Source: Meghimatium bilineatum (Eukaryota; Mollusca; Gastropoda; Stylommatophora; Philomycidae). From it: a DNA stretch of 64,000 nucleotides. The translations under genes and the position numbers were made by a program. The stretch covers positions 11,460,820 to 11,524,819 of the forward strand of contig CM067302.1 of the NCBI GenBank assembly GCA_034231615.1, written 5' to 3'. Shown here one piece after another: positions 1-64,000 of this stretch (positions within the stretch are counted from its first letter, which is position 1; the number at the start of each line of letters is the position of its first letter). Under the pieces are notes generated by a model that made no database searches, was not told the DNA's origin, and worked only from the letters and a program-made list of their open reading frames with translations.

Positions 1-59
1 ATAGAAGAAATGATAAAGAGGTTTGGTTGGTTGCTGGTCCAGCGGTCCATGGGCTAATG

Positions 60-235
60 CCCTTTGATCTAATGCCATTAAATGGCATTATATTGCTGTA
101 AGTTTGTGGATTTTCAGCCCACCCCGGGACAGAGCCAGAGAATAACTATCACACCTCCAGGAAGGTAGGTTTCGAACTATGCACTGCTCCTAGCCACTGT
201 AGCCAAGATAGGGTTCACTGTGCTCATTCCCGGCC
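60..235 (-). mobile_element. tRNA-headed SINE remnant
   Basis: Read on the minus strand, the head has TGGCTACAGTGGCTAGGAGC (A-box-like) followed by AGTTCGAAACC (B-box-like). This is the internal promoter arrangement of a tRNA-derived SINE. The body resembles no other copy in the window with certainty. Confidence 0.45.
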
Positions 236-484
236 ACCAATTGACTACTGCTTATGCCGAACTTCTCTATTGCTCCAGGCAACCAAATGTTCAAGTCAAA
301 AGGATTGTCACGTCCTGAGTCACTGTGCCTCTATGATGGGTTTCAGCCATAAGAAAAAACAGTGCTGCCAGTTTCCTCCTCCCCATTGCTGCACAGTACA
401 TCTCTGGCCTCCTCCCAACCACAGAGGGTGCATACATATATATTTAGGCAAACATGAAACATTTAAACAACAAAATAAAAGCAT

Positions 485-632
485 AATTGTATAGATGACG
501 TGCCATGAAGCTTCTCTAAGAAGATTAATAACCTCAATATAAAGGCATGTTATCCACTAAGGTTTTCTGTTGCATGGGCGGTTTGTCTAGTGGGCCATTG
601 GTGAGACCCACAGATGCAACCACATGCGTAAA
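485..632. repeat. Dispersed repeat, copy 1 of 2
   Basis: Near-reverse-complement of 54465-54600 (shared GGTTTGTCTAGTGGGCCATT and TTGTATAGATGACGTG-like ends). Unclassified. 240-480 and 635-920 show nothing recognisable. Confidence 0.5.
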
Positions 633-919
633 TGATAAAGAGAAAAATAAAAGTTTTAGGAATTGTGGATAGATAGTGTATGAGAAACACTCAGAAATAT
701 AACAGCAGAAGAGGTAAATAGAAGAACAAAAGACTGTACACTCACTCTCCTCTCAACACCAAAAGGTACATGAGAACACAAAGAAGAAGAATACATAGTG
801 AAAGAACCTTTGTGGCTCAGATTGATCTTATGAGTCAAATCGATCATCGCCACGAATCATAGATTATATTTCTTATAAAAAAATCAAGTCCCATGTCGAT
901 TGTCGTAAGCGATCATTCT

Positions 920-1440
920 TTTCCACAACTCTCTTTCTCTTGTGTTGTTAATAAGTTCTGTTGGTGACATATATTTGTGCCACAGTGACAATCCATCCCG
1001 AAATTTCTCTCTATGACTTCCTCTGTCTCTTCTCCTCTTGATCTTTCCGGTGGTTACTAAATGTTTAAGTTTTACTTATCTCATCAGATGTCCTAAAAAC
1101 CATGATTGTCTGTTTCTAATTTTCACTATAATTTGTCATTTTAATCCAGCATCTCAGAGAACTTCTACATTAGTTTTCTTGGCTGTCCATGGAATTTTCA
1201 ACTTTCTTCTTAAAAAACCACATCTAAGTTGCCTCCAGTTTGTTTATCTTGTGCACTTTTCTTTACTGTCCATGTTTCATTTCCATAAAGAAGGATTGGC
1301 TCAATATAACATCCTAGCACTCATGCATGCATTGATATTACTCCATTTCATAGAATATTCCTCATTTTTTGAAATGTTGCTTTGGCCTGTGTTGACTAGG
1401 TCCCGTTCTTGATCTTACTGGAGCACCTGCCATCTGATGT
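920..1440 (-). mobile_element. LINE reverse-transcriptase C-terminal remnant
   Basis: The minus-strand translation, broken by stops and shifts, gives segments such as KLKIPWTAKKTNVEVL, RQSWFLGHLMR and TGKIKRRRDRGSHREKF. These are typical of the region after the RT domain in RTE/Nimbus-like LINEs. A related fragment is at 50263-50330. Confidence 0.6.
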
Positions 1441-2315
1441 TCAAATGGTGCCAAGATATATTTCTTATAGCACAACAGTAGCCACAAGAAAACTAGCTAC
1501 AACAGAGATGACTTGTCTACATAGAATCCTCAGAGTAACATTAAGAGACTGAATCAGAAATGAAAACATCAAGACTAACAAACACAATGCAATTTCTGGA
1601 TTATATCAGAAGACAACAGATTAAATGATTTTCATATGCTTCCAGAATACCATCAGACAGAACTCTTCAAAAAGTATTACTATACATGGTGGCCCAAAAG
1701 TAGGTTTACAGTTATTAAACTACCTTTTATATGGTTGAAGTTACTTGCTTAGTAATACCAATATAAAACATTCTGTAGAGTATAAATGTAACTTACACAA
1801 ACAGCTTTTCCCTTACTGATTGTAATTTATTTTTATGAACAAGGTTTATGAAAAGAAACCCAAAACAATAAATGATTTAAAAGATTACAATTCATCTTGC
1901 ATTCACAGAAATTGATGATCGGAATTTGTGCCGCACTGTGTGTCAAAGTGTCCTGGAGAGATTTGAAGAATGTTGCAATGTTGAAGGAGGACATTTTGAG
2001 CATCTGAGAGATTCAATTGTTTATGTTAACAGGTATAACGAATTTCCCACTGTTCTAGTGTCAAATTTTCAAAAATATAGTCTACGTGATAACTGTAAAC
2101 CTACTTTTTGGCCACCCTGTATAGACAAGATGGATACAAAGCCAGGGGCAGACCTTGCAAACAATGAATTACAGAAATAAAAGAGTCAACAAAAACAAAC
2201 ATATATGAAGCACACAAAAAAAGCCCATCTCCAGAGAACTCTTCTACCCCTGATACTGCAAGGCATAAAGGGGTACAAAGTGAAAAAATAAAGAAGAAAA
2301 GAATAATCAAAAGTT
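1440..2315 (+). mobile_element. LINE C-terminal remnant interrupted by a mariner-like element
   Basis: Degraded RT C-terminus in two parts, 1440-1684 (TTEMTCLHRILRV-like) and 2120-2315 (DGYKARGRPC...ITEIKEST). It is collinear with the copy at 37440-37830. The 435-bp interruption has its own terminal inverted repeats. Confidence 0.65.
1685..2119 (+). mobile_element. Internally deleted mariner/IS630-like element with intact TIRs
   Basis: Terminal inverted repeats of about 28 bp (start GGTGGCCCAAAAGTAGGTTT, end AAACCTACTTTTTGGCCACC) are flanked by TATA at 1681-1684 and 2120-2123. Near the 3' end an open stretch reads LCRTVCQSVLERFEECC and EGGHFEHLRD, the typical C-terminal end of an IS630/Tc1/mariner-type transposase. 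The catalytic domain is gone, so it is non-autonomous. The homologous LINE at 54.9 kb lacks it. Confidence 0.75.
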
Positions 2316-2720
2316 GCCTACTACTGTATGATTTACTGTGTTAATGTCATCTGACAACAGTTAACTCCAGTAAACAAAAAATATAACAACACAAGTTAAG
2401 ACAAGAATTTATTTCAATGACAAGTCTACCCTGAGATGAGTATACACTTAACATGACATTTATAACTGACATTTTAACCGAAACTTGATAAACTTTGCAT
2501 ATCTTAAACTTGCTATGATAATGTAAATTTCACATAACAGTCACAGCTTGGGACAATGGCAATAATTGAATCAGACATCCAAAACTTGAAATGACAATCA
2601 AAACTTGACATTTACAAACAGAAGTAACATGCACAGCTTGGCATATCAATCTGTCATCCTTATGGACAGATTGATATACCATTGAATTTACAGCTTGATA
2701 TAATATTCATAACTTGACAT
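2316..2720. repeat. Degenerate short repeats with a small hairpin
   Basis: Recurrent AACTTGACAT / CAGCTTGGCAT-like words at about 20-30 bp spacing. 2643-2683 forms a stem (TATCAATCTGTC paired with GGACAGATTGATA). No coding signal. Confidence 0.4.
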
Positions 2721-2763
2721 GGTATTCAGATCTTGATTGCTTTCTTTCCTGTGTTCAGTACTT

Positions 2764-2922
2764 CTTCAGCGTTCATTCTCAAATTGCCACTGGATTTCTC
2801 TTGTAACTGGACAATGGTCCTACAAGATTTCCAGTTGGATGTAGACCAGAGAATGAAAATGTGTTGTGTTTCCGTTTTATTTGCGCCAATGGCCCAACAC
2901 ATCCATCTTTGGTGGGGTCCAG
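2764..2922 (-). mobile_element. Family-B GAA-tailed short repeat
   Basis: The minus-strand element ends in GAAGAAG-type sequence, with CAGTACTT on both sides as a probable 8-bp target-site duplication. It lies inside LINE sequence. Confidence 0.65.
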
Positions 2923-3690
2923 TACTTGATGACTACACCATATGACAAATCTTGTGGATCAACTCAGCCGTTGTCTGAAGCCTTTCTTTGGTTACATATA
3001 TCTTTGCTTGCAGGGTTGTGCCGTTGGGCCAGTACGTTTCCCTCAAATATTCATACTTGGGACAGTTCTGCAGAATATGTTCAGGTGTGTGTTCATCTGT
3101 TCCACATGTGTGCAGTGATGTGGCACACAGTCTCATCATGTGCATGTGTTTATTCTGTCTGTTGTGTCCTGTCCTCATGCAAAGTATGGTGACCTTTCCC
3201 TGTCGATTTAGATAGTGGTAGGTGTCTTTTGTCAAGTTATGTTCACTTCTGATGGTTTATATAGATCTATTCTTTCACATCCTGTATACACTCACCTCCC
3301 TCTGATCAACTCATCAGCCCTCTCATTTCCTGGGACATCACAGTTTCTTCTTCTTCAGCATTCATTCTCAAACTCCCACTGGATCTCTCTTGTAGGACAA
3401 TGGTCCAACTAGATTTCCAACAGGATGTATTCCAGAAAATGGAAAAGCGTTGTGTCACCGTTTTATGTGGCCAATGGCCTGACACATCCGTCTTTGGTGG
3501 TGGGACATCACAGTATGATGGTACCTACTGAAATATAGTTCTATTCTTTTTGTGTGCTATATTGTTTATTTGATCTCACAAGTGTTTTAGTTTACCACCA
3601 TTGAGAGCCTGCAGAACAGATAGTGCATCTGTGGAGGTGACCACTTGTTGACATTCAGAGAAAACAAAAATAGCATATCTTATTCAGGAT
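2923..3690 (-). mobile_element. Jockey-like LINE C-terminal remnant with SINE insertion
   Basis: The minus strand encodes GKVTILCMRTGHNRQNKHM...CGTDEHTPEHILQNCPKYEYLR, the Cys-rich segment after RNase H in these LINEs. The sequence then continues past a family-B repeat at 3345-3500. Homologous to 36250-36770 and 60370-60590. Confidence 0.7.
3345..3500 (-). mobile_element. Family-B short repeat with a 14-bp TSD
   Basis: Flanked by a perfect direct repeat TGGGACATCACAGT (3331-3344 and 3501-3514) within a LINE. The GAAGAAGAA tail is at the plus-strand left end, so the element lies on the minus strand. Confidence 0.8.
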
Positions 3691-3905
3691 GTAGCCATCA
3701 ACCCAGCATTTTTTGGCTGTAGTGATATTTTTAAACATGTCTCTAGCTGCGCCAGGTCAACCCAGAATCGCGGAGTGTTCAGAGAATTCATAATACCGGG
3801 AAGTTCTGGAAAGAATATGTTACATAAATATTTTCAGTAGTTTACCATTGCTTTCTGAGCGGTCCAGGTGCACAATTGCCTGCGGCGGGATTCGAACTCG
3901 TACCT
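3665..3905 (-). mobile_element. tRNA-derived SINE (family T) split by a LINE 3' end
   Basis: The minus-strand head has a B-box-like GAGTTCGAATCCCGCC; the tail reads GCCAAAAAATGCTGGGTTGA...CATCCTGAATA-like. About 95 bp of LINE 3' end (WKEYVT stop, 3730-3825) sits in the middle with ATATTTT on both sides. Other copies: 19380-19570 and 56125-56335. Confidence 0.65.
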
Positions 3906-4084
3906 TGGCCGTTTTTATGGATTTTTTTTATTGAAACAGAAATAAATTGTTAAAAATACGGATCTATGAAAAAATTCGTTGAAAGCTATTGTGCAGTGCT
4001 TCTATCACCTCTACATTTTTTTCTCTTTCCGTAAAGTTTTTCCTTTTGACAAGTTACGGTGGTGCTATTTTAACTGTCCACAAC

Positions 4085-4200
4085 CTTGTTCTTCAACATT
4101 CATTCTCAAACCCCACCGGTTCTCTCTTATAGCAGGGCAATTGTCCTACTAGATTTCTATAAGAAAAGAAATGCATTGTGTCGCTGTTTTATTCTTCAGT
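4085..4200 (-). mobile_element. Diverged family-B short repeat downstream of hinderin
   Basis: Matches the family-B consensus (CATTCTCAAAC, CACCGGTTCTCTCTTATAG, GCATTGTGTCGCTGTTTTAT). It lies on the same strand as hinderin and holds the candidate AATAAA. Confidence 0.6.
4188..4193 (-). promoter_or_regulatory. Candidate hinderin poly(A) signal
   Basis: AATAAA on the minus strand, 385 bases past the stop. It is part of a family-B short repeat whose consensus contains GCAAATAAAACGG, so the signal could be repeat-derived. Another candidate lies near 3918-3925. Cleavage site unknown. Confidence 0.3.
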
Positions 4201-4577
4201 CTTCAGCACAACCTGAAATGAAATTTCCAGCCTGACATCTCATTCAAAAATTTATAATCACTCTACAAGTCTACGATTGAGTCCTGTTACCCGACCTGTT
4301 CAATGTGTACAGTGAAAAAATAATGAGATCCATACAAGATATGCCAGGGATATCAGTTGGAGGGCAGACTATCCTTGCTGTCTTTACCTCCCCTAACTCA
4401 TGCGGCAGGTACTCATTTACAGCTGAGTCGACTGTATCATGACAGCACACAAAATAGAAGGCTGTGGAAAGACATGATAACCATTTCCACACGGAGATGG
4501 ATCATAATTCTGATGGACCATAAAGGAGATGGACCAGAAAACAGGACCATAAGTAGAAGCTACAAGTCTGTCGTGTA

Positions 4578-5436
4578 TCATGACAGCACAAAAAATACTT
4601 CTTCCAGAATACGATTTTCCTCTTCATCACCAAAAAATAACTTCCCTTCTGCAGAATTCTCTGTCTCAAGACCACGAAGGGTCAACTGCACAAAATTCAA
4701 CACATCATCCTCTACAAAAATATCCGCATGTTCATCCCTAACAGGAGGCTCCATCTTTAGGGGGTTTTTAATGCAATCCCCACCGTAAGATCTGTTTAAT
4801 GTCTGAATTATTAAATCTGAAAAATCCTCATCATCTGATACGCCATTAACTCCATTAGATATTCTAGTGACACCCTTATCATTCGAACTAATTAATCTTG
4901 CATTACCCTTATCATACGAGCCAGTTAATCTCTTTTCACCCTTATCATATGAACCGATTAATCTCGCATCACCCTTACCATACGAACTAATTAATCTCGC
5001 ATCATCCTTATCGTACGTTAGTCTGGCATCACAGTTATATGAGATTGCACCACACTGGACACGTTCATCGAAGCCATCACACTTCTGTCTCATACTATCT
5101 TCGTCTTTGTTCACACAATTACCTCGTACATTATCAATGCTGGTTCTCTTAAATTCAAAAAGTTCCAATATGGAGTCACTTTCATTAAAAATCTTCCCCA
5201 GACCCAATTCGTGATGACGACCAATATTTGTGTCACCCATGATGGGCAGAGAATATTTACTTATCGGTAACTGGCCGTCAGATGTGACAGGCTCTCTGGA
5301 CTCTGGAGTAGGTGCGCCATAATGAGGCTTAGCGCCACTCACTGACCACGGTGACCCACGTTGATTATGTTGTTTTGATATGGAAGCTGAGTCAGACAGT
5401 GTCTTTATGATGTCCACAACTGATAGCGTCTCCTCT
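4578..5436 (-). CDS. KIAA1328: Hinderin exon 13 (stop codon), with an 11-aa coding repeat
   Basis: Opens EETLSVVDIIKTLSDS, matching the ETSLLDLVQSLS motif of the vertebrate C-terminal region, and ends EEENRILEEVFFVLS before TGA. The conserved C-terminal tail fixes the stop. Its middle has about five 11-residue repeats (DARLISSYGKG, DARLIGSYDKG, EKRLTGSYDKG, NARLISSNDKG), encoded near 4855-5035. Acceptor CTGAACAG. Confidence 0.88.
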
Positions 5437-8400
5437 CTGTTCAGACAAACAAGAAGAGAACATCAGACAAATAGAGATAACACCGGTAAGGTGTGCGTGT
5501 GTAGAATTCATTGTCTAGTTCCTGTATATCTTCACACAGTCATTCTATAATTTCTGCATGTGTGTACACAATTATTCTATAATTTCTGCATGTTTGTATG
5601 CAATCATTCTATAATTTCTGCATGTTTTTACACAATCATTCTATAATTTCTGCATATTTGTACGCAATCATTCTCTAGTTTATGTAGTTCTGTCCACAAT
5701 CATTCTCTAATTCTTTTATGTTGATTTCATACAAGACCAGACTGTCCCCATCTTTGACCACACACAAGGTCAGACTGCTCCAATCCCAGACCACACACAA
5801 GGTCAGACTGCTCCAATCCCAGACCTCACACAAGATCAGACTGTCCACATTTTAAACTTAAACAAGACTAGACTGTTCTAATCCCTTACCCCACGCAAGG
5901 TCAGACTGTTCCAATCCTGACCATACACAAGATCAGACTGTACCCATCTTTGAACTCACACAAGATCAGACTGCCCCCATCTCTGACCACACACAAGGTC
6001 AGACTGCTCCAATCCTGACCATACACAAGATCAGACTGTAACCATCTATGAACTCACACAAGATCAGACTGCCCCCATCTCTGACCACACACAAGATCAG
6101 ACTGCCCCCATCCCTGACCACATACATAACATACCCAGGGATATGAGCAGATGAGATGCCAGTAACCACATTTGCTGTTGGTGTTTCCACATTCGATGAA
6201 GTAGAAGGTGAAACCATGCCCTGCGCTGAAGCTGCTTCATGTTGGCTGACTGACACACTGTGCTGCTCTAAACCAGGCTGCAGTGGTGCTTGTTCATCTG
6301 ACACACAGAAAGATGATATATTATATTAAATGTATACTCATTAGTTAAAACATAAAAAAGACAGAGACAATGATAATAACAGGAAATAGTGCCCCATCAA
6401 ATAGTAAAATAGTATTAAATGAGAAAAACTTAAAGCAGGTGAATAGTTTCAAATATTTAGGAACATCAATAACTTCAGATGGTAAATGCAAGACCAAAAT
6501 TATAAGCAGAATCGGACAAGTAAAAGCAGTATTCCATAAAATGAAAAATATCCTATGCAACAATTCCATATCGATGGAAACTAGAAAGCGTGTCCTAAAA
6601 TGCTACATTGAACCAGTGCTACTCTATGTAAGTGAAGCATGGACAATAAATAAGACATCACTAAAATCATTGGAGGCAGCGGAAATGTGGTTTTATCGAA
6701 GAATGTTACGCATTCCTTGGATGGCAAAGATTACTAATGAAGAATGTCTTAGAAAGATGGATGTGAAAAGATGCATTATTGATAATATAAGAAAAAAGAC
6801 AGTCACTATTTATTGGGCACATAATGAGAAGAGGAGATATTGAGAATATAGTGACAACAGGAAAGATAGAAGGGAAAAGATCAAGTGGAAGACCCTGAGA
6901 AAAGATATTGGACAGTTTGACTAAATGACTTCGATTGACGACACCAACAGAGATGATGACATATATGAGAGATCGATGTACATGGAGAAATATGATAGCC
7001 AACGCCATTTGCACGGCACTTGATGATGATGATACTTATCATCAAGTTTCGTCTCTGCAAATTGAAGGTTGAATCAAACGCACCTCCAACATGTTCATTC
7101 TCCTGATGTGATGGTGTTCTTTAATAGACTATATCCTGTCCATCTTGTGATGCTTCACTCCTACTTACATCTTTGTTCACCTCTTGCTCGCTTCCCCTCA
7201 AGTAAGGTCATCAACAAGGTGTTATATCGCTTGCTCGCTTCCCCTCAAGTAAGGTCATCAACAAGGTGTTATATCTCTTGCTCGCTTCCCCTCAAGTAAG
7301 GTCATCAACAAGGTGTTATATCTCTTGCTCGCTTCCCCTCAAGTAAGGTCATCAACAAGGTGTTATATCTCTTGCTCGCTTCCCCTCAAGTAAGGTCATC
7401 AACAAGGTGTTATATCTCTTGCTCGCTTCCCCTCAAGTAAGGTCATCAACAAGGTGTTATATCTCTTGCTCGCTTCCCCTCAAGTAAGGTCATCAACAAG
7501 GTGTTATATCTCTTGCTCGCTTCCCCTCAAGTAAGGTCATCAACAAGGTGTTATATCTCTTGCTCGCTTCCCCTCAAGTAAGGTCATCAACAAGGTGTTA
7601 TATCTCTTGCTCGATTCCCCTCAAGTAAGGTCATCAACAAGGTGTTATATCTCTTGCTCGCTTCCCCTCAAGTAAGGTCATCAACAAGGTGTTATATCTC
7701 TTGCTCGCTTCCCCTCAAGTAAGGTCATCAACAAGGTGTTATACCTCTTGCTCGCTTCCCCTCAAGTAAGGTCATCAACAAGGTGTTATACCTCTTGCTC
7801 ACTTCCCCTCAAGTAAGGTCATCAACAAGGTGTTATATCTCTTACTCGCTTCCCCTCAAGTAAGGTCATCAACAAGGTGTTATATCTCTTGCTCTCTTCC
7901 CCTCAAGTAAGGTCATCAACAAGGTGTTATATCTCTTGCTCGCTTCCCCTCAAGTAAGATCTTCAACAAGGTGTTATATCTCTTGCTCGCTTCCCCTCAA
8001 GTAAGATCTTCAACAAGGTGTTATGTCTTAGCTGTAGAGGTATCCTTAAGGATACGATGAGGGGTTGCTGCCATTTTTGCCGAGATCTTTTAGTTCTTAG
8101 TTTCCCAGGGAAAAAATTCATCTGAATGCTTTATTATGCCGGTAAGCATCCAGACAAATTTTTTCCCTGGAAGGCTATGGTGGTTTTTCATCATATTCTT
8201 AAGAATGGCTCCGCAGCTAAGAGGTTAATGAATCCAACTATATATTTGATTTGTATTTCTTTTAATAGCTCTTTTCTTATACGAAGTGATGTCTCCTATT
8301 TTCAAAAACAAATATGTGAGTATGAACATCATTTTGGCCTGACACATCCGACTTCTGCATGGCTTTGGGTCAGTGACCCTATATGGGATGGGACAGCCAC

Positions 8401-11400
8401 CTCCATCCCATAACCTCCTTAATCGCCTCTTACGACATGCATGGAATGTAAGCAGTGTTGCTATTCTTTGCTCCCCAATCAGGCCTCGCGACACACGGGC
8501 GGGGGAAAGAATGTGTAGTAGTTTTGTGTGTGTGTTCTTCATTGTGTTCATTATGATGCTATATTATCTAAGCATTTAAGATTCTCTGAACAAAACTCGC
8601 CCGTGTGTTGCCGGGCCCGAAAGGGGAGCAAAGAATAGCAACACTGTGTACCTTCCACGTATATCGTAAAAGGTGACTAAGGAGGTTATGGGATGGAGTT
8701 AGCTGTCCCATCCCATATAGGGTCAGTGCCCCAAAGCCATGCTGGTCGGATGTGTCAGGCCGAAAGGTGCAGATATCACAGCAATGCTGTAAACCATGAC
8801 ACAACACATTCTGTTCTCCGGACTACATCGTGCTAATCTGCAGGAGTTTGAGAACGAACGCAGAAGAAGAAGATGAACAAAACTGACTGAACATAGATAA
8901 GATGGACTAACCAGTGTCAGAATGCAGCGAGTAGTTCAGTTTCTTCACAATGTCCGTGACGTTATGGCTTGGGTACACAACACAAGAGTCTCCGTTTGTC
9001 CCTGCAATATGTACCTCCTCAACTGGAGACATGTGCCGCTCTTGATTGAAAGTGGACTTGATGTTGCCAGCGTCACTCCCATCATTATTTTCGTTGGTCT
9101 GCCAATGACCACCGTACTCCTGAATGACTGCCCTACCTTTTTGCACATCCAACTCTACCCTGCTGACAGCGTTAGACTTCACTGTCGATATGTCAAGACT
9201 ATTAGAATGACCTCCCTGGGATAACCTGCTTGTAATAGCAATCACATTGTTACTGGTTGGAGGTAAGGTCGGATGTGACCTGGCATCTGTGAATATATAT
9301 ATATATATATACCTTAATTAGTTTCTAACATTACAGCACTCTGGGACAAACATAGGCCTATAGGTGCTTAGTATTTCACAGCAGATGTTGTAATTTATGC
9401 ATGTTTACATATCCCCATGTTTTGATAGATAATGATACCAATTATTTTGTCTCAAAGTTGCAGCACTCAATCAAATTTAGGTACTGTGATCACAGTCCCA
9501 TCCCCGTTTTTATTCTTGTTTCCCATTAGTGCCTGCCTACATATTTTGTGGTTAATTGATCTCAATATTATATCAATAAATAATCAATAATTAATTGAAA
9601 TATTAATTTTTTATGGTCAGGGTTAGTTATGTTTTACATAGGTGATCCTAACCCTAAATATAATTATATTTAAATTAATAAATGATAAACATAAACTGAT
9701 AAACATAAGCAAGGGAAATAATCACACAGATTGGCACAACAGGGGTTTGGACCGCGGCCATAGTACCTAAATTTATAACTGGGCTGATAACAACTAACAC
9801 AAAATAATATATTATACCAAGACTAGTAACAACTCATATCACACAATCCATGTTATTCAATAATAACAGCTCACACATCACACAATCCAAGTTATACCAT
9901 TAATAAAACCTCACACATCACACAATCCAAGTTATACCATTAATAAAACCTCACACATCACACAATCCAAGTTATACCATTAATAAAACCTCACACATCA
10001 CACAATCCAAGTTATACCATTAATAAAACCTCACACATCACACAATCCAAGTTATACCAATAATAACAGCTCACACATCACACAATCCAAGTTATACCAA
10101 TAATAAAACCTCACACATCACACAATCCAAGTTATACCAATAATAAAACCTCACACATCACACAATCCAAGTTATACCAAGATTGGTAACTTACTTTCAA
10201 TATTTATATCCTTCTGAGCATATTCTTGTCTCTTTTTCTCTAAAAGTTCTCGACGCTTGACCAGCTCCTCTTCCTTCCTAGCACATTCTTCTTCCAACTC
10301 AAGAAGTGACAACTGTATCCATAAAAATCATCAGGAATACATCAGTGAAATAAATCGGGAACACATCAGTGAAATAAATCATGAACACATCATTGAAATA
10401 AATCAGGAACACATCAGTGAAATAAATCAGGAACACATCATTGAAATAAATCAGGAACACATCAGTGAAATAAATCAGGAACACATCATTGAAATAAATC
10501 AGGAACACATCATTGAAATAAATCAGGAACACATCATTGAAATAAATCAGGAACACATCATTGAAATAAATCAGGAACACATCAATGAAATGCTCACTCA
10601 AACTATACATAACATAAGGTAAAACTATTTGTAGGAAGCTACAGCTGACAGATAATAATGGAAAGCTACTTCCGTTAGTGTTTGGTAAAAATTATACCCT
10701 ACCACTGCAGACTACATCAGTTAGCTTTTTGCAAGAATTAGACCCTACCACTGCAGACTACTTCAGTAAGCTTTTTGGTAAAAAAATTAGACCCATCTAC
10801 AGCACTGCAGACTACTTGAGTATTTGGTAAAAATTAGACCCTACCACTGCTGACCAATTCAGTTAGTTGTGGCCAAAAATTAGACTCCACCACTGCAGAC
10901 GACTTCAGTTAGTTTTTGGTAAAAATTAGACCCACCTACTGCTGACAAAAGATCATTTACTAAACATGAGAATCATTATCGAAAAATGTAGAGAATACAA
11001 AACAGAGAATACATGTGTTTTATCGACTATTCCAAAGCATTTGATTGCCTACAACATCAGCAACCATGGGGAATAATAAGAGAAATGTGCTTCACAGAAA
11101 ATCTAACATATCTTATTGAATCTCTCTATTATAATCAACAAGGCAGCTGTGAGAGTTGATGGTGATATCTCGGAATGGTTTTCGGAAAATAGCGAGGTAA
11201 GACAGATGCACTCTATCTCCATACTTATATAATATATATAAAGAAAACATTGTGAGGAAAGACAAAGAAAACAAAAAATTCCTTCCTCTAAATATAGGAG
11301 GATATGAAATACCAGAGATAAGATACACAGATGATACGGTACTTCTAACTACACACATAGAAGATACACAGATGATACGGTACTTCTAACTACACACATA

Positions 11401-14400
11401 GAAGATACACAGATGATACGGTACTTCTAACTACACACATAGAAGATACACAGATGATACGGTACTTCTAACTACACACATAGAAGATACACAGATGATA
11501 CGGTACTTCTAACTACACACATAGAAGATACACAGATGATACGGTACTTCTAACTACACACATAGAAGATACACAGATGATACGGTACTTCTAACTACAC
11601 ACATAGAAGATACACAGATGATACGGTACTTCTAACTACACACATAGAAGATACACAGATGATACGGTACTTCTAACTACACACATAGAAGATACACAGA
11701 TGATACGGTACTTCTAACTACACACATAGAAGATACACAGATGATACGGTACTTCTAACTACACACATAGAAGATACACAGATGATACGGTACTTCTAAC
11801 TACACACATAGAAGATACACAGATGATACGGTACTTCTAACTACACACATAGAAGATACACAGATGATACGGTACTTCTAACTACACACATAGAAGATAC
11901 ACAGATGATACGGTACTTCTAACTACACACATAGAAGGACTAGAAAGGATGATCATGAAAGCAAAGCATACAGCGAAGAATAAAACCTTAAATTAAACAT
12001 ACAGAAAACCAACATCATGACAACAGATAAAACCAAAGTAATACAAAGATTTCTTCTTCTGCGTTCGTTCTCAAACTCCTGCAGATTAGAAGGATGTAGT
12101 CCGGAGAACGGAATGCATTGTGTCATGGTTTGTAGCATTGCTGTGATATCTGCGCCTTTTGGCCTGACACATCCTACTTCAGCATGGCTTTGGGTCACTG
12201 ACCCTATATGGGATGGGACAGCCAACTCCATCCCATAACCTCCTTAGTCGCCTTTACGCCATGCATGGAAGGTAAACAGTGTTGCTATTCTTTGCTCCCC
12301 TTTCGGGCACCGTCAACACACGAGCGATACAAAGATTTATTATGGAACTGGAAAATGTCAAAAAGTTTGATTATCTCGGTGCAAATATAAACAGCTGGGG
12401 GGGGGATTTTTAAATGGAAATTAGGAGAAGATTAGTGATAGCTATAACGATATTTAAAAAAATTAAAAATATATGGAAAAACTGTTATAAAGAGACAAAA
12501 GTTATACTTTAGTTACATATCTACAAAAGTTATATATCTTTATACATTTTTTCCAGTTACAACATACAGCTGCGAGACTTGAACTATAAATAGAACAATA
12601 GCAAAGATGAATATCAGCCTTGAAACTAAAGTGTTTATAGGGTAATATTAAGAATTTCCTGGACAGAAAAGATAAGGAATAGTAAGCTTGTGAATATGCC
12701 GAATATAGAGAAAGGATGGCTAGTGAATATAATTTTACATAGGAAACTGAAATATTTCAGACATATAAAAAGACACAATGACATGGAAAGACGAATACTA
12801 GAGGGCAGAATTCCTGGAAGTAGAAGAAGAGGTAGACCTAGAAGGAGACGGAAAGATGACATCAAAGACTGTATGAAGATATCGCTGAAGGAGGCAGGCA
12901 GATTGACACAGGATAGAGTCGGGTTCAGGACATCAACTGCAAAGACAACGTTCTGGAAAGAATATGTCACATAACCAACCTACTGCTGACCCTACATCAG
13001 TTTTTGGTATAAATTAGACCCACCCACTGCTGACTACTTCATTTTTTGGTATAAATTAGACCCACCTACTGCTGACCCTACTTCATTTTTTGGTATAAAT
13101 TAAACCTACCTACTGCTGATCCTACTTCATTTTTTGGTATAAATTAAACCCACCTACTGCTGATCCTACTTCATTTTTTGGTATAAATTAAACCTACCTA
13201 CTGCTGATCCTACTTCATTTTTTGGTATAAATTAAACCCACCTACTGCTGATCCTACTTCATTTTTTGGTATAAATTAAACCCACCTACTGCTGATCCTA
13301 CTTCATTTTTTGGTATAAATTAAACCCACCTACTGCTGATCCTACTTCATTTTTTGGTATAAATTAGACCCACCTACTGCTGACAATACTTCATTTTTTG
13401 TTATAAATTAGACCCACATCCTGCTGACCACCAACTGCATGAGGAATAGCCTAGTTGGTTACAATCCAGCTGTAAATGGGTATGTGACACATGGATTGGG
13501 TAAAGTAAGCACAATGGAGAAGGGAACTGGCCACCACACCTAATAGTTGTGGTGACTTAGTACATGAAATGTTATCTTCATTCCTGATGTCAGGTTGCTG
13601 CCATGGGATCTACCTTTACTGATGACTTCAGTTCATTTTTGGTAACAATTAAATCCATCTACTGCTTACCACTTCAGTTAGTCTATGGTAACAATTAGAC
13701 CCACCCACTTCAGTTAGTCTATGGTAACAATTAGACCCACCCACTTCAGTTAGTCTATGGTAACAATTAAATCCATCTACTGCTTACCACTTCAGTTAGT
13801 CTATGGTAACAATTAAACCCACCCACTTCAGTTTGTCTATGGTAACAATTAGACCCACCCACTTCAGTTAGTCTATGGTAACAATCAGACCCACCCACTT
13901 CAGTTAGTCTATGGTAACAATTAGACCCACCCACTTCAGTTAGTCTATGGTAACAATTAGACCCACCCACTTCAGTTAGTCTATGGTAACAATTAGACAC
14001 ACTCACTTCAGTTAGTCTATGGTAACAATTAGACCCACCCACTTCAGTTAGTCTATGGTAACAATTAGACCCACCCACTTCAGTTAGTCTATGGTAACAA
14101 TTAGACCCACCCACTTCAGTTAGTCTATGGTAACAATTAGACCCACCCACTTCAGTTAGTCTATGGTAACAATTAGACCCACCCACTTCAGTTAGTCTAT
14201 GGTAACAATTAGACCCACCCACTTCAGTTAGTCTATGGTAACAATTAGACCCACCCACTTCAGTTAGTCTATGGTAACAATTAGACCCACCCACTTCAGT
14301 TAGTCTATGTAAACAATCAGATCCACCGACTTCAGTTAGTCTATTGCAACTATTTGACCCACCCACTTCAGTTAGTCTATGGTAACAATTAGACCCACCC

Positions 14401-17400
14401 ACTTCAGTCTATGGTAACAATTAGACCCACCCACTTCAGTCTATGGTAACAATTAGACCCACCCACTTCAGTTAGTCTATGGTAACAATTAGACCCACCC
14501 ACTTCAGTTAGTCTATTGCAACTATTTGACCCACCCACTTCAATTAGTCTATGGTAACAATTAGACCCACCCACTTCAGTTAGTCTATGGTAACAATTAG
14601 ACCCACCCACTTCAGTTAGTCTATGGTAACAATTAGACCCACCCACTTCAGTTAGTCTATGGTAACAATTAGACCCACCCACTTCAGTTAGTCTATGGTA
14701 ACAATTAGACCCACCCACTTCAGTTAGTCTATGGAAACAATCAGATCCACCGACTTCAGTTAGTCTATTGCAACTATTTGACCCACCCACTTCAATTAGT
14801 TTATGGTAACAATTAGAACCACCCACTTCAGTTAGTCTATGGTAGCAATTAGACCCACCCACTTCAGTTAGTCTATGGTAACAATTTGAGCCACCCCACT
14901 TCATTTAGTCTATGGCAACAATTTGATGCACCCACTTCAATTGGTCTATGGTAACAATTTGAGCCACCCACTTCATTTAGTCTATGGCAACAATTTGATG
15001 CACCCACTTCAATTGGTCTATGGTAACAATTAGAACAACCCACTTCAGTTAGACTATGGTACAATTATTCCCACTTACGGCTGACCCCATCTGGAATAAT
15101 ATTCCAAGAGAAATAATCAAGTAATCAAGATCTCGCCATCTCAGTATCAATGTTTCCACAGTAACATTTCCTCAACTCTTCCTATACTGTATTGACATTT
15201 TATCAAATAGGCCTATGCCTGTAGGCCTACCTGTTTTCTTGGAGTCACTCCTGCTTGCTTGTCAACCTGTAAACATAGAATTAAAGTTGCAATGGACAAA
15301 CATACGACATTTATTGAGGTGTTAGCTAGTCTGTTTAGTTTAATTTGGTGCCTGGCTGACAGCTGATTGGTTGGTTAGTTAACCAGACCTAGCAATCAGT
15401 TATAGCTAGCCAGTTAGTCAGCCAGTATAATTAGCAGCTAGCAGCAAGCCTGGCAGACAGTCAGTCACAGTTTGTTATCCAATCAGTCAGTTATAGTAAG
15501 CCAGCCAACATGGCAGTTAGTCAATCATTGGTCAGTTACAGTAAGTTAACCATTCAGTTAGTTATAGACAGTCTAGCCATTCTGGCAAACAGTCAGTTAG
15601 TTATAGTTATTCAGCCAATTAAAAACAACTAAAAACAATAGAAATAATGACACTATCACAAAAGCATTAGGCTGCAGTCATTTAACAGCAGAGACACCCT
15701 AGGCAACAATGTTATACGTATACGCAAGTAGTCATAGAGACACGCATTAAAAAAATATGGAGAATGAGAACGAAATATAATAACTATAACTGAAAATCTG
15801 AATGACAACACAACAAAGCCCCCACCACTAAATCTAAATAAATGAATGATCGGTATTAAGACCAAAGACCCTTAAGCCATTTGGTCTTAATACCAATCAT
15901 ACATTTAGATTTTGGGGTGGGGATCTTTCTTGTGTTGTCGTATGTGTTGTTTTCAGCATTATTTTTTGTACATAAGCACTATTGCATGTCTCAATCAGTC
16001 CTTCCCTACTCAACCAACCCTTTCTTCCTCAACCAGTCCTTGCTTAGATCGACAAAATCCTTCCTACTCAACCAACCATAGTCTCTTTGATCCATCCATT
16101 CCCCAGCTAGACTTGCACTCACCATCATCTGTAACTGTTGTTCTGCTAATACCAGCTTGAGTTTAGCCTGCTCCTCCAACAAGAGAGCCCTTTGTTTCAC
16201 CAGTTCAGACTTTCTTTCTTCTGCAGACATCTGAACAATCCAATCATTAAAAATTTGTGAATGTAAACTTAATCTTTCAATAAATTATGCACATACTTTT
16301 AACATTTCTATAAATTGATTTATTAGTGGTCAAACACTAGACATTCCTACAAATTGACGTGTCAGTGGTAAACAACTACAGAGGGGGGCAATGGGTAATG
16401 TATTGCTCTCTGTGGACCTAGGGTTAGCAGCAAATAACCAAGATCACAAAGGTACCTACTCGTGGTGCACCCTGGAAACAGAAATACTGCTGCTCATGTT
16501 GATTCTGGCTAAGACTTTTGAGGATCGCGTCTGTGAATGTGGAGGCAGTATATTAAATGAGAATTTACTGCAAAAAAGACAGGCAAGATCCGACAACTCT
16601 GTGCCAATGCATGCAGCAGCACTGTCAACACACAGAGACGCTAGTCAGGCCAGTGGAAGCACTGGAGGGGCGGCCAATGCAAATGTTACGAAGTGGGCAG
16701 ATTTCATGAGATATTTGGAGTTGGTGCATCAGTCTCAGAAAAAGATGACATATTGAGTACAATGAAAGTGCAGCACATCGCAAGAGGGCAGCGCAATATG
16801 CAAATAGAATTGTAAAATGTTTCAAGGAAATTGGAACTAAAGTACTGTTAGCTCAAGACAAGCTTCTAGTTACCGGTGCTCCCAGCCCAGGCCAAACTCT
16901 ATTGTCAAGTTTTTCCTATACCAGAATCATGCTCATGGAGATAAAAGGTTCAGTACCCAATGGGCACAGACACAACAGTCCAAGGAGACTAGTTCTGTTC
17001 AGCTCAAGAACAAACTTCTAGTCCCTGGTGATGGTGCTACTAAATTTGTGTATAGACTCAGACTTGGATGAGGAGTTCACAATATTGGTGAATGATACCT
17101 CGGCTAAGAGAGCGAACGAGCCCAGGCCCAACTCTTCTGTCGAGTTCTTCCTAAACCAGAACTAGGGTCATGGATCAGAAAAGGTTCAGTACCCGATGGG
17201 CACAGGCACAATATGCCCAATTACACAAGACAAGTTTACTGGCTGCGGAAAACCTTGTGCAATACAGACAAACTGTCACGGCGTAGAGTAAATACACATT
17301 CGACGACTAACGACAGATAGGAAGGCTATCACAGACTAGGGTAGCCCACCCGAAATGTAAGGCATGCTAAAATTATACGATCTGGGTCTACAAGACGCAT

Positions 17401-20400
17401 AATGGCAGCACAGCACACTCACGCTCCCAACGGAGCGTTATTAAGGAGCAAAAGCAAAAAAAATTAATTAAAATAGAGTGAACATTCATACAACTTGACC
17501 TGTCAGTGATTAGACAACTAGAGCAATCATTCATACAACTTGACCTGTCAGTGATCATACAACTAGAACAACCATTCATACAACTTGAACAACCATTCAT
17601 ACAACTTGACCTGTCAGTGATTAGACAACTAGAGTAATCATTCAGACAACTTGACCTGTCAGTGATCATACAACTAGAACAACCATTCATACAACTAGAG
17701 GTGAACATTCATACAACTAGAACAACCATTCATACAACTAGAACAAACATTCATACAACTAGAACAACCATTCATACAACTAGAGGTGAACATTCATACA
17801 ACTTGACCTGTCAGTGATCATACACCTAGAACAACCATTCATACAACTAGAGGTGAACATTCATACAACTTGACCTGTCAGTGATTAGACAACTAGAGTA
17901 ATCATTCATACAACTTGACCTGTCAGTGATCATACAACTAGAACAACCATTCATACAACTAGAGGTGAACATTCATACAACTAGAACAACCATTCATACA
18001 ACTAGAACAAACATTCATACAACTAGAACAACCATTCATACAACTAGAACAACCATTCATACAACTAGAACAACCATTCATACAACTAGAACAACCATTC
18101 ATACAACTAGAACAATCATTCATACAACTAGTCAGTAGAATTATAAAGAACTATCAATATTAGAACAGACCTGTTTGTATGTGTTCAAGAATTCATCACT
18201 AGTCTTGAATGGTGATTTCTCAGTTCCATACTGTTGTGTATCACTTTCTGTCAGATGTTCATCATTTTTTCTCTTTCTCTGACTCTCACTCACAAGTAAT
18301 TTTTGTTTCCCACTGTTGTTTCTGGCTATTATATTGTCATGATTGTGTCCTATAGAGTCGCCAACAATGTCCCCACTTACAACACACATGTCCCGCTGTC
18401 TTGTGTTTTGTTTATTGAAGTCCACAAGAACTGTTGAGTTGACTGACAAAAAATCACCAAATTCTGAACTTTTCTGTGTGCTGGACATAATGGGTGCATG
18501 TAAAGGACCATAACTGGGGGGTGGTGGTTTTCTCTTCTTTACTTTAGAATCAGATTGTATCAAATTTTCTCCATTTTTTTGCCCCTGTTTAATGGTTTGT
18601 TCTGTGTGACCTCGAGGTCGATTAAGTCTATGCTGATGTCGCACAGCCTCTTCCTGACTCTGCATAAATCGAGCAATAATCTCATTTTTCTCAACAGGCA
18701 AACACATTTGACCTCGGTTAGCGAAGTTCAATTCCTGCTGCTCTGTTTCTGTGTCTGATTGATCAGTTTTAGTTACAGCTGGACAAATATGAGAACCTTT
18801 CCCAGCATGAGTTCCTACAATATGAGAACCTTTCCCAGCTTGAGACTGATGAGTTGCTACAGACTTCGGGATGGGAATGCTAGCAGTTTGACCAATCTTC
18901 CTTGTCAATTGTTCTTGGTTATCACTAAGAGGATGCACCTTCTCAGAGACATGCAGACTAGGCACTATTTCCTCTGTAGCTTGCTTCAAATTTACAGGAC
19001 TCACAGGCTTACTGGGTGATGTATAATGCATACTTTCTGTTACAGATGTTAGTAATTGTTTCTGATATGCCAGCTCCTTGTCAATAATAGCAATAAAGGG
19101 TTTCTGAAGGTGGGATTTCACATTGTCTAGTTCAGTGGGTAGGGACAGAGATACAAGTACCTCAGTGGAACAATTATCTACGTCATTTTTATTCTGTTCA
19201 TTCTTGCGTAGATTTTTTGAGCTTTTCTCTCCATCATTCTCATGCGAGTCTGAAATAGAAAAATTGGCATCTTCATTAACTAAATCACATACATTTTTGT
19301 AGCATTGTTAGATTATTGATACACACACAAATCTTACATGTCAGAACTTTCAGAAACAGATATGGCATTTATATATATATAAAATAGCGTATCCTATTCA
19401 GGACATAGCCATCAACCCAGCATTTTTTGGCTGTAGTGATTTTCTAGGCAATATAAATACATTCATTTGTTTGCCATTGTTTTATGAATGGTCCGTATGC
19501 TCAAATACCTGTGGCAGAGATTGAACTCGATACCGTGACTGTCACAGACGCACTATGCCACAGAGCCGGACTATATATATATATATATACACATATTTTA
19601 TATGACTGAGATGTCATGTATCCATATTATATCATTGTAATGTTATATGTCCATATCAGATCCTTGTCATGTCATATATCCCTATCATATTGTTGTAATA
19701 TCATGTATCCATATCAGATTGCTATGTCATATATCCATATGAGATTAATGTAATGTCATGTATCCAAGTCAGATTGTTTATTTGTTTATATAAACCTAGC
19801 AAAGGATTACTAGTGTTGAAGGTTATAGTAATCAACAGCCATGAATAAAACTAAACTACAAGTAAGCATAATGAATGTATCAGGTTCAAGTCTTGTGTGA
19901 CACCGTCTGATGTTGTTCATAATTTATTGAAAGTTCTTACTTGTTATTCATAGTCATTATGTATGTGACACTAGCTTGTTTTCTTATTATGGCAATCAAT
20001 AAGATGTAATACTTCTGTAAAACTGTATCTTCTTCTTCTGCGTTCGTTCTCAAACTCCTGCAGATTAGCAGGATGTAGTCCGGAGAACGGAATGCGCTGT
20101 GTCATGGTTTACAGCATTGCTGCGATATCTGCGCCTTTCGACCTGACACATCCGACTTCAGCATGACTTTGGGTCACTGACCCTATATGGGATGGGAACA
20201 CAAACCTGTATCTGCAGCAGTATCAATGTCTGACACAGGGACATGCTTCTTATCCAAGCAGGCAATATTTCCCTGACATTTTGAAGCTGTTAAGATAGCA
20301 TTACAGTGACTGCCCTTCTTACGGGCAGCTTTCATCTTCTGACTTGCCTGAAAAATATATGACAAAAACTGTTGATTATCAGATTCCTTAGATTATAGCA

Positions 20401-23400
20401 CAATGTAGCTAGCACTATTGCTAGCATAGATTATAACTAGCACATCACTTCTGAAATGGGACATGATATGACTTTTTGTTAGGATGTTCCTTTATAAATA
20501 GGAGTTTCCACTTTGCTTTTTGAGAGTTGTTTATTATCTTTTTGAGAGTAAATCTACAACAATCTTACATTATCTTATAGACATCTACAACAACCTTACA
20601 TTATCTTGTAGATGTATATAACAATCTTACATTATCTTGTAGATGTATACAACAATCTTACATTATCTTGTAGATGTATATAACAATCTTACATTATCTT
20701 GTAGATGTATATAACAACCTTACATTATCTTGTAGATGTATATAACAATCTTACATTATCTTGTAGATGTATATAACAATCTTACATTATCTTGTAGATG
20801 TATATAACAATCTTACATTATCTTGTAGATGTATATAACAACCTTACATTATCTTGTAGATGTATATAACAATCTTACATTATCTTGTAGATGTATATAA
20901 CAACCTTACATTATCTTGTAGATGTATACAACAACCTTACATTATCTTGTAGATGATTCTGCTGGAGGTGTTTCTGCAGCTGATGTTGCTCCTGCTGAAG
21001 TTTCAGAATATAAGCCTGATACTCCAGCAGTTTCTTTTGGTCTGTTCATGAAATGAGTAAAACATAGTGAAATTAATAGAGAAAGATCATACAATGTGAA
21101 ACAAAGATCACAAGATATGAAATGAAGATTACAAGATATGAAATGAAGATCACAAGATGTGGAATAAATACTATAATATGTGAAATTAAGATCACAATAT
21201 GTGAGACAAAAGTCATAAGAAACAAAGATTGTAAAATGTGAAATGAAGATTGTAAAATGTGAAATGAAGATTGTAAAATGTGCAGTGAAGATTTTAAAAT
21301 GTGGAATGAAAACTGTAAGATATGAAATGAAAACTGTAAGGTGTGGAATGAAAATTATAAAATGTGGAATGAAGATCACAAGATATTAGATAAATCACCA
21401 GTTTTAGGAAAAGTTCTCTCATCTTTCCATGAAATATTCAATTTTCAGCATGGTCATTTCAGAACAGCCAGTAAAGAGAAACATAATCGATATACGAAAT
21501 GAATGAGAAATCAGCATTGAACTGGAACTGTTAGCAGCTACACTTTGATGGATTTATTGAGATGGGAATCGGAACACTTATGGACATGTCCGGTGTGCGC
21601 TAATGATAATCTGTAGCCATTTCAACATAAAATAAATATTTAACAATTCATTAAAGCTTTCTAATAATATTATTCATTGGAAAATAATTTGGGCATTCAT
21701 TCAATGCAATATTTGTGAGGGGGGCCCATTATCCACTTATTACCACCAAACCGACATTGGTACTGCCAAACAATCAGTACAACATCCTTGTACAACATCT
21801 CTGACCTTCATATTCCAGTAAGATTTGCTCCTGCTGGCTGACAAGTGAGAGGATCTGTTCTTCATAATGTTTCCTCTCCTCTTCCAAGTTCTTCTCTGCG
21901 TTCTCCTTTTCTTCTCCTAGCCTGTATCAGAATAAAATTCATGGTTTATGACTTTATATCAGAATAAAATGCATGGTTTATGACTTTATATAAAAATATC
22001 CGCCAAAGACGGATGTGTTGGGCCATTGGCGCAAATAAAACGGCAACACAACACATTTCCATTCTCTGAACGACATCCAACTGGAAATCTTGTAGGACCA
22101 TTGTCCTGTTACAAGAGAAATCCAGTGGGAATTTGAGAATGAACACTAAAGAAGAAGAAGATATAAAAATAAAATGCATGGTTTATGACTTCACAAACCA
22201 GACAATTCCACAGGTGCTCAGATTCAGTAAATCACTCAGGGTATAAAGGTTGATAGTTCTGGTTCTATGATGGTTCACTGCTCTTTTTGAAATTTTTGTC
22301 AGGAGTTTTCTACGGGCAACACTCAAATTGCCAGTTTGCGCTCCCAATTTGCACATTCTCAATATAGACTGATACTTATTTATCTAAAAATCCTCTCGTG
22401 TGTTGCCCGGGCCCGAAAGGGGAGCAAAGAATAGCAACACTCTTTACCTTCCACGCATGTCATAAAAGGCGACTAAGAAGGTTATGGGATGGAGTTGGCT
22501 GTCCCATCCCATATAGGGTCAGTGACCCAAAGCCATGCTGATGTCGGGTGTGTCAGGCTGAAAGGCGCAGATATCGCAGCAATGCTGTAAACCATGATAC
22601 AACGCATTCCGTTCTCCGGACTACATCCTGCTGATCTGCAGGAGTATGAGAACGAACGCAGAAGAAGAAGAAGAATATAAAAATCCTCTGATCATGTGAA
22701 TTTACGAAGAGCAAAGAGTATGTCTGCTAGGCCCATAGGCTGACTATCTGTTATGGTGTTGAGACTAGCTAATTTGTCTACCCGTTCATTTTCCTCCACA
22801 TCCGCATGTCTGGGTACAAAGATAAGCCTGAGATTTCGTAGTGATGAACGACATTTTACCTCTCTCTAATGACTTCACCCATCCCCTATGAACATCACCT
22901 GTTTTGACTTTGTGAATCATATTCATCGAGTCACTTAGTATTCACACATGGGAATAGGTTTGCGATTCCAGCCAGTTAAGTGCCTGCGTTATGGCAAATA
23001 CTTCCATTGTTAGACTGCTTGTTTTTGTGGTAAAGGCTCCACTGGCTTCATGTACTGTTCTTCCTTGTGATCTGGCAGTAAAAGCCCATGTGCTTTGGTG
23101 GTGACGGATGGCCGACCCGTCCGTGTAAATTACAACATCTATGTCATCGGCATGGTCACAGATGAGTGCCTTGACCTCAATATCCATGCTCATGGGGGCT
23201 GTGTTCCCTGCAATCTCTATTGAGTGTAATGACGGTCCTGATTGCCTCTTGAAAGACTATAAGAATATGTATGCATTCCTAACCAAGAGTTATGCCTTCT
23301 GGGGTGCAAATTTGTTCAACAGTATCCTCAGCACGACCCATCCACGATTTGCCTCTTTTTAGCCTCTTTTAAAATTCTGATATTTCCTGATACACTTATG

Positions 23401-26400
23401 ATAACCATAATTCTCCGTCGATTTTTGTTTTTAAAACTATATTTGTATATATTACATTAAAATTTGAATATATTTAGAGGTACTATTACCAGCTCTGGTG
23501 ACAGATGTGCGATGATAAAATTGTAAAACAAACAATTCTGGCAGAACGCAATAAAAACTCCATAGCTAGTAAGTTAAAAACATTATTTCCATAGGTGACT
23601 TACACATATACTGGCAGGGGAAATACAATTCAATTATAATTGTAAACTCCTGCTTGCGTGTAACAATTCAAATTTACATTTACAAAATTTAATTTAATTG
23701 CGCTGCTTTCAGATTGGCCTAAACACTACAGGATAGACTTTACAGCTTCTTCTTCTTCTTCTTCTGCGTTCGTTCTCAAACTCCTGCAGATTAGCAGGAT
23801 GTAGTCCGGAGAACAGAATGCATTGTGCCATGGTTTACAGCATTGCTGCGATATCTGTGCCTTTTGGCCTGACACATCAGACTTCAGCATGGCATAACCT
23901 CTCTATCCCATAACCTCCTTAGTCGCATTTTACAACATGCATGGAAGGTAAGCAGTGTTGCTATTTTGACTTTACAGCTTATTTTAAACTATTAGAAAGT
24001 AACATGGATAAGATATTTGTTTTCTGTCACCTTGCCAGTTCCTTAATCAGATTAGCCACACGTTTCTTGTCCTCCACACAGAGGTTCCGCAGGGTAACTC
24101 CATCATCTTTGGGGTTAGAAATACTAGACACGTCTGTGTCCAGAAGACTATGTGACATCTGGAAATACACCCAAGAGTGTTCATTAATAATAACTGTGTA
24201 TGTGACTTCTGTTAAAATGTGCACAACAAATAAAATATGGCTGCAGATATCATAAAATATGTTGCAATGCAAATTAATGTATGACTTCTTCTTTGTTCAT
24301 TCTCAAACTCCTGCAGATTAGAAGAATGTGGCCATACATCGGATTGCGTTGTGCCATAGTTTACAGCTTAGCTGCAAATATCTGTACCTTGCTGCCTGAC
24401 ACATCCAACTTCAGTATGGCTTCTGGGTCACTTTAACATGACTGGGCTCCAGTGCAGACCTCTCAACAGAAGGTAAACATGCCTTCATTCGTGAAAATAT
24501 AAAAAATTTAACTACTGTAAAAATGTGCGTGCTGTTTCCAGAGTGGCGCCGCTATGACCCTGAAGGGCTATTGGCTTGATTATGATGATGATGAAAGAAA
24601 CAGATTGAATAAACATGTCAACCAAAATGCCTTTGTCCATTTACAGTAACAGAATTTCTGTTACAACATGACTGTAACAGAAGCAGGAAGACTAGCTCAA
24701 GATCAACAGAAGTTTCGAAAGGTTGTGATGACAGATAGATCCAGGAATAGGGTAACAAAGTTTTGCTAATAACTAGAGACACACATAATAACACACACAA
24801 ATCGGCATTTCGACCAAAAAGCCTTTATCAAAACAACAATTGAAACCAAATTAAAACATACAACAGAAAATGAACAGTAATAACATCAACGTGATATGTG
24901 TAGTATAGATTGACAGGAAGAAGTGAAAACATGTGATGACTGATACGTCCTGTTCAGGATATGCTACCTGATGATGATGACAAAGACATAATGCACAAAA
25001 TGAATAAAACACAGCGCATATGTCAGGTAGATATGTCAGCGCACATGTCAGAACCAAATACATGGTTGTTAGATATCATTTTGCATTATCTTGATTCTTT
25101 ATTAGAAACTAGCTTCACACCACGTGGGGCATTCCCATAAGTGCTCCGCTCTCCATTCCAGCAGCATTCTCAGTGTATGTAGACTCAGAGTCCTGGTCAG
25201 GTGTTCACTGTGTGATCTTCAGGGCATTCCAAAAGATTTATTTTTCCTACCCTCCCCTCCTTCAAACAGATGTATTTTTCCTACCCTCCGCTCTAGATGC
25301 TCCCATTTCTAACATTCTCTGTATGTGCACATTCTCAGCCTTGTTGACATCATCTTCATCTTGAAATGAATTTATTACTGCCTTGATCAAGTCTGCTTTA
25401 TCTCTTCTCAGCAATTTCCCATCTATCACAGCATTTTGTGTTATTTATTATTTTATAAAACATCCTCCAAACCAACATACCGGGTATGTTAAAGCAAATC
25501 TCAACATGCTCAGTAAATAAGAACAAAGAACACATTTTAGACTAAATACCAACCACTGTGACTTAAATCTCCAAAGTGACCAATGTCCATGCCAAAAGAG
25601 TCCCTAGACTCAAGAACACATTTGCAGACGTGTCCATTCTGTGATGACTTGAGAACTTAAATATGGCCCCAAGAGACATATCTGAAGGTGAAGCTGTGGG
25701 GCAACAGTGAGGACCTCCTACTGACGACTGACTTCATGGAGACAAACCTCCTTCCTGTATAGTCTTCTGATCAAAAGAAACTGAGTGCAGGAGAAGAAGA
25801 AGACCTAGGTAGATGCCTATAGTAACCAGATAGGCAAAACATCACGTCAATTGTGTCACAGTCAAGATGACAACACTCCAAGAATACTCAAATCTTCAGC
25901 ACCTCCACAACATAATCTGAGATTATTATACACAGAGCTCGGAAAGACTTTCTAGGAAACAGAGAGATACTGCAACAGACTGCATGAACTTTAAACCAGA
26001 TGTCACTGTGGACATGAACACACTCCCTCAGACCAGTCCTCTATCAGCCTCATAGGCAGATCCACCCTTCTGTATGTCACCATGGAAACACAAATTTGCA
26101 TGATGTGAGAAAGTAGAGATATTGCGTTGCCTGCATCAACACACAAATTAAAAGTCTATAGCAAGGGGAAAACAGAAAAACAAAGTTAAAACTATGGAGA
26201 AACTAAATCTTTGCAGTGGTAACATATGGTTGTGAGATGTGGGCAATGACATCTGACATCTGTGGGCAATGGGAAAGAAACTATTGGCATTCGAAGTGAG
26301 ATGTTATAGAAAGGTCCTAAGAATATCATGGACAGAAAGATGAACTAACGTAGATGTCTGCAATGAAGCAAAGAAGACTGGCTTCTCAAAACTAGCAAAA

Positions 26401-29400
26401 AAATACAAGCTAACATATTTCTGACATATAAAGAGACACAATGGTTTAGAAATATGAATCATGGAGGGAATAGTTCCAGGAAAGAGAACAAGAGGCAGAC
26501 ATAGACACGTGACATTGAAGACCTTCTAAACATGACATTGATGATGATAGTCCTCCTTCGCAAGGGAAGATGAGCATGGCATTAATAAACAATAAAATGT
26601 GATGAACAAATCGAGGGAAAAAATGTGTTTGTTGAATTTGGGTTGGGTTTGTGAGTTCGTAGATGCCCGATGACTCCGATTCGTGCCAGAAAAATTATAT
26701 TGCAGTAGATGCAGGAGTGCAGAGGGTCCAGAGTAGGAGAGTTTTCGGATTTGTTCTTCCGCTTCCATCACTGATAAATTGCTCACAGTGTTCTCTTTTT
26801 TCAAATTTAGTGATGCCAGCAGTAATCTGGGTATGCAAAGCTGAATGATCAAAGGCTGTAGTGTAATATCCCAGGAGCTAGGATCGATTCTACTGTGCTT
26901 GAGAAAGTTATTTAGGTGATCCTTGAAGCGCTTTTCTGCCCTCCATTTGAATGTTTACCATCGCACAGCTTCCAATAGAATAATCTCTTTGGAAGGCAAT
27001 TGTCTGGCATACGGATGATGTGGCCAGTCCAGCAGAGTTGGGACCTAATCAGCAGCGAATAGATGCTTTGCATACAGGACTTTTGAAGGATTTCCATGTC
27101 AATTACTCAATCCTGCCAACGTACTCCCATGAGGTTTCTTAGGCACCGAAGGTGGTAAGAGTTAACCTGTTGAGCGTGTCTTGTATAGACAGTCCTGGAT
27201 GACACAGCATAAAGCAGTGTTGGTAGAACCACTGTGCTATACACATCCAACCTAGTTGTCAAATTGAGACCATGTCTGATCCAGACATTGGCACGAAGGT
27301 TCCCAAATGCCGCACTGGCACAAAAAATACACATGGCAACATCCTCGTCAATTGTCGCAGTTTGCAATAGAGTGCTGCCGAGATATACTAACTTATTGGC
27401 AGTTTTGAGTTTCTGTCCCTATAGAAGCATGTCATTAGAAGAAGCTGGATAGCTTGCACAGAACCGAAAACCTTGCAGAATAGCAGTGAGGACAACTTTC
27501 TGTAAAGAACACGTCACATTGATGGACATTCCTGCAGAAAAAATGTCATACAGGCTGTACTTACACTTGTACTTGCTGTGCACATCTTAGGGCTCTGTGG
27601 GTCAAGGATGACAACTTTTGGCTGCACAACTGGCATTACAGCTTCAACTTCTTTTGTACGTCCCCCTCTGACATGTGGACGAATATTTCCAATGTCATTT
27701 ATGCCAATAACTATTGATTTCTCTTTATTAGAGGTTTCTGCAAATTACAAAAATACAATAAATAGCATTTCAAACATATATATATATATATATATATATA
27801 AGGTGTGTTCTTCTTCTTCTTCAGCGTTCATACTCAAACTCCCGCTGGATCTCTCTTATAGAGGACAATGATCCTATGAGATTTCTAGCACAGGATGTAG
27901 TCAAGAGAATGGAAATGCGTTGTCACCGTTTTATTTGCACCAATAGCCCGACACATCCGTCTTCGGCAGAATGGTGTGTTCAAGTAAAACCTGTTCAAGT
28001 GGGTTTATTACAGATTATGAAATGTACATCAGTAGTTGTGGTATAATTCAGTAAAGCAATCTTCTTCTTCTTCTTCGTTCGCTAAGTAAAGCAATTATTA
28101 GAGAATATTTATGGTATTTATGCACCTCAGAAAAAATCATAATAAACATTCAAACATGCATCCCACTGTCCACTGTCTGGGTAGATGATTGTGAATTCCA
28201 TCCGAGAAGAAAGACTTTGTTTGCTCACTGAACCAAGTGGTCACAGCTGTCATGACATCTTCATCAGAGTGGAATCATTGTCCCTTTAGAACTTTCTTTA
28301 TAATGGTCCAAACAAATGAAAGTCACATGGCGATAGATCAAGGCTGTAGGCTGGATGTGGCAGAATTTCCCATCGTTTCCATGCTAACATTTCCTGCTCA
28401 ACTTTCAGGACATACAGGCGAACATTCGGTGAAACAGAATGACACCCCGTGACAGCATGCTGGGTTGCTTATTCTTGATGGCTGTATGCAGCTTGTCTAG
28501 TGTGTTCTTGTAGCTGATACTAGACCTTTTTCAAAGTCTACTAAAAAGAGTCCTTCTTGATAAAAAAAAAAGGCAGCAAGCATAACTTTTCCTATATAAA
28601 TAACCCAAATATCGGAGGAGATATCTGTTGTTACTGGCGATGATTTCCTGGTGAGAGAAATCTGTCTCCCAGCCATTTTGTTTATATTCATTATGGTTTT
28701 GTGTTCTTAACTGTTTTTGTTGTCTTGATAAAGGTCCCAATTGGACCGACATGTTGACAATTGTATTTGTTCTTTGTTTTATTGTTACTTTCTATATTTT
28801 ATTATTTTATATTGACAGTTTTCTTCAGTAACCTTCCTACCTTATTTGTATTTACCTTTATAACTTTTCCTGCAAACATTTGTGATTTGAATTTTTTGCT
28901 CTTTGATGATCCTGATTGTTTCCATTGCATGTTGTCTGCTTTACTACATGGCTCAAAATTGTGACACTACAATTTGTTGTCTTCTACTGTTCATGATATA
29001 AATGATCAGCCTCCGCATGGTAATTCTGCAGATGGTTTAAACTCCACCCCATTCATTCTTCCTTATGATGTTTAGTCAAGAACGGTACCCACTAGAACAC
29101 CTTCCAATACTTCAGTTTCTTTCAAACAATCATTTGAACTATTCCTAATGACACAGAGAATTTTAGCTAGTGGCTACAAACTCCGGTGACTGTCAACATA
29201 TATTTCTGCGCCTATCTTGGTGATAACTACTTCTGTCACAACAACAAGTGTCTGAACCGGCTGCGGAAGATCATTTGTTACCAGTCGCCCTTCAGAAACA
29301 TTCTTGTTCAATCCTTCACTGTTGTCTTCAAAAAACATTTTCCACCATACACCGCCTACATTCTTTATGGTTGGTCAACAACCTTTGGCTGTAAGAAACT

Positions 29401-32400
29401 AAATCACTGCTCGTTGGTCAAAACTGGACAGATTTGCTATCACACCTGCAATGTTGTCGACTGCCTGCACAGGATAGTAAGCATATGAAGCATGACCATG
29501 TGTTCATCGATGCATAGTTATTACATCACTGATGATGCTTTCACACTCCTCGCATGCTGGTGTAGATGATGCAGCGTGAGCAGGTTTTATTTGAACATGC
29601 CTCATTCATATATACATATATATTCAAACCAATATTGTTCCTGTTGCTTCAAGGATATTTTTATAGACACATAAAATAATAATTAATTTCTAATCAGAGA
29701 AAATTATGGAGATCTTCAAGGCTTGAACCACTTTCTTTGTGATTTTTTTTTTAGATTGCAGATTCTAACATACATCACAATATCTTGTTTACTTGAATAT
29801 TTTTGAAAGCAGTACCACTATAGGCATATATACACTATATACTATATGTTAGTATACTATGTTGTTCGTCCATCACATGATGATGATGACCATTTGTTAC
29901 ATCCACTTTTGAAAATTTTAGTTATGTCCTTGATTATGAGTTCGTAGATGGCTAATGAGCCCTATTCGAGCTGTAAATGTCCTTGGACAATTCGGACATG
30001 GAATGACAACAGTAGACGGATCTTGCTCTATCTGTGACTTTCTAGCTGCTCTCCGCTGTTGAGCTGCTGCATTTCTCCTCTTTTCACAAGATGATACGCT
30101 CTTATATATATACTATATACTAACAAAATAGGCATGATCCCATTATTCTTGGTAGGCATCCATTGTGTTCTGTGTTGCTACTATAACTAAGACTTACTAA
30201 GTCATAACTGGGTAATACGAAACACTGGGAGTAAAATCTACAAATATATCACTTTTCAAGATTCCAAAGATAACATTCAAATTTGTGACTTTTCCTCCTA
30301 GTCACATTGAGTACAACAATCATAAAGGGCTCAATCACACTGGGTACAACAGTCACACCACTGAGCTGTGCAGAAGCTGCTTATAAAGTAGATCTTTCAA
30401 TTTGGAGATGTCAAGATGTTTGCTTTTTGAGGTTGCCGGAGAGTATACGGAGATTCATTTTGAAGACTAGCAGTCTGTGGTCCATCCAGCCATCGGAGCC
30501 ACACATGGATTTAGTGACTCTCACATCCTGCTTATCCCATTGACATAATCAATTTGATGCCACTGTTTTGGTCGTGGGTGCACCCAATGAAGTATTATTA
30601 CGGTGAGGTAGTTGAAAGACAGTGTTGAAGATAAGTAGGTTAAATGCTGCGCATGTTTTGAGCAGTAGTTGTCCATTGCTATTGCATTTGCCAATGCCAA
30701 GCCTCCGCAGCACACATTCCCAGAACTCCAAGTCCAAACCCACTCGTTCGTTAAAGTCACCAAGGATGATGAGTATGTCGGATTTGGGGTCTCCTGTATG
30801 ATTTTTTTCAAGTCATCATAGAACTTTTCTTTCTATTCATCAGGGTTCATCATAGTAATAAATGCTGAATGATGCATGCCGCTTTTTAGAAAGTGGAAGG
30901 CAAACAGTCATCAGCCGGTCAATAATACCCTTTGGAGGTCCAGCCATCTTTCTGGCTAGACTAGATTTAATTGCAAAGCCAACTCCAGCTTTGTGTTTCA
31001 CTTCTTTTTTTCTGCCAATCCAGAAGGAGAAATATCCACAGCATTGATCCACAAATTCACCTTCCTCAGACAGTTGTTTCTCGCTGAGGGCAGCGATGTC
31101 AATTGTGTACCTTGCGAGCTCTTTCGCTACAATTGCAGTAGGTCTTTCTGGCCATGCTACCTCCATGAGGTCCAGTAGGGTGTGCACATTCCATGCACCA
31201 ATTGTGAGTGAACCACATTAATTTTTCTTGTTTCTTGTAGTTTTTACCGCTGAGTAGGGATTCCTGTCAGCCGCGGTATATTGGCCTGGGTCATGATAAG
31301 GCAGGCAGTGTACCTTTTCTAGCCCTTTCCTCTGGCTAAAGAGGTGAGCAGCGCTTTCCTGAATAGGGCTGCTCAGTCGCCAATATGGCTGCCGGACTCC
31401 AGAGGTGCCTCAGTGTCACAGAAGAACAACCACATGACCTGAGCCACCTATGTACAGGTTTTACTATGACTGCCAGTGTATCCACACCTGCCACTTTACC
31501 ACTTGCCACAGGACTTTTTTGTAATGATTGATGAGATGATTATGAAAATTTGATTAAATTGCTTAAAAAGATTAAAGTGCAACATCATCAGCTTCACTCT
31601 CTCGCCCCTACACATATGGTCTCAGTGGCAGGACGACTGTGTGTCAGTGTGCAGTAGATGACCCAGGTACCTTACTGACTCACCATGCTCTTTGACGCTG
31701 CTAGCTGAATGACGCCTTTCTGCCCATGTTAGTTGAGTTCCTTTGCACAGTCCGCCACATCCAGACTTTACATGCTGGATAGGACATGGGCCTATACATC
31801 AGAAACTATGAGCATAGATTCCATTTTCCACCTTCACTGATTTTAAACGCCAAAGCGTTTCAGAGGTGTGGTTGCTGTTGCATGTGGACAGCAATTATGA
31901 TCCACTAGTGAAGGCTAGATAGAAAAATAGTTGAAGAAGGAAGAGTTTGGGGCTATTAGCACTTGAAGACACCCCTGTTCTATTCAGGTGATCACTATTG
32001 CCCTTAAACATGACTTGATATTTATCCATTCCTGCCAAAGTTTTCTGACTGTAGACTTGTGGCACTGTGCTCATGTGTTAAGGCACATTTAATACCCGTA
32101 AAGCATAACATGGCTTTTTTGACGAAGCTTGCTCTCTATTTTGCTAGTGCTAAACATAATTATAACTATCGGGCCTAGCTTGACCGGGTGACATCGTGAA
32201 CATAACTGTGTATATACCTGTTAACTGGTGTATGAACATACTACATAGTTACAGTAAGTTACAGTACACTATCTAATCTATTCTAAGGTTACATAATTTT
32301 TACTAAGAATGCTTAGGAATACATAAAAAGACAAGTCAATATTGTAATCCAAGTGTAGTGTGACTAAGCTTGTAGTCCCACTACAAGCTTAGTCAAACAA

Positions 32401-32700
32401 TATAAATAAATTTCATTACAGCATGCACTTTTTGTTTATTAATTTCAGTTTAAATATAAAACAATGTCAATTTTACACTTTTAAACAGTACGAAACTTCA
32501 GTAAAATAAGTTTCACGAGTTGGGGAAGATAAACACAGCAAAGAAGGGGACTGGTACTCCCACCTAATATTTGCTGCGGCTTAGTACATGAAGTATTTTC
32601 ATTCCGACGGCAGGTTGCTGACATGGGACATACCTTTACCTTTACCCGACTTTGTCCAAAAAACGTTACTTAGATCTGATTTTTTTCGTCTGTCCGCCAT
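4578..32700 (-). CDS. KIAA1328: Hinderin (KIAA1328) orthologue, 13 coding exons
   Basis: Join, in transcript order, of complement: 32700-32646, 27737-27565, 24158-24031, 21921-21806, 21041-20941, 20347-20206, 19249-18171, 16230-16123, 15266-15231, 10312-10195, 9286-8912, 6297-6135, 5436-4578. The total is 3453 nt (1150 codons plus stop). Every junction has an AG acceptor and GT donor, and all phases agree. Landmarks seen: N-terminus MADRRKKSDLSNVFWTKSE; VEDKKRVANLIKELAR (about residues 103-118), very close to the vertebrate hinderin signature; a Glu/Gln/Lys-rich coiled coil (about 119-195 and 599-690); C-terminus EEENRILEEVFFV. The human protein is about 577 residues, so this one is roughly twice as long, mostly through exon 7 and exons 11-13. 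Known of the family: a coiled-coil protein reported to bind the cohesin subunit SMC3. Its role here is inferred only. Orthology rests on remembered similarity, not a search. Confidence 0.85.
4855..5035 (-). repeat. 33-bp coding minisatellite in hinderin exon 13
   Basis: About five in-frame 33-bp units encode DARLI(S/G)SY(G/D)KG-type repeats. The period is a multiple of three, so the array stays open. Confidence 0.8.
5525..5720. repeat. 33-bp minisatellite, intron 12
   Basis: Five to six units of ATTCTATAATTTCTGCATG... with a 33-bp period, starting about 90 bases upstream of the exon 13 acceptor. Confidence 0.8.
5725..6128. repeat. About 34-bp minisatellite, intron 12
   Basis: About twelve variable units built on CACACAAGGTCAGACTG + CTCCAATCCCTGACC. 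The array runs to within about ten bases of the exon 12 donor. Confidence 0.85.
6135..6297 (-). CDS. KIAA1328: Hinderin exon 12
   Basis: Encodes DEQAPLQPGLEQHSVSVSQH through TGISSAHIPG, a Ser/Gln-rich linker. Acceptor TGTGTCAG, donor CCTGG|GTATGT. Its GG plus the first A of exon 13 gives Gly. A roughly 34-bp tandem array begins about ten bases after the donor. Confidence 0.8.
6365..7035 (+). mobile_element. LINE RT C-terminal fragment
   Basis: A 157-codon open stretch: LKQVNSFKYLGTSITSDGKC, SMETRKRVLKCYIEPVLLY, MWFYRRMLRIPWMAKITNEE. This is the post-RT region of an RTE/Nimbus-like LINE. It ends ICTALDDDD with a (GAT)n tail near 7020. Truncated at its 5' end. Lies in hinderin intron 11. Confidence 0.8.
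7036..7190 (-). mobile_element. LINE 3' end, tail-to-tail with the previous one
   Basis: Matches 41458-41640 and 43865-44060 in the same orientation (ATCATCAAGT..., ACCTCTTGCTCGC). Its tail touches the tail of the plus-strand LINE. The 47-bp array that follows grows from it. Confidence 0.6.
7183..8027. repeat. 47-bp minisatellite derived from LINE coding sequence
   Basis: About 18 nearly identical units (CTTGCTCGCTTCCCCTCAAG + TAAGGTCATCAACAAGGTGT + TATATCT). The same segment occurs once in LINE copies at 41600, 44020 and 51510, where its complement reads roughly LVKTLLEGKVEGQRARGR. Confidence 0.85.
8095..8172. repeat. Imperfect inverted repeat
   Basis: TTCCCAGGGAAAAAATTCATCTG pairs imperfectly with AGACAAATTTTTTCCCTGGAA around a GCTTTATTATGCCGGTAAGC centre. 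A possible small fold-back element. 8173-8330 shows nothing recognised. Confidence 0.45.
8333..8505 (-). mobile_element. Family-A short repeat, 3'-truncated
   Basis: Contains the family-A core (complement of CGTAAGAGGCGATTAAGGAG) and runs to its CGCCCGTGTG end. The GAA tail half is missing. Confidence 0.7.
8598..8873 (+). mobile_element. Full-length family-A GAA-tailed repeat with TSD
   Basis: Runs from CGCCCGTGTGTTGCCGGGCC to GAACGCAGAAGAAGAAGA (276 bp), flanked by perfect TGAACAAAACT (8587-8597 and 8874-8884). No A or B box was found, so it is not obviously tRNA-derived. Located 40 bases past the exon 11 donor region of hinderin, in intron 11. Confidence 0.85.
8912..9286 (-). CDS. KIAA1328: Hinderin exon 11
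   Basis: About 125 residues (ARSHPTLPPTSNNVIAITSR through KKLNYSLHSDT), with no recognised domain. Acceptor TTCACAG immediately follows an AT dinucleotide tract; donor ACACTG|GTTAGT, phase 1, joining AT of exon 12 (Asp). Confidence 0.8.
9290..9790. other. Hinderin intron 10, part nearest exon 11
   Basis: Opens with a (TA)n tract abutting the exon 11 acceptor. The rest is AT-rich and apparently unique, except for a short palindromic repeat of ATTAATTGAAATATTAAT-type words near 9550-9690. Confidence 0.35.
9790..10185. repeat. 40-bp minisatellite next to the exon 10 donor
   Basis: About nine units of TAATAAAACCTCACACATCA + CACAATCCAAGTTATACCAT. The last unit ends about ten bases from the exon 10 donor. 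Confidence 0.88.
10195..10312 (-). CDS. KIAA1328: Hinderin exon 10, charged helix
   Basis: Encodes LSLLELEEECARKEEELVKR and RELLEKKRQEYAQKDINIE, a strongly charged coiled coil. Acceptor GATACAG, donor TTGAAA|GTAAGT, phase 1 to AT of exon 11 (Asn). Tandem arrays lie on both sides: a 24-bp unit before the acceptor and a 40-bp unit after the donor. Confidence 0.85.
10325..10602. repeat. 24-bp minisatellite next to the exon 10 acceptor
   Basis: Eleven to twelve units of ATTGAAATAAATCAGGAACA + CATC, starting about 15 bases upstream of the acceptor. Being a multiple of three it creates long shadow frames on both strands; these are not genes. Confidence 0.88.
10640..10947. repeat. Diverged satellite block, left part
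   Basis: Units of about 45 bp built on TTTTTGGTAAAAATTAGACC + CTACCACTGCAGACTACTTC. The same family resumes at 12979, so the LINE between them was inserted into it. Confidence 0.75.
11318..11937. repeat. 41-bp minisatellite made from the RT catalytic box
   Basis: About 15 near-identical units of GAAGATACACAGATGATACG + GTACTTCTAACTACACACAT + A. The first unit is in frame with the LINE and encodes RYTDDTVLLTTHIE. Confidence 0.9.
12051..12326 (-). mobile_element. Family-A repeat inside the LINE, with a 12-bp TSD
   Basis: Flanked by perfect ATACAAAGATTT (12041-12052 and 12327-12338). Nearly full-length from GAAGAAG to CGCTCGTGTG. A G-rich run (GGGGGGGG) follows at 12398. Confidence 0.85.
12979..13415. 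repeat. 44-bp satellite block, right part
   Basis: About ten units of CCTACTGCTGATCCTACTTC + ATTTTTTGGTATAAATTAAA + CC, related to the 10640-10947 block. Confidence 0.88.
13425..13625 (+). mobile_element. V-type SINE core copy
   Basis: CAGCTGTAAATGGGTATGTG, GGGAACTGGCCACCACACCT and TGCCATGGGATCTACCTTTA match the SINE at 46088-46388 and the partial copy at 32512-32645. The tRNA head is eroded. Confidence 0.65.
13630..15070. repeat. 36-bp minisatellite, about 39 units
   Basis: TTCAGTTAGTCTATGGTAAC + AATTAGACCCACCCAC repeated, with variant units. The complement is open as the 12-residue repeat GGSNCYHRLTEV because 36 is a multiple of three. Lying wholly within hinderin intron 9, it is not a gene. 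Confidence 0.9.
15231..15266 (-). CDS. KIAA1328: Hinderin exon 9, 36-nt microexon
   Basis: Acceptor TTTACAG and donor AACAG|GTAGGC enclose twelve codons (VDKQAGVTPRKQ), phase 0-0. Skipping it would also keep frame, so it may be optional. This is the least certain exon because it is short and not obviously conserved. Confidence 0.55.
15300..15625. repeat. Degenerate CAGTTAGTTATAG-type repeat
   Basis: Irregular repeats of GTCAGTTATAGTAAGCCAGC-like words directly upstream of exon 9. No coding signal. Confidence 0.55.
15789..15957. repeat. Long inverted repeat (fold-back), intron 8
   Basis: Arms of about 75-80 bp: CTGAAAA...ACAACACAACAAAG...CACTAAATCTAAAT...CGGTATTAAGACCAAA against its complement after a 13-base loop (GACCCTTAAGCCA). 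Both strands open similarly as MVLIPIIHL. Possible MITE. Confidence 0.75.
16123..16230 (-). CDS. KIAA1328: Hinderin exon 8, second coiled coil
   Basis: Encodes MSAEERKSELVKQRALLLEE and QAKLKLVLAEQQLQMM. This charged helix aligns with the second conserved coiled coil of hinderin. Acceptor TTGTTCAG, donor ATGATG|GTGAGT, phase 0 on both sides. The initial ATG is internal to the protein. Confidence 0.85.
16380..17380 (+). pseudogene. Unclassified decayed repeat with an internal duplication
   Basis: A 121-codon open stretch (16391-16756) is followed by broken frames. Two related segments (16887-16985 and 17119-17218) share CCCAGGCC..AACTCT, CAGAA, AAAAGGTTCAGTACCC and ATGGGCACAG. It may be old retroelement ORF1. 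No domain recognised. Hinderin intron 7. Confidence 0.35.
17475..18135. repeat. 21-bp minisatellite with composite units, next to the exon 7 donor
   Basis: CATTCATACAACTAGAACAA + C units are mixed with a longer unit containing CTTGACCTGTCAGTGATCAT. It ends about 35 bases from the donor. Confidence 0.88.
18171..19249 (-). CDS. KIAA1328: Hinderin exon 7, long disordered exon
   Basis: An open frame of 359 codons (about residues 239-598), low-complexity and rich in Ser, Gln, Thr and Lys, with no recognised domain. It contains a short internal repeat (AGKGSHI twice near 18790-18835), a basic/proline patch KKRKPPPPSYGPLHAP, and ends DEFLNTYKQ at donor AAACAG|GTCTGT. The TYKQ-MSAEERK junction with exon 8 matches the LKKQISEDRK region of the vertebrate protein. 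It accounts for much of the extra length. Confidence 0.85.
19375..19575 (-). mobile_element. tRNA-derived SINE, family T
   Basis: The minus-strand head GGCTCTGTGGCATAGTGCGT (A box) and GGTATCGAGTTCAATCTC (B box) is followed by a body ending GCCAAAAAATGCTGGGTTGA and CCTGAATAGGATACGCTAT, with AT-rich flanks. The best preserved T copy. Intron 6. Confidence 0.75.
19600..19790. repeat. Degenerate ~30-bp repeat
   Basis: ATGTCATGTATCCATATCAG + ATTGTTGTA-type units, about six copies. 19790-20030 shows nothing recognised. Confidence 0.6.
20033..20205 (-). mobile_element. Family-A repeat abutting the hinderin exon 6 donor
   Basis: A truncated copy (starting near GTTCCCATCCCATATAGGGT on the minus strand, ending at the GAAGAAG tail). 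CTGTATCT occurs at both ends (20025-20032, 20206-20213); the right copy is the exon 6 end. The intron therefore begins with repeat-edge sequence. Confidence 0.75.
20206..20347 (-). CDS. KIAA1328: Hinderin exon 6; donor at a SINE edge
   Basis: Encodes ASQKMKAARKKGSHCNAILT through DIDTAADT. Acceptor ATTTTTCAG, donor ATACAG|GTTTGT, phase 1, joining AC of exon 7 (Asp). The intron side of the donor is the end of a GAA-tailed repeat, and the last 8 exon bases (AGATACAG) reappear on the repeat's far side as a target-site duplication. Confidence 0.85.
20551..20955. repeat. 31-bp minisatellite carrying the exon 5 splice donor
   Basis: Thirteen units. On the minus strand each reads CATCTACAAGATAAT|GTAAG(A/G)TTGT + ATATA-type. 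The first unit is the real exon 5 end and donor; the other twelve are copies. Confidence 0.92.
20941..21041 (-). CDS. KIAA1328: Hinderin exon 5, coiled coil; donor lies in a minisatellite
   Basis: Frame chosen by phase: QKKLLEYQAYILKLQQEQHQ and LQKHLQQNHLQDN, a Gln-rich helix. The other open frame (ETAGVSGLYSETSAG) is a shadow. Acceptor ATGAACAG; donor GATAAT|GTAAGG, phase 0. The last 15 exon bases plus the donor recur 12 more times downstream as a 31-bp tandem array. Confidence 0.85.
21075..21375. repeat. ~21-bp minisatellite upstream of exon 5
   Basis: About fourteen variable units of GAAATGAAGATTGTAAAATG + T, beginning about 35 bases upstream of the exon 5 acceptor. Confidence 0.8.
21806..21921 (-). 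CDS. KIAA1328: Hinderin exon 4, coiled coil
   Basis: Encodes LGEEKENAEKNLEEERKHYE and EQILSLVSQQEQILLEYE, continuing the heptad-like helix that follows the signature block in this family. Acceptor GATACAG, donor GAAG|GTCAGA (non-optimal). The final G joins AC of exon 5 to give Asp. Confidence 0.85.
21995..22160 (+). mobile_element. Family-B short repeat with TSD
   Basis: Begins CCGCCAAAGACGGATGTGTT and ends GAACACTAAAGAAGAAGAAG, with ATATAAAAAT on both sides. Intron 3, about 75 bases upstream of exon 4. Confidence 0.75.
22397..22678 (+). mobile_element. Family-A repeat, full length, with TSD
   Basis: AAAAATCCTCT flanks it at 22386-22396 and 22679-22689. Contains the core CATGTCATAAAAGGCGACTA and a (GAA)n tail. 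Confidence 0.85.
22690..23370 (-). mobile_element. LINE RNase H domain remnant
   Basis: The minus strand gives VVIYTDGSAIRHHQSTWAFT, then TKTSSLTMEVFAITQALNWL, the start of a Jockey/R1-type RNase H domain (D-G-S, and E in the SLTMEV segment). Broken on both sides. Confidence 0.7.
23749..23967 (-). mobile_element. Family-A repeat, 5'-truncated, with a 13-bp TSD
   Basis: GACTTTACAGCTT at 23736-23748 and 23968-23980. It lies 64 bases downstream of the exon 3 donor. 23370-23735 is AT-rich with nothing recognised. Confidence 0.85.
24031..24158 (-). CDS. KIAA1328: Hinderin exon 3, signature block
   Basis: Encodes MSHSLLDTDVSSIS and then VTLRNLCVEDKKRVANLIKELA, the segment most diagnostic of hinderin. 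Acceptor ATTTCCAG, donor GCAAG|GTGACA, leaving phase 2 completed by the first G of exon 4 (Arg). A GAA-tailed repeat sits 64 bases past the donor in the following intron. Confidence 0.9.
24281..24475 (-). mobile_element. Diverged family-A repeat
   Basis: ATTCTCAAACTCCTGCAGAT and GACACATCCAACTTCAGTAT mark an older copy. Confidence 0.55.
24530..24780 (+). mobile_element. LINE 3'-end scraps
   Basis: 24540-24590 ends CGCTATGACCCTGAAGGGCT plus a (GAT)n tail. 24650-24770 reads MTVTEAGRLAQDQQKF, a C-terminal LINE motif. Confidence 0.5.
25085..25400 (-). repeat. Dispersed repeat related to 34480-34765
   Basis: The minus strand reads ENVHIQRMLEMGASR, parallel to ANAHIQRMVEMGVSR at 34.7 kb. Probably the 3' part of one unclassified retroelement. 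Confidence 0.5.
25450..26545 (+). mobile_element. Heavily decayed LINE
   Basis: Recognisable pieces in shifting frames: VVTYGCEMWAM, ERSEYHGQKDE-like, HIKRHNGLE, VPGKRTRGRHRH. This is the RT C-terminus of the same class as 10948-12975. Confidence 0.6.
26545..27480 (-). mobile_element. RTE-like LINE, RT C-terminal half
   Basis: The minus strand gives LTTRLDVYSTVVLPTLLYAV, HLRCLRNLMGVRWQD, MQSIYSLLIRSQLCWTGHII and RMPDNCLPKRLFYWKL, classic RTE C-terminal motifs, then a Ser/His-rich end near 26640-26700. Hinderin intron 2, beside exon 2. Confidence 0.75.
27565..27737 (-). CDS. KIAA1328: Hinderin exon 2
   Basis: Acceptor TTTGCAG and donor ACAAGT|GTAAGT; residues about 19-76. KSIVIGINDIGNIR aligns with the conserved SVVYVPGIS-type segment near the vertebrate N-terminus. 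Phase 1 in, phase 0 out, so it joins the ATGTCACAT that opens exon 3. It lies in the large first intron among LINE remains. Confidence 0.8.
27812..27972 (-). mobile_element. Family-B short repeat with TSD
   Basis: GGTGTGTTC occurs before the TTC tract and after the CATCCGTCTTCGGC end. It follows a (TA)n tract at 27777-27800. Confidence 0.7.
28130..28530 (-). mobile_element. Mariner transposase remnant
   Basis: The minus strand contains HPAYSLDLSPCDFHLFGPL in broken frames (the family HPPYSPDLAPCDFHLF block) preceded by GVILFH. The DD34D catalytic end of a dead mariner. 28530-29600 holds no recognised feature. Confidence 0.65.
29930..30110 (-). mobile_element. LINE C-terminal zinc-finger segment
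   Basis: The minus strand reads VIPCPNCPRTFTARIGLISH then LRTH, a C2H2-like module found at the end of several RTE ORFs. Probably the 3' end of the element with endonuclease at 30.5-31.2 kb. Confidence 0.6.
30500..31205 (-). mobile_element. LINE endonuclease domain remnant
   Basis: The minus strand gives ELARYTIDIAALSEKQLSEE, KHKAGVGFAIKSSLARKM and GIIDRLMTVCLPLSKKRHAS, the APE-type endonuclease of RTE-like LINEs. A second frame near 30550-30800 continues it. Hinderin intron 1. Confidence 0.8.
31206..32340. other. Hinderin intron 1, middle
   Basis: No gene or named repeat recognised; possible LINE 5' UTR of the element just below. Confidence 0.25.
32350..32398. repeat. Short perfect hairpin
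   Basis: TGACTAAGCTTGTAGT - CCC - ACTACAAGCTTAGTCA, a 16-bp perfect stem. Confidence 0.8.
32512..32645 (+). mobile_element. SINE fragment abutting the hinderin exon 1 donor
   Basis: The 3' part of the V-type SINE (GGGGACTGGTACTCCCACCT, GCGGCTTAGTACATGAAGTA, GACATGGGACATACC). Its CTTTAC hexamer tail touches exon 1 at 32645. On the transcribed strand this reads GTAAAGGTAAAGGTATG, i.e. the splice donor. Confidence 0.75.
32646..32700 (-). CDS. KIAA1328: Hinderin exon 1 (start codon)
   Basis: The start context AGAAATGGCGG has A at -3 and G at +4. It encodes 18 residues plus one base (MADRRKKSDLSNVFWTKS), and the FW resembles the FWSRDF of the vertebrate N-terminus. The donor is TCGG|GTAAAG. Joining its last G to the AA that opens exon 2 gives Glu. 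The intron begins directly with a GTAAAG hexamer repeat that is the tail of an inverted SINE. Any 5' non-coding exon was not identified. Confidence 0.75.
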
Positions 32701-32790
32701 TTCTAAACAATCGCCACAACTAGGTTTCTGCGCATGTCCAAGCAAGCACTAGTCGTGGGTTCCCCTGCACAACATTAGCTATCTAAACAA
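32701..32790 (-). promoter_or_regulatory. Hinderin proximal 5' region with NRF1-like site
   Basis: The 90 bases upstream of the ATG are less AT-rich than their surroundings and carry GGACATGCGCAG (32725-32740 area), which resembles an NRF-1 half site. LINE remains begin about 200 bases further upstream. No TATA box was identified. Confidence 0.3.
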
Positions 32791-32929
32791 GTCTTGTTAA
32801 CGTCCTGAATGGAATATCAGTAAGAGCTTTAAACTATCAGAACATACATTTATATTCACGGCTGAATTAGTTGCAATACTAAGCTCCAGAAATAATAAAT
32901 GATAACCCTCCTAAGAACGTAACAATCCT

Positions 32930-33560
32930 GACTGACTCATTATCATCAGTTCAGGCATACACAAAATAAACACGACAGCCAAACACCAAATACAGTAGAA
33001 GATATCTTACACTTAAAAACTTAGATCACGTTGGTACGAGGGTTAATGTACTGTGGATCCCAGCCCATGTCGCAATACCAGGAAATGAGGCAGCTAACAA
33101 AGAAGCTAAGAAAGGACGTCAACATGGAACAGAGATCAATGTATGACCTGGCAGATCTGAAACCAGAAGCATAATAAAGGGAAAAATACTAAAGGAATGG
33201 ACAGGAAACCGTGCAAAAGGGAGACATGTGCATGCTCTGCTAAAGGGACCCACTAGGACCACTCAAATCAAGGAAAAGCTGAAAATGTATGCCAATAGGA
33301 AATTACTACGACTTAGACTGGGAACCTCATTACATAGTATACTCGAACCAATATGTGGAGAGGAAAATGCAATTGACCATTTCCTACTCCATGGTCATAA
33401 ATACAACCATCTTTCCATAGGAAAAACCTAAAAGATTAGGCCTACTACCTAAATAACAAAATCCCTTACAAACTAGAAAAGGTTCTTGGCCATGATGTAC
33501 CAACTGATAGACTATAACTAATTAAACAATTTATAACCAGGTCTAAAGCCCTAATTTAAA
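32930..33560 (+). mobile_element. Jockey-like LINE RNase H C-terminal remnant
   Basis: ILTDSLSSVQAYTK, NVLWIPAHVAIPGNEAANKE and KMYANRKLLRLRLGTSLHS in broken frames. 33560-34470 shows a duplicated segment (GCGCACGGTTTT / GCGCGCAGGGTTTT with ACATAGACAAAAGGC and ACATAGATAAAAGGC) but no gene. Confidence 0.7.
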
Positions 33561-33759
33561 AACTTTAAACAATCTAACCAATTCAATAACATATCAAGTA
33601 AGTGATTGTTTGTCGTCATGATGGTGAAAACCAATCTCTAAGTTCCCTTAGGGATAACATAAGCCCTTTTCAGAACTCCCCAACACTTTTTTCTACAGGT
33701 CTCTCTCCACAGCTTTTCAACAACTAGAACAGAGGAACGCTCACCCCAGGATACAACTA

Positions 33760-33970
33760 GCACTATGGACAATCTTTGGCAATAACTGCACGCACGGTTT
33801 TCAATCTCCCCCAGACCTTAGGGTCACACATAGACAAAAGGCAATGCGGCCGGTAATAAACAGCATAATACTCCACCTAGCAACATAAAATTCTTTGGCA
33901 ATAATAGCGCGCAGGGTTTTTTTTAATTTTCCTAGACCATGGGGTCACACATAGATAAAAGGCTATCGGA
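33760..33970. repeat. Imperfect ~125-bp direct duplication
   Basis: TCTTTGGCAATAACTGCACG...AGGGTCACACATAGACAAAAGGC and TTCTTTGGCAATAATAGCGC...GGGGTCACACATAGATAAAAGGC follow each other. Divergent intergenic region. Confidence 0.6.
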
Positions 33971-34479
33971 AAGGTCAGCGATCTTATACACGAAAACTCA
34001 CATGATTTGAACAAGTTTGCGGACAAAAGTGATAGTACAGGAAACAGTCGAGAGTCGAAGAAGTAGGGAACAAAGAAAAGTATTGTCAGATAACATCAAG
34101 GACTAGACAGGTAGGGAGGGACTTTCCTTAGAAATCTTCTTCTACCCTCAACTGTTCCCTGGAGCATTGTTTTGGAAAGGGAATCGTGCACCCCAAGTCC
34201 GTAGATAAAGGGGAGGGGTTGACAAATCAGAACATGACATCTCCAAAAAGCGGGTAAAACCTGTAACTTAACCATTTGTCATAAAACATTATACAAATCA
34301 TCATATTTCTCATCATAAAGAAGGACTTAAAAACGGGGGAAATTACCTTTTTTATGTAAAATTAGATTCTTACTAAAAACGTATCTAGACCCTGATAATG
34401 TGGTCAGACCAGTACGGTGTTTCATCACTATCATGAGATGTTCTTGTTGACCTGCAGAAATATGTATTATTTGTTTGTC

Positions 34480-34765
34480 AGCTATTATATAATACTACCT
34501 TGATTCTTGATTAGGAACAAGCGTGACAGCACTAGGGGCATTCCCATATAGAGCCTATGCTCTGTTTGCCGTTCCGTCAACCATCTAAAATTGTATAAGC
34601 TCAGTGTCCCAGTCAGCTGCTTATTACCCGTTCTTCTGATCTTTCCGGAGAGGGAGCACTTTCTCCGATCACCTCTAGACACTCCCATTTCTACCATTCT
34701 CTGAATATGTGCATTGGCACTTTCGACTTCCTCTCGTAAGGTATCGACTGCTCTAATCAATTCAA
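34480..34765 (-). repeat. Dispersed repeat related to 25085-25400
   Basis: A 91-codon open stretch (IRAVDTLREEVESANAHIQR). It shares a pattern with the 25-kb copy, including GGGGCATTCCCAT. Unclassified. Confidence 0.5.
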
Positions 34766-35124
34766 TAATGTCTGTAATATAATACTAGCTCTTTAAAGGC
34801 AATTAATAAGCTCACCTTTACTTACCTGAGTAGCAGAATGCCTGTAGACGGTGACTCGACAGAAATAAATGCACCCATAACAGTCGCAGCAAGCACATTC
34901 ACTTAATTAACGAGCATCTGGAAATCCAAAGACATATGAAGAAACACCAAGTTAAAACTATTTAACTGCTATGTTATTCCATCATTGAGTTATGATAGTG
35001 AAAGCTGGAAATCAACACAGACAAACGGCCGAAAGTTAAACAGCTTTGAAAACAAATGTCTTCGAAAATAGTTGAACATAAAAATGGAACGATTTCATCA
35101 CAAATAGTGCCCTAAGAAATAAAA

Positions 35125-35560
35125 CACGCTAATCAATCAATAAACCCGTAACCCTTCAAGGTCGTAGGGGTACCACATTGGATGCTTTAGCACACAAAGT
35201 CCTCCAGCGAATTCTATCCTTAGCGATGCAGATGAGTATGGAAATATCTTGTCCTATCCATTCCTTGATGTTGTCTGTCCATGTCTTTATTTTCCCTCCT
35301 TTGCTTCTTCCCCTTCGACAGTTCCCTGCAGTATTGTTTTTGCAAAGGCATCATGTCTGCATACATGTTCAAACTATGCTAGTTTTCGTCGTTTCACTAT
35401 TGAAAGCAGTGGTTCTTTAACACCGGCATACATCTCTACTTTGTTTCTTACGTACACATTGGTCTTATGTTCCCTATAGGAAATTCGTAGAATTCGTCTG
35501 TAGCATTTAACATGCCAATAATGTTTCAAATGCTATAAGAAAACGCAGATAGAAATATCA
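35125..35560 (-). mobile_element. LINE 3' end (same family as 62150-63215)
   Basis: The complement matches the 62.9-63.2 kb stretch: GGTCGTAGGGGTACCACATT, AGTCCTCCAGCGAATTCTAT, ATACATCTCTACTTTGTTTC, with the CAATCAATAAACCC tail. Confidence 0.75.
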
Positions 35561-36058
35561 GGAAAAGTTCTTAAATTAGATGAAAACAGACTGAACCAGC
35601 AAGCATTATGTGGACATCTGAGAGGAAAGGAAAAAGAGTAATAACTTTACAAGCACCATACTTACAAAATGAGAAATAATAGTTTTCAAGTCCATACAAG
35701 AACTATAAAAATACAGACAACGGACCGCATGGAGAATCAAAACATCTGCCTTGTGAACCGCCTGTGGCACGGAAGGAACAAATTAACTAAAGATATAGTT
35801 CTTTTTATTGGTTCTATTAATTTTTTGCGAGTTTTTTAAAAAGATGGTAAATTAAAATAAAACTCTGGTATAGGAAAACGTTATTGTGCAGATTCTTTGT
35901 GATCAGCCCTTACCAAAACATAGCACTTGCATCAAAAATAAAAGATGGATATAACTATGTCTATATTCCAAATTGACGTGACTGTGTGTCTTATCGACAG
36001 CGAGAGGAGAAATGTGTTACTTGAAGTTACGTATTTGGTACAGATAGATAAAGATTAT

Positions 36059-36229
36059 AAATATTGTTACTTGAAGTTTTGAAGTTACGTATTTGGTTCA
36101 GATATATATGTTATAAATATGATCACCGCGAGATTTAGAAAGCACTTCTAAATCTCGTGGTTCGGATATTTATAACTTGTATATATCTGAACCAAATACG
36201 TAACTTCAAGTAACAATATTTATATATTG
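36059..36229. repeat. Long inverted repeat, divergent intergenic region
   Basis: Outer arms TTACGTATTTGGTTCAGATA / TATCTGAACCAAATACGTAA and inner arms CGCGAGATTTAGAA / TTCTAAATCTCGTG; total fold about 170 bp. A partial extra copy of the left arm precedes it at 36020-36058. Likely a fold-back MITE. Confidence 0.8.
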
Positions 36230-36249
36230 TTCAATAGATCAACCATAAC

Positions 36250-36775
36250 GGGTGATTCTTCTTTCGTTCGCTAATAATGTCTATATCTGCAGTGTTGTTT
36301 CTTGTATAAATTGGACAGTGTTTTCCATTTCTTGTTTTGTACCATACAGTTTAACATTCATCGGTGTATAGAAGGCCAGTATGTGCATCGTAATGTGTCA
36401 TAGTTTGCACATTCTTGAAGGATATGTTCTGAAGTCTGGTTGGCTTGCCCACAAATACACTTTGCTGTTGTGCCAATTTTAATTTCGTATACATATGGCT
36501 GTTTGGTCTATTGTGTCCAGTTCTGAGTCGAAATATGATGACCTGTTCTTGTCTGTTAAGTAGGTGGTAGTCGTCCTGTGGAGGTAAGTTAGGTTTTCGT
36601 TGTGCCTTTATCGTGGATTATTTTTGGTGATAACTGATTGGTACATCAGGTTGCTGCATGTTAGCACCTTCCTTTAAGAGTTGATCAGCTCTCTAATTTC
36701 CTGCTATTCCACAGTGTGATGGAATCCATTGCAGTATAACTCTACACCTATTTTGTACTATGGACAATACCTCTT
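36250..36775 (-). mobile_element. Jockey-like LINE C-terminal remnant
   Basis: The minus strand gives QVIIFRLRTGHNRPNSHMYT, homologous to 2923-3235 and 60377-60586. Confidence 0.65.
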
Positions 36776-36789
36776 TTAACTCTGGAAGA

Positions 36790-37885
36790 CACTGCTCATA
36801 CAAAAATGAAGAGTGCTCGGGAGAAAAAGAGCCACAGAAAACAACAAAGAATTATACATCGCATTCGTAGACCAAGAAAAGGAATTCGGAACAACAACTA
36901 TGGAAAACACTATCAATATACGGAGTACCAGAACATTTAATCAACATATGCAAGGGCATTTATGCTAATAGCAAATGTGCAGTAAGAACAAATGCAGGTG
37001 TGTCCAATAAGTTCCAAATACAATCAGGAGTTCGCCAGGGGTGTGTGCTATCCCCTCTACTTTTTATAACATATATCGACCACATCTATAAACTAACAAG
37101 TACCAACGAAGAAGATAACATAAAAGACAAATTGAACGAACTACTCTTTGCAGACGACCAAGTACTAATAGCGACATCAGAAGAACAATTGCAAGACCAT
37201 ATGAACAGACAACATGTTAAAAATTCAACAGGAAGATCAATATTGAAAAGACCGAAATAATGGCAATAGCAAAGAAAAAAAGAAATATCACTATTTCCAT
37301 CGATGATAAACACAAGGGAAAACCAGTAAAGAGATACAAAATAGATGCAACAAAACATACCAGATCCTAGGATAGATGACACGTATTTTCAAGAACAAAA
37401 ATGTAAACATAGACACAAAGTTGCATTATACAAGACTATTATTATTCCATCACTATGCTACCAGTGCCAAACCTGGACAATGACCACACAAGACAAAAGA
37501 AAAATAGTGACAACAGAAATGACATGTCTACGAAGAATACTCGGAGTGTCATTAAGAGATATAATTAGAAACGATAGCACCAGACAGATAACCAAAACAA
37601 TACCAGTATTGGAAAACACCAAAAGGCAACAGATCAAGTGGTTTTCCCACGCTTCCAGACTATCGACAGATAGAATGCCACAAATGGCTATGACACATAG
37701 ACATAACGGTTATAAAGCCAGATGCAGACCATGTAAAAGATGGATCACAGAAATCAAAGAAGCCACAGGAACAAGCTTACAAACAGCTCACAAGAAGGCC
37801 ATCTCGAGAGAACTCTTCCACCCCTGACTCTGCAAGGCAAACAAGGGACACAGCGTATAGATAGATAGATATAGATAGAAGTTTA
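36790..37885 (+). mobile_element. LINE reverse transcriptase remnant, RT core to C-terminus
   Basis: SGVRQGCVLSPLLFITYIDH and KLNELLFADDQVLIATSEEQ (F-A-D-D), then TIIIPSLCYQCQTWTMTTQD, TTEMTCLRRILGVSLRD and NGYKARCRPCKRWITEIKEA, with a (ATAG)n tail at 37856-37878. Several frameshifts. Confidence 0.85.
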
Positions 37886-38255
37886 TTGGATTCCAGAATG
37901 TCACAAGGACGGCTTAAAAGAAGCAGCGTCATACACCAGGCCAAGCGTCTACGTAGACAAGTATCGGATCTGCCAGAAGTAACAATACCACTGATATCTC
38001 AACCAGAACACACCCCATGGGAAAAACGGACATGTCTACCAGTAATAACAATACAAACAATAATAACAGGTGTGCATGGGGATGAATATGAGAATAATTT
38101 GCAGAAAAGGATAGCAGCTCTCAGCTTCCTCGATTACGTTAACCCAGGTGATAAGGGACCAGAGTATATACAGATGGATCAGCACAGAATGCAGTAAAAA
38201 ATGGAGGAAGTGGTCTATATGTAGAATACCCAGATGGCATCACTGATATATATAT
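37886..38255 (+). mobile_element. LINE RNase H start, upstream of RSRC1
   Basis: QAKRLRRQVSDLPEVTIPLI, then in another frame VYTDGSAQNAVKNGGSGLYV (D-G-S), ending in a TA tract at 38240-38270. A decoy 103-codon ORF here is LINE, not a gene. Confidence 0.7.
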
Positions 38256-38494
38256 ATATATATATATATATTCCATATGTATTCATCATACGTTGCACAG
38301 TTTTACTGCAGTCTATCTATTACTAATTATTTTTTATTTTTTAGGAAAAAGCTGAAACCTGCGAATTACGATTTTGTTACCGCAAGTGGACGTTTTATGT
38401 GCAGTTAGAGTAGTTTCCCTTTTCACAAAAGTAGACTGGTAGTGTTATTTCACTTTGTTATATTTTCATATTTTCTGATATAATCAGTATATTA
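38256..38494 (+). promoter_or_regulatory. RSRC1 upstream / 5' UTR region
   Basis: This AT-rich stretch lies between the end of a LINE RNase H fragment (marked by a TA tract) and the RSRC1 ATG. No TATA box or clear initiator can be fixed from sequence alone. The 5' UTR probably lies here. Confidence 0.3.
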
Positions 38495-38571
38495 ATGGGG
38501 AGGTACAGATCTGATAGCAGTGGCGAAGAATATTCCAGAAAATCAAAGAAGAAGAAGAAAAAGCGATCAAG
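38495..38571 (+). CDS. RSRC1: RSRC1 exon 1 (start codon)
   Basis: The ATG in TTAATGG opens MGRYRSDSSGEEYSRKSKKK followed by a Lys run and RS. Donor CAAG|GTAGCA, phase 2. No in-frame ATG was noted just upstream. Confidence 0.85.
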
Positions 38572-41500
38572 GTAGCAGTGCACACTTTTTTAATGATAAT
38601 ATTATTATATATAATGAATAATAATGACCACATACATTTTTATTTCAAATTTGGGCGCAATCCACGTATCTACGGTCATGGTGGAATCTGACCTAGTTTT
38701 GAGGTATTCCCCAAAGCTGTAGTTGCGCGGATCCACTGTTCGCGCGGAAATGTGCCACGGCGTGCGAGAGGTTATGATATCACGGTTCGCGCGGGAATCG
38801 TTTTGGAGTTAGTTAGTTAGGTTGTGTGTGGTTTTAAGTAAAATAAAGGAGATAAAAAATAATAAAAAAGGAGGTATAAAAGGGGGGGGGGGGAAATACA
38901 TGGCATATGAAAGTTTAAAATGGGGGGGGTTGAGGGAGGTCTCCCCCCTCATGGCATTTGAATGTCCAGTTTTTATTTCAAATTATAAAATTATTGAAAA
39001 AAAACACGAAAGAAAGCACTCAAATCTGGTGCTTTATATGAAAAGAGTTGGCAACACTGGGCGAGGCGTGATCAGAAACCAGCAAAAGCCCGCACATTTC
39101 AACAAAGTGGATCGGTGCTCATGGTTTGTGTTATTCTTATGATTTGAGATTTATATTATAATTAATGCATGGTTTGCGGAGAATTTATCCGGTGAATAAG
39201 GTAAGTGCTTCATTTTACCCATTTCACACTGTTTATATTTTTAATTAGGCGACTGCAGATTTCCGCTAGTGAAATCTCTGCTCAAATCGATCAAATCTTT
39301 AAAAAAAAAATGTCCGCCACGCACAAAATCGCTTGGCGTTCGTTGGGTGTGTGACGTCATTGCACGCGGGATTTGATTGGTTGCCGGATTTTCTAGCGGA
39401 ACTCAATGACGTCGCTTGTTTAAAAATGTCAACAGTGTTCTATTTTTAGCGCGGTGACCGTAGATACGAAGATTATACCCAAATTTGTTATGTTTTTGTG
39501 ATTGTTAATAATAACTACTTAATTTAATTATTATATAGTTTAGTTAGTTATAAATATATTAGAGTAGTAGAGTAGTAACTTCAACTTGTATTGTAATACA
39601 ATACAAGTATGATGATTCCTAGGCCTTGTTATTTAGTATTTCATAGGCCTAGACATACTATACTAGGTAGCAGGCATGGCCCGCATCAAAACAAGCCTTA
39701 AAACGTAAACAATCGCAAAGCCAAGCTTACAATAAAAGGACCAACTTGCATTTCTGAATTTCACGTACAATAACAATTTGGATATTTTGCGCAAGTTTCA
39801 ATATTCATGAATATTCAAATACCACCATTGCAATTATTCGCATAATTTCCTCAGTGTAGTCTCCTGAGTTATTTATGTTTGTGCCCAAAATTTGGAAATT
39901 TTGAAATACTGGAAATTTGTTATGTCCTCTAGCCCAAAATTGTGAATTATTGTCTTTAGTTGTTTTTTCATTATATAAACTTTCATATCTATGGTCACAG
40001 TGAAATTTGACCTAGTTTTGAGGTATTTCCTAACATGATAAGAATCATTATCCCGGCGGAATGACAATCTTGTACCATAGCTTTTGGTAAAGGGAGGTTA
40101 AAAGGATTAGAATTAGTTTATAGATATGTTTAGGAGGGGGAGAAGGGTTAGAATCAGTGTTTAGAATTAATAATTAATTTTCTAAGAATTCTCTTGTAAG
40201 GGTATATCTATATGATTTATAGCACAACCGCATACAATCGTTTGGCGGTAGGCGGGGGTGTGATGTCACTGCACGCGTTGCGATAATCGGTTGTCTCATG
40301 GAACTCCGTGACGTCATTTGCTTAAACATGAAAACAGTGTGCTATTTATAGCGCAGTGACCATAGAAAAGAACAATTTACCAATCTATGTTTTCTTCATA
40401 TTTAAGAACTGGTTTTGGGCATCATTGTATTTTTTTTGTTGATATTACCATTTGCTTTAGATCATCTCTGTTTGTTGTTAAGAGAATTGTGGCATCAGCA
40501 TATCTGATTTCTTAGATCTGCTAACCGCAGATAGTAAGAGGTTGGAAGTCAGCAAATGTTGTCATCTTTTATGTTTTGCATTATGTTTTCGGCATAATTG
40601 TTGTTAAATAAATCGGTAGAGACTTTAAGATGTTAGCTGATTAATCCAACGAAATGACCCAGAACTGAATAGAGAAACATCCTCCATTGGCATAAGTCAT
40701 TACCGGAAATCAGAAGAGCCTGGAGTAGACCAAAGGAAACACTCAGAAGAACAGTACGTAGAGAAATTAAAACAAACAATATTCATACTATTCAAGAACT
40801 GCACAGAATAGCTTTAAACAGTTGAATTGGAGAGATCTGACCTCTGCCCTATGTGCTAACTTCAGCGCCAAAGGAAAATGAATGAATGAATAGATGTCAA
40901 ATAGGTATGGTGATAGTGTGCATCCTTGTCTAACTCCTTTCTGTACATTACATATGTTGCAAACTTAATGTACATTGTACGTAAAAGTTGTACATTAAAC
41001 CATTCTGATATTGTTCTGTCCACTGTTACTGCTGCCTCTTGTTCGTGGTACAGCATTGCGATTAAATATGTGAGATGTTTTGGAAATCCGATGTCGACCA
41101 TAATTGGTGATGTTGTATACAATCAAACGCCTTGGTGTAGTCTATGAAGCATGCATGTAGGTCTATATTGGATTCCCTGCATTTTTCTATAATGATTCTC
41201 TTGTTGAAGATATGGTCTGTGGTGCCTCTGCCGGATCTAAAGCCTGCCTGTGCCTCATGAACTTCAGTCTTATTTAGCATTCTCTTCATTATGATATGTA
41301 ATAGATAGTAAAGATCAGTGTCTTTACTGCCACACTTAAGATCAGTAGGAAAATAATAAATAGTCTGCAATATGCAGATGACACAGTCCTCTTTAAGTGA
41401 ACAGGAGCTACAAAGACTCAAGTCATTAAATCAAGTAAAGAATATAGACATGATATCATCATCAAGTGCCGTCTCCTCAACAAAGTTTGGCTGCAACGGA

Positions 41501-44500
41501 TCTCCAACATCCCCTGTCTCTTGTCTTGGTGGTGCACTATGCTAGACTGTAACCTGTCCATCGTGTGATGTTATTCTCCCACTTGTATCTCTGCCTACCT
41601 CTTGCTCGCCTCCCTTTGACTTTACCCTCAAGTAAGGTCTTTTAATGTGTCCAAAATATTTTATTTGCCTGATCTTTATTTCTCTTAGTAGTTCTTTCTT
41701 CATATTAAGTGTCTTTATCACCTCTTTATTTGTTTTCTTCTCTTTCCATGATGTTCTCCCTATTCTTCTATTTACCCACATCTCAAAGGCATCAATTCTG
41801 TCTTCTAATTGTTTATTTAGTGTCTATGTTTCTGAGCCATACATTAATATAGAATAGAAAAAACTACATTTTATAATGCTCATTTTTAACTTGTTTGTAA
41901 TTTGTTTAGATGTTAATACTAAAGTTTGTAACATATTTCTATAATTTTGTGGGTGGTATTATCTATGGATAGATACTATAATTATGGCAAAAGAAAAAGA
42001 GGAAGACCAAGAGAGACTCCTAGCAGAACAACCAACAAAGAGGGTATGACTATGGGTCTCAGAAAAATACAGGAATTACACACAGTAGCATCAGATCGCT
42101 CCAACTGGCAAGCTCTGGTTTTTGCCCTATGTGCCGTGTTGGACGCTGCAAGGATATAGATAGATCTATGGAACTTAATCTCCATCTGTGGAGAGCTATC
42201 AGTGAATCAGAAAAGAGTACAATATTATTTGATTCTATTTAATTATTTTCAAATAATTTGCCACACGTGTTGCTGGAGCTTGATAGAGAAGCAAAATAGC
42301 ACCACCATTTTACTTTCCATGCATGTTACAAGAGGTGACTAAGAAAGTTAAGGGGTGGAGTTCACTGTCCCGTATATAGTCACAGTGATTCAGAAGTCAT
42401 GATGAAGTCAGGCTGAAAGGTGCAGATATCACAGCAAAGCTGTAAACCATGATACAATTCATTCTTTTCTCTGGATTACATTCTGCTAGTCTGCAGGAGT
42501 TTAGAACGAGCATAAAACAAAGAAATAATCTGTAATTCTTTTTACAAAAATGACATTGAAATGTAATAAAAAATGAAATTGTAAAATTCAATTTCCAGGT
42601 CAAATAGCAGTAGCAGTCAATACAGCCACATTTCTGACAGCAGAAGCAGAAAGACAAGAAAAAAGCAGAGAAAATCATCACGCAGTAGGAGCAGGTCTGC
42701 AGACAAGAAATACAGCCGGTCACATAGAAGATCAAGGCAAGTATTGACTAAGTTAATTAATATATCTCTAATTATGTTATTCTCACAGCTTTCAAGAAGA
42801 AGAGAGTGACCAGAGTTGCGATACAATGATGTATGCAGAATATCAATGAATGCCATTGTCATTTCTTCAGACAACTGGGGGAAAAACTTACAGAAGATCA
42901 CATCACATGGAGAACAAGTCTCATAGTGGTGCTAGAACATTATCTGTTGTCTTATCCTCTCCAGGTGGAAGCTGGTTGATAGCATCCACACTTGCCGTTA
43001 AGCTCAGGGCTGAGAGCTGTAAGTTTCTGTTCAAAGCCAGATGTGATGCCTGAGTCGTACTGAGTCCATGTTTGTGAAGGGTGGTCATGACGTTATCTAT
43101 CCATCTCTTTCTCGGTCTTCCCTTGGCTCTATCCAGATGATCGTTTGTTATAAGCTCTCAGTGGTATTTGACTTAGGTTCATTCTCACTAGGTGACCAAA
43201 CCACTTTATCTGCTGATGTTCTATATATTCGATACAAGGCATTATTCCTACTCTTTTTTTTATACCCTCTAACTAATGTGGTGACCACAGCTGCTTTTCT
43301 TAAACACTTCCATTGGAACATTGCCAGAACATTTGAGAACTCAATATTGAGCAAAGTGGAAGAACGAAGCTCAAATTAAATGTGCAACAGTCCAGAAATG
43401 TAATGTTTCCATACTTATTCTGCAGCAAATCAAATCGATCATGAATCTGCAGATTTAGCCATGAGAGGACATGTTTGATATGTATCCTCCCAGTTCCAAC
43501 TGATATAAGCTTATCCGCCCAGTTCCAACTGATATAAGCTTATCCACCCAGGTCCAACTGATATAAACTTAAGACCACCTGTCATATAGCTACCTAGTTG
43601 CTAGATGGACTAGTATTGTGGAACGGTAGAAGTTCATCAACCAAGCTTATTGACAACACAGGAGACAGAGAGTCGTGGAGAAACATGATCGCCTACGCCA
43701 CTTGGCATCACACTTGATTGATTGATAGCTATTCAATTTCCATGTTGATGTATGTCATTAGTTTATACTCGTTTAATTCCTTGTTGAAAAAGTTAAATAG
43801 CACTGTGTTGGATATTCCACCTTCAGCTGTTAAAATGCCTTAATTTTGGTGGAATTTTCCAAGCGCAGTCGTCATCATCAAGTGCCGTCTCCACAACGAA
43901 GGTTGGCTGCAACAGACCTCCAACATCCTCTGTCTCTTGTTTTGGTGGTGCACTCTGCTAGATTGTAACCAGTCCATCTTGTGATGTTAATCTCCCACTT
44001 GTATCTCTGCCTACCTCTTGCTCGCTGCCCTTCAACTTTACCCTCAAGTAAGGTCTTAACAAGATGTCATGTCTTTTAAAGTGTGCTAAATGCTTTATTT
44101 ACCCATCTTTATTTCCCTTAATAATTCTTTCTTCATATTATTTTTGTTGGAACCTCTTTGTTTGTTTTCTTCTCTTTCCATGATGTTTTCCATATTCTTC
44201 TATATATCCACATCTCAAAGGCATCAATTTTGTCTTCTAATTCTGCAGTGATAACGGTTAATCAAGATAATGTTGTCATGACAACCATTCTGCTGAATTA
44301 TTGTACTTACTTTATTTCCTTCCTCTCAATGAAGGTCGGCCAGCAGGGACAGGTATGGCAGTAAAAAACTCAGAGAAGATTCTAGATCCTCTGATCAGAG
44401 AAGTTCAAGACGTTCAAGGTCACCTCCATCAAAGCATGGCAGATCAAGATCACCCTCATCCAGAAGGCGGCGGTCATGGTCCAGGTCACTGTCGCGTGAC

Positions 44501-47500
44501 CGTAGAAGAGATTCTAGGTCTAATTCAAGAGATCGGAGTTATACTAGAGATAGAACTGTTTCTAGCAGGTGAGTTAGAAGTCAAGTAGGTGAGATAGAAC
44601 TGTTTCTAGCAGGTGAGTTAGAACTCGAGTAGGTGAGATAGAACTGTTTCTAGCAGGTGAGTTAGAACTCGAGTAGGTGAGATAGAACTCTAGCAGATTT
44701 TTTTCATGCGTTCGCTCATTAATAATCAACACGAAGATTGTAGCGATTTGTGACAGGAGCGAATCTGAGTTGTGTGCCAAATATGCTCAGCACATTTGAT
44801 TATGGTGTACCGTGACATTTTGGATGGGCTGTGACAGCCATCCTTTTTGTCACCAGGCGGCAAATGTGTATTGATTCTACGGCGAGATAGTTTGTCATTC
44901 ACATCTATCTTGTATGGATCACTAAGTCATCTTCAGAAGACCTTCACTTTTTTAAGAACGGCATTGTGCTGCCAAAGCAACATTTGGATATCAACAACAT
45001 ATCTCATTGAAACACAAATATCTGTCAAACAGCACTCCCAAATATTTTAAACTTGTTTTTTTGGGTTAAAGTCAGAACTATAATTCTACTAAAGTTAAAC
45101 AAGGAAAACCATGCAGCAAAAGGGATTTGAACCAGGTCCTTTCAAATGGCACCCAACCACCTCGCAACTTGAGTCAGCACGTTGTGGTGTGGTCTTCTTC
45201 TTGTTCTTCAGCGTTCATTCTCAAACTCCCACTGGATTTCTCTTGTAGTAGGACAATGGTCCTACAAGATTTCCAGTTGAATGTAGTCCAGAGAATGGAA
45301 ATGCGTTGTGTTGCCGTTTTATTTGCGCCAATGGCCCAACACATCCGTCTTCGGCGGGTGGTGTGGTCAAAGATGGAATACATGTTGAGTATATTTGGTA
45401 TATTTATTTATTGTTTTTTATTTCCAGATATTTTTAGGCGGTTGAATGAACTGGATGGACGAATCCATTCTGGTAGAAATATCTTATGCTGTATCTCCAT
45501 CTTGTGTCATTTTTCTGCCTAAGTAGGTAAACTGTCTGAATTGTCAACTGTCTGAATTGTTTCTACATTGAGAGGGTTTTTTTTTAAAAATTTTGCTTTC
45601 CCTGGGAATTGCAAACAACTTGCTCTTATTACCTATGTGCAGTGAGGCAGTTTTGCTGAGCTTTTTTTCGTACCCATGAGACCAGCTTTTCGGCTTCGTA
45701 CAATGCCTAGTGAAGAAACCTTCTTGAGAGATGTTAAAGTTGGTTAAATTCATGATCTTATTCTTGGAAGTGTTAACTTGGAGGCCAGTTTGTTCTAAAA
45801 GATGACACAGACCACCTGATTGCTACATAAAATAAAATACTTTAGAGAAAACAGGATGAAATACTCTAGTGGTACTACAGTGGATGCATCAACACACAGA
45901 GTCCTCTAGCGATTTCGATCTTCAATGATGCGGACGAGCAAGGAAAGATCTTTTGCTGTCTAGTCCTTGATATTATCTGTCCATGCCTTTATTTGTCATC
46001 CTCTGCTTCTTCCACCTTCGACCGTTCTCTGCAGTATTTTTTTTTGTCACACTAATATTCAACCTATATTTAATATTTAATATATTGAGGAGCGCGGTAG
46101 CCTAGTGGATAGTGAGCTTGCTTGCTATCATCTGGTTACAGCGTGCCAGGTTCGAAACCACGTCCGGACATTAAAAAAAAAATAATGTCCGGGTTGTGAT
46201 TTCTCACTTGACACGACCACTCCTCCAGTCGACTCAGCTGTAAATGAGTACCTGACGCATGAGTTAGGGAAGGTAAAAAAACAGCAAGGAAGGGAACTGG
46301 CCACCCCACCTAATAGTTGCTGCGGCTTAGTACATGAAGAGTTATCTTCATCCCCGATGGCAGATGCCATGGGACCTACCTTTTTAATATTCAACCACTA
46401 GATTAGAATTAGTATCACTTTTGTATACGACTCCCGTCAAAGATAGATGTGTCTGGCCATTGGCGCAAATAAAATGGTGACACAACGCATTTCCATTCTC
46501 TGGATTATATCCTGCTGGAAATCTAGTAGGACCATAGTCCTGCTATAAGGGAGATCCAGAGGGAGATTGAGAATGAAGAAGAAGAAGAAGTATATGACCA
46601 CATCTATGATACAGAATGCTGACCAGATCTTTGATACAGAATGGCAATGTGTTTGTAGAGATCAGAAAAAGTCCTGGCATTCTCCATTTATGAAATTACT
46701 GCATCTCAAGACCTTCTTCTTTCTTGTTCACACCGCAACAGGGTTTTCAGAGCCCTGATTTGACTCCTCAGCTGTCAGTGGACTCATAAGCATCAAGAAG
46801 TCCTTGGTTTAAATCCTGCTCACGTTGTCTTGTTTATACAACGTGATTATTTTTTCTGAGATCCCTGGGAATTATCACTTGAAGCTACTGAGTTGCGTGC
46901 TGTTAGTGGTACTCTCAGAAGGCGGCATGCCGCTTCGTTGAGAGGGACTGAGTACATATGTGGTAACATGAGTAGAATGAAGTCAATCCTCTACACTTTT
47001 TTAAATCCTTTTCCAACCTGACTTGTTCAATACCATTCTCATCTTCACTTGTGAAGAAGGAACGTTAACATCATTATGAAATCATACTTGATTATGAGTT
47101 TGATGATAAGTTTTATGAGTTTGATGATAAGTTTTATGAGTTTGATGATAAGTTTTATGAGTTTGATGATAAGTTTTATGAGTTTGATGATAAGTTTTAT
47201 GAGTTTGATGATAAGTTTTATGTCTGTTAGATCATCTGCTGATCCTCGCAAGGTCACAAGTCAGATGTCAGGAAGCCCTAGATTAAAGGGGTAGGTATTT
47301 TCTGTAACTATTGTCAATGTTTGTAAATAAGTTATGTTACAAGTTATTAATGTTTGTAAACAAGTATTGTAACAAGTTACAGATGTTTGTAAACAAGTAC
47401 TGTAACACGTCAATCTTTGTAAACAAGTACTGTAACATGTCAATCTTTGTAAACAAGTACTGTAACACGTCAATGTTTGTAAACAAGTACTGTAACACGT

Positions 47501-50500
47501 CAGTGTTTGTAAAGAAGTACTGTAACACGTCAATGTTTGTAAAAATAAAAAGTACTGTGACAAGTTGTTAATGTTTGTAAACAAGTACTGTAACACGTCG
47601 TCAGTCATGTCAATTGATAGCAAAGTGTTGGCATAAAAATACTGTTTATCGTCTGTCTCTTGACCTTCATCTGTTAACAGTGATAGCTGGTATGTCACTA
47701 TGTTTGATTTCTGGTGGCCATCATTAAAGCTACTATGTCTTGATGTGCAGATGTTGTGTTTAAGCTAAAAGTGCGGTGAAAAGTGATAAAATTAATTTAC
47801 ATACACATACAACAACCTTAACGAAAAAATGGCGAGTTCATGATAAAGTTGTCTTGTTCGTTGTTACAGACAATCTGGCACAGAGTTGACATCAAACTTC
47901 TATGAGATGGTAAGTCTGTGCTGTCATTCTTTATGTGTTTCAATGAAGTAGCTTCAAAAAGTTTTGGGAATTAGGGGATTAATTAGAAACAATTACAAAA
48001 TATTGTGGATAATCCATACGAAAATATTTTTTTAAAGTAGTTCCCTTCTGCAACTACACACTTTTGCCAACATTCATTGTTTTACACCTCTCTCATCTGT
48101 CGCATTGGTGATAATGCCATCGGCATCCTTATGTCTATGCCAATTTCATTCAAGAGAACAAGAAAATCAGATGGTGCAAGATCGGGAGAATATAGAGGTT
48201 GACCAAGGTAATCACATTGTGTGTTGAGGGTACTGCCTTACCAGTAGGGATCGATGTGCCGGCACATTGTGATGCAGCATAATCCAACTGTTTGTTCTCC
48301 ATATTTGCAGATAATTTTCTTTTCTTAGATGTCGGAGGATAGAGCGTATATTTCCTTGTTAACTGTTTGGTCTTCTGGAATGAAATCATGGTAGACCATA
48401 CCCTGGAAATTGAAAACAATTTCCAACATAACTTAATTTGCTCTTGTCCAAATGAAATTTCTGTCCAGGGCGATGCAGAAGATTTCTATTCAGAGGATTG
48501 ACATTTTGTCTTAGGATCATACAGAAAAAAATCAGAAGAAAAGCCTGAATATGGAGAACAAGCAGTTGGATTATGCTACATATCAATGCAGGTTCATTGA
48601 TCTCGACTGGTAAAGCAGTACCTCATAAAGCACAATGTAATTAACTTAGATAACCAACTGATCGAAGGCTGTCAAAGTTTTGTCTCCACTCGACAAAGTG
48701 GAGAGTGCCGCAGTAACCAAAGTAACAAATAGTAATGCAAAATTAGATAAACATGTTACTAGGAATACCTAACTATGAACAAATTTAGATGAAAAGGTAT
48801 ATAAAAAAATGCAATAAAACAAAACAGGACAATTTTATACGTCGAAAATTGTCCTGTTTTGTTTTATTGAATGTTTTTTATATACCTTTTCATCTAAATT
48901 TGTTCATAGTTAGGTAACCTGTTTATCTAATTTTGCATTACTAATTAACTTAAAACAGCTTTCATATTCTCCTGACCTTCCACCAGCTGATTTTTTTTTT
49001 CTTGTTCCCTCGACTAAAATCGGCACTGAAAGGACAGAAATTAAATCATACAGATGACGTTATCATCATATGACAAGACAGCTGAGAGAGTTGTCACAGT
49101 TTCCAGCAGCTTTATGCTTGTTATCAAAAATGTGTAGTTGCTGAAGGGAACTAGTTAGTTAGTCGTCAGATCATATGACAGCTGAGAGAGTTGTCACAGT
49201 TTCCAGCAGCTTTATGCTTGTTATCAAAAATGTCTAGTTCCCTAGTTAGTCGTCGGATCATATGACAAGACAGCTGAGAGAGTTGTCACAGTTTCCAGCA
49301 GCTTTATGCTTGTTATAAAAAATGTGTAGCTGCTGAAGGGAACTAGTTAGTTAGTCGTCGGATCATATGACAAGACAGCTGAGAGAGTTGTCACAGTTTC
49401 CAGCAGCTTTATGCTTGTTATCAAAAATGTGTAGTTGCTGAAGGGAACTAGTTAGTTAGTCGTCGGATCATCACTACAAACTGGACACGTCCATAGTTGC
49501 TCCGATCTCTCCTTGAGTGTATCCGCCATTACACTTCTGCTGACAGTACTGGTCCTATGCTGGTTGACCATTATTCTTCAGCATCCTCCAAAATTTTCAC
49601 TTCTGGCAACACCGCATTTCAATCCCTGATCTTTAATCCTAGCCATTGAAAAGGGATAATCATCCACATTAGTCTTACTCTCGTGTGCTATATCTCTTAT
49701 AATTCCTGATAATCTCTACTAATTCCTGGAACTTTTTGAAACTACCTTGTTTATGTGTTCTATATAAATTAGAAGCAGTCAAGATTTTACGGGCAAGTGT
49801 TCAGAAGAACAAAATTTGAAAATTGAGTACCTTAAAAATGCTCAATACATTATCCGCAACAACTGTAAATAACAATAGATGGACCGCTGGGCCACATATT
49901 CAAAAGGAAGAGTGCTATACGCAGACATGTCCCAACCACATGACAGCATAAATAGACTACACCGCAAAGATCAAACCACAATATTTAGGCTGCGAACAAC
50001 ACATGTACAACTTACCAAACATCTACAAAGAATTACCGCAAACCATACTGAAACAGAAAAGAGGAAGAAGCAGTAAAACACCACCTTATCGAATGCCTTG
50101 CACTGCAAGACCTACGAAAACAGCTGTTACTATCAAATCCCACCAACACCCTTTATACAGACACAACACACTGAAGATATGTACCTACCACCACCAGACA
50201 CAGGGAAGAAAGAGTGAAAGCTCGCAACCCCAGGGATCAGATAAGATTAAACATTTAGTAACCACCAGAAAGATCAAGGGGAGAAGAGACAGAGAAGTTC
50301 CTCGGTGGGTTGTCATTGTGGTATGAGATAATGCAGTGAACTGAACTTACTAACAAGAGACAGAGAATTGTTGAGAAATATAATCCCCCTATGCCACTCA
50401 ATTTCTTGCCTAAGAGAATTTACTTCGGAATACAGTTATTTGGCATCTTTTTTCACATGGCCAAACCATTTTAAATGTTCAACAGTTTTGATTTTTGTAT

Positions 50501-53500
50501 TTTTATGTTTCTATTGATTGTCAGTTATGACGTCAATTTTTTTAATACATATTTTTCTTTATTCTGCTTGCTGGTTTCAGACACCATCTGAGCAAGTTGA
50601 TGAAAGAATGAGACAGGCACTGAAAGCAGCCGGTAGGAACTCTGAGATTTTAGTTAGTTTCTTTATTCTTTTAAATTAAACAGTTCAAGGCTATATTGGT
50701 AGGTTATCTTCTTCTTCATTTATTCTCCACACCTGAACTTTTCTGATCTTTTAGTGTGAAACTGGGTGTCCATAAACCAGAAATGGGAGTGACAGAAGGT
50801 GTGACCACTTTCGTACACCAGCTCGCCCGTGTGTTGCTGAAGCTCGAATGGGGAGCAAAGAATAGCAACACTGTTTACCTTCCAAGCATGTCGTAAAAGG
50901 TGACTAAGGAGGTTATGGGATGGAGTTGGCTGTCCCATGTCAGTGATCGAAAGGCGCAGATATCGCATCAATGCTGTAAACCATGACACGACACATTCCG
51001 TTCTCCAGACTACATCCTGTTAATCTGCAGGAGTTTGAGAATGAACGCAGAAGAAGAATACACCAGCTAATTTTATAACTATTCACTGGCCAGATCATTT
51101 AAAGGGAGAAAAGAAATTCCAAGGAAGACAATAATTGACTTAAATAAATTAGTAGAGCATTCATACTACCAAAACAAAACATAGTATCACATTCTAAGTG
51201 GAGGCAATTGCCATAAGGCAGACAGTATATTGACATTATCTCAACCAGGCACTGGATATCTGAACATTATGTCAACCATGTACTATCTATATAAATGGAG
51301 ATCTGAATATTATCTCAAACCGTGTACTATTGAGATACCTGGAGATCTGAACATTATCTCATCATCATCTAGTGCCATCTCCGCAGTGAAGGTTGCAATG
51401 AACCTCCAATATCCCCTATCTCTTGCTTTTGATGGTGCACTCTGCTAGACTATAACATAATCTGGTGATGTTTCGCTCTCACTTGTATCTCTGCCTGCCT
51501 CTTGCTCGTTTCCCCTCGACTCTATCCTCAAGTAATGTCTTTAACCTTTAGAGCCCTGGCTTAAAATTACAAAACTTCCCCCAGGGCCTGACTTATTTTT
51601 TGGAAAATTTGCGTTATTGATGGTGGGTGTTTTGAAAACGTCATAACTTTTTTGTTTTAAAAGATATCAAAATAATTTTTGCACATCTAAATAAAGGAGT
51701 GAATAGTGAATATTATCATGTTTTTTTTGTTGTTGTATGTATGATATGACAGTTGTGAGCACGTTTTGAAGTTCAAAAAACGCAAAACGTCATTTTCAAA
51801 ATCGCAAATATATCTTCGTGACGACCCTAATACATGAGCAACGTGTGGCAACATTGATAAAATCCTCATAAATACCTATACTTATTGTATATGTATTGTT
51901 TTATATCAAAACTAATATAATATGAACTAAAAAGACTAATAAAACGTGAAGAAATTGCATATAACGTCCGGTCAACACTAGGTCTATGCCGACACGCAGC
52001 GTAATTATTGTCCATGCACACACGTGTCACCCCTGATACATATTATTTTTGTGCTTTTTAATGAATACACAAACATTCTTATCAAATAACAACATATTAA
52101 ACACAAAAAACCACAATTAGAACATGTAGTCACGATCACTTACCCATGCCACGCGGTACTCAATTTGATAGTAAAATACGGCCGAAAATGGCTAAAGTCG
52201 CTCTAGAAATGCGTTGACAAATTCAACCGGCTTTCTCTCTCTTACAATCGTAATGAGTAAAGGAATTTGACCTTTAAACTGTGACGTATTCCTAGCTTCG
52301 TGTTGCGGGAATTCTACGTCATATAAGCTTTAACTTCGTGAAGTTACGTACTCGGGAATTGAGTGATATCGTATGTTGCGTGATTGCGACCACAGGCACT
52401 ACGGGATGCACACGCAAGGCGCAATGTTGCGACCGTAGGGGCCTAAAGGTTAATATGGTGTCATACTTTTAACCTTAAGTGCAATATTCTCACAAACATG
52501 CGAGTGGTTTTGTTGGCATCTGTTTGTACAATTAAGGTTATAACAACCAATCAGAAACACTGACCTACTTCATTCTTAGAATGAAGAGAGTATAGTAATC
52601 ATCTCTAAAACTCCTGTGTGATTACTCTTTTCACTACTAATTTCAGGGAGTGAAAAAATTAACTATGTGCATATGATTGAGATACTCACTAGTTCTTAGT
52701 TTCTGATGAAATGTAGATATGAAATTATCTTTAGTTTCTGATGAAATGTAGACATGAAATTATCTTTAGTTTCTGATGAAATGTAGACATGAAATTATCT
52801 TTAGTTTCTGATGAAATGTAGACATGAAATTATCTTTAGTTTCTGATGAAATGTAGACATGAAATTATCTTTAGTTTCTGATGAAATGTAGATATGAAAT
52901 TATCTTTAGTTTCTGATGAAATGTAGACATGAAATTATCTTTAGTTTCTGATCAAATGTAGACATGAAATTATCTTTAGTTTCTGATCAAATGTAGACAT
53001 GAAATTATCTTTAGTTTCTGATGAAATGTAGACATGAAATTATCTTTAGTTTCTGATGAAATGTAGACATGAAATTATCTTTAGTTTCTGATGAAATGTA
53101 GACATGAAATTATCTTTGATTATGTTGCTGTGTGTCTTAGCTGCGGCTGGTGAGAAGTTGAAAGGTCGTAAGATTGAGGAACCTACAGATTCTAAACAGT
53201 TTGCAGCTTCTGTGGCTGCCATTGATTCAGACAGTTTTGTAGCCTCGTCCTTCAAGTCATCACGTGCAACTAAAATAAAGGTTGGTTTTCTTTATGTCTG
53301 TGGCTGATATTTATTGTTGTGTTTCAAGTTTCGTGGGTTGTTTGAACTCATATTTGTATTGCGATTCAAGTTCTGCATGTTTTTTTTTACTTAATTTTGT
53401 ATTATCACACACTCTGTAGGTTTTTTTGGACTCATTCTTATGTTGTTTCAAGTTCTGTGGGTTGTTTGGACTCATTCTTATGTTGTTTCAACGTCTGTGG

Positions 53501-56500
53501 GCTGTTTGGACTCATTCTTATGTTGTTTCAAGTTCTGTGGGTTGTTTGGACTCATTCTTATGTTGCAATGCATGTTCCTTGTGTTGTGACTCACACTTGT
53601 GTTGTGACTCAGGTTAATTCTGTTGTAACTCATGTTCCCTCTGTTATTGTGACTTATGTTCCCTGTGTTGTTTTGACATATGTTTACTGTGTTTTGACTC
53701 ATGTTCCCTGTGTTGTTTTGACATATGTTTACTGTGTTTTGACTCATGTTCCCTGTGTTGTTTTGACATATGTTTACTGTGTTTTGACTCATGTTCCCTG
53801 TGTTGTTTTGACATATGTTTACTGTGTTTTGACTCATGTTCCCTGTGTTGTTTTGACATATGTTTACTGTGTTTTGACTCATGTTCCCTGTGTTGTTTTG
53901 ACATATGTTTACTGTGTTTTGACTCATGTTCCCTGTGTTGTTTTGACATATGTTTACTGTGTTGTGACTCATGTTCCCTGTGTTGTTTTGACATATGTTT
54001 ACTGTGTTTTGACTCATGTTCCCTGTGTTGCTGTAACTCAAATTCCTTATGGTGTGATTCATTCTTGTGTTATAACTCAAGTTCCTTGTGTTTGTGACTC
54101 ATGGTATGAATCTAGCTCCTTTTTATGTGATTCATGTCCTTCTGTTGTTATTAATTTTTTGTGTCATGACTCAAGTTCCTAGTGTTCTGACTCATGTCCT
54201 TGTCTTTAGTATCACAATTATATGATCAACATGGCTGAGTCTTTCCCATTGTGTAGCTTCTGGCTCAAGAGTGACTAGACTTATGATACTGAAAGTCTTC
54301 TTCTTCTGCATTAATTCTCAAACTCCTGGAGATTAGCAGGATGTAGTCCAGATTTTTATTATTATAATTGTATAATTATTTGTTATTACATAAATATTTT
54401 GTTGATTCTAGCCAAGTTTTTATAGTAATTTTTCTTCTTACTTGCTTTTTGCTTTATATCCCAGGCGGTTGCATATTTGGGATTCATCAATGGTCCACTA
54501 GACAAACCACCCATGTAACAGAAAACCTTAGTAGATGACATGCTGTTATGTTGAGGCTCTCATGTGAAAGCTTTGTAGCATGTCATCTATACAATTATAG
54601 ACCCCCTCTGAGTAGAAGGCTCCAATGGGCAGTGCACTAAGCTGAAATTAGAAGTCTCCTGGGTATGAAAGAAAGCTCAGAAAAACCACCCCATTGCACA
54701 TAGGAAGTAAGCGCTAATAGCTCGCAATTCCTGGGGTTCTCAAACAAACAAATAAACATACCCCATTATACCTTTCCAAGTCAGGAGTAGAAGAGTTTTC
54801 TGGAGACAGCCTATGTTTCATTTTTGTTGACTCTTTTCTTTCTGTAATCCATCATTTGCATGGTCTACCCCTGGCTTTGTATCCATCATGCCTGTATAGT
54901 AATACTTTTTAAGGGACAGATGGTAATCTGGAAGCATGTTAAAACCACTTTAATCTGTTGTCTTCTGATGTAATCCAGGATTTGCATTGTGTTTGTTGGT
55001 GTTTGCTGATGTTTTCATTTCAATTCTGTCTCTTATTGTTATTTTGAGAATTCAACGAAGACAAATCATTCTGTTGTGACATGCTTTTGTTGTTGGTGTC
55101 CATATTTGACATTGGTAGCATAGTGATGGTATGATCGTTTTATATAGTGCAGTTTTGTTGTTCATGTTCACATATTTGTTTTTTAAAATAAGGGACATCT
55201 GTCCTTATAACCTGGTATTCTATGTTGAATTTCTTTGGTGTTTTTATAAAGCACTGATACACTGAACTTCTAGGCAAAGATAACAAAATGAAATGTGACT
55301 GTAGCAAAAATGTCTACAAGCATACTAAACTACTCATGTTTTGTACATGTGTTCTTTGTTCTATATGAAACATCTGATTTCATTAATGATTTACTGAAGC
55401 GGAGATCGGAACACCTATGGACATGTCTGGTGTGCAAAGAGGATAATCAACAGACCTAATACTAAACTACTCATATTTTGTATACTAGGTATCTATGAAA
55501 TATTTGTTTTAGTTAGCTAGTTAGTCGTCAGGTCATCATCATGACACCCTGGACAGGACTACAGTTCTGGACTAGTAAACAATGTTCCCTCTAGTTTGTT
55601 TTTTTACAGTGTTGGTAGATCATATGTTTGAGCAGTGTCATTTTCTGCATAAGCATAAATATTTATGATCGGACATTATATATGCCAGGGTCTGAGGGGA
55701 AGTAAAGAATGGTAACACTGCTACTTGCTGTGTATGTTCTAGTAGACAACTAAGGAGGTTAAGTGTGGTTTTAGCTATTCCCACCCCATGATCTCCTCTG
55801 TAATGAAGCCTGATAAAGACCCATACCTGAACTACTAGGAGGGAATCAACCCTTTTATCTGTACGACAATCAATACAAGGTAACTGCGTGAAACGTAACA
55901 ACAATCGTACTTACATATTACAAAGGTTTATATGAACGCTTCAATCAGACGTGACAGACTATGTGCGGGAAATGATGTGCACACAAGAAAACAGAGAAAT
56001 TACAATAGACAAATCATATTCAATGTTTCAACCAAAAGGTCTTTATATTCAAACTGTAGCATATATTCAGTATATCTCAAGATTTCAAGAAACTCATTGC
56101 AAAGTTCAGCTTGTGATGCTGCAGTCTCTGTCCGGCTCAGTCTCGATGCGGTACAGAGCACGTCTGTTATGATGACCAAGGTTCCAGGTTCAAATTCCGC
56201 TACAGACAATTGTGCATCCTGACCATTCAGAAAGCAATGACAAACTGTTGAATGTATTTATATTGTCTAGAAAAATAAAATCAATGCAGCCAAAAATTCT
56301 GCGTTGATGGCTACATCCTGAATAGGATATGCTACAGAGTGCAGCAGCCATCTGGAACTTGCAGAACCTCTGGACAATCTTATCATCAAACAAGAATGTT
56401 AGAGAAACCCAATCTGGGTCTCAACGTAAAACTCCACCGCCTGACATAGGATACAAGAGTGGCAAAATCACACTCCTTTGGCGTTCTATCATCATGATTG

Positions 56501-58451
56501 GCGCTTGTATGAGTAAACATTAACTGTACCTAACAAGAGTTTCATTCATTTTCCTTTTGCGCTGAAGTTAGCGCAGAGGTCAGATCTCTCCAATTCTGTC
56601 TGTTCAAAGCTATTCTGTGCAGTTCTTGGATATTGATTGTTTTACTTTCTCTAAGTATTGTTCTTCTGAGTGTTTCTTTTGGTCTACCCCTGGCTCTTTT
56701 GCCTGTAGGTATCCATGCAAGAGATTGGTGATGTATATCCTGTTGATGTCTGCGCTTAGGACATGCCCGATGTAGGACCAACAGCGTTTCCTGATAACAT
56801 CTGTGATGAAATTTTGATGTGTGTCTTCTCTGATTTTATAATTTGATCTGAATTCACTCCAGTGGGTGTTAGTTATCCTATGAAGACATTTGTTCTCGAA
56901 ACTCAGTAATTTCTTTATTGGAATGAACTGACTTCTGTTACACAAATCGGTCTGGACTTTGCGATGATTAATCCAACGATTGACGGAATGACCCAGACTT
57001 GATTAGAGAAACACCCTCCATCAACGGACGTCACTACCGGAAGTCATGTAGAGTACATCAACATAACTGACATTTGTATGAGTAAACATTAACTGTACCC
57101 AACAAGAGTACATCAACATAACTGACATTTGTATGAGTAAACATTAACTGTACCCAGCAAGAGTACATCAACATAACTGACATTTGTATGAGTAAACATT
57201 AACTGTACCCAACAAGAGTACATCAACATAACTGACACTTGTATGAGTAAACATTAACTGTACCCAACAAGAGTACATCAACATAACTGACATTTGTATG
57301 AGTAAACATTAACTGTACCCAACAAGAGTACATCAACATAACTGACATTTGTATGAGTAAACATTAACTGTACCCAACAAGAGTACATCAACATAACTGA
57401 CATTTGTATGAGTAAACATTAACTGTACCCAACAAGAGTACATCAACATAACTGACATTTGTATGAGTAAACATTAACTGTACCCAACAAGAGTACTCAG
57501 TATATTATAATAATTATCTTGATATTCTCATTATTATGTAGGAAGAGCCCGCTGATTCTGGTGTAAATCACGAAGATGCTATATTTGGGTCACTATCCAT
57601 CACTGGATTCACGATTACTCCTGATCCTGACATCAAGCCAATACAACTGGATTCAGATTCTATCATGCACCCAAGTGTTAGTGTTAACTTAATCATAGTT
57701 GTCCAAGTGTTAGTGTTAACTTTAATAATAATCGTGCAAGTGTTAGTGTTAACTTTAATCATAGTTGTCCAAGTGCCAAGTGTTACTCTTATATTGTTAT
57801 TTTTCTACTGTGTCCCAGTGTAACTTTTATATTGTTATTGTCCTGTGTCCAAGTGCCAAGTGTTACTCTTATATTGTTATTTTTCTACTGTGTCCAAGTG
57901 TAACTTTTATATTGTTATTGTCCTGTGTCCAAGTGCCAAGTGTTACTCTTATATTGTTATTTTTCTACTGTGTCCCAGTGTAACTTTTATATTGTTATTG
58001 TTGTCCTGTGTCCAAGTGTAACTCTTATATTGTTATTGTTGTTCTCCTGTGTCTAAGTATGAAAGTGTTGTTTCGTATATGTGCACAAAGTGTTATCATG
58101 CTGAAGCATATTCTATTACTATATGTCCTAAAAGTAACATTATATTATGTGTAGTATAACTGTTGTTTCGTGTCCTAAAAGTAACATTATATAGTTTGGT
58201 TGTTTCATGTCCTAAAAGTAACATTATATTGTGTGTAGTGTGGTTGCTATTACGTGTCCTAAAAGTAACATTATATAGTTTGGTTGTTTCATGTCCTAAT
58301 ATTAACATTATATTGTGTGTAGTGTAGCTGTTGTTAACACTAGTTTTATTATCCTCCACAGCTTTACTGTGATCCACAAGAGAAGATGGACAGATGGATA
58401 GACCGGCTTACACAATTACGAAGACGCAAATTAGAGGGAGAGGCTATTTAG
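38495..58451 (+). CDS. RSRC1: RSRC1 (SRrp53) orthologue, 9 coding exons
   Basis: Join of 38495-38571, 42599-42736, 44335-44568, 47231-47290, 47870-47909, 50581-50632, 53141-53280, 57542-57676, 58362-58451. The total is 966 nt (321 codons plus stop), and all phases agree. Seen in order: MGRYRSDSSGEEYSRKSKKK, like the vertebrate MGRRSSDTEEESRSKRKKK start; an Arg/Ser-rich domain (about residues 25-150); TPSEQVDERMRQALKAA, matching the LPPAEQAKARLQ helix; IDSDSFVASSFKSSR, matching IESDSFVQQTFRSSK; a C-terminal HPSLYCDPQEKMDRWIDRL block ending in basic residues. The human protein is 334 residues. Known of the family: a nuclear SR-related protein acting in constitutive and alternative splicing, including 3' splice-site choice. 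One intron has a GC donor. Assignment is by remembered similarity. Confidence 0.88.
38670..39463. mobile_element. TIR element (MITE), copy 1, RSRC1 intron 1
   Basis: Ends CTACGGTCATGGTGG... and ...GCGCGGTGACCGTAG, inside TA...TA. GC-rich ends with TGACGTCATTGCACGCG and ACAGTGTTCTATTTTTAGCG. Includes a poly-G run (38883-38892) and a 106-codon ORF of no known product. Homologous to 39989-40365. Confidence 0.75.
39989..40365. mobile_element. TIR element (MITE), copy 2, RSRC1 intron 1
   Basis: Ends CTATGGTCACAGTGAAATTT and GCGCAGTGACCATAG. Shares TTTGACCTAGTTTTGAGGTA on the left, and TGATGTCACTGCACGCG and AACAGTGTGCTATTTATAGC on the right, with copy 1 but is 417 bp shorter. 39464-39988 is AT-rich with nothing recognised. 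Confidence 0.78.
40640..40900 (+). mobile_element. LINE 3' end with (GAAT)n tail
   Basis: TIQELHRIALNS and TSAPKENE before AATGAATGAATGAATAG. The same end as 56545-57030 in opposite orientation. Confidence 0.65.
40901..41455 (-). mobile_element. LINE RT domain remnant
   Basis: The minus strand: EAQAGFRSGRGTTDHIFNKR, NIDLHACFIDYTKAFDCIQH. RT motif with the catalytic first Asp (IDYTKAFD). Confidence 0.8.
41456..41935 (-). mobile_element. LINE RT C-terminus and 3' end
   Basis: The minus strand: LEDRIDAFEMWVNRRIGRTS, LLREIKIRQIKYFGHIKRP, then the single-copy version of the segment amplified at 7183-8027. Confidence 0.75.
41940..42180 (+). mobile_element. LINE 3' end
   Basis: GKRKRGRPRETPSRTTNKEG and IQELHTVASDRSNWQALVF, ending ATATAGATAGAT. 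Confidence 0.65.
42268..42520 (+). mobile_element. Diverged family-A repeat next to RSRC1 exon 2
   Basis: An older copy: CATGTTACAAGAGGTGACTA core and CTGCAGGAGTTTAGAACGAG end. It lies about 80 bases upstream of the exon 2 acceptor. Confidence 0.6.
42599..42736 (+). CDS. RSRC1: RSRC1 exon 2, RS domain; GC donor
   Basis: Acceptor ATTTCCAG. Encodes SNSSSSQYSHISDSRSRKTR through SRSRSADKKYSRSHRRS. The donor reads TCAAG|GCAAGT, the usual strong form of a GC-AG intron. Phase 2 to phase 2 keeps the Arg codon at each border. Confidence 0.85.
43040..43735 (-). mobile_element. LINE 3' remnants, RSRC1 intron 2
   Basis: The minus strand 43148-43354 reads FQWKCLRKAAVVTTLVRGYK and IYRTSADKVVWSPSENEP. 43620-43725 is a plus-strand 3' end (GTGGAGAAACATGATCGCCT, TTGA tail). 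Between them a 29-bp repeat (CCCAGTTCCAACTGATATAA) occurs three times. Confidence 0.5.
43865..44250 (-). mobile_element. LINE 3' end, third homologous copy
   Basis: Matches 41456-41800 base for base over long stretches. At 44050 it reads CTCAAGTAAGGTCTTAACAA, the unoccupied version of the piggyBac-like insertion site at 51540. Confidence 0.75.
44335..44568 (+). CDS. RSRC1: RSRC1 exon 3, main RS domain
   Basis: Acceptor CAATGAAG; 77 codons of dense RS/RD dipeptides (SASRDRYGSKK, RRSRSPPSKHGRSRSPSSRR, WSRSLSRDRRRDSRSNSRDR). Donor AGCAG|GTGAGT. The last 20 exon bases with the donor recur twice more downstream. Another frame that stays open here is a shadow. Confidence 0.88.
44549..44700 (+). 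repeat. 44-bp repeat carrying the RSRC1 exon 3 donor
   Basis: Unit GATAGAACTGTTTCTAGCAG|GTGAGTTAGAACTCGAGTAG + GTGA, three full copies plus a partial. Donors fall at 44569 (real), 44613 and 44657; a second AG|GTGAGA lies in each unit. Confidence 0.92.
45103..45195 (-). mobile_element. tRNA-like SINE head, family Q
   Basis: On the minus strand TGACTCAAGTTGCGAGGTGG and CCTGGTTCAAATCCC resemble A and B boxes. Related copies at 59875-59950 and 60225-60285. Confidence 0.5.
45196..45358 (-). mobile_element. Family-B short repeat with TSD
   Basis: GTGGTGTGGTC lies on both sides. The best preserved family-B copy, including the inverted pair GTAGGACAATGGTCCTAC. Confidence 0.8.
45860..46065 (-). mobile_element. 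LINE 3' scrap
   Basis: The complement matches 63000-63160 (ACAGAGTCCTCTAGCGATTT, GATATTATCTGTCCATGCCT). Confidence 0.6.
46088..46390 (+). mobile_element. V-type tRNA-derived SINE, near full length
   Basis: Head GCGCGGTAGCCTAGTGGATA (A box) and GCCAGGTTCGAAACCACGTC (B box). The body has CAGCTGTAAATGAGTACCTG and GGGAACTGGCCACCCCACCT and ends GCCATGGGACCTACCTTTTT. Confidence 0.8.
46432..46592 (+). mobile_element. Family-B short repeat
   Basis: From ACTCCCGTCAAAGATAGATG to GAGAATGAAGAAGAAGAAGA. TSD unclear. Confidence 0.65.
46745..46960 (+). mobile_element. tRNA-like SINE with decayed body
   Basis: CTCCTCAGCTGTCAGTGGAC and CTTGGTTTAAATCCTGC resemble A and B boxes. The body includes AGATCCCTGGGAATTATC, echoed near 54720. 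Confidence 0.45.
47095..47222. repeat. 21-bp minisatellite upstream of RSRC1 exon 4
   Basis: Six units of AGTTTGATGATAAGTTTTAT + G, ending nine bases before the exon 4 acceptor. Confidence 0.9.
47231..47290 (+). CDS. RSRC1: RSRC1 exon 4
   Basis: Acceptor TCTGTTAG, donor AAGGG|GTAGGT, phase 2 on both sides. Encodes SSADPRKVTSQMSGSPRLK. A 21-bp tandem array ends ten bases before the acceptor. Confidence 0.75.
47320..47610. repeat. 30-bp minisatellite downstream of RSRC1 exon 4
   Basis: About nine units of TGTAAACAAGTACTGTAACA + CGTCAATGTT, starting 30 bases past the donor. Confidence 0.88.
47870..47909 (+). CDS. RSRC1: RSRC1 exon 5, 40 nt
   Basis: Acceptor TGTTACAG, donor GAGATG|GTAAGT. Encodes QSGTELTSNFYEM and restores phase 0 before the TPSEQ segment, matching the position of the GNIKAGLEHL stretch in the vertebrate protein. 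Confidence 0.75.
47950..48600 (-). mobile_element. Mariner/Tc1 transposase remnant
   Basis: The minus strand contains LGQPLYSPDLAPSDFLVLLN and ADGIITNATDERGV in broken frames, with a further segment YPPTSKKRKL. RSRC1 intron 5. Confidence 0.6.
48731..48942. repeat. 212-bp near-perfect palindrome, RSRC1 intron 5
   Basis: Left arm starts AGTAATGCAAAATTAGATAA, right arm ends TTATCTAATTTTGCATTACT. The arms of about 100 bp differ by only a few small gaps, around a loop near TATACGTC. Nothing coding. Confidence 0.88.
49066..49468. repeat. ~105-bp tandem repeat, four copies
   Basis: Each unit has GACAGCTGAGAGAGTTGTCA, CAGTTTCCAGCAGCTTTATG and CTAGTTAGTTAGTCGTCGGA. It continues into an element shared with 63230-63400. 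Confidence 0.85.
49465..49700 (-). mobile_element. LINE C-terminal zinc-finger end, copy 1
   Basis: Matches 63235-63400 (GTCGGATCATCACTACAAACTGG, GCTCCGATCTCTCC, CGCCATTACACTTCTGCTGA). Confidence 0.55.
49860..50400 (+). mobile_element. LINE C-terminal remnants
   Basis: MDRWATYSKGRVLYADMSQP, INRLHRKDQTTIFRLRTTHV (post-RNase H), then LVTTRKIKGRRDREVPRWV of a different LINE. Confidence 0.65.
50581..50632 (+). CDS. RSRC1: RSRC1 exon 6, conserved helix start
   Basis: Acceptor TGGTTTCAG with a good pyrimidine tract; donor GCAGCCG|GTAGGA. Encodes TPSEQVDERMRQALKAA, corresponding to the conserved helix after the RS domain. Confidence 0.85.
50822..51057 (+). mobile_element. Family-A repeat with TSD
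   Basis: TACACCAGCT at 50813-50822 and 51058-51067. Internally shorter (the CCCATATAGGG block is lost). RSRC1 intron 6. Confidence 0.75.
51360..51540 (-). mobile_element. LINE 3' end interrupted by the piggyBac-like element
   Basis: A fourth copy of the 41456/43865 family; it resumes after the insertion at 52454 (TATGGTGTCATACTTTTAAC). Confidence 0.65.
51545..52449. mobile_element. piggyBac-like non-autonomous element, 905 bp
   Basis: TTAA at 51541-51544 and 52450-52453. Terminal inverted repeat CCTTTAGAGCCC / GGGGCCTAAAGG. No long ORF; the right half is CpG-containing (CGTATTCCTAGCTTCGTG, GAAGTTACGTACTCGGG). TTAA target and CCYTT ends are hallmarks of piggyBac. Confidence 0.8.
52697..53118. 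repeat. 36-bp minisatellite upstream of RSRC1 exon 7
   Basis: Twelve units of TTTAGTTTCTGATGAAATGT + AGACATGAAATTATCT, ending about 22 bases before the acceptor. Confidence 0.92.
53141..53280 (+). CDS. RSRC1: RSRC1 exon 7, conserved SDSFV core
   Basis: Acceptor TGTCTTAG, donor ATAAAG|GTTGGT. Encodes AAGEKLKGRKIEEPTDS and VAAIDSDSFVASSFKSSRAT. The I-(D/E)-SDSFV signature is the clearest RSRC1 hallmark. A 36-bp tandem array ends about 20 bases before the acceptor. Confidence 0.9.
53420..53570. repeat. 40-bp minisatellite, RSRC1 intron 7
   Basis: Four units of TTGTTTCAAGTTCTGTGGGT + TGTTTGGACTCATTCTTATG. Confidence 0.88.
53600..54045. repeat. 45-bp minisatellite, RSRC1 intron 7
   Basis: About eight near-identical units of TTTTGACTCATGTTCCCTGT + GTTGTTTTGACATATGTTTA + CTGTG. 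They translate as a 15-residue repeat on plus and open on both minus frames; spurious coding. Confidence 0.92.
54297..54352 (-). mobile_element. Family-A 3' scrap
   Basis: Only the tail region (GAAGAAGAC...CTCCAGGAGTTTGAGAAT on minus). Confidence 0.55.
54465..54600. repeat. Dispersed repeat, copy 2 of 2
   Basis: Reverse complement of 485-632. The sequence after it (54600-54755) looks like a decayed SINE body. Confidence 0.5.
54780..55260 (-). mobile_element. LINE C-terminal remnant without the mariner
   Basis: The complement reads AAAAAGTATTACTATACAGG then CATGATGGATACAAAGCCAG, collinear with 1640-2150 but lacking the 435-bp insertion. Confidence 0.75.
55680..55810 (+). mobile_element. Old family-A copy
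   Basis: GGGGAAGTAAAGAATGGTAA and GACAACTAAGGAGGTTAAG match the core with many changes. Confidence 0.5.
56125..56335 (+). mobile_element. tRNA-derived SINE, family T, opposite strand
   Basis: GATGCGGTACAGAGCACGTC and TTCCAGGTTCAAATTCCGC, then GCAGCCAAAAATTCTGCGTT and CATCCTGAATAGGATATGCT. Confidence 0.72.
56545..57030 (-). mobile_element. LINE C-terminus, 3'-complete
   Basis: The minus strand: LLSFENKCLHRITNTHWSEF, RGRPKETLRRTILRESKTIN, IQELHRIALNRQNWRDLTSA, with the (GAAT)n-type tail at 56545. RSRC1 intron 7. Confidence 0.78.
57045..57496. repeat. 55-bp minisatellite upstream of RSRC1 exon 8
   Basis: Eight units of GTACATCAACATAACTGACA + TTTGTATGAGTAAACATTAA + CTGTACCCAACAAGA, ending about 45 bases before the acceptor. 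Its first-unit sequence also appears at 56505-56540. Confidence 0.92.
57542..57676 (+). CDS. RSRC1: RSRC1 exon 8
   Basis: Acceptor TTATGTAG, donor CCAAGT|GTTAGT, phase 0. Encodes EEPADSGVNHEDAIFGS through DSDSIMHPS; the HPS continues into LYCDP of exon 9 as HPNLF does in vertebrates. The exon end and donor are repeated in tandem. Confidence 0.85.
57668..57775 (+). repeat. ~33-bp repeat carrying the RSRC1 exon 8 donor
   Basis: CCAAGT|GTTAGTGTTAAC followed by TTTAATCATAGTTGT. Donors at 57677 (real), 57709 and 57742. Confidence 0.88.
57765..58050. repeat. Minisatellite, RSRC1 intron 8
   Basis: Units of CCAAGTGTTACTCTTATATT + GTTATTTTTCTACTGTGTCC with an alternating CAGTGTAACTTTTATATTG half; about three double units. 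Confidence 0.82.
58110..58335. repeat. Minisatellite upstream of RSRC1 exon 9
   Basis: TGTCCTAAAAGTAACATTAT + ATTGTGTGTAGTGTGGTTG-type units, four to five copies alternating long and short. Confidence 0.8.
58362..58451 (+). CDS. RSRC1: RSRC1 exon 9 (stop codon)
   Basis: Acceptor CCTCCACAG; encodes LYCDPQEKMDRWIDRLTQLR through LEGEAI then TAG. It corresponds to the EEKWFKRLIALRQERL C-terminus. The last coding bases and the stop are the first unit of a 31-bp tandem array. Confidence 0.88.
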   Translation, partial: LYCDPQEKMDRWIDRLTQLRRRKLEGEAI

Positions 58452-58710
58452 TGAATATAAATTATAACGGAGAGGCTACTTAGTAAATATAAATTAGAGC
58501 GACAGGCTATTTAGTGAATATAAATTAGAGGGACAGGCTATTTAGTGAATATAAATTAGAGCGACAGGCTATTTAGTGAATATAAATTAGAGCGACAGGC
58601 TATTTAGTAAATATAAATTAGAGCGACAGGCTATTTAGTGAATATAAATTAGAGGGACAGGCTATTTAGTGGCTATAAATTAGAGGGAGAAGCTATTTAG
58701 TGGCTATAAA
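58429..58710 (+). repeat. 31-bp repeat containing the RSRC1 stop codon
   Basis: Unit TTAGAGGGAGAGGCTATTTA + GTGAATATAAA, about nine copies. The first is the coding end (LEGEAI stop) of exon 9; the rest are 3' UTR. Confidence 0.9.
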
Positions 58711-58914
58711 ATGTCCTACCTGCAGATATTGACCATTTGAAAGCAAGGAGGTAGGAATTTGTGGACACTCCAGCAGAGCACCACTAGAACAACCCTCGAC
58801 AACATCATCAACTAGCATACCCTCACCAACAAACATCACTAGCACGCTCTCACCAAAACTAAGTGTATAGCATAGACTGGTAGGCCTTGTGATGTAACGA
58901 TAACTGATTGACTC

Positions 58915-59312
58915 TGTTGATGTAAGGGACAGTTTCTTTCAATGATTGCTGACTTTGCTGTGAGAAACAGTTTGTAACAATGACTGACAGACTGTTGTTA
59001 TGAGGAATAGTTTGTAACAATGACTGATAGACTTTGTTATTGTAAAAAACAGTTTGTAACAATGACTGATAGACTTTGTTATTGTAAAAAACAGTTTGTA
59101 ACAATGACTGATAGACTTTGTTGTTGTAAAAAACAGTTTGTAACATTGACTGATAAACTTTGTTGTTGTAAAAAACAGTTTGTAACATTGACTGATAAAC
59201 TTTGTTGTTGTAAGAAATAGTTTGTAACATTGACTGACAGACTTTGTTGTTGTGAGGAACAGTTTGTAATAATGACTGATAGATTTTGTAATAAAGAACA
59301 GTTTGTAACAAT
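58915..59312. repeat. 42-bp minisatellite, RSRC1 3' region
   Basis: About nine units of ACTGATAGACTTTGTTATTG + TAAAAAACAGTTTGTAACAA + TG. A 150-codon minus ORF here is a product of the period. 59312-59870 is AT-rich with nothing recognised. Confidence 0.88.
59290..59295 (+). promoter_or_regulatory. Candidate RSRC1 poly(A) signal
   Basis: AATAAA 839 bases past the stop, inside the last units of a 42-bp array. A second candidate lies near 59748. Not distinguishable without transcript data. Confidence 0.25.
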
Positions 59313-59874
59313 GGCTGATACTAGACCAAGTAACTATGAAGCATTAAACAAATGTAATATCACTGACACCAGTGTACAGTATACAAAGATGAACATCAGC
59401 GGAATAATATAAATGAACTTATTCTGAGGGTTATGGAGTGTGTAACACAACGTTTGCAGTGCTATGTTCAACTACGAATGCATAGGTTGTCCATTTCATT
59501 CAGCCAAGTATCTTGGTGACATTTTCATTTTGTTTAAACTGAGTTTCTGTGGCACAGAGATATATTCCAGCCAGTTTTTATAAATAAGAGATAACACTTT
59601 CATTACAAATATAATGATATGAATATTAAAGTGAAGTTTTAAAAAGTGTTATTTTCAATGTTTGTTAAGTCACTTTTCTTCTCTGTTATCTTTTTCAACG
59701 CCGTGCCACTTTGGCAAACATTTTTGCCCATTGCCCCATATTCCATAAAAAATAAATAATAATTGGCATCTCTTTGCATTGATTGTTTTTTTTAAATGTT
59801 TTTTATCTATATATCTCTTGTTGTTTGTCATCTAGAATTTAGTCTCAAGTTTCCTCATTTTAGTGATAAAGAAA

Positions 59875-60290
59875 AATCTTGCAGTAAACAGGTTTTGAAC
59901 CAGGTCTGCTCGGATGGCACCTAATTGCCTCGTAACTTGAGTCAACAAGTTTTACGTCTTCGATCACAACGCATCCCTAATAACGATGCAATTTTAGTCA
60001 AAACTTTCAACGTGTATTCCCAAGCTACTATGAATATGGACCGGTGGATCAACACACAAGCTACACGGGTATGTAAACCCCCTGAGAACCACAGATGCTC
60101 AACATTATCAAGTGCCAGAAGGCCCTAATACCACAATGACCAAATTAAGCATACCTGTAAACATAAATGTGATTGTCTCAGATGTGATATAAGCAAATTA
60201 ACAATACAGCATAGAAGTATCGAGGATTTATTAATAAAGAAAAATCATGCAGCAAACGGGTTTGAACCACGTCCGCTCAGATAAAGCTCT
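59875..60290 (-). mobile_element. Two tRNA-like SINE heads and a LINE scrap
   Basis: Copies at 59880-59950 and 60235-60290 share CAGCAAACGGGTTTGAACCA-type sequence with 45103. Between them, 60030-60130 reads DRWINTQATRVCKPPENHRC, a LINE scrap. Confidence 0.45.
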
Positions 60291-60369
60291 TCTTCTTCTC
60301 GTTCGGAGTTTGACATGTCTACACAGCAAGTTCTGTTTTCTTAATAAATGCTGCTGTATTTGAAAGCTC

Positions 60370-60590
60370 CTCAGTGCTACCATACATCTTTCTGTGGATA
60401 TCTATCTCTGTGGGCCAGTGTTCTTCCCTTAACTGGTTTAGTGTATTGCAGGATATGTTCAGCTGTCTGTGCTGCCTGCCCACAAAGGCACAGTCGTGAT
60501 GGGACCAATCTTAGTCTATTTAAATGGCTGTTTAATCTATTGTGTCCTGTTCTGAGGCAGAAGATAATAACCTGCACAGATGACACTCAA
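60370..60590 (-). mobile_element. Jockey-like LINE C-terminus
   Basis: The minus strand: VQVIIFCLRTGHNRLNSHLN and SRLCLCGQAAQTAEHILQY, with the C-x-C...H-I-L-x pattern. Confidence 0.75.
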
Positions 60591-60699
60591 TCGTCTCAAA
60601 GATCTTGTGGTTTTATCAGAAAGGCTATGGGCTACATGCTAAAGGTATTACTTCATCAACATCATGTTGTTCTCTTTGCTGCACTTCTTAGACATCTTC

Positions 60700-60962
60700 C
60701 TTTTCTATATTTGTTCTCAAACTCCTGCAGATTAGCAGGATGTAGTCCGGAGAACGGAATGCATTGTGTCATGGTTTACAGCATTGCTGCGATATCTGTG
60801 TCTTTTGGCCTGACACATCCGACTTTTTAGCATGGCTTTGCATCATTTTGACCCTATATCAGATGGGACAGCCATCTGCACCCCATAACGTCTTTAGTCG
60901 CCTTTTGCGACATGCATGGAAAGTAAACAGTGTTGCTATTCTTTGCTCCCTTTACGGATCCC
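60700..60962 (-). mobile_element. Family-A repeat, moderately diverged
   Basis: Nearly full length (TTCTCAAACTCCTGCAGATT to CTTTGCTCCCTTTACGGAT). Confidence 0.75.
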
Positions 60963-61040
60963 ATATATACACGTCATTCTTAGACATCTCATGTTACAGG
61001 TAACAAACTTTATCTCTTGTGTTTTAGTTATTACACCGCC

Positions 61041-61308
61041 CGTGTGTTGCCGGGCCCGAAAGGGGAGCAAAGAATAGCCACACTGTTTACCTTTTTTACG
61101 CATGTCGTAAAAGGCGACTAAGGAGGTTATGGGATGGAGTTGGCTGTCCCATCCCATATAGGGTCATTGACCCAAAGCCATGCTGATGTCGGATGTGTCA
61201 GGCTGAAAGATGCAAATATCGCAGCAATGATGTAAACCATGACACAATGCATTCCGTTCTCCGGACTACATCCTGCTAATCTGCAGAAGTTTGAGAATGA
61301 ACGCAGAA
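61041..61308 (+). mobile_element. Family-A repeat with TSD
   Basis: AGTTATTAC precedes and follows. Core CATGTCGTAAAAGGCGACTA intact. Confidence 0.82.
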
Positions 61309-61339
61309 GTTATTACCCAGGTCTGACACTGGTAACACA

Positions 61340-61930
61340 ATGTTGGTATAAAAATTGAATTTATTTTCTGCATTCATTCTCAAGAAGTGTTAGATCAATA
61401 AAGAGGACTAGCTCCTTATAACATCCTTCTTCTTCTGTGTTCGTTCTCAAACTCCTGCAGATTAGCAGGATGTAGTCCGGAGAACGGAATGCATTGTGTC
61501 ATGGTTTATAGTATTGCTGTGATATCTGCGCCTTTCAGCCTGACACATCCGACTTCAGCATGGCTTTGGGTCACTGACCCTATATGAGATGGGACAGCCA
61601 ACTCCATCCCATAACCTCCTTAGTCGACTTTTACGACATGCGTGGAAGGTAAACAGCGTGGCTATTCTTTGCTCCCCTTTCGGGCCCCAGCAACACACGG
61701 GCGCTTATAACATCCTAACAAGAAAGCTGTGTTTTTTTTGTCATATAAAGAGACATAACAGCATAGAAAGATTAATAACTAAAAGCAGAGGAAGAGGGCG
61801 TCGACAATGACGATGGTGCAGTGATATATCAGATAGCTTAAACATATCTCTAGCTGTGGCAAGTCAACTCACCAAGAATCGCTGGGTATTCAAAGAATCC
61901 ATAAGGAAGACCACGTTCTGGAAAGAATAT
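61340..61930 (+). mobile_element. LINE 3' end split by a family-A repeat
   Basis: The second part reads HIKRHNSIERLITKSRGRG, then TTFWKEYVT stop at 61930. The family-A copy interrupts the first part. Confidence 0.72.
61427..61702 (-). mobile_element. Family-A repeat inside a LINE, with a 13-bp TSD
   Basis: CTTATAACATCCT lies on both sides. Full length to CGCCCGTGTG. Confidence 0.85.
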
Positions 61931-61937
61931 GTCACAT

Positions 61938-62105
61938 GATGCATTCTCAAACTCCTGCAAATTATCAGGATGTAGTCCAGAGAATGGAATGCGTTGTGCC
62001 ATGGTTTAATGCTGCTAAACCTGCATCTCTCCACTTGACACATCCGATATTTCAGGTTCACTTTGACACTGCATGAGATGGGACAACCAGCTTTACTCAT
62101 ACTCA
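61938..62105 (-). mobile_element. Old family-A copy
   Basis: GCATTCTCAAACTCCTGCAA and CAGGATGTAGTCCAGAGAAT, fading by 62100. Confidence 0.55.
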
Positions 62106-62149
62106 CCTTAATCACTTTTTATCTTCCATTTCAGGCCTCTTCAACGCAT

Positions 62150-63215
62150 GGACAATTCAATTTGTGATTTAACTTTTGGTTATCAGTGGGATTGATATTT
62201 CAAGATTCAATACAAAAGTTCATATATATCAATTGAGATTGGAGAGTTCTTCAAAACAACTGTGGGAGTTCATCAGGGATGCATAATGTCCCTGTACTTT
62301 TTAACATATACTTAGAGCACATCATACAAGAGACATTACATGATTACAACACGTCTATATCGATCGGAGGTCGCCCTATTTGCAACTTGCGTTTCGCTGA
62401 TGATATTGATCTTATAGCTGGGTCAGAACAATCATTGCAAGAATTAACATCACTGTTGGAAAAGTTACCAGCAAGTACGGAATGGAAATCAATACAGATA
62501 AGAGCAAAATCTTGGTAAACAGCAGAGACACAGAAAACCAGACTAATATCATGATGAATGGACATAAGCTTGAGGATGTGAATACCTTCAAATACCTCGG
62601 ATCCAGTATATGCAGCGATGGTAAATGCAAATCAGAACTAAAAATAAGGCTGGAGATGGCTTTAGCGTCTTTTTCAAGGCTAACTGTGATTTGGAAAAGC
62701 AACATCAGTGTTGTAGTGAAAATCAAACTGTATAAGTCGCTGGTGCTTTCTGTTGTGTTGTATGGTTGGGAGAGGCGGACATGGAGAGAAGATTACAGGC
62801 TTTCGAGTACAACAGCTACAGAAGAATTCTACGAATTTCCTATAGGGAACATAAGACCAATGTGTACATAAGAAATAAAGTAGAGATGTGTGCAGGTGTT
62901 CAGGAGCCATTGCTTTCAATAGTGAAGCGACGAAAACTAGCATGGTTCGGACATGTATGCAGGCACGATTCCTTGTCAAAAACAATACTGCAAGGAACTG
63001 TCGAGGGTAGAAGAAGCAGAGGATAATATAAGAGGATAAGCAAAAGACATGGACAGACAACATCAAGGAATGGACAGAGCAAGATATTTCCACACTCATC
63101 CGCATCGCTGAGGATAGAATTCGCTGGAGGACTCTGTGTGCTGAAGCATCCAATGTGGTACCCCTACGACCCTGAAGGATTATGGGTTTATTGATTGATT
63201 GATATATCAATCCCA
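62150..63215 (+). mobile_element. LINE RT remnant, best-preserved 3' half
   Basis: ICNLRFADDIDLIAGSEQSL (F-A-D-D), then MEINTDKSKILVNSRDTENQ, EDVNTFKYLGSSICSDGKCK, frameshift, RILRISYREHKTNVYIRNKV, RRKLAWFGHVCRHDSLSKTI. Ends ATGGGTTTATTGATTGATTG, a (TTGA)n tail. Confidence 0.88.
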
Positions 63216-63229
63216 CCTTACCCCACTTA

Positions 63230-63660
63230 GTCATCGGATCATCATCACTGCAAACTGGACATGTTCATCGTTGCTCCGATCTCTCCCTGAGTATATCCGC
63301 CATTACACTTCTGCTGACAGTACCGGTCCTCTGCTGGTTGAGCATCATTCTTATGCATCCTCCAAAAACAATCACTTCTAGCAACACCGCATTTCAAATC
63401 GTGTTGCCTGATATCCCGTCCTGGTAGGCAGCAGCTCCGGTGTGGTCCGCAGCTGCTTAATTGCAGCTGCCACTCCGTATATGGAGGCCATCCCACCATC
63501 AGCTATCTGTGGACGCGGCTGGTAAGGGTTCAGTAGCCCCGCCCCAAGGATACCCTATTGTAAGCATCCTCAATATCTATTGCGACTGCACATGTCTCCG
63601 TGCGCGAATCGAACCGTTCATGTTTATTTTTGAAAATGGGAGACATCTGTCTTAAGATCT
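63230..63660 (-). mobile_element. LINE C-terminal zinc-finger end, copy 2
   Basis: The minus strand reads CNGGYTQGEIGATMNMSS next to the tail of the plus-strand LINE; same family as 49465-49700. 63660-64000 shows nothing recognised. Confidence 0.5.
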
Positions 63661-64000
63661 CGTATGTTATGTTTGATTTATGTGATGTTTTCCCCTTTCA
63701 AACTGTGTCACAAAATACATTTGGTCGTCAACAAACATCGCCAGACTTTTCCTTACAGTAAATGTCCAATCCTTTAGCAGAAATATTTCATGATGAAACA
63801 AGAACATATAGAAATACTAGCAGGCCTAATGTGGCGTCATAGAAAGGGTCTGTTATCAGTAAACATTGTCCTCATCAGGACCAACTCCTTATAGTGGAGA
63901 TGGGGGCTTAGTCTAGCCAACAGAGGCTGGAAATTAAGATTGGACGATGGTTGAACTTTATCTTCATGGTGCCCTTCATTTGTCTAGTTCTACGACCAGT

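Follow-up and report, generated by a model that had tools for sequence, protein, structure and literature searches.

The window analysed here, a stretch of 64,000 nucleotides, contains two genes. The first, on the minus strand, comprises ten exons running from 24158 down to 4578, whose phases match and which join into one 3189-nt ORF. When three exons are joined, the resulting 109 residues match the Pfam family KIAA1328 (PF15369, hinderin) with E 2.7e-10, and a 632-residue exon join matches it with E 4.9e-8; exons searched singly fail to hit hinderin in Pfam, and the match of the joined ones bears out the identification as hinderin made by the sequence-only reading. The ten-exon model is based on sequence and not on RNA. 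The second gene, on the plus strand (38495–58451), is RSRC1-like, a name given after a tblastn search with a human probe sequence. The serine-arginine-rich exons yield the best E of 1.2e-9, uncorrected for compositional bias; the other exons match weakly (E 0.011, 0.10, 0.31, and 2.8), and their order, strand, and phase all fit. Exons R5–R8 have no match in Pfam, and at least one exon is missing from the model between R3 and R5. Exon R2 has an apparent GC donor at 42736 (AAG/GCAAGT; here and below, the slash marks the exon end). Coding GC3 is 0.381 and 0.345 for the two genes, with CpG observed/expected of 0.45; lancelet genes are richer in GC, so that these values would argue against such an animal. 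An Rfam search gave 0 matches, and a viral_contigs scan for hinderin relatives gave 15 pattern matches, 0 of them confirmed.

Exon H5 of hinderin (our numbering; minus strand, 20941..21041) follows an acceptor ending in GAACAG and ends in phase 0 at the donor AAT/GTAAGG, its border being set by reading frame and phase from sequence alone; it is part of the exon join that matches PF15369. The next exon, H6 (minus strand, 20206..20347), starts in phase 0 and ends in phase 1. The intron between them (minus strand, 20348..20940; 593 nt) consists mostly of a 31-bp minisatellite (minus strand, 20558..20955), which opens with the 15 terminal bases of the exon; TRF reports 20558–20955, period 31, 12.8 copies, 95% matches, and score 712. 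Read on the minus strand, it carries 13 AAT/GTAAG donor cores from 20940 to 20568, all 12 spacings being exactly 31 bp; the G of the first GT lies at 20940, and the following cores run from 20909 to 20568. Beyond these 13 cores, the intron contains no further GTAAG or GTGAG. On the other side of the exon, a degenerate 21-bp minisatellite (minus strand, 21081..21386) stops 39 bp before the H5 acceptor. We rejected the acceptor as a degenerate copy of this upstream array: the score of 18 was equalled or exceeded by 69 of 200 shuffles and by 11 of 32 other junctions.

Each unit of the 31-bp array is composed of 15 exon bases and 16 intron bases, and thus spans the exon–intron border of the model. 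The consensus of the unit is GTAAGATTGTTATATACATCTACAAGATAAT, and its exon part, CATCTACAAGATAAT, represents the last 15 bases of H5, unchanged in units 1–11. Units 1–11 differ from the consensus at 0–2 sites each, unit 12 at 6, and unit 13, at the array end, at 12; within the 15 exon-end bases, three positions are altered in unit 12, and the array breaks off in unit 13. These data agree with two claims of the sequence-only reading, namely, that the minisatellite was seeded on an exon junction, the 13 cores having been found in exact 31-bp register, and that the first unit is the real exon end, as H5 ends and H6 starts in phase 0 and all ten exons of the model share one ORF. The 16 exon bases just 5' of the copied 15 mismatch the unit at 13 of 16 positions. 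A perfect match of 15 exon bases adjoining mismatched ones could also arise if an older intronic minisatellite had supplied the donor and the exon had grown five codons into it. We consider this order of events unlikely, since the diverged units form the distal edge of the array while the exon-side unit is intact, and since the end of exon R7, which bears a similar array (see below), presumably agrees with the human protein. Seeding likely proceeded from the exon to the array.

Near-identical repeat units are hard to assemble, and an assembly artefact might affect the copy number. One array of comparable type was aberrantly assembled according to PMC3087553; however, the units here vary at +6 (G or A) and at other sites, and the register is exact, so the copy number may be off but the structure hardly is. 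An artefact is extremely improbable.

In the reading-frame model, the full ORF (1062 codons and a stop) is obtained from donor 1 only. With donors 2–13, VRLLYTSTR would be the last residues of the protein, which would end at codon 125 of the model, and the stop precedes any frame effect; what disables all 12 distal donors is an early in-frame TAA that they share. The frame itself is kept by donors 4, 7, 10, and 13, and lost by the other eight distal donors. Hence, the earlier expectation that a distal donor would shift the frame holds for 8 of 12 donors but fails for these four.

In the predicted RNA fold, calculated at three settings, the probability that positions +1 to +5 are unpaired is 0.05–0.15 for donor 1 and 0.01–0.17 for donors 2–11. 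Donor 12 is predicted to be open at all three settings (0.83–0.90), and donor 13 at the shortest one (0.88, 0.28, and 0.10 across the three). The fold has a z-score of -1.75, with 6 of 100 shuffles folding at least as well. Shielding of the distal donors by RNA structure is unsupported: donor 1 is predicted to be mostly paired and donor 12 far more open, and therefore structure fails to explain a preference for donor 1. Twelve extra donors of the same core that all lead to one stop, with donor 12 predicted to be far more accessible than donor 1, might instead act as a rheostat of poison donors, where distal splicing and decay of some transcripts would let the array length tune the hinderin message. 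We regard such a role as quite improbable, since the four other array-bearing coding borders show no common design and since, by analogy, the amphioxus arrays described below would argue against it, regular splicing being reported as undisturbed there.

The sequence-only reading took the H5 array for a singular case, which did not hold: such arrays had already been described, and three more coding borders are copied in the window. In total, the copied coding borders are three donors and one stop codon in two genes. The second donor array (plus strand, 44547..44690; 44-bp units) repeats the last 22 bases of exon R3 (44335–44568) with CAG/GTGAGT. The third (plus strand, 57671..57775; 33-bp units) repeats the terminal 6 bases of exon R7 (57542–57676) with AGT/GTTAGT, that is, CCAAGT/GTTAGT, and a derived array extends to 58058. 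The array at the stop codon (plus strand, 58428..58710; 31-bp units, 9.1 copies) is seeded on the final 24 bases of R8 coding sequence and the stop (TAG ending at 58451), and continues into the 3' flank.

We compared 15 border–array pairs, each with 200 shuffles and 32 other junctions. Six pairs beat all shuffles and all junctions: the H5, R3, R7, and H11 donors, the R8 stop, and the H4 acceptor; the other nine show no clear match. Only four copied coding borders are counted, because the matching part for H4 and H11 is essentially the array itself; in these four, the exon-side match alone is informative, because the bases beyond the border lie partly inside the given array. H9 and H11 were rejected as donor-straddling arrays, as, by phase, their arrays begin 14 and 8 bp into the intron. 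An array also lies 3 to 45 bp from each of ten more borders, with no demonstrable copying of coding sequence.

Tandem duplications of exon–intron borders, termed mirages, are known from amphioxus genes (PMC3087553), and the H5 array best fits this already described kind: its unit spans the border, as modelled, the copies carry splice signals, and several genes are affected, two of them in the window. Adh3 mirages have units of 10–72 bp and many copies with splice signals; splicing seems regular, judging by Adh3 data and globin RT-PCR (PMC3087553); regular splicing is likewise stated for the TnC mirage, and PGBD5 and TnC are added as mirage genes (PMC3902484). The features shared with these amphioxus mirages (Adh3, globin BflGb6/BflGb9, TnC, and PGBD5) are repeats across 5' and 3' borders, overlapping unit lengths, and copies of splice signals. 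The globin account also states that array edges escape homogenisation, and the H5 array likewise has a diverged distal edge. Unlike the amphioxus mirages, the window has 13 donor cores in exact register and a copied stop codon, as seen in the sequence of one haplotype alone. The mirage hosts reported are cephalochordates, which is the known range and no defining feature; no mirages so named outside amphioxus were found among the matches listed in narrow literature searches, and their absence is thus not established. Were the animal something other than a lancelet, mirages would extend beyond cephalochordates, and the clustering of arrays at coding borders (see below) would matter more.

Several other systems invite comparison. 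In the human IFI6 (6-16) minisatellite (Turri et al., 1995), units also supply donors behind an exon; two downstream units are reportedly used, giving isoforms, while at H5 an early stop follows from each downstream donor, 12 of 12 distal donors reaching the same one in the modelled frame, so that coding isoforms of the IFI6 type would not result. Mirages have been proposed as a source of new introns (PMC3087553), and intron gain by tandem genomic duplication shares the duplicated splice signals; here, in contrast, the copies sit in an existing intron, and no new intron is evident. A Caenorhabditis elegans minisatellite has been linked to alternative splicing (PMC4039745), and human tandem repeats to altered gene structure (PMC2812944).

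The explanation we prefer, with a probability of roughly 0.8, is that the H5 array is a tolerated mirage and that splicing occurs at the first donor. A short tandem duplication would have chanced to span the exon end and the donor, and then have been expanded and homogenised as an ordinary intronic minisatellite; since the exon remains intact upstream together with its own donor, the array would be tolerated. The first donor would be used, its choice probably resulting from exon definition through the exon body, whereas a message spliced at a distal donor would stop nine codons later and probably be lost to nonsense-mediated decay. Since the first copy alone should give a working message, the array is probably tolerated clutter, not a switch. 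Support for this explanation comes from the exact 31-bp register, in which the unit includes the exon end, from the single donor that keeps the ORF, and from the like arrays at one stop codon and two further donors; the near-identical inner units and the diverged distal edge would be consistent with it by analogy to edge exclusion in the globin mirage. Competition between donors may nevertheless occur, because all 13 share the core, and 13 near-identical donors, one of them productive in the model, constitute a natural experiment on spliceosome choice among equal sites.

Against this explanation stand the weakness of the H5 donor, the predicted openness of donor 12 beside the mostly paired donor 1, and the recurrence of GTRAG motifs in donor-side arrays, for which a pure bystander would have no need. 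The calculated U1 pairing of the H5 donor is -4.8 kcal/mol with G at +6 and -4.3 with A; among the 15 donors of the two genes it is the second weakest, R7 being the weakest (-4.4) and R3 the strongest (-12.2). At least four sense GTRAG motifs are present in 4 of 6 arrays within 50 bp of a donor vs. 0 of the 20 remaining arrays (p 0.001); when the two arrays that copied such a donor are set aside, the counts are 2 of 4 vs. 0 of 20 (p 0.02); 26 of 36 arrays entered the test, the ten smallest or exon-internal ones being left out. Two of the four GTRAG-rich arrays have the motifs because the donor itself was copied, and the enrichment, observed post hoc in one window, is a lead only. It could reflect U1-like repeats that recruit U1 behind a weak donor, aid exon recognition, and so are kept by selection. 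The weak H5 donor and the presence of an array also at the weakest one, R7, fit such a helper function; however, the remaining donor whose border was copied, R3, ranks as the strongest of all 15, and arrays occur at acceptors and a stop codon too. Given also the post hoc nature of the test, we hold it to be very improbable.

With (AT)n rows and an exon-internal array excluded, the two gene bodies (4.4–24.3 and 43.4–59.4 kb; 35,900 bp) contain 10,393 bp of arrays, and the rest of the window (28,100 bp) contains 64 bp. The 19-kb segment 24300–43400, which contains two divergent gene starts, has one short minisatellite (25230–25293) and two (AT)n runs, vs. about 29% array in the gene bodies.

Proximity of arrays to exon borders was assessed in several placement controls, all of which omit two (AT)n rows and treat R3–R5 as one intron despite at least one hidden exon. 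The free-placement and rotation controls used 36 arrays and 34 borders. Free placement in genes shows no clear excess, with 14 of 34 borders within 50 bp of an array vs. 10.18 expected (p 0.11), and 4 overlaps vs. 8.83. Rotation round the window gives 14 vs. 6.58 (p 0.0135), and 4 overlaps vs. 5.63. The exon-internal array 4871–5017 was omitted from the remaining controls. When arrays may not enter exon interiors, 14 of 30 borders vs. 3.52 are within 50 bp (0/3000), and overlaps number 4 vs. 1.32 (p 0.038). When each array is shuffled inside its own intron, 12 of the 30 intron ends vs. 6.06 are within 50 bp (p 0.0008), 7 vs. 4.14 within 20 bp (p 0.054), and 13 vs. 8.48 within 100 bp (p 0.0096); with interspersed repeats also removed, p is 0.0036 (50 bp), 0.087 (20 bp), and 0.033 (100 bp), the three distances having been picked after the gaps were seen. 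We take the closeness of arrays to exon borders to be real but modest, a control-dependent tendency in one window.

A broader proposal, which we find improbable, is that exon borders are favoured sites of minisatellite birth or survival here, outside cephalochordates, and that donor-side arrays keep U1-like sites to help or tune splicing. Clustering of minisatellites at coding borders of two genes makes the origin of mirages testable genome-wide.

Hinderin contains further arrays. The last exon includes the in-frame coding 33-bp minisatellite at 4871–5017 (4.5 copies, with units such as ARLIGSYDKGE). A 47-bp intronic minisatellite (7181–8028) has 18 GTRAG motifs antisense to the gene and 2 sense, and a 36-bp intronic minisatellite (13669–15074; 39 copies) leaves the minus strand open over 213 and 166 codons.
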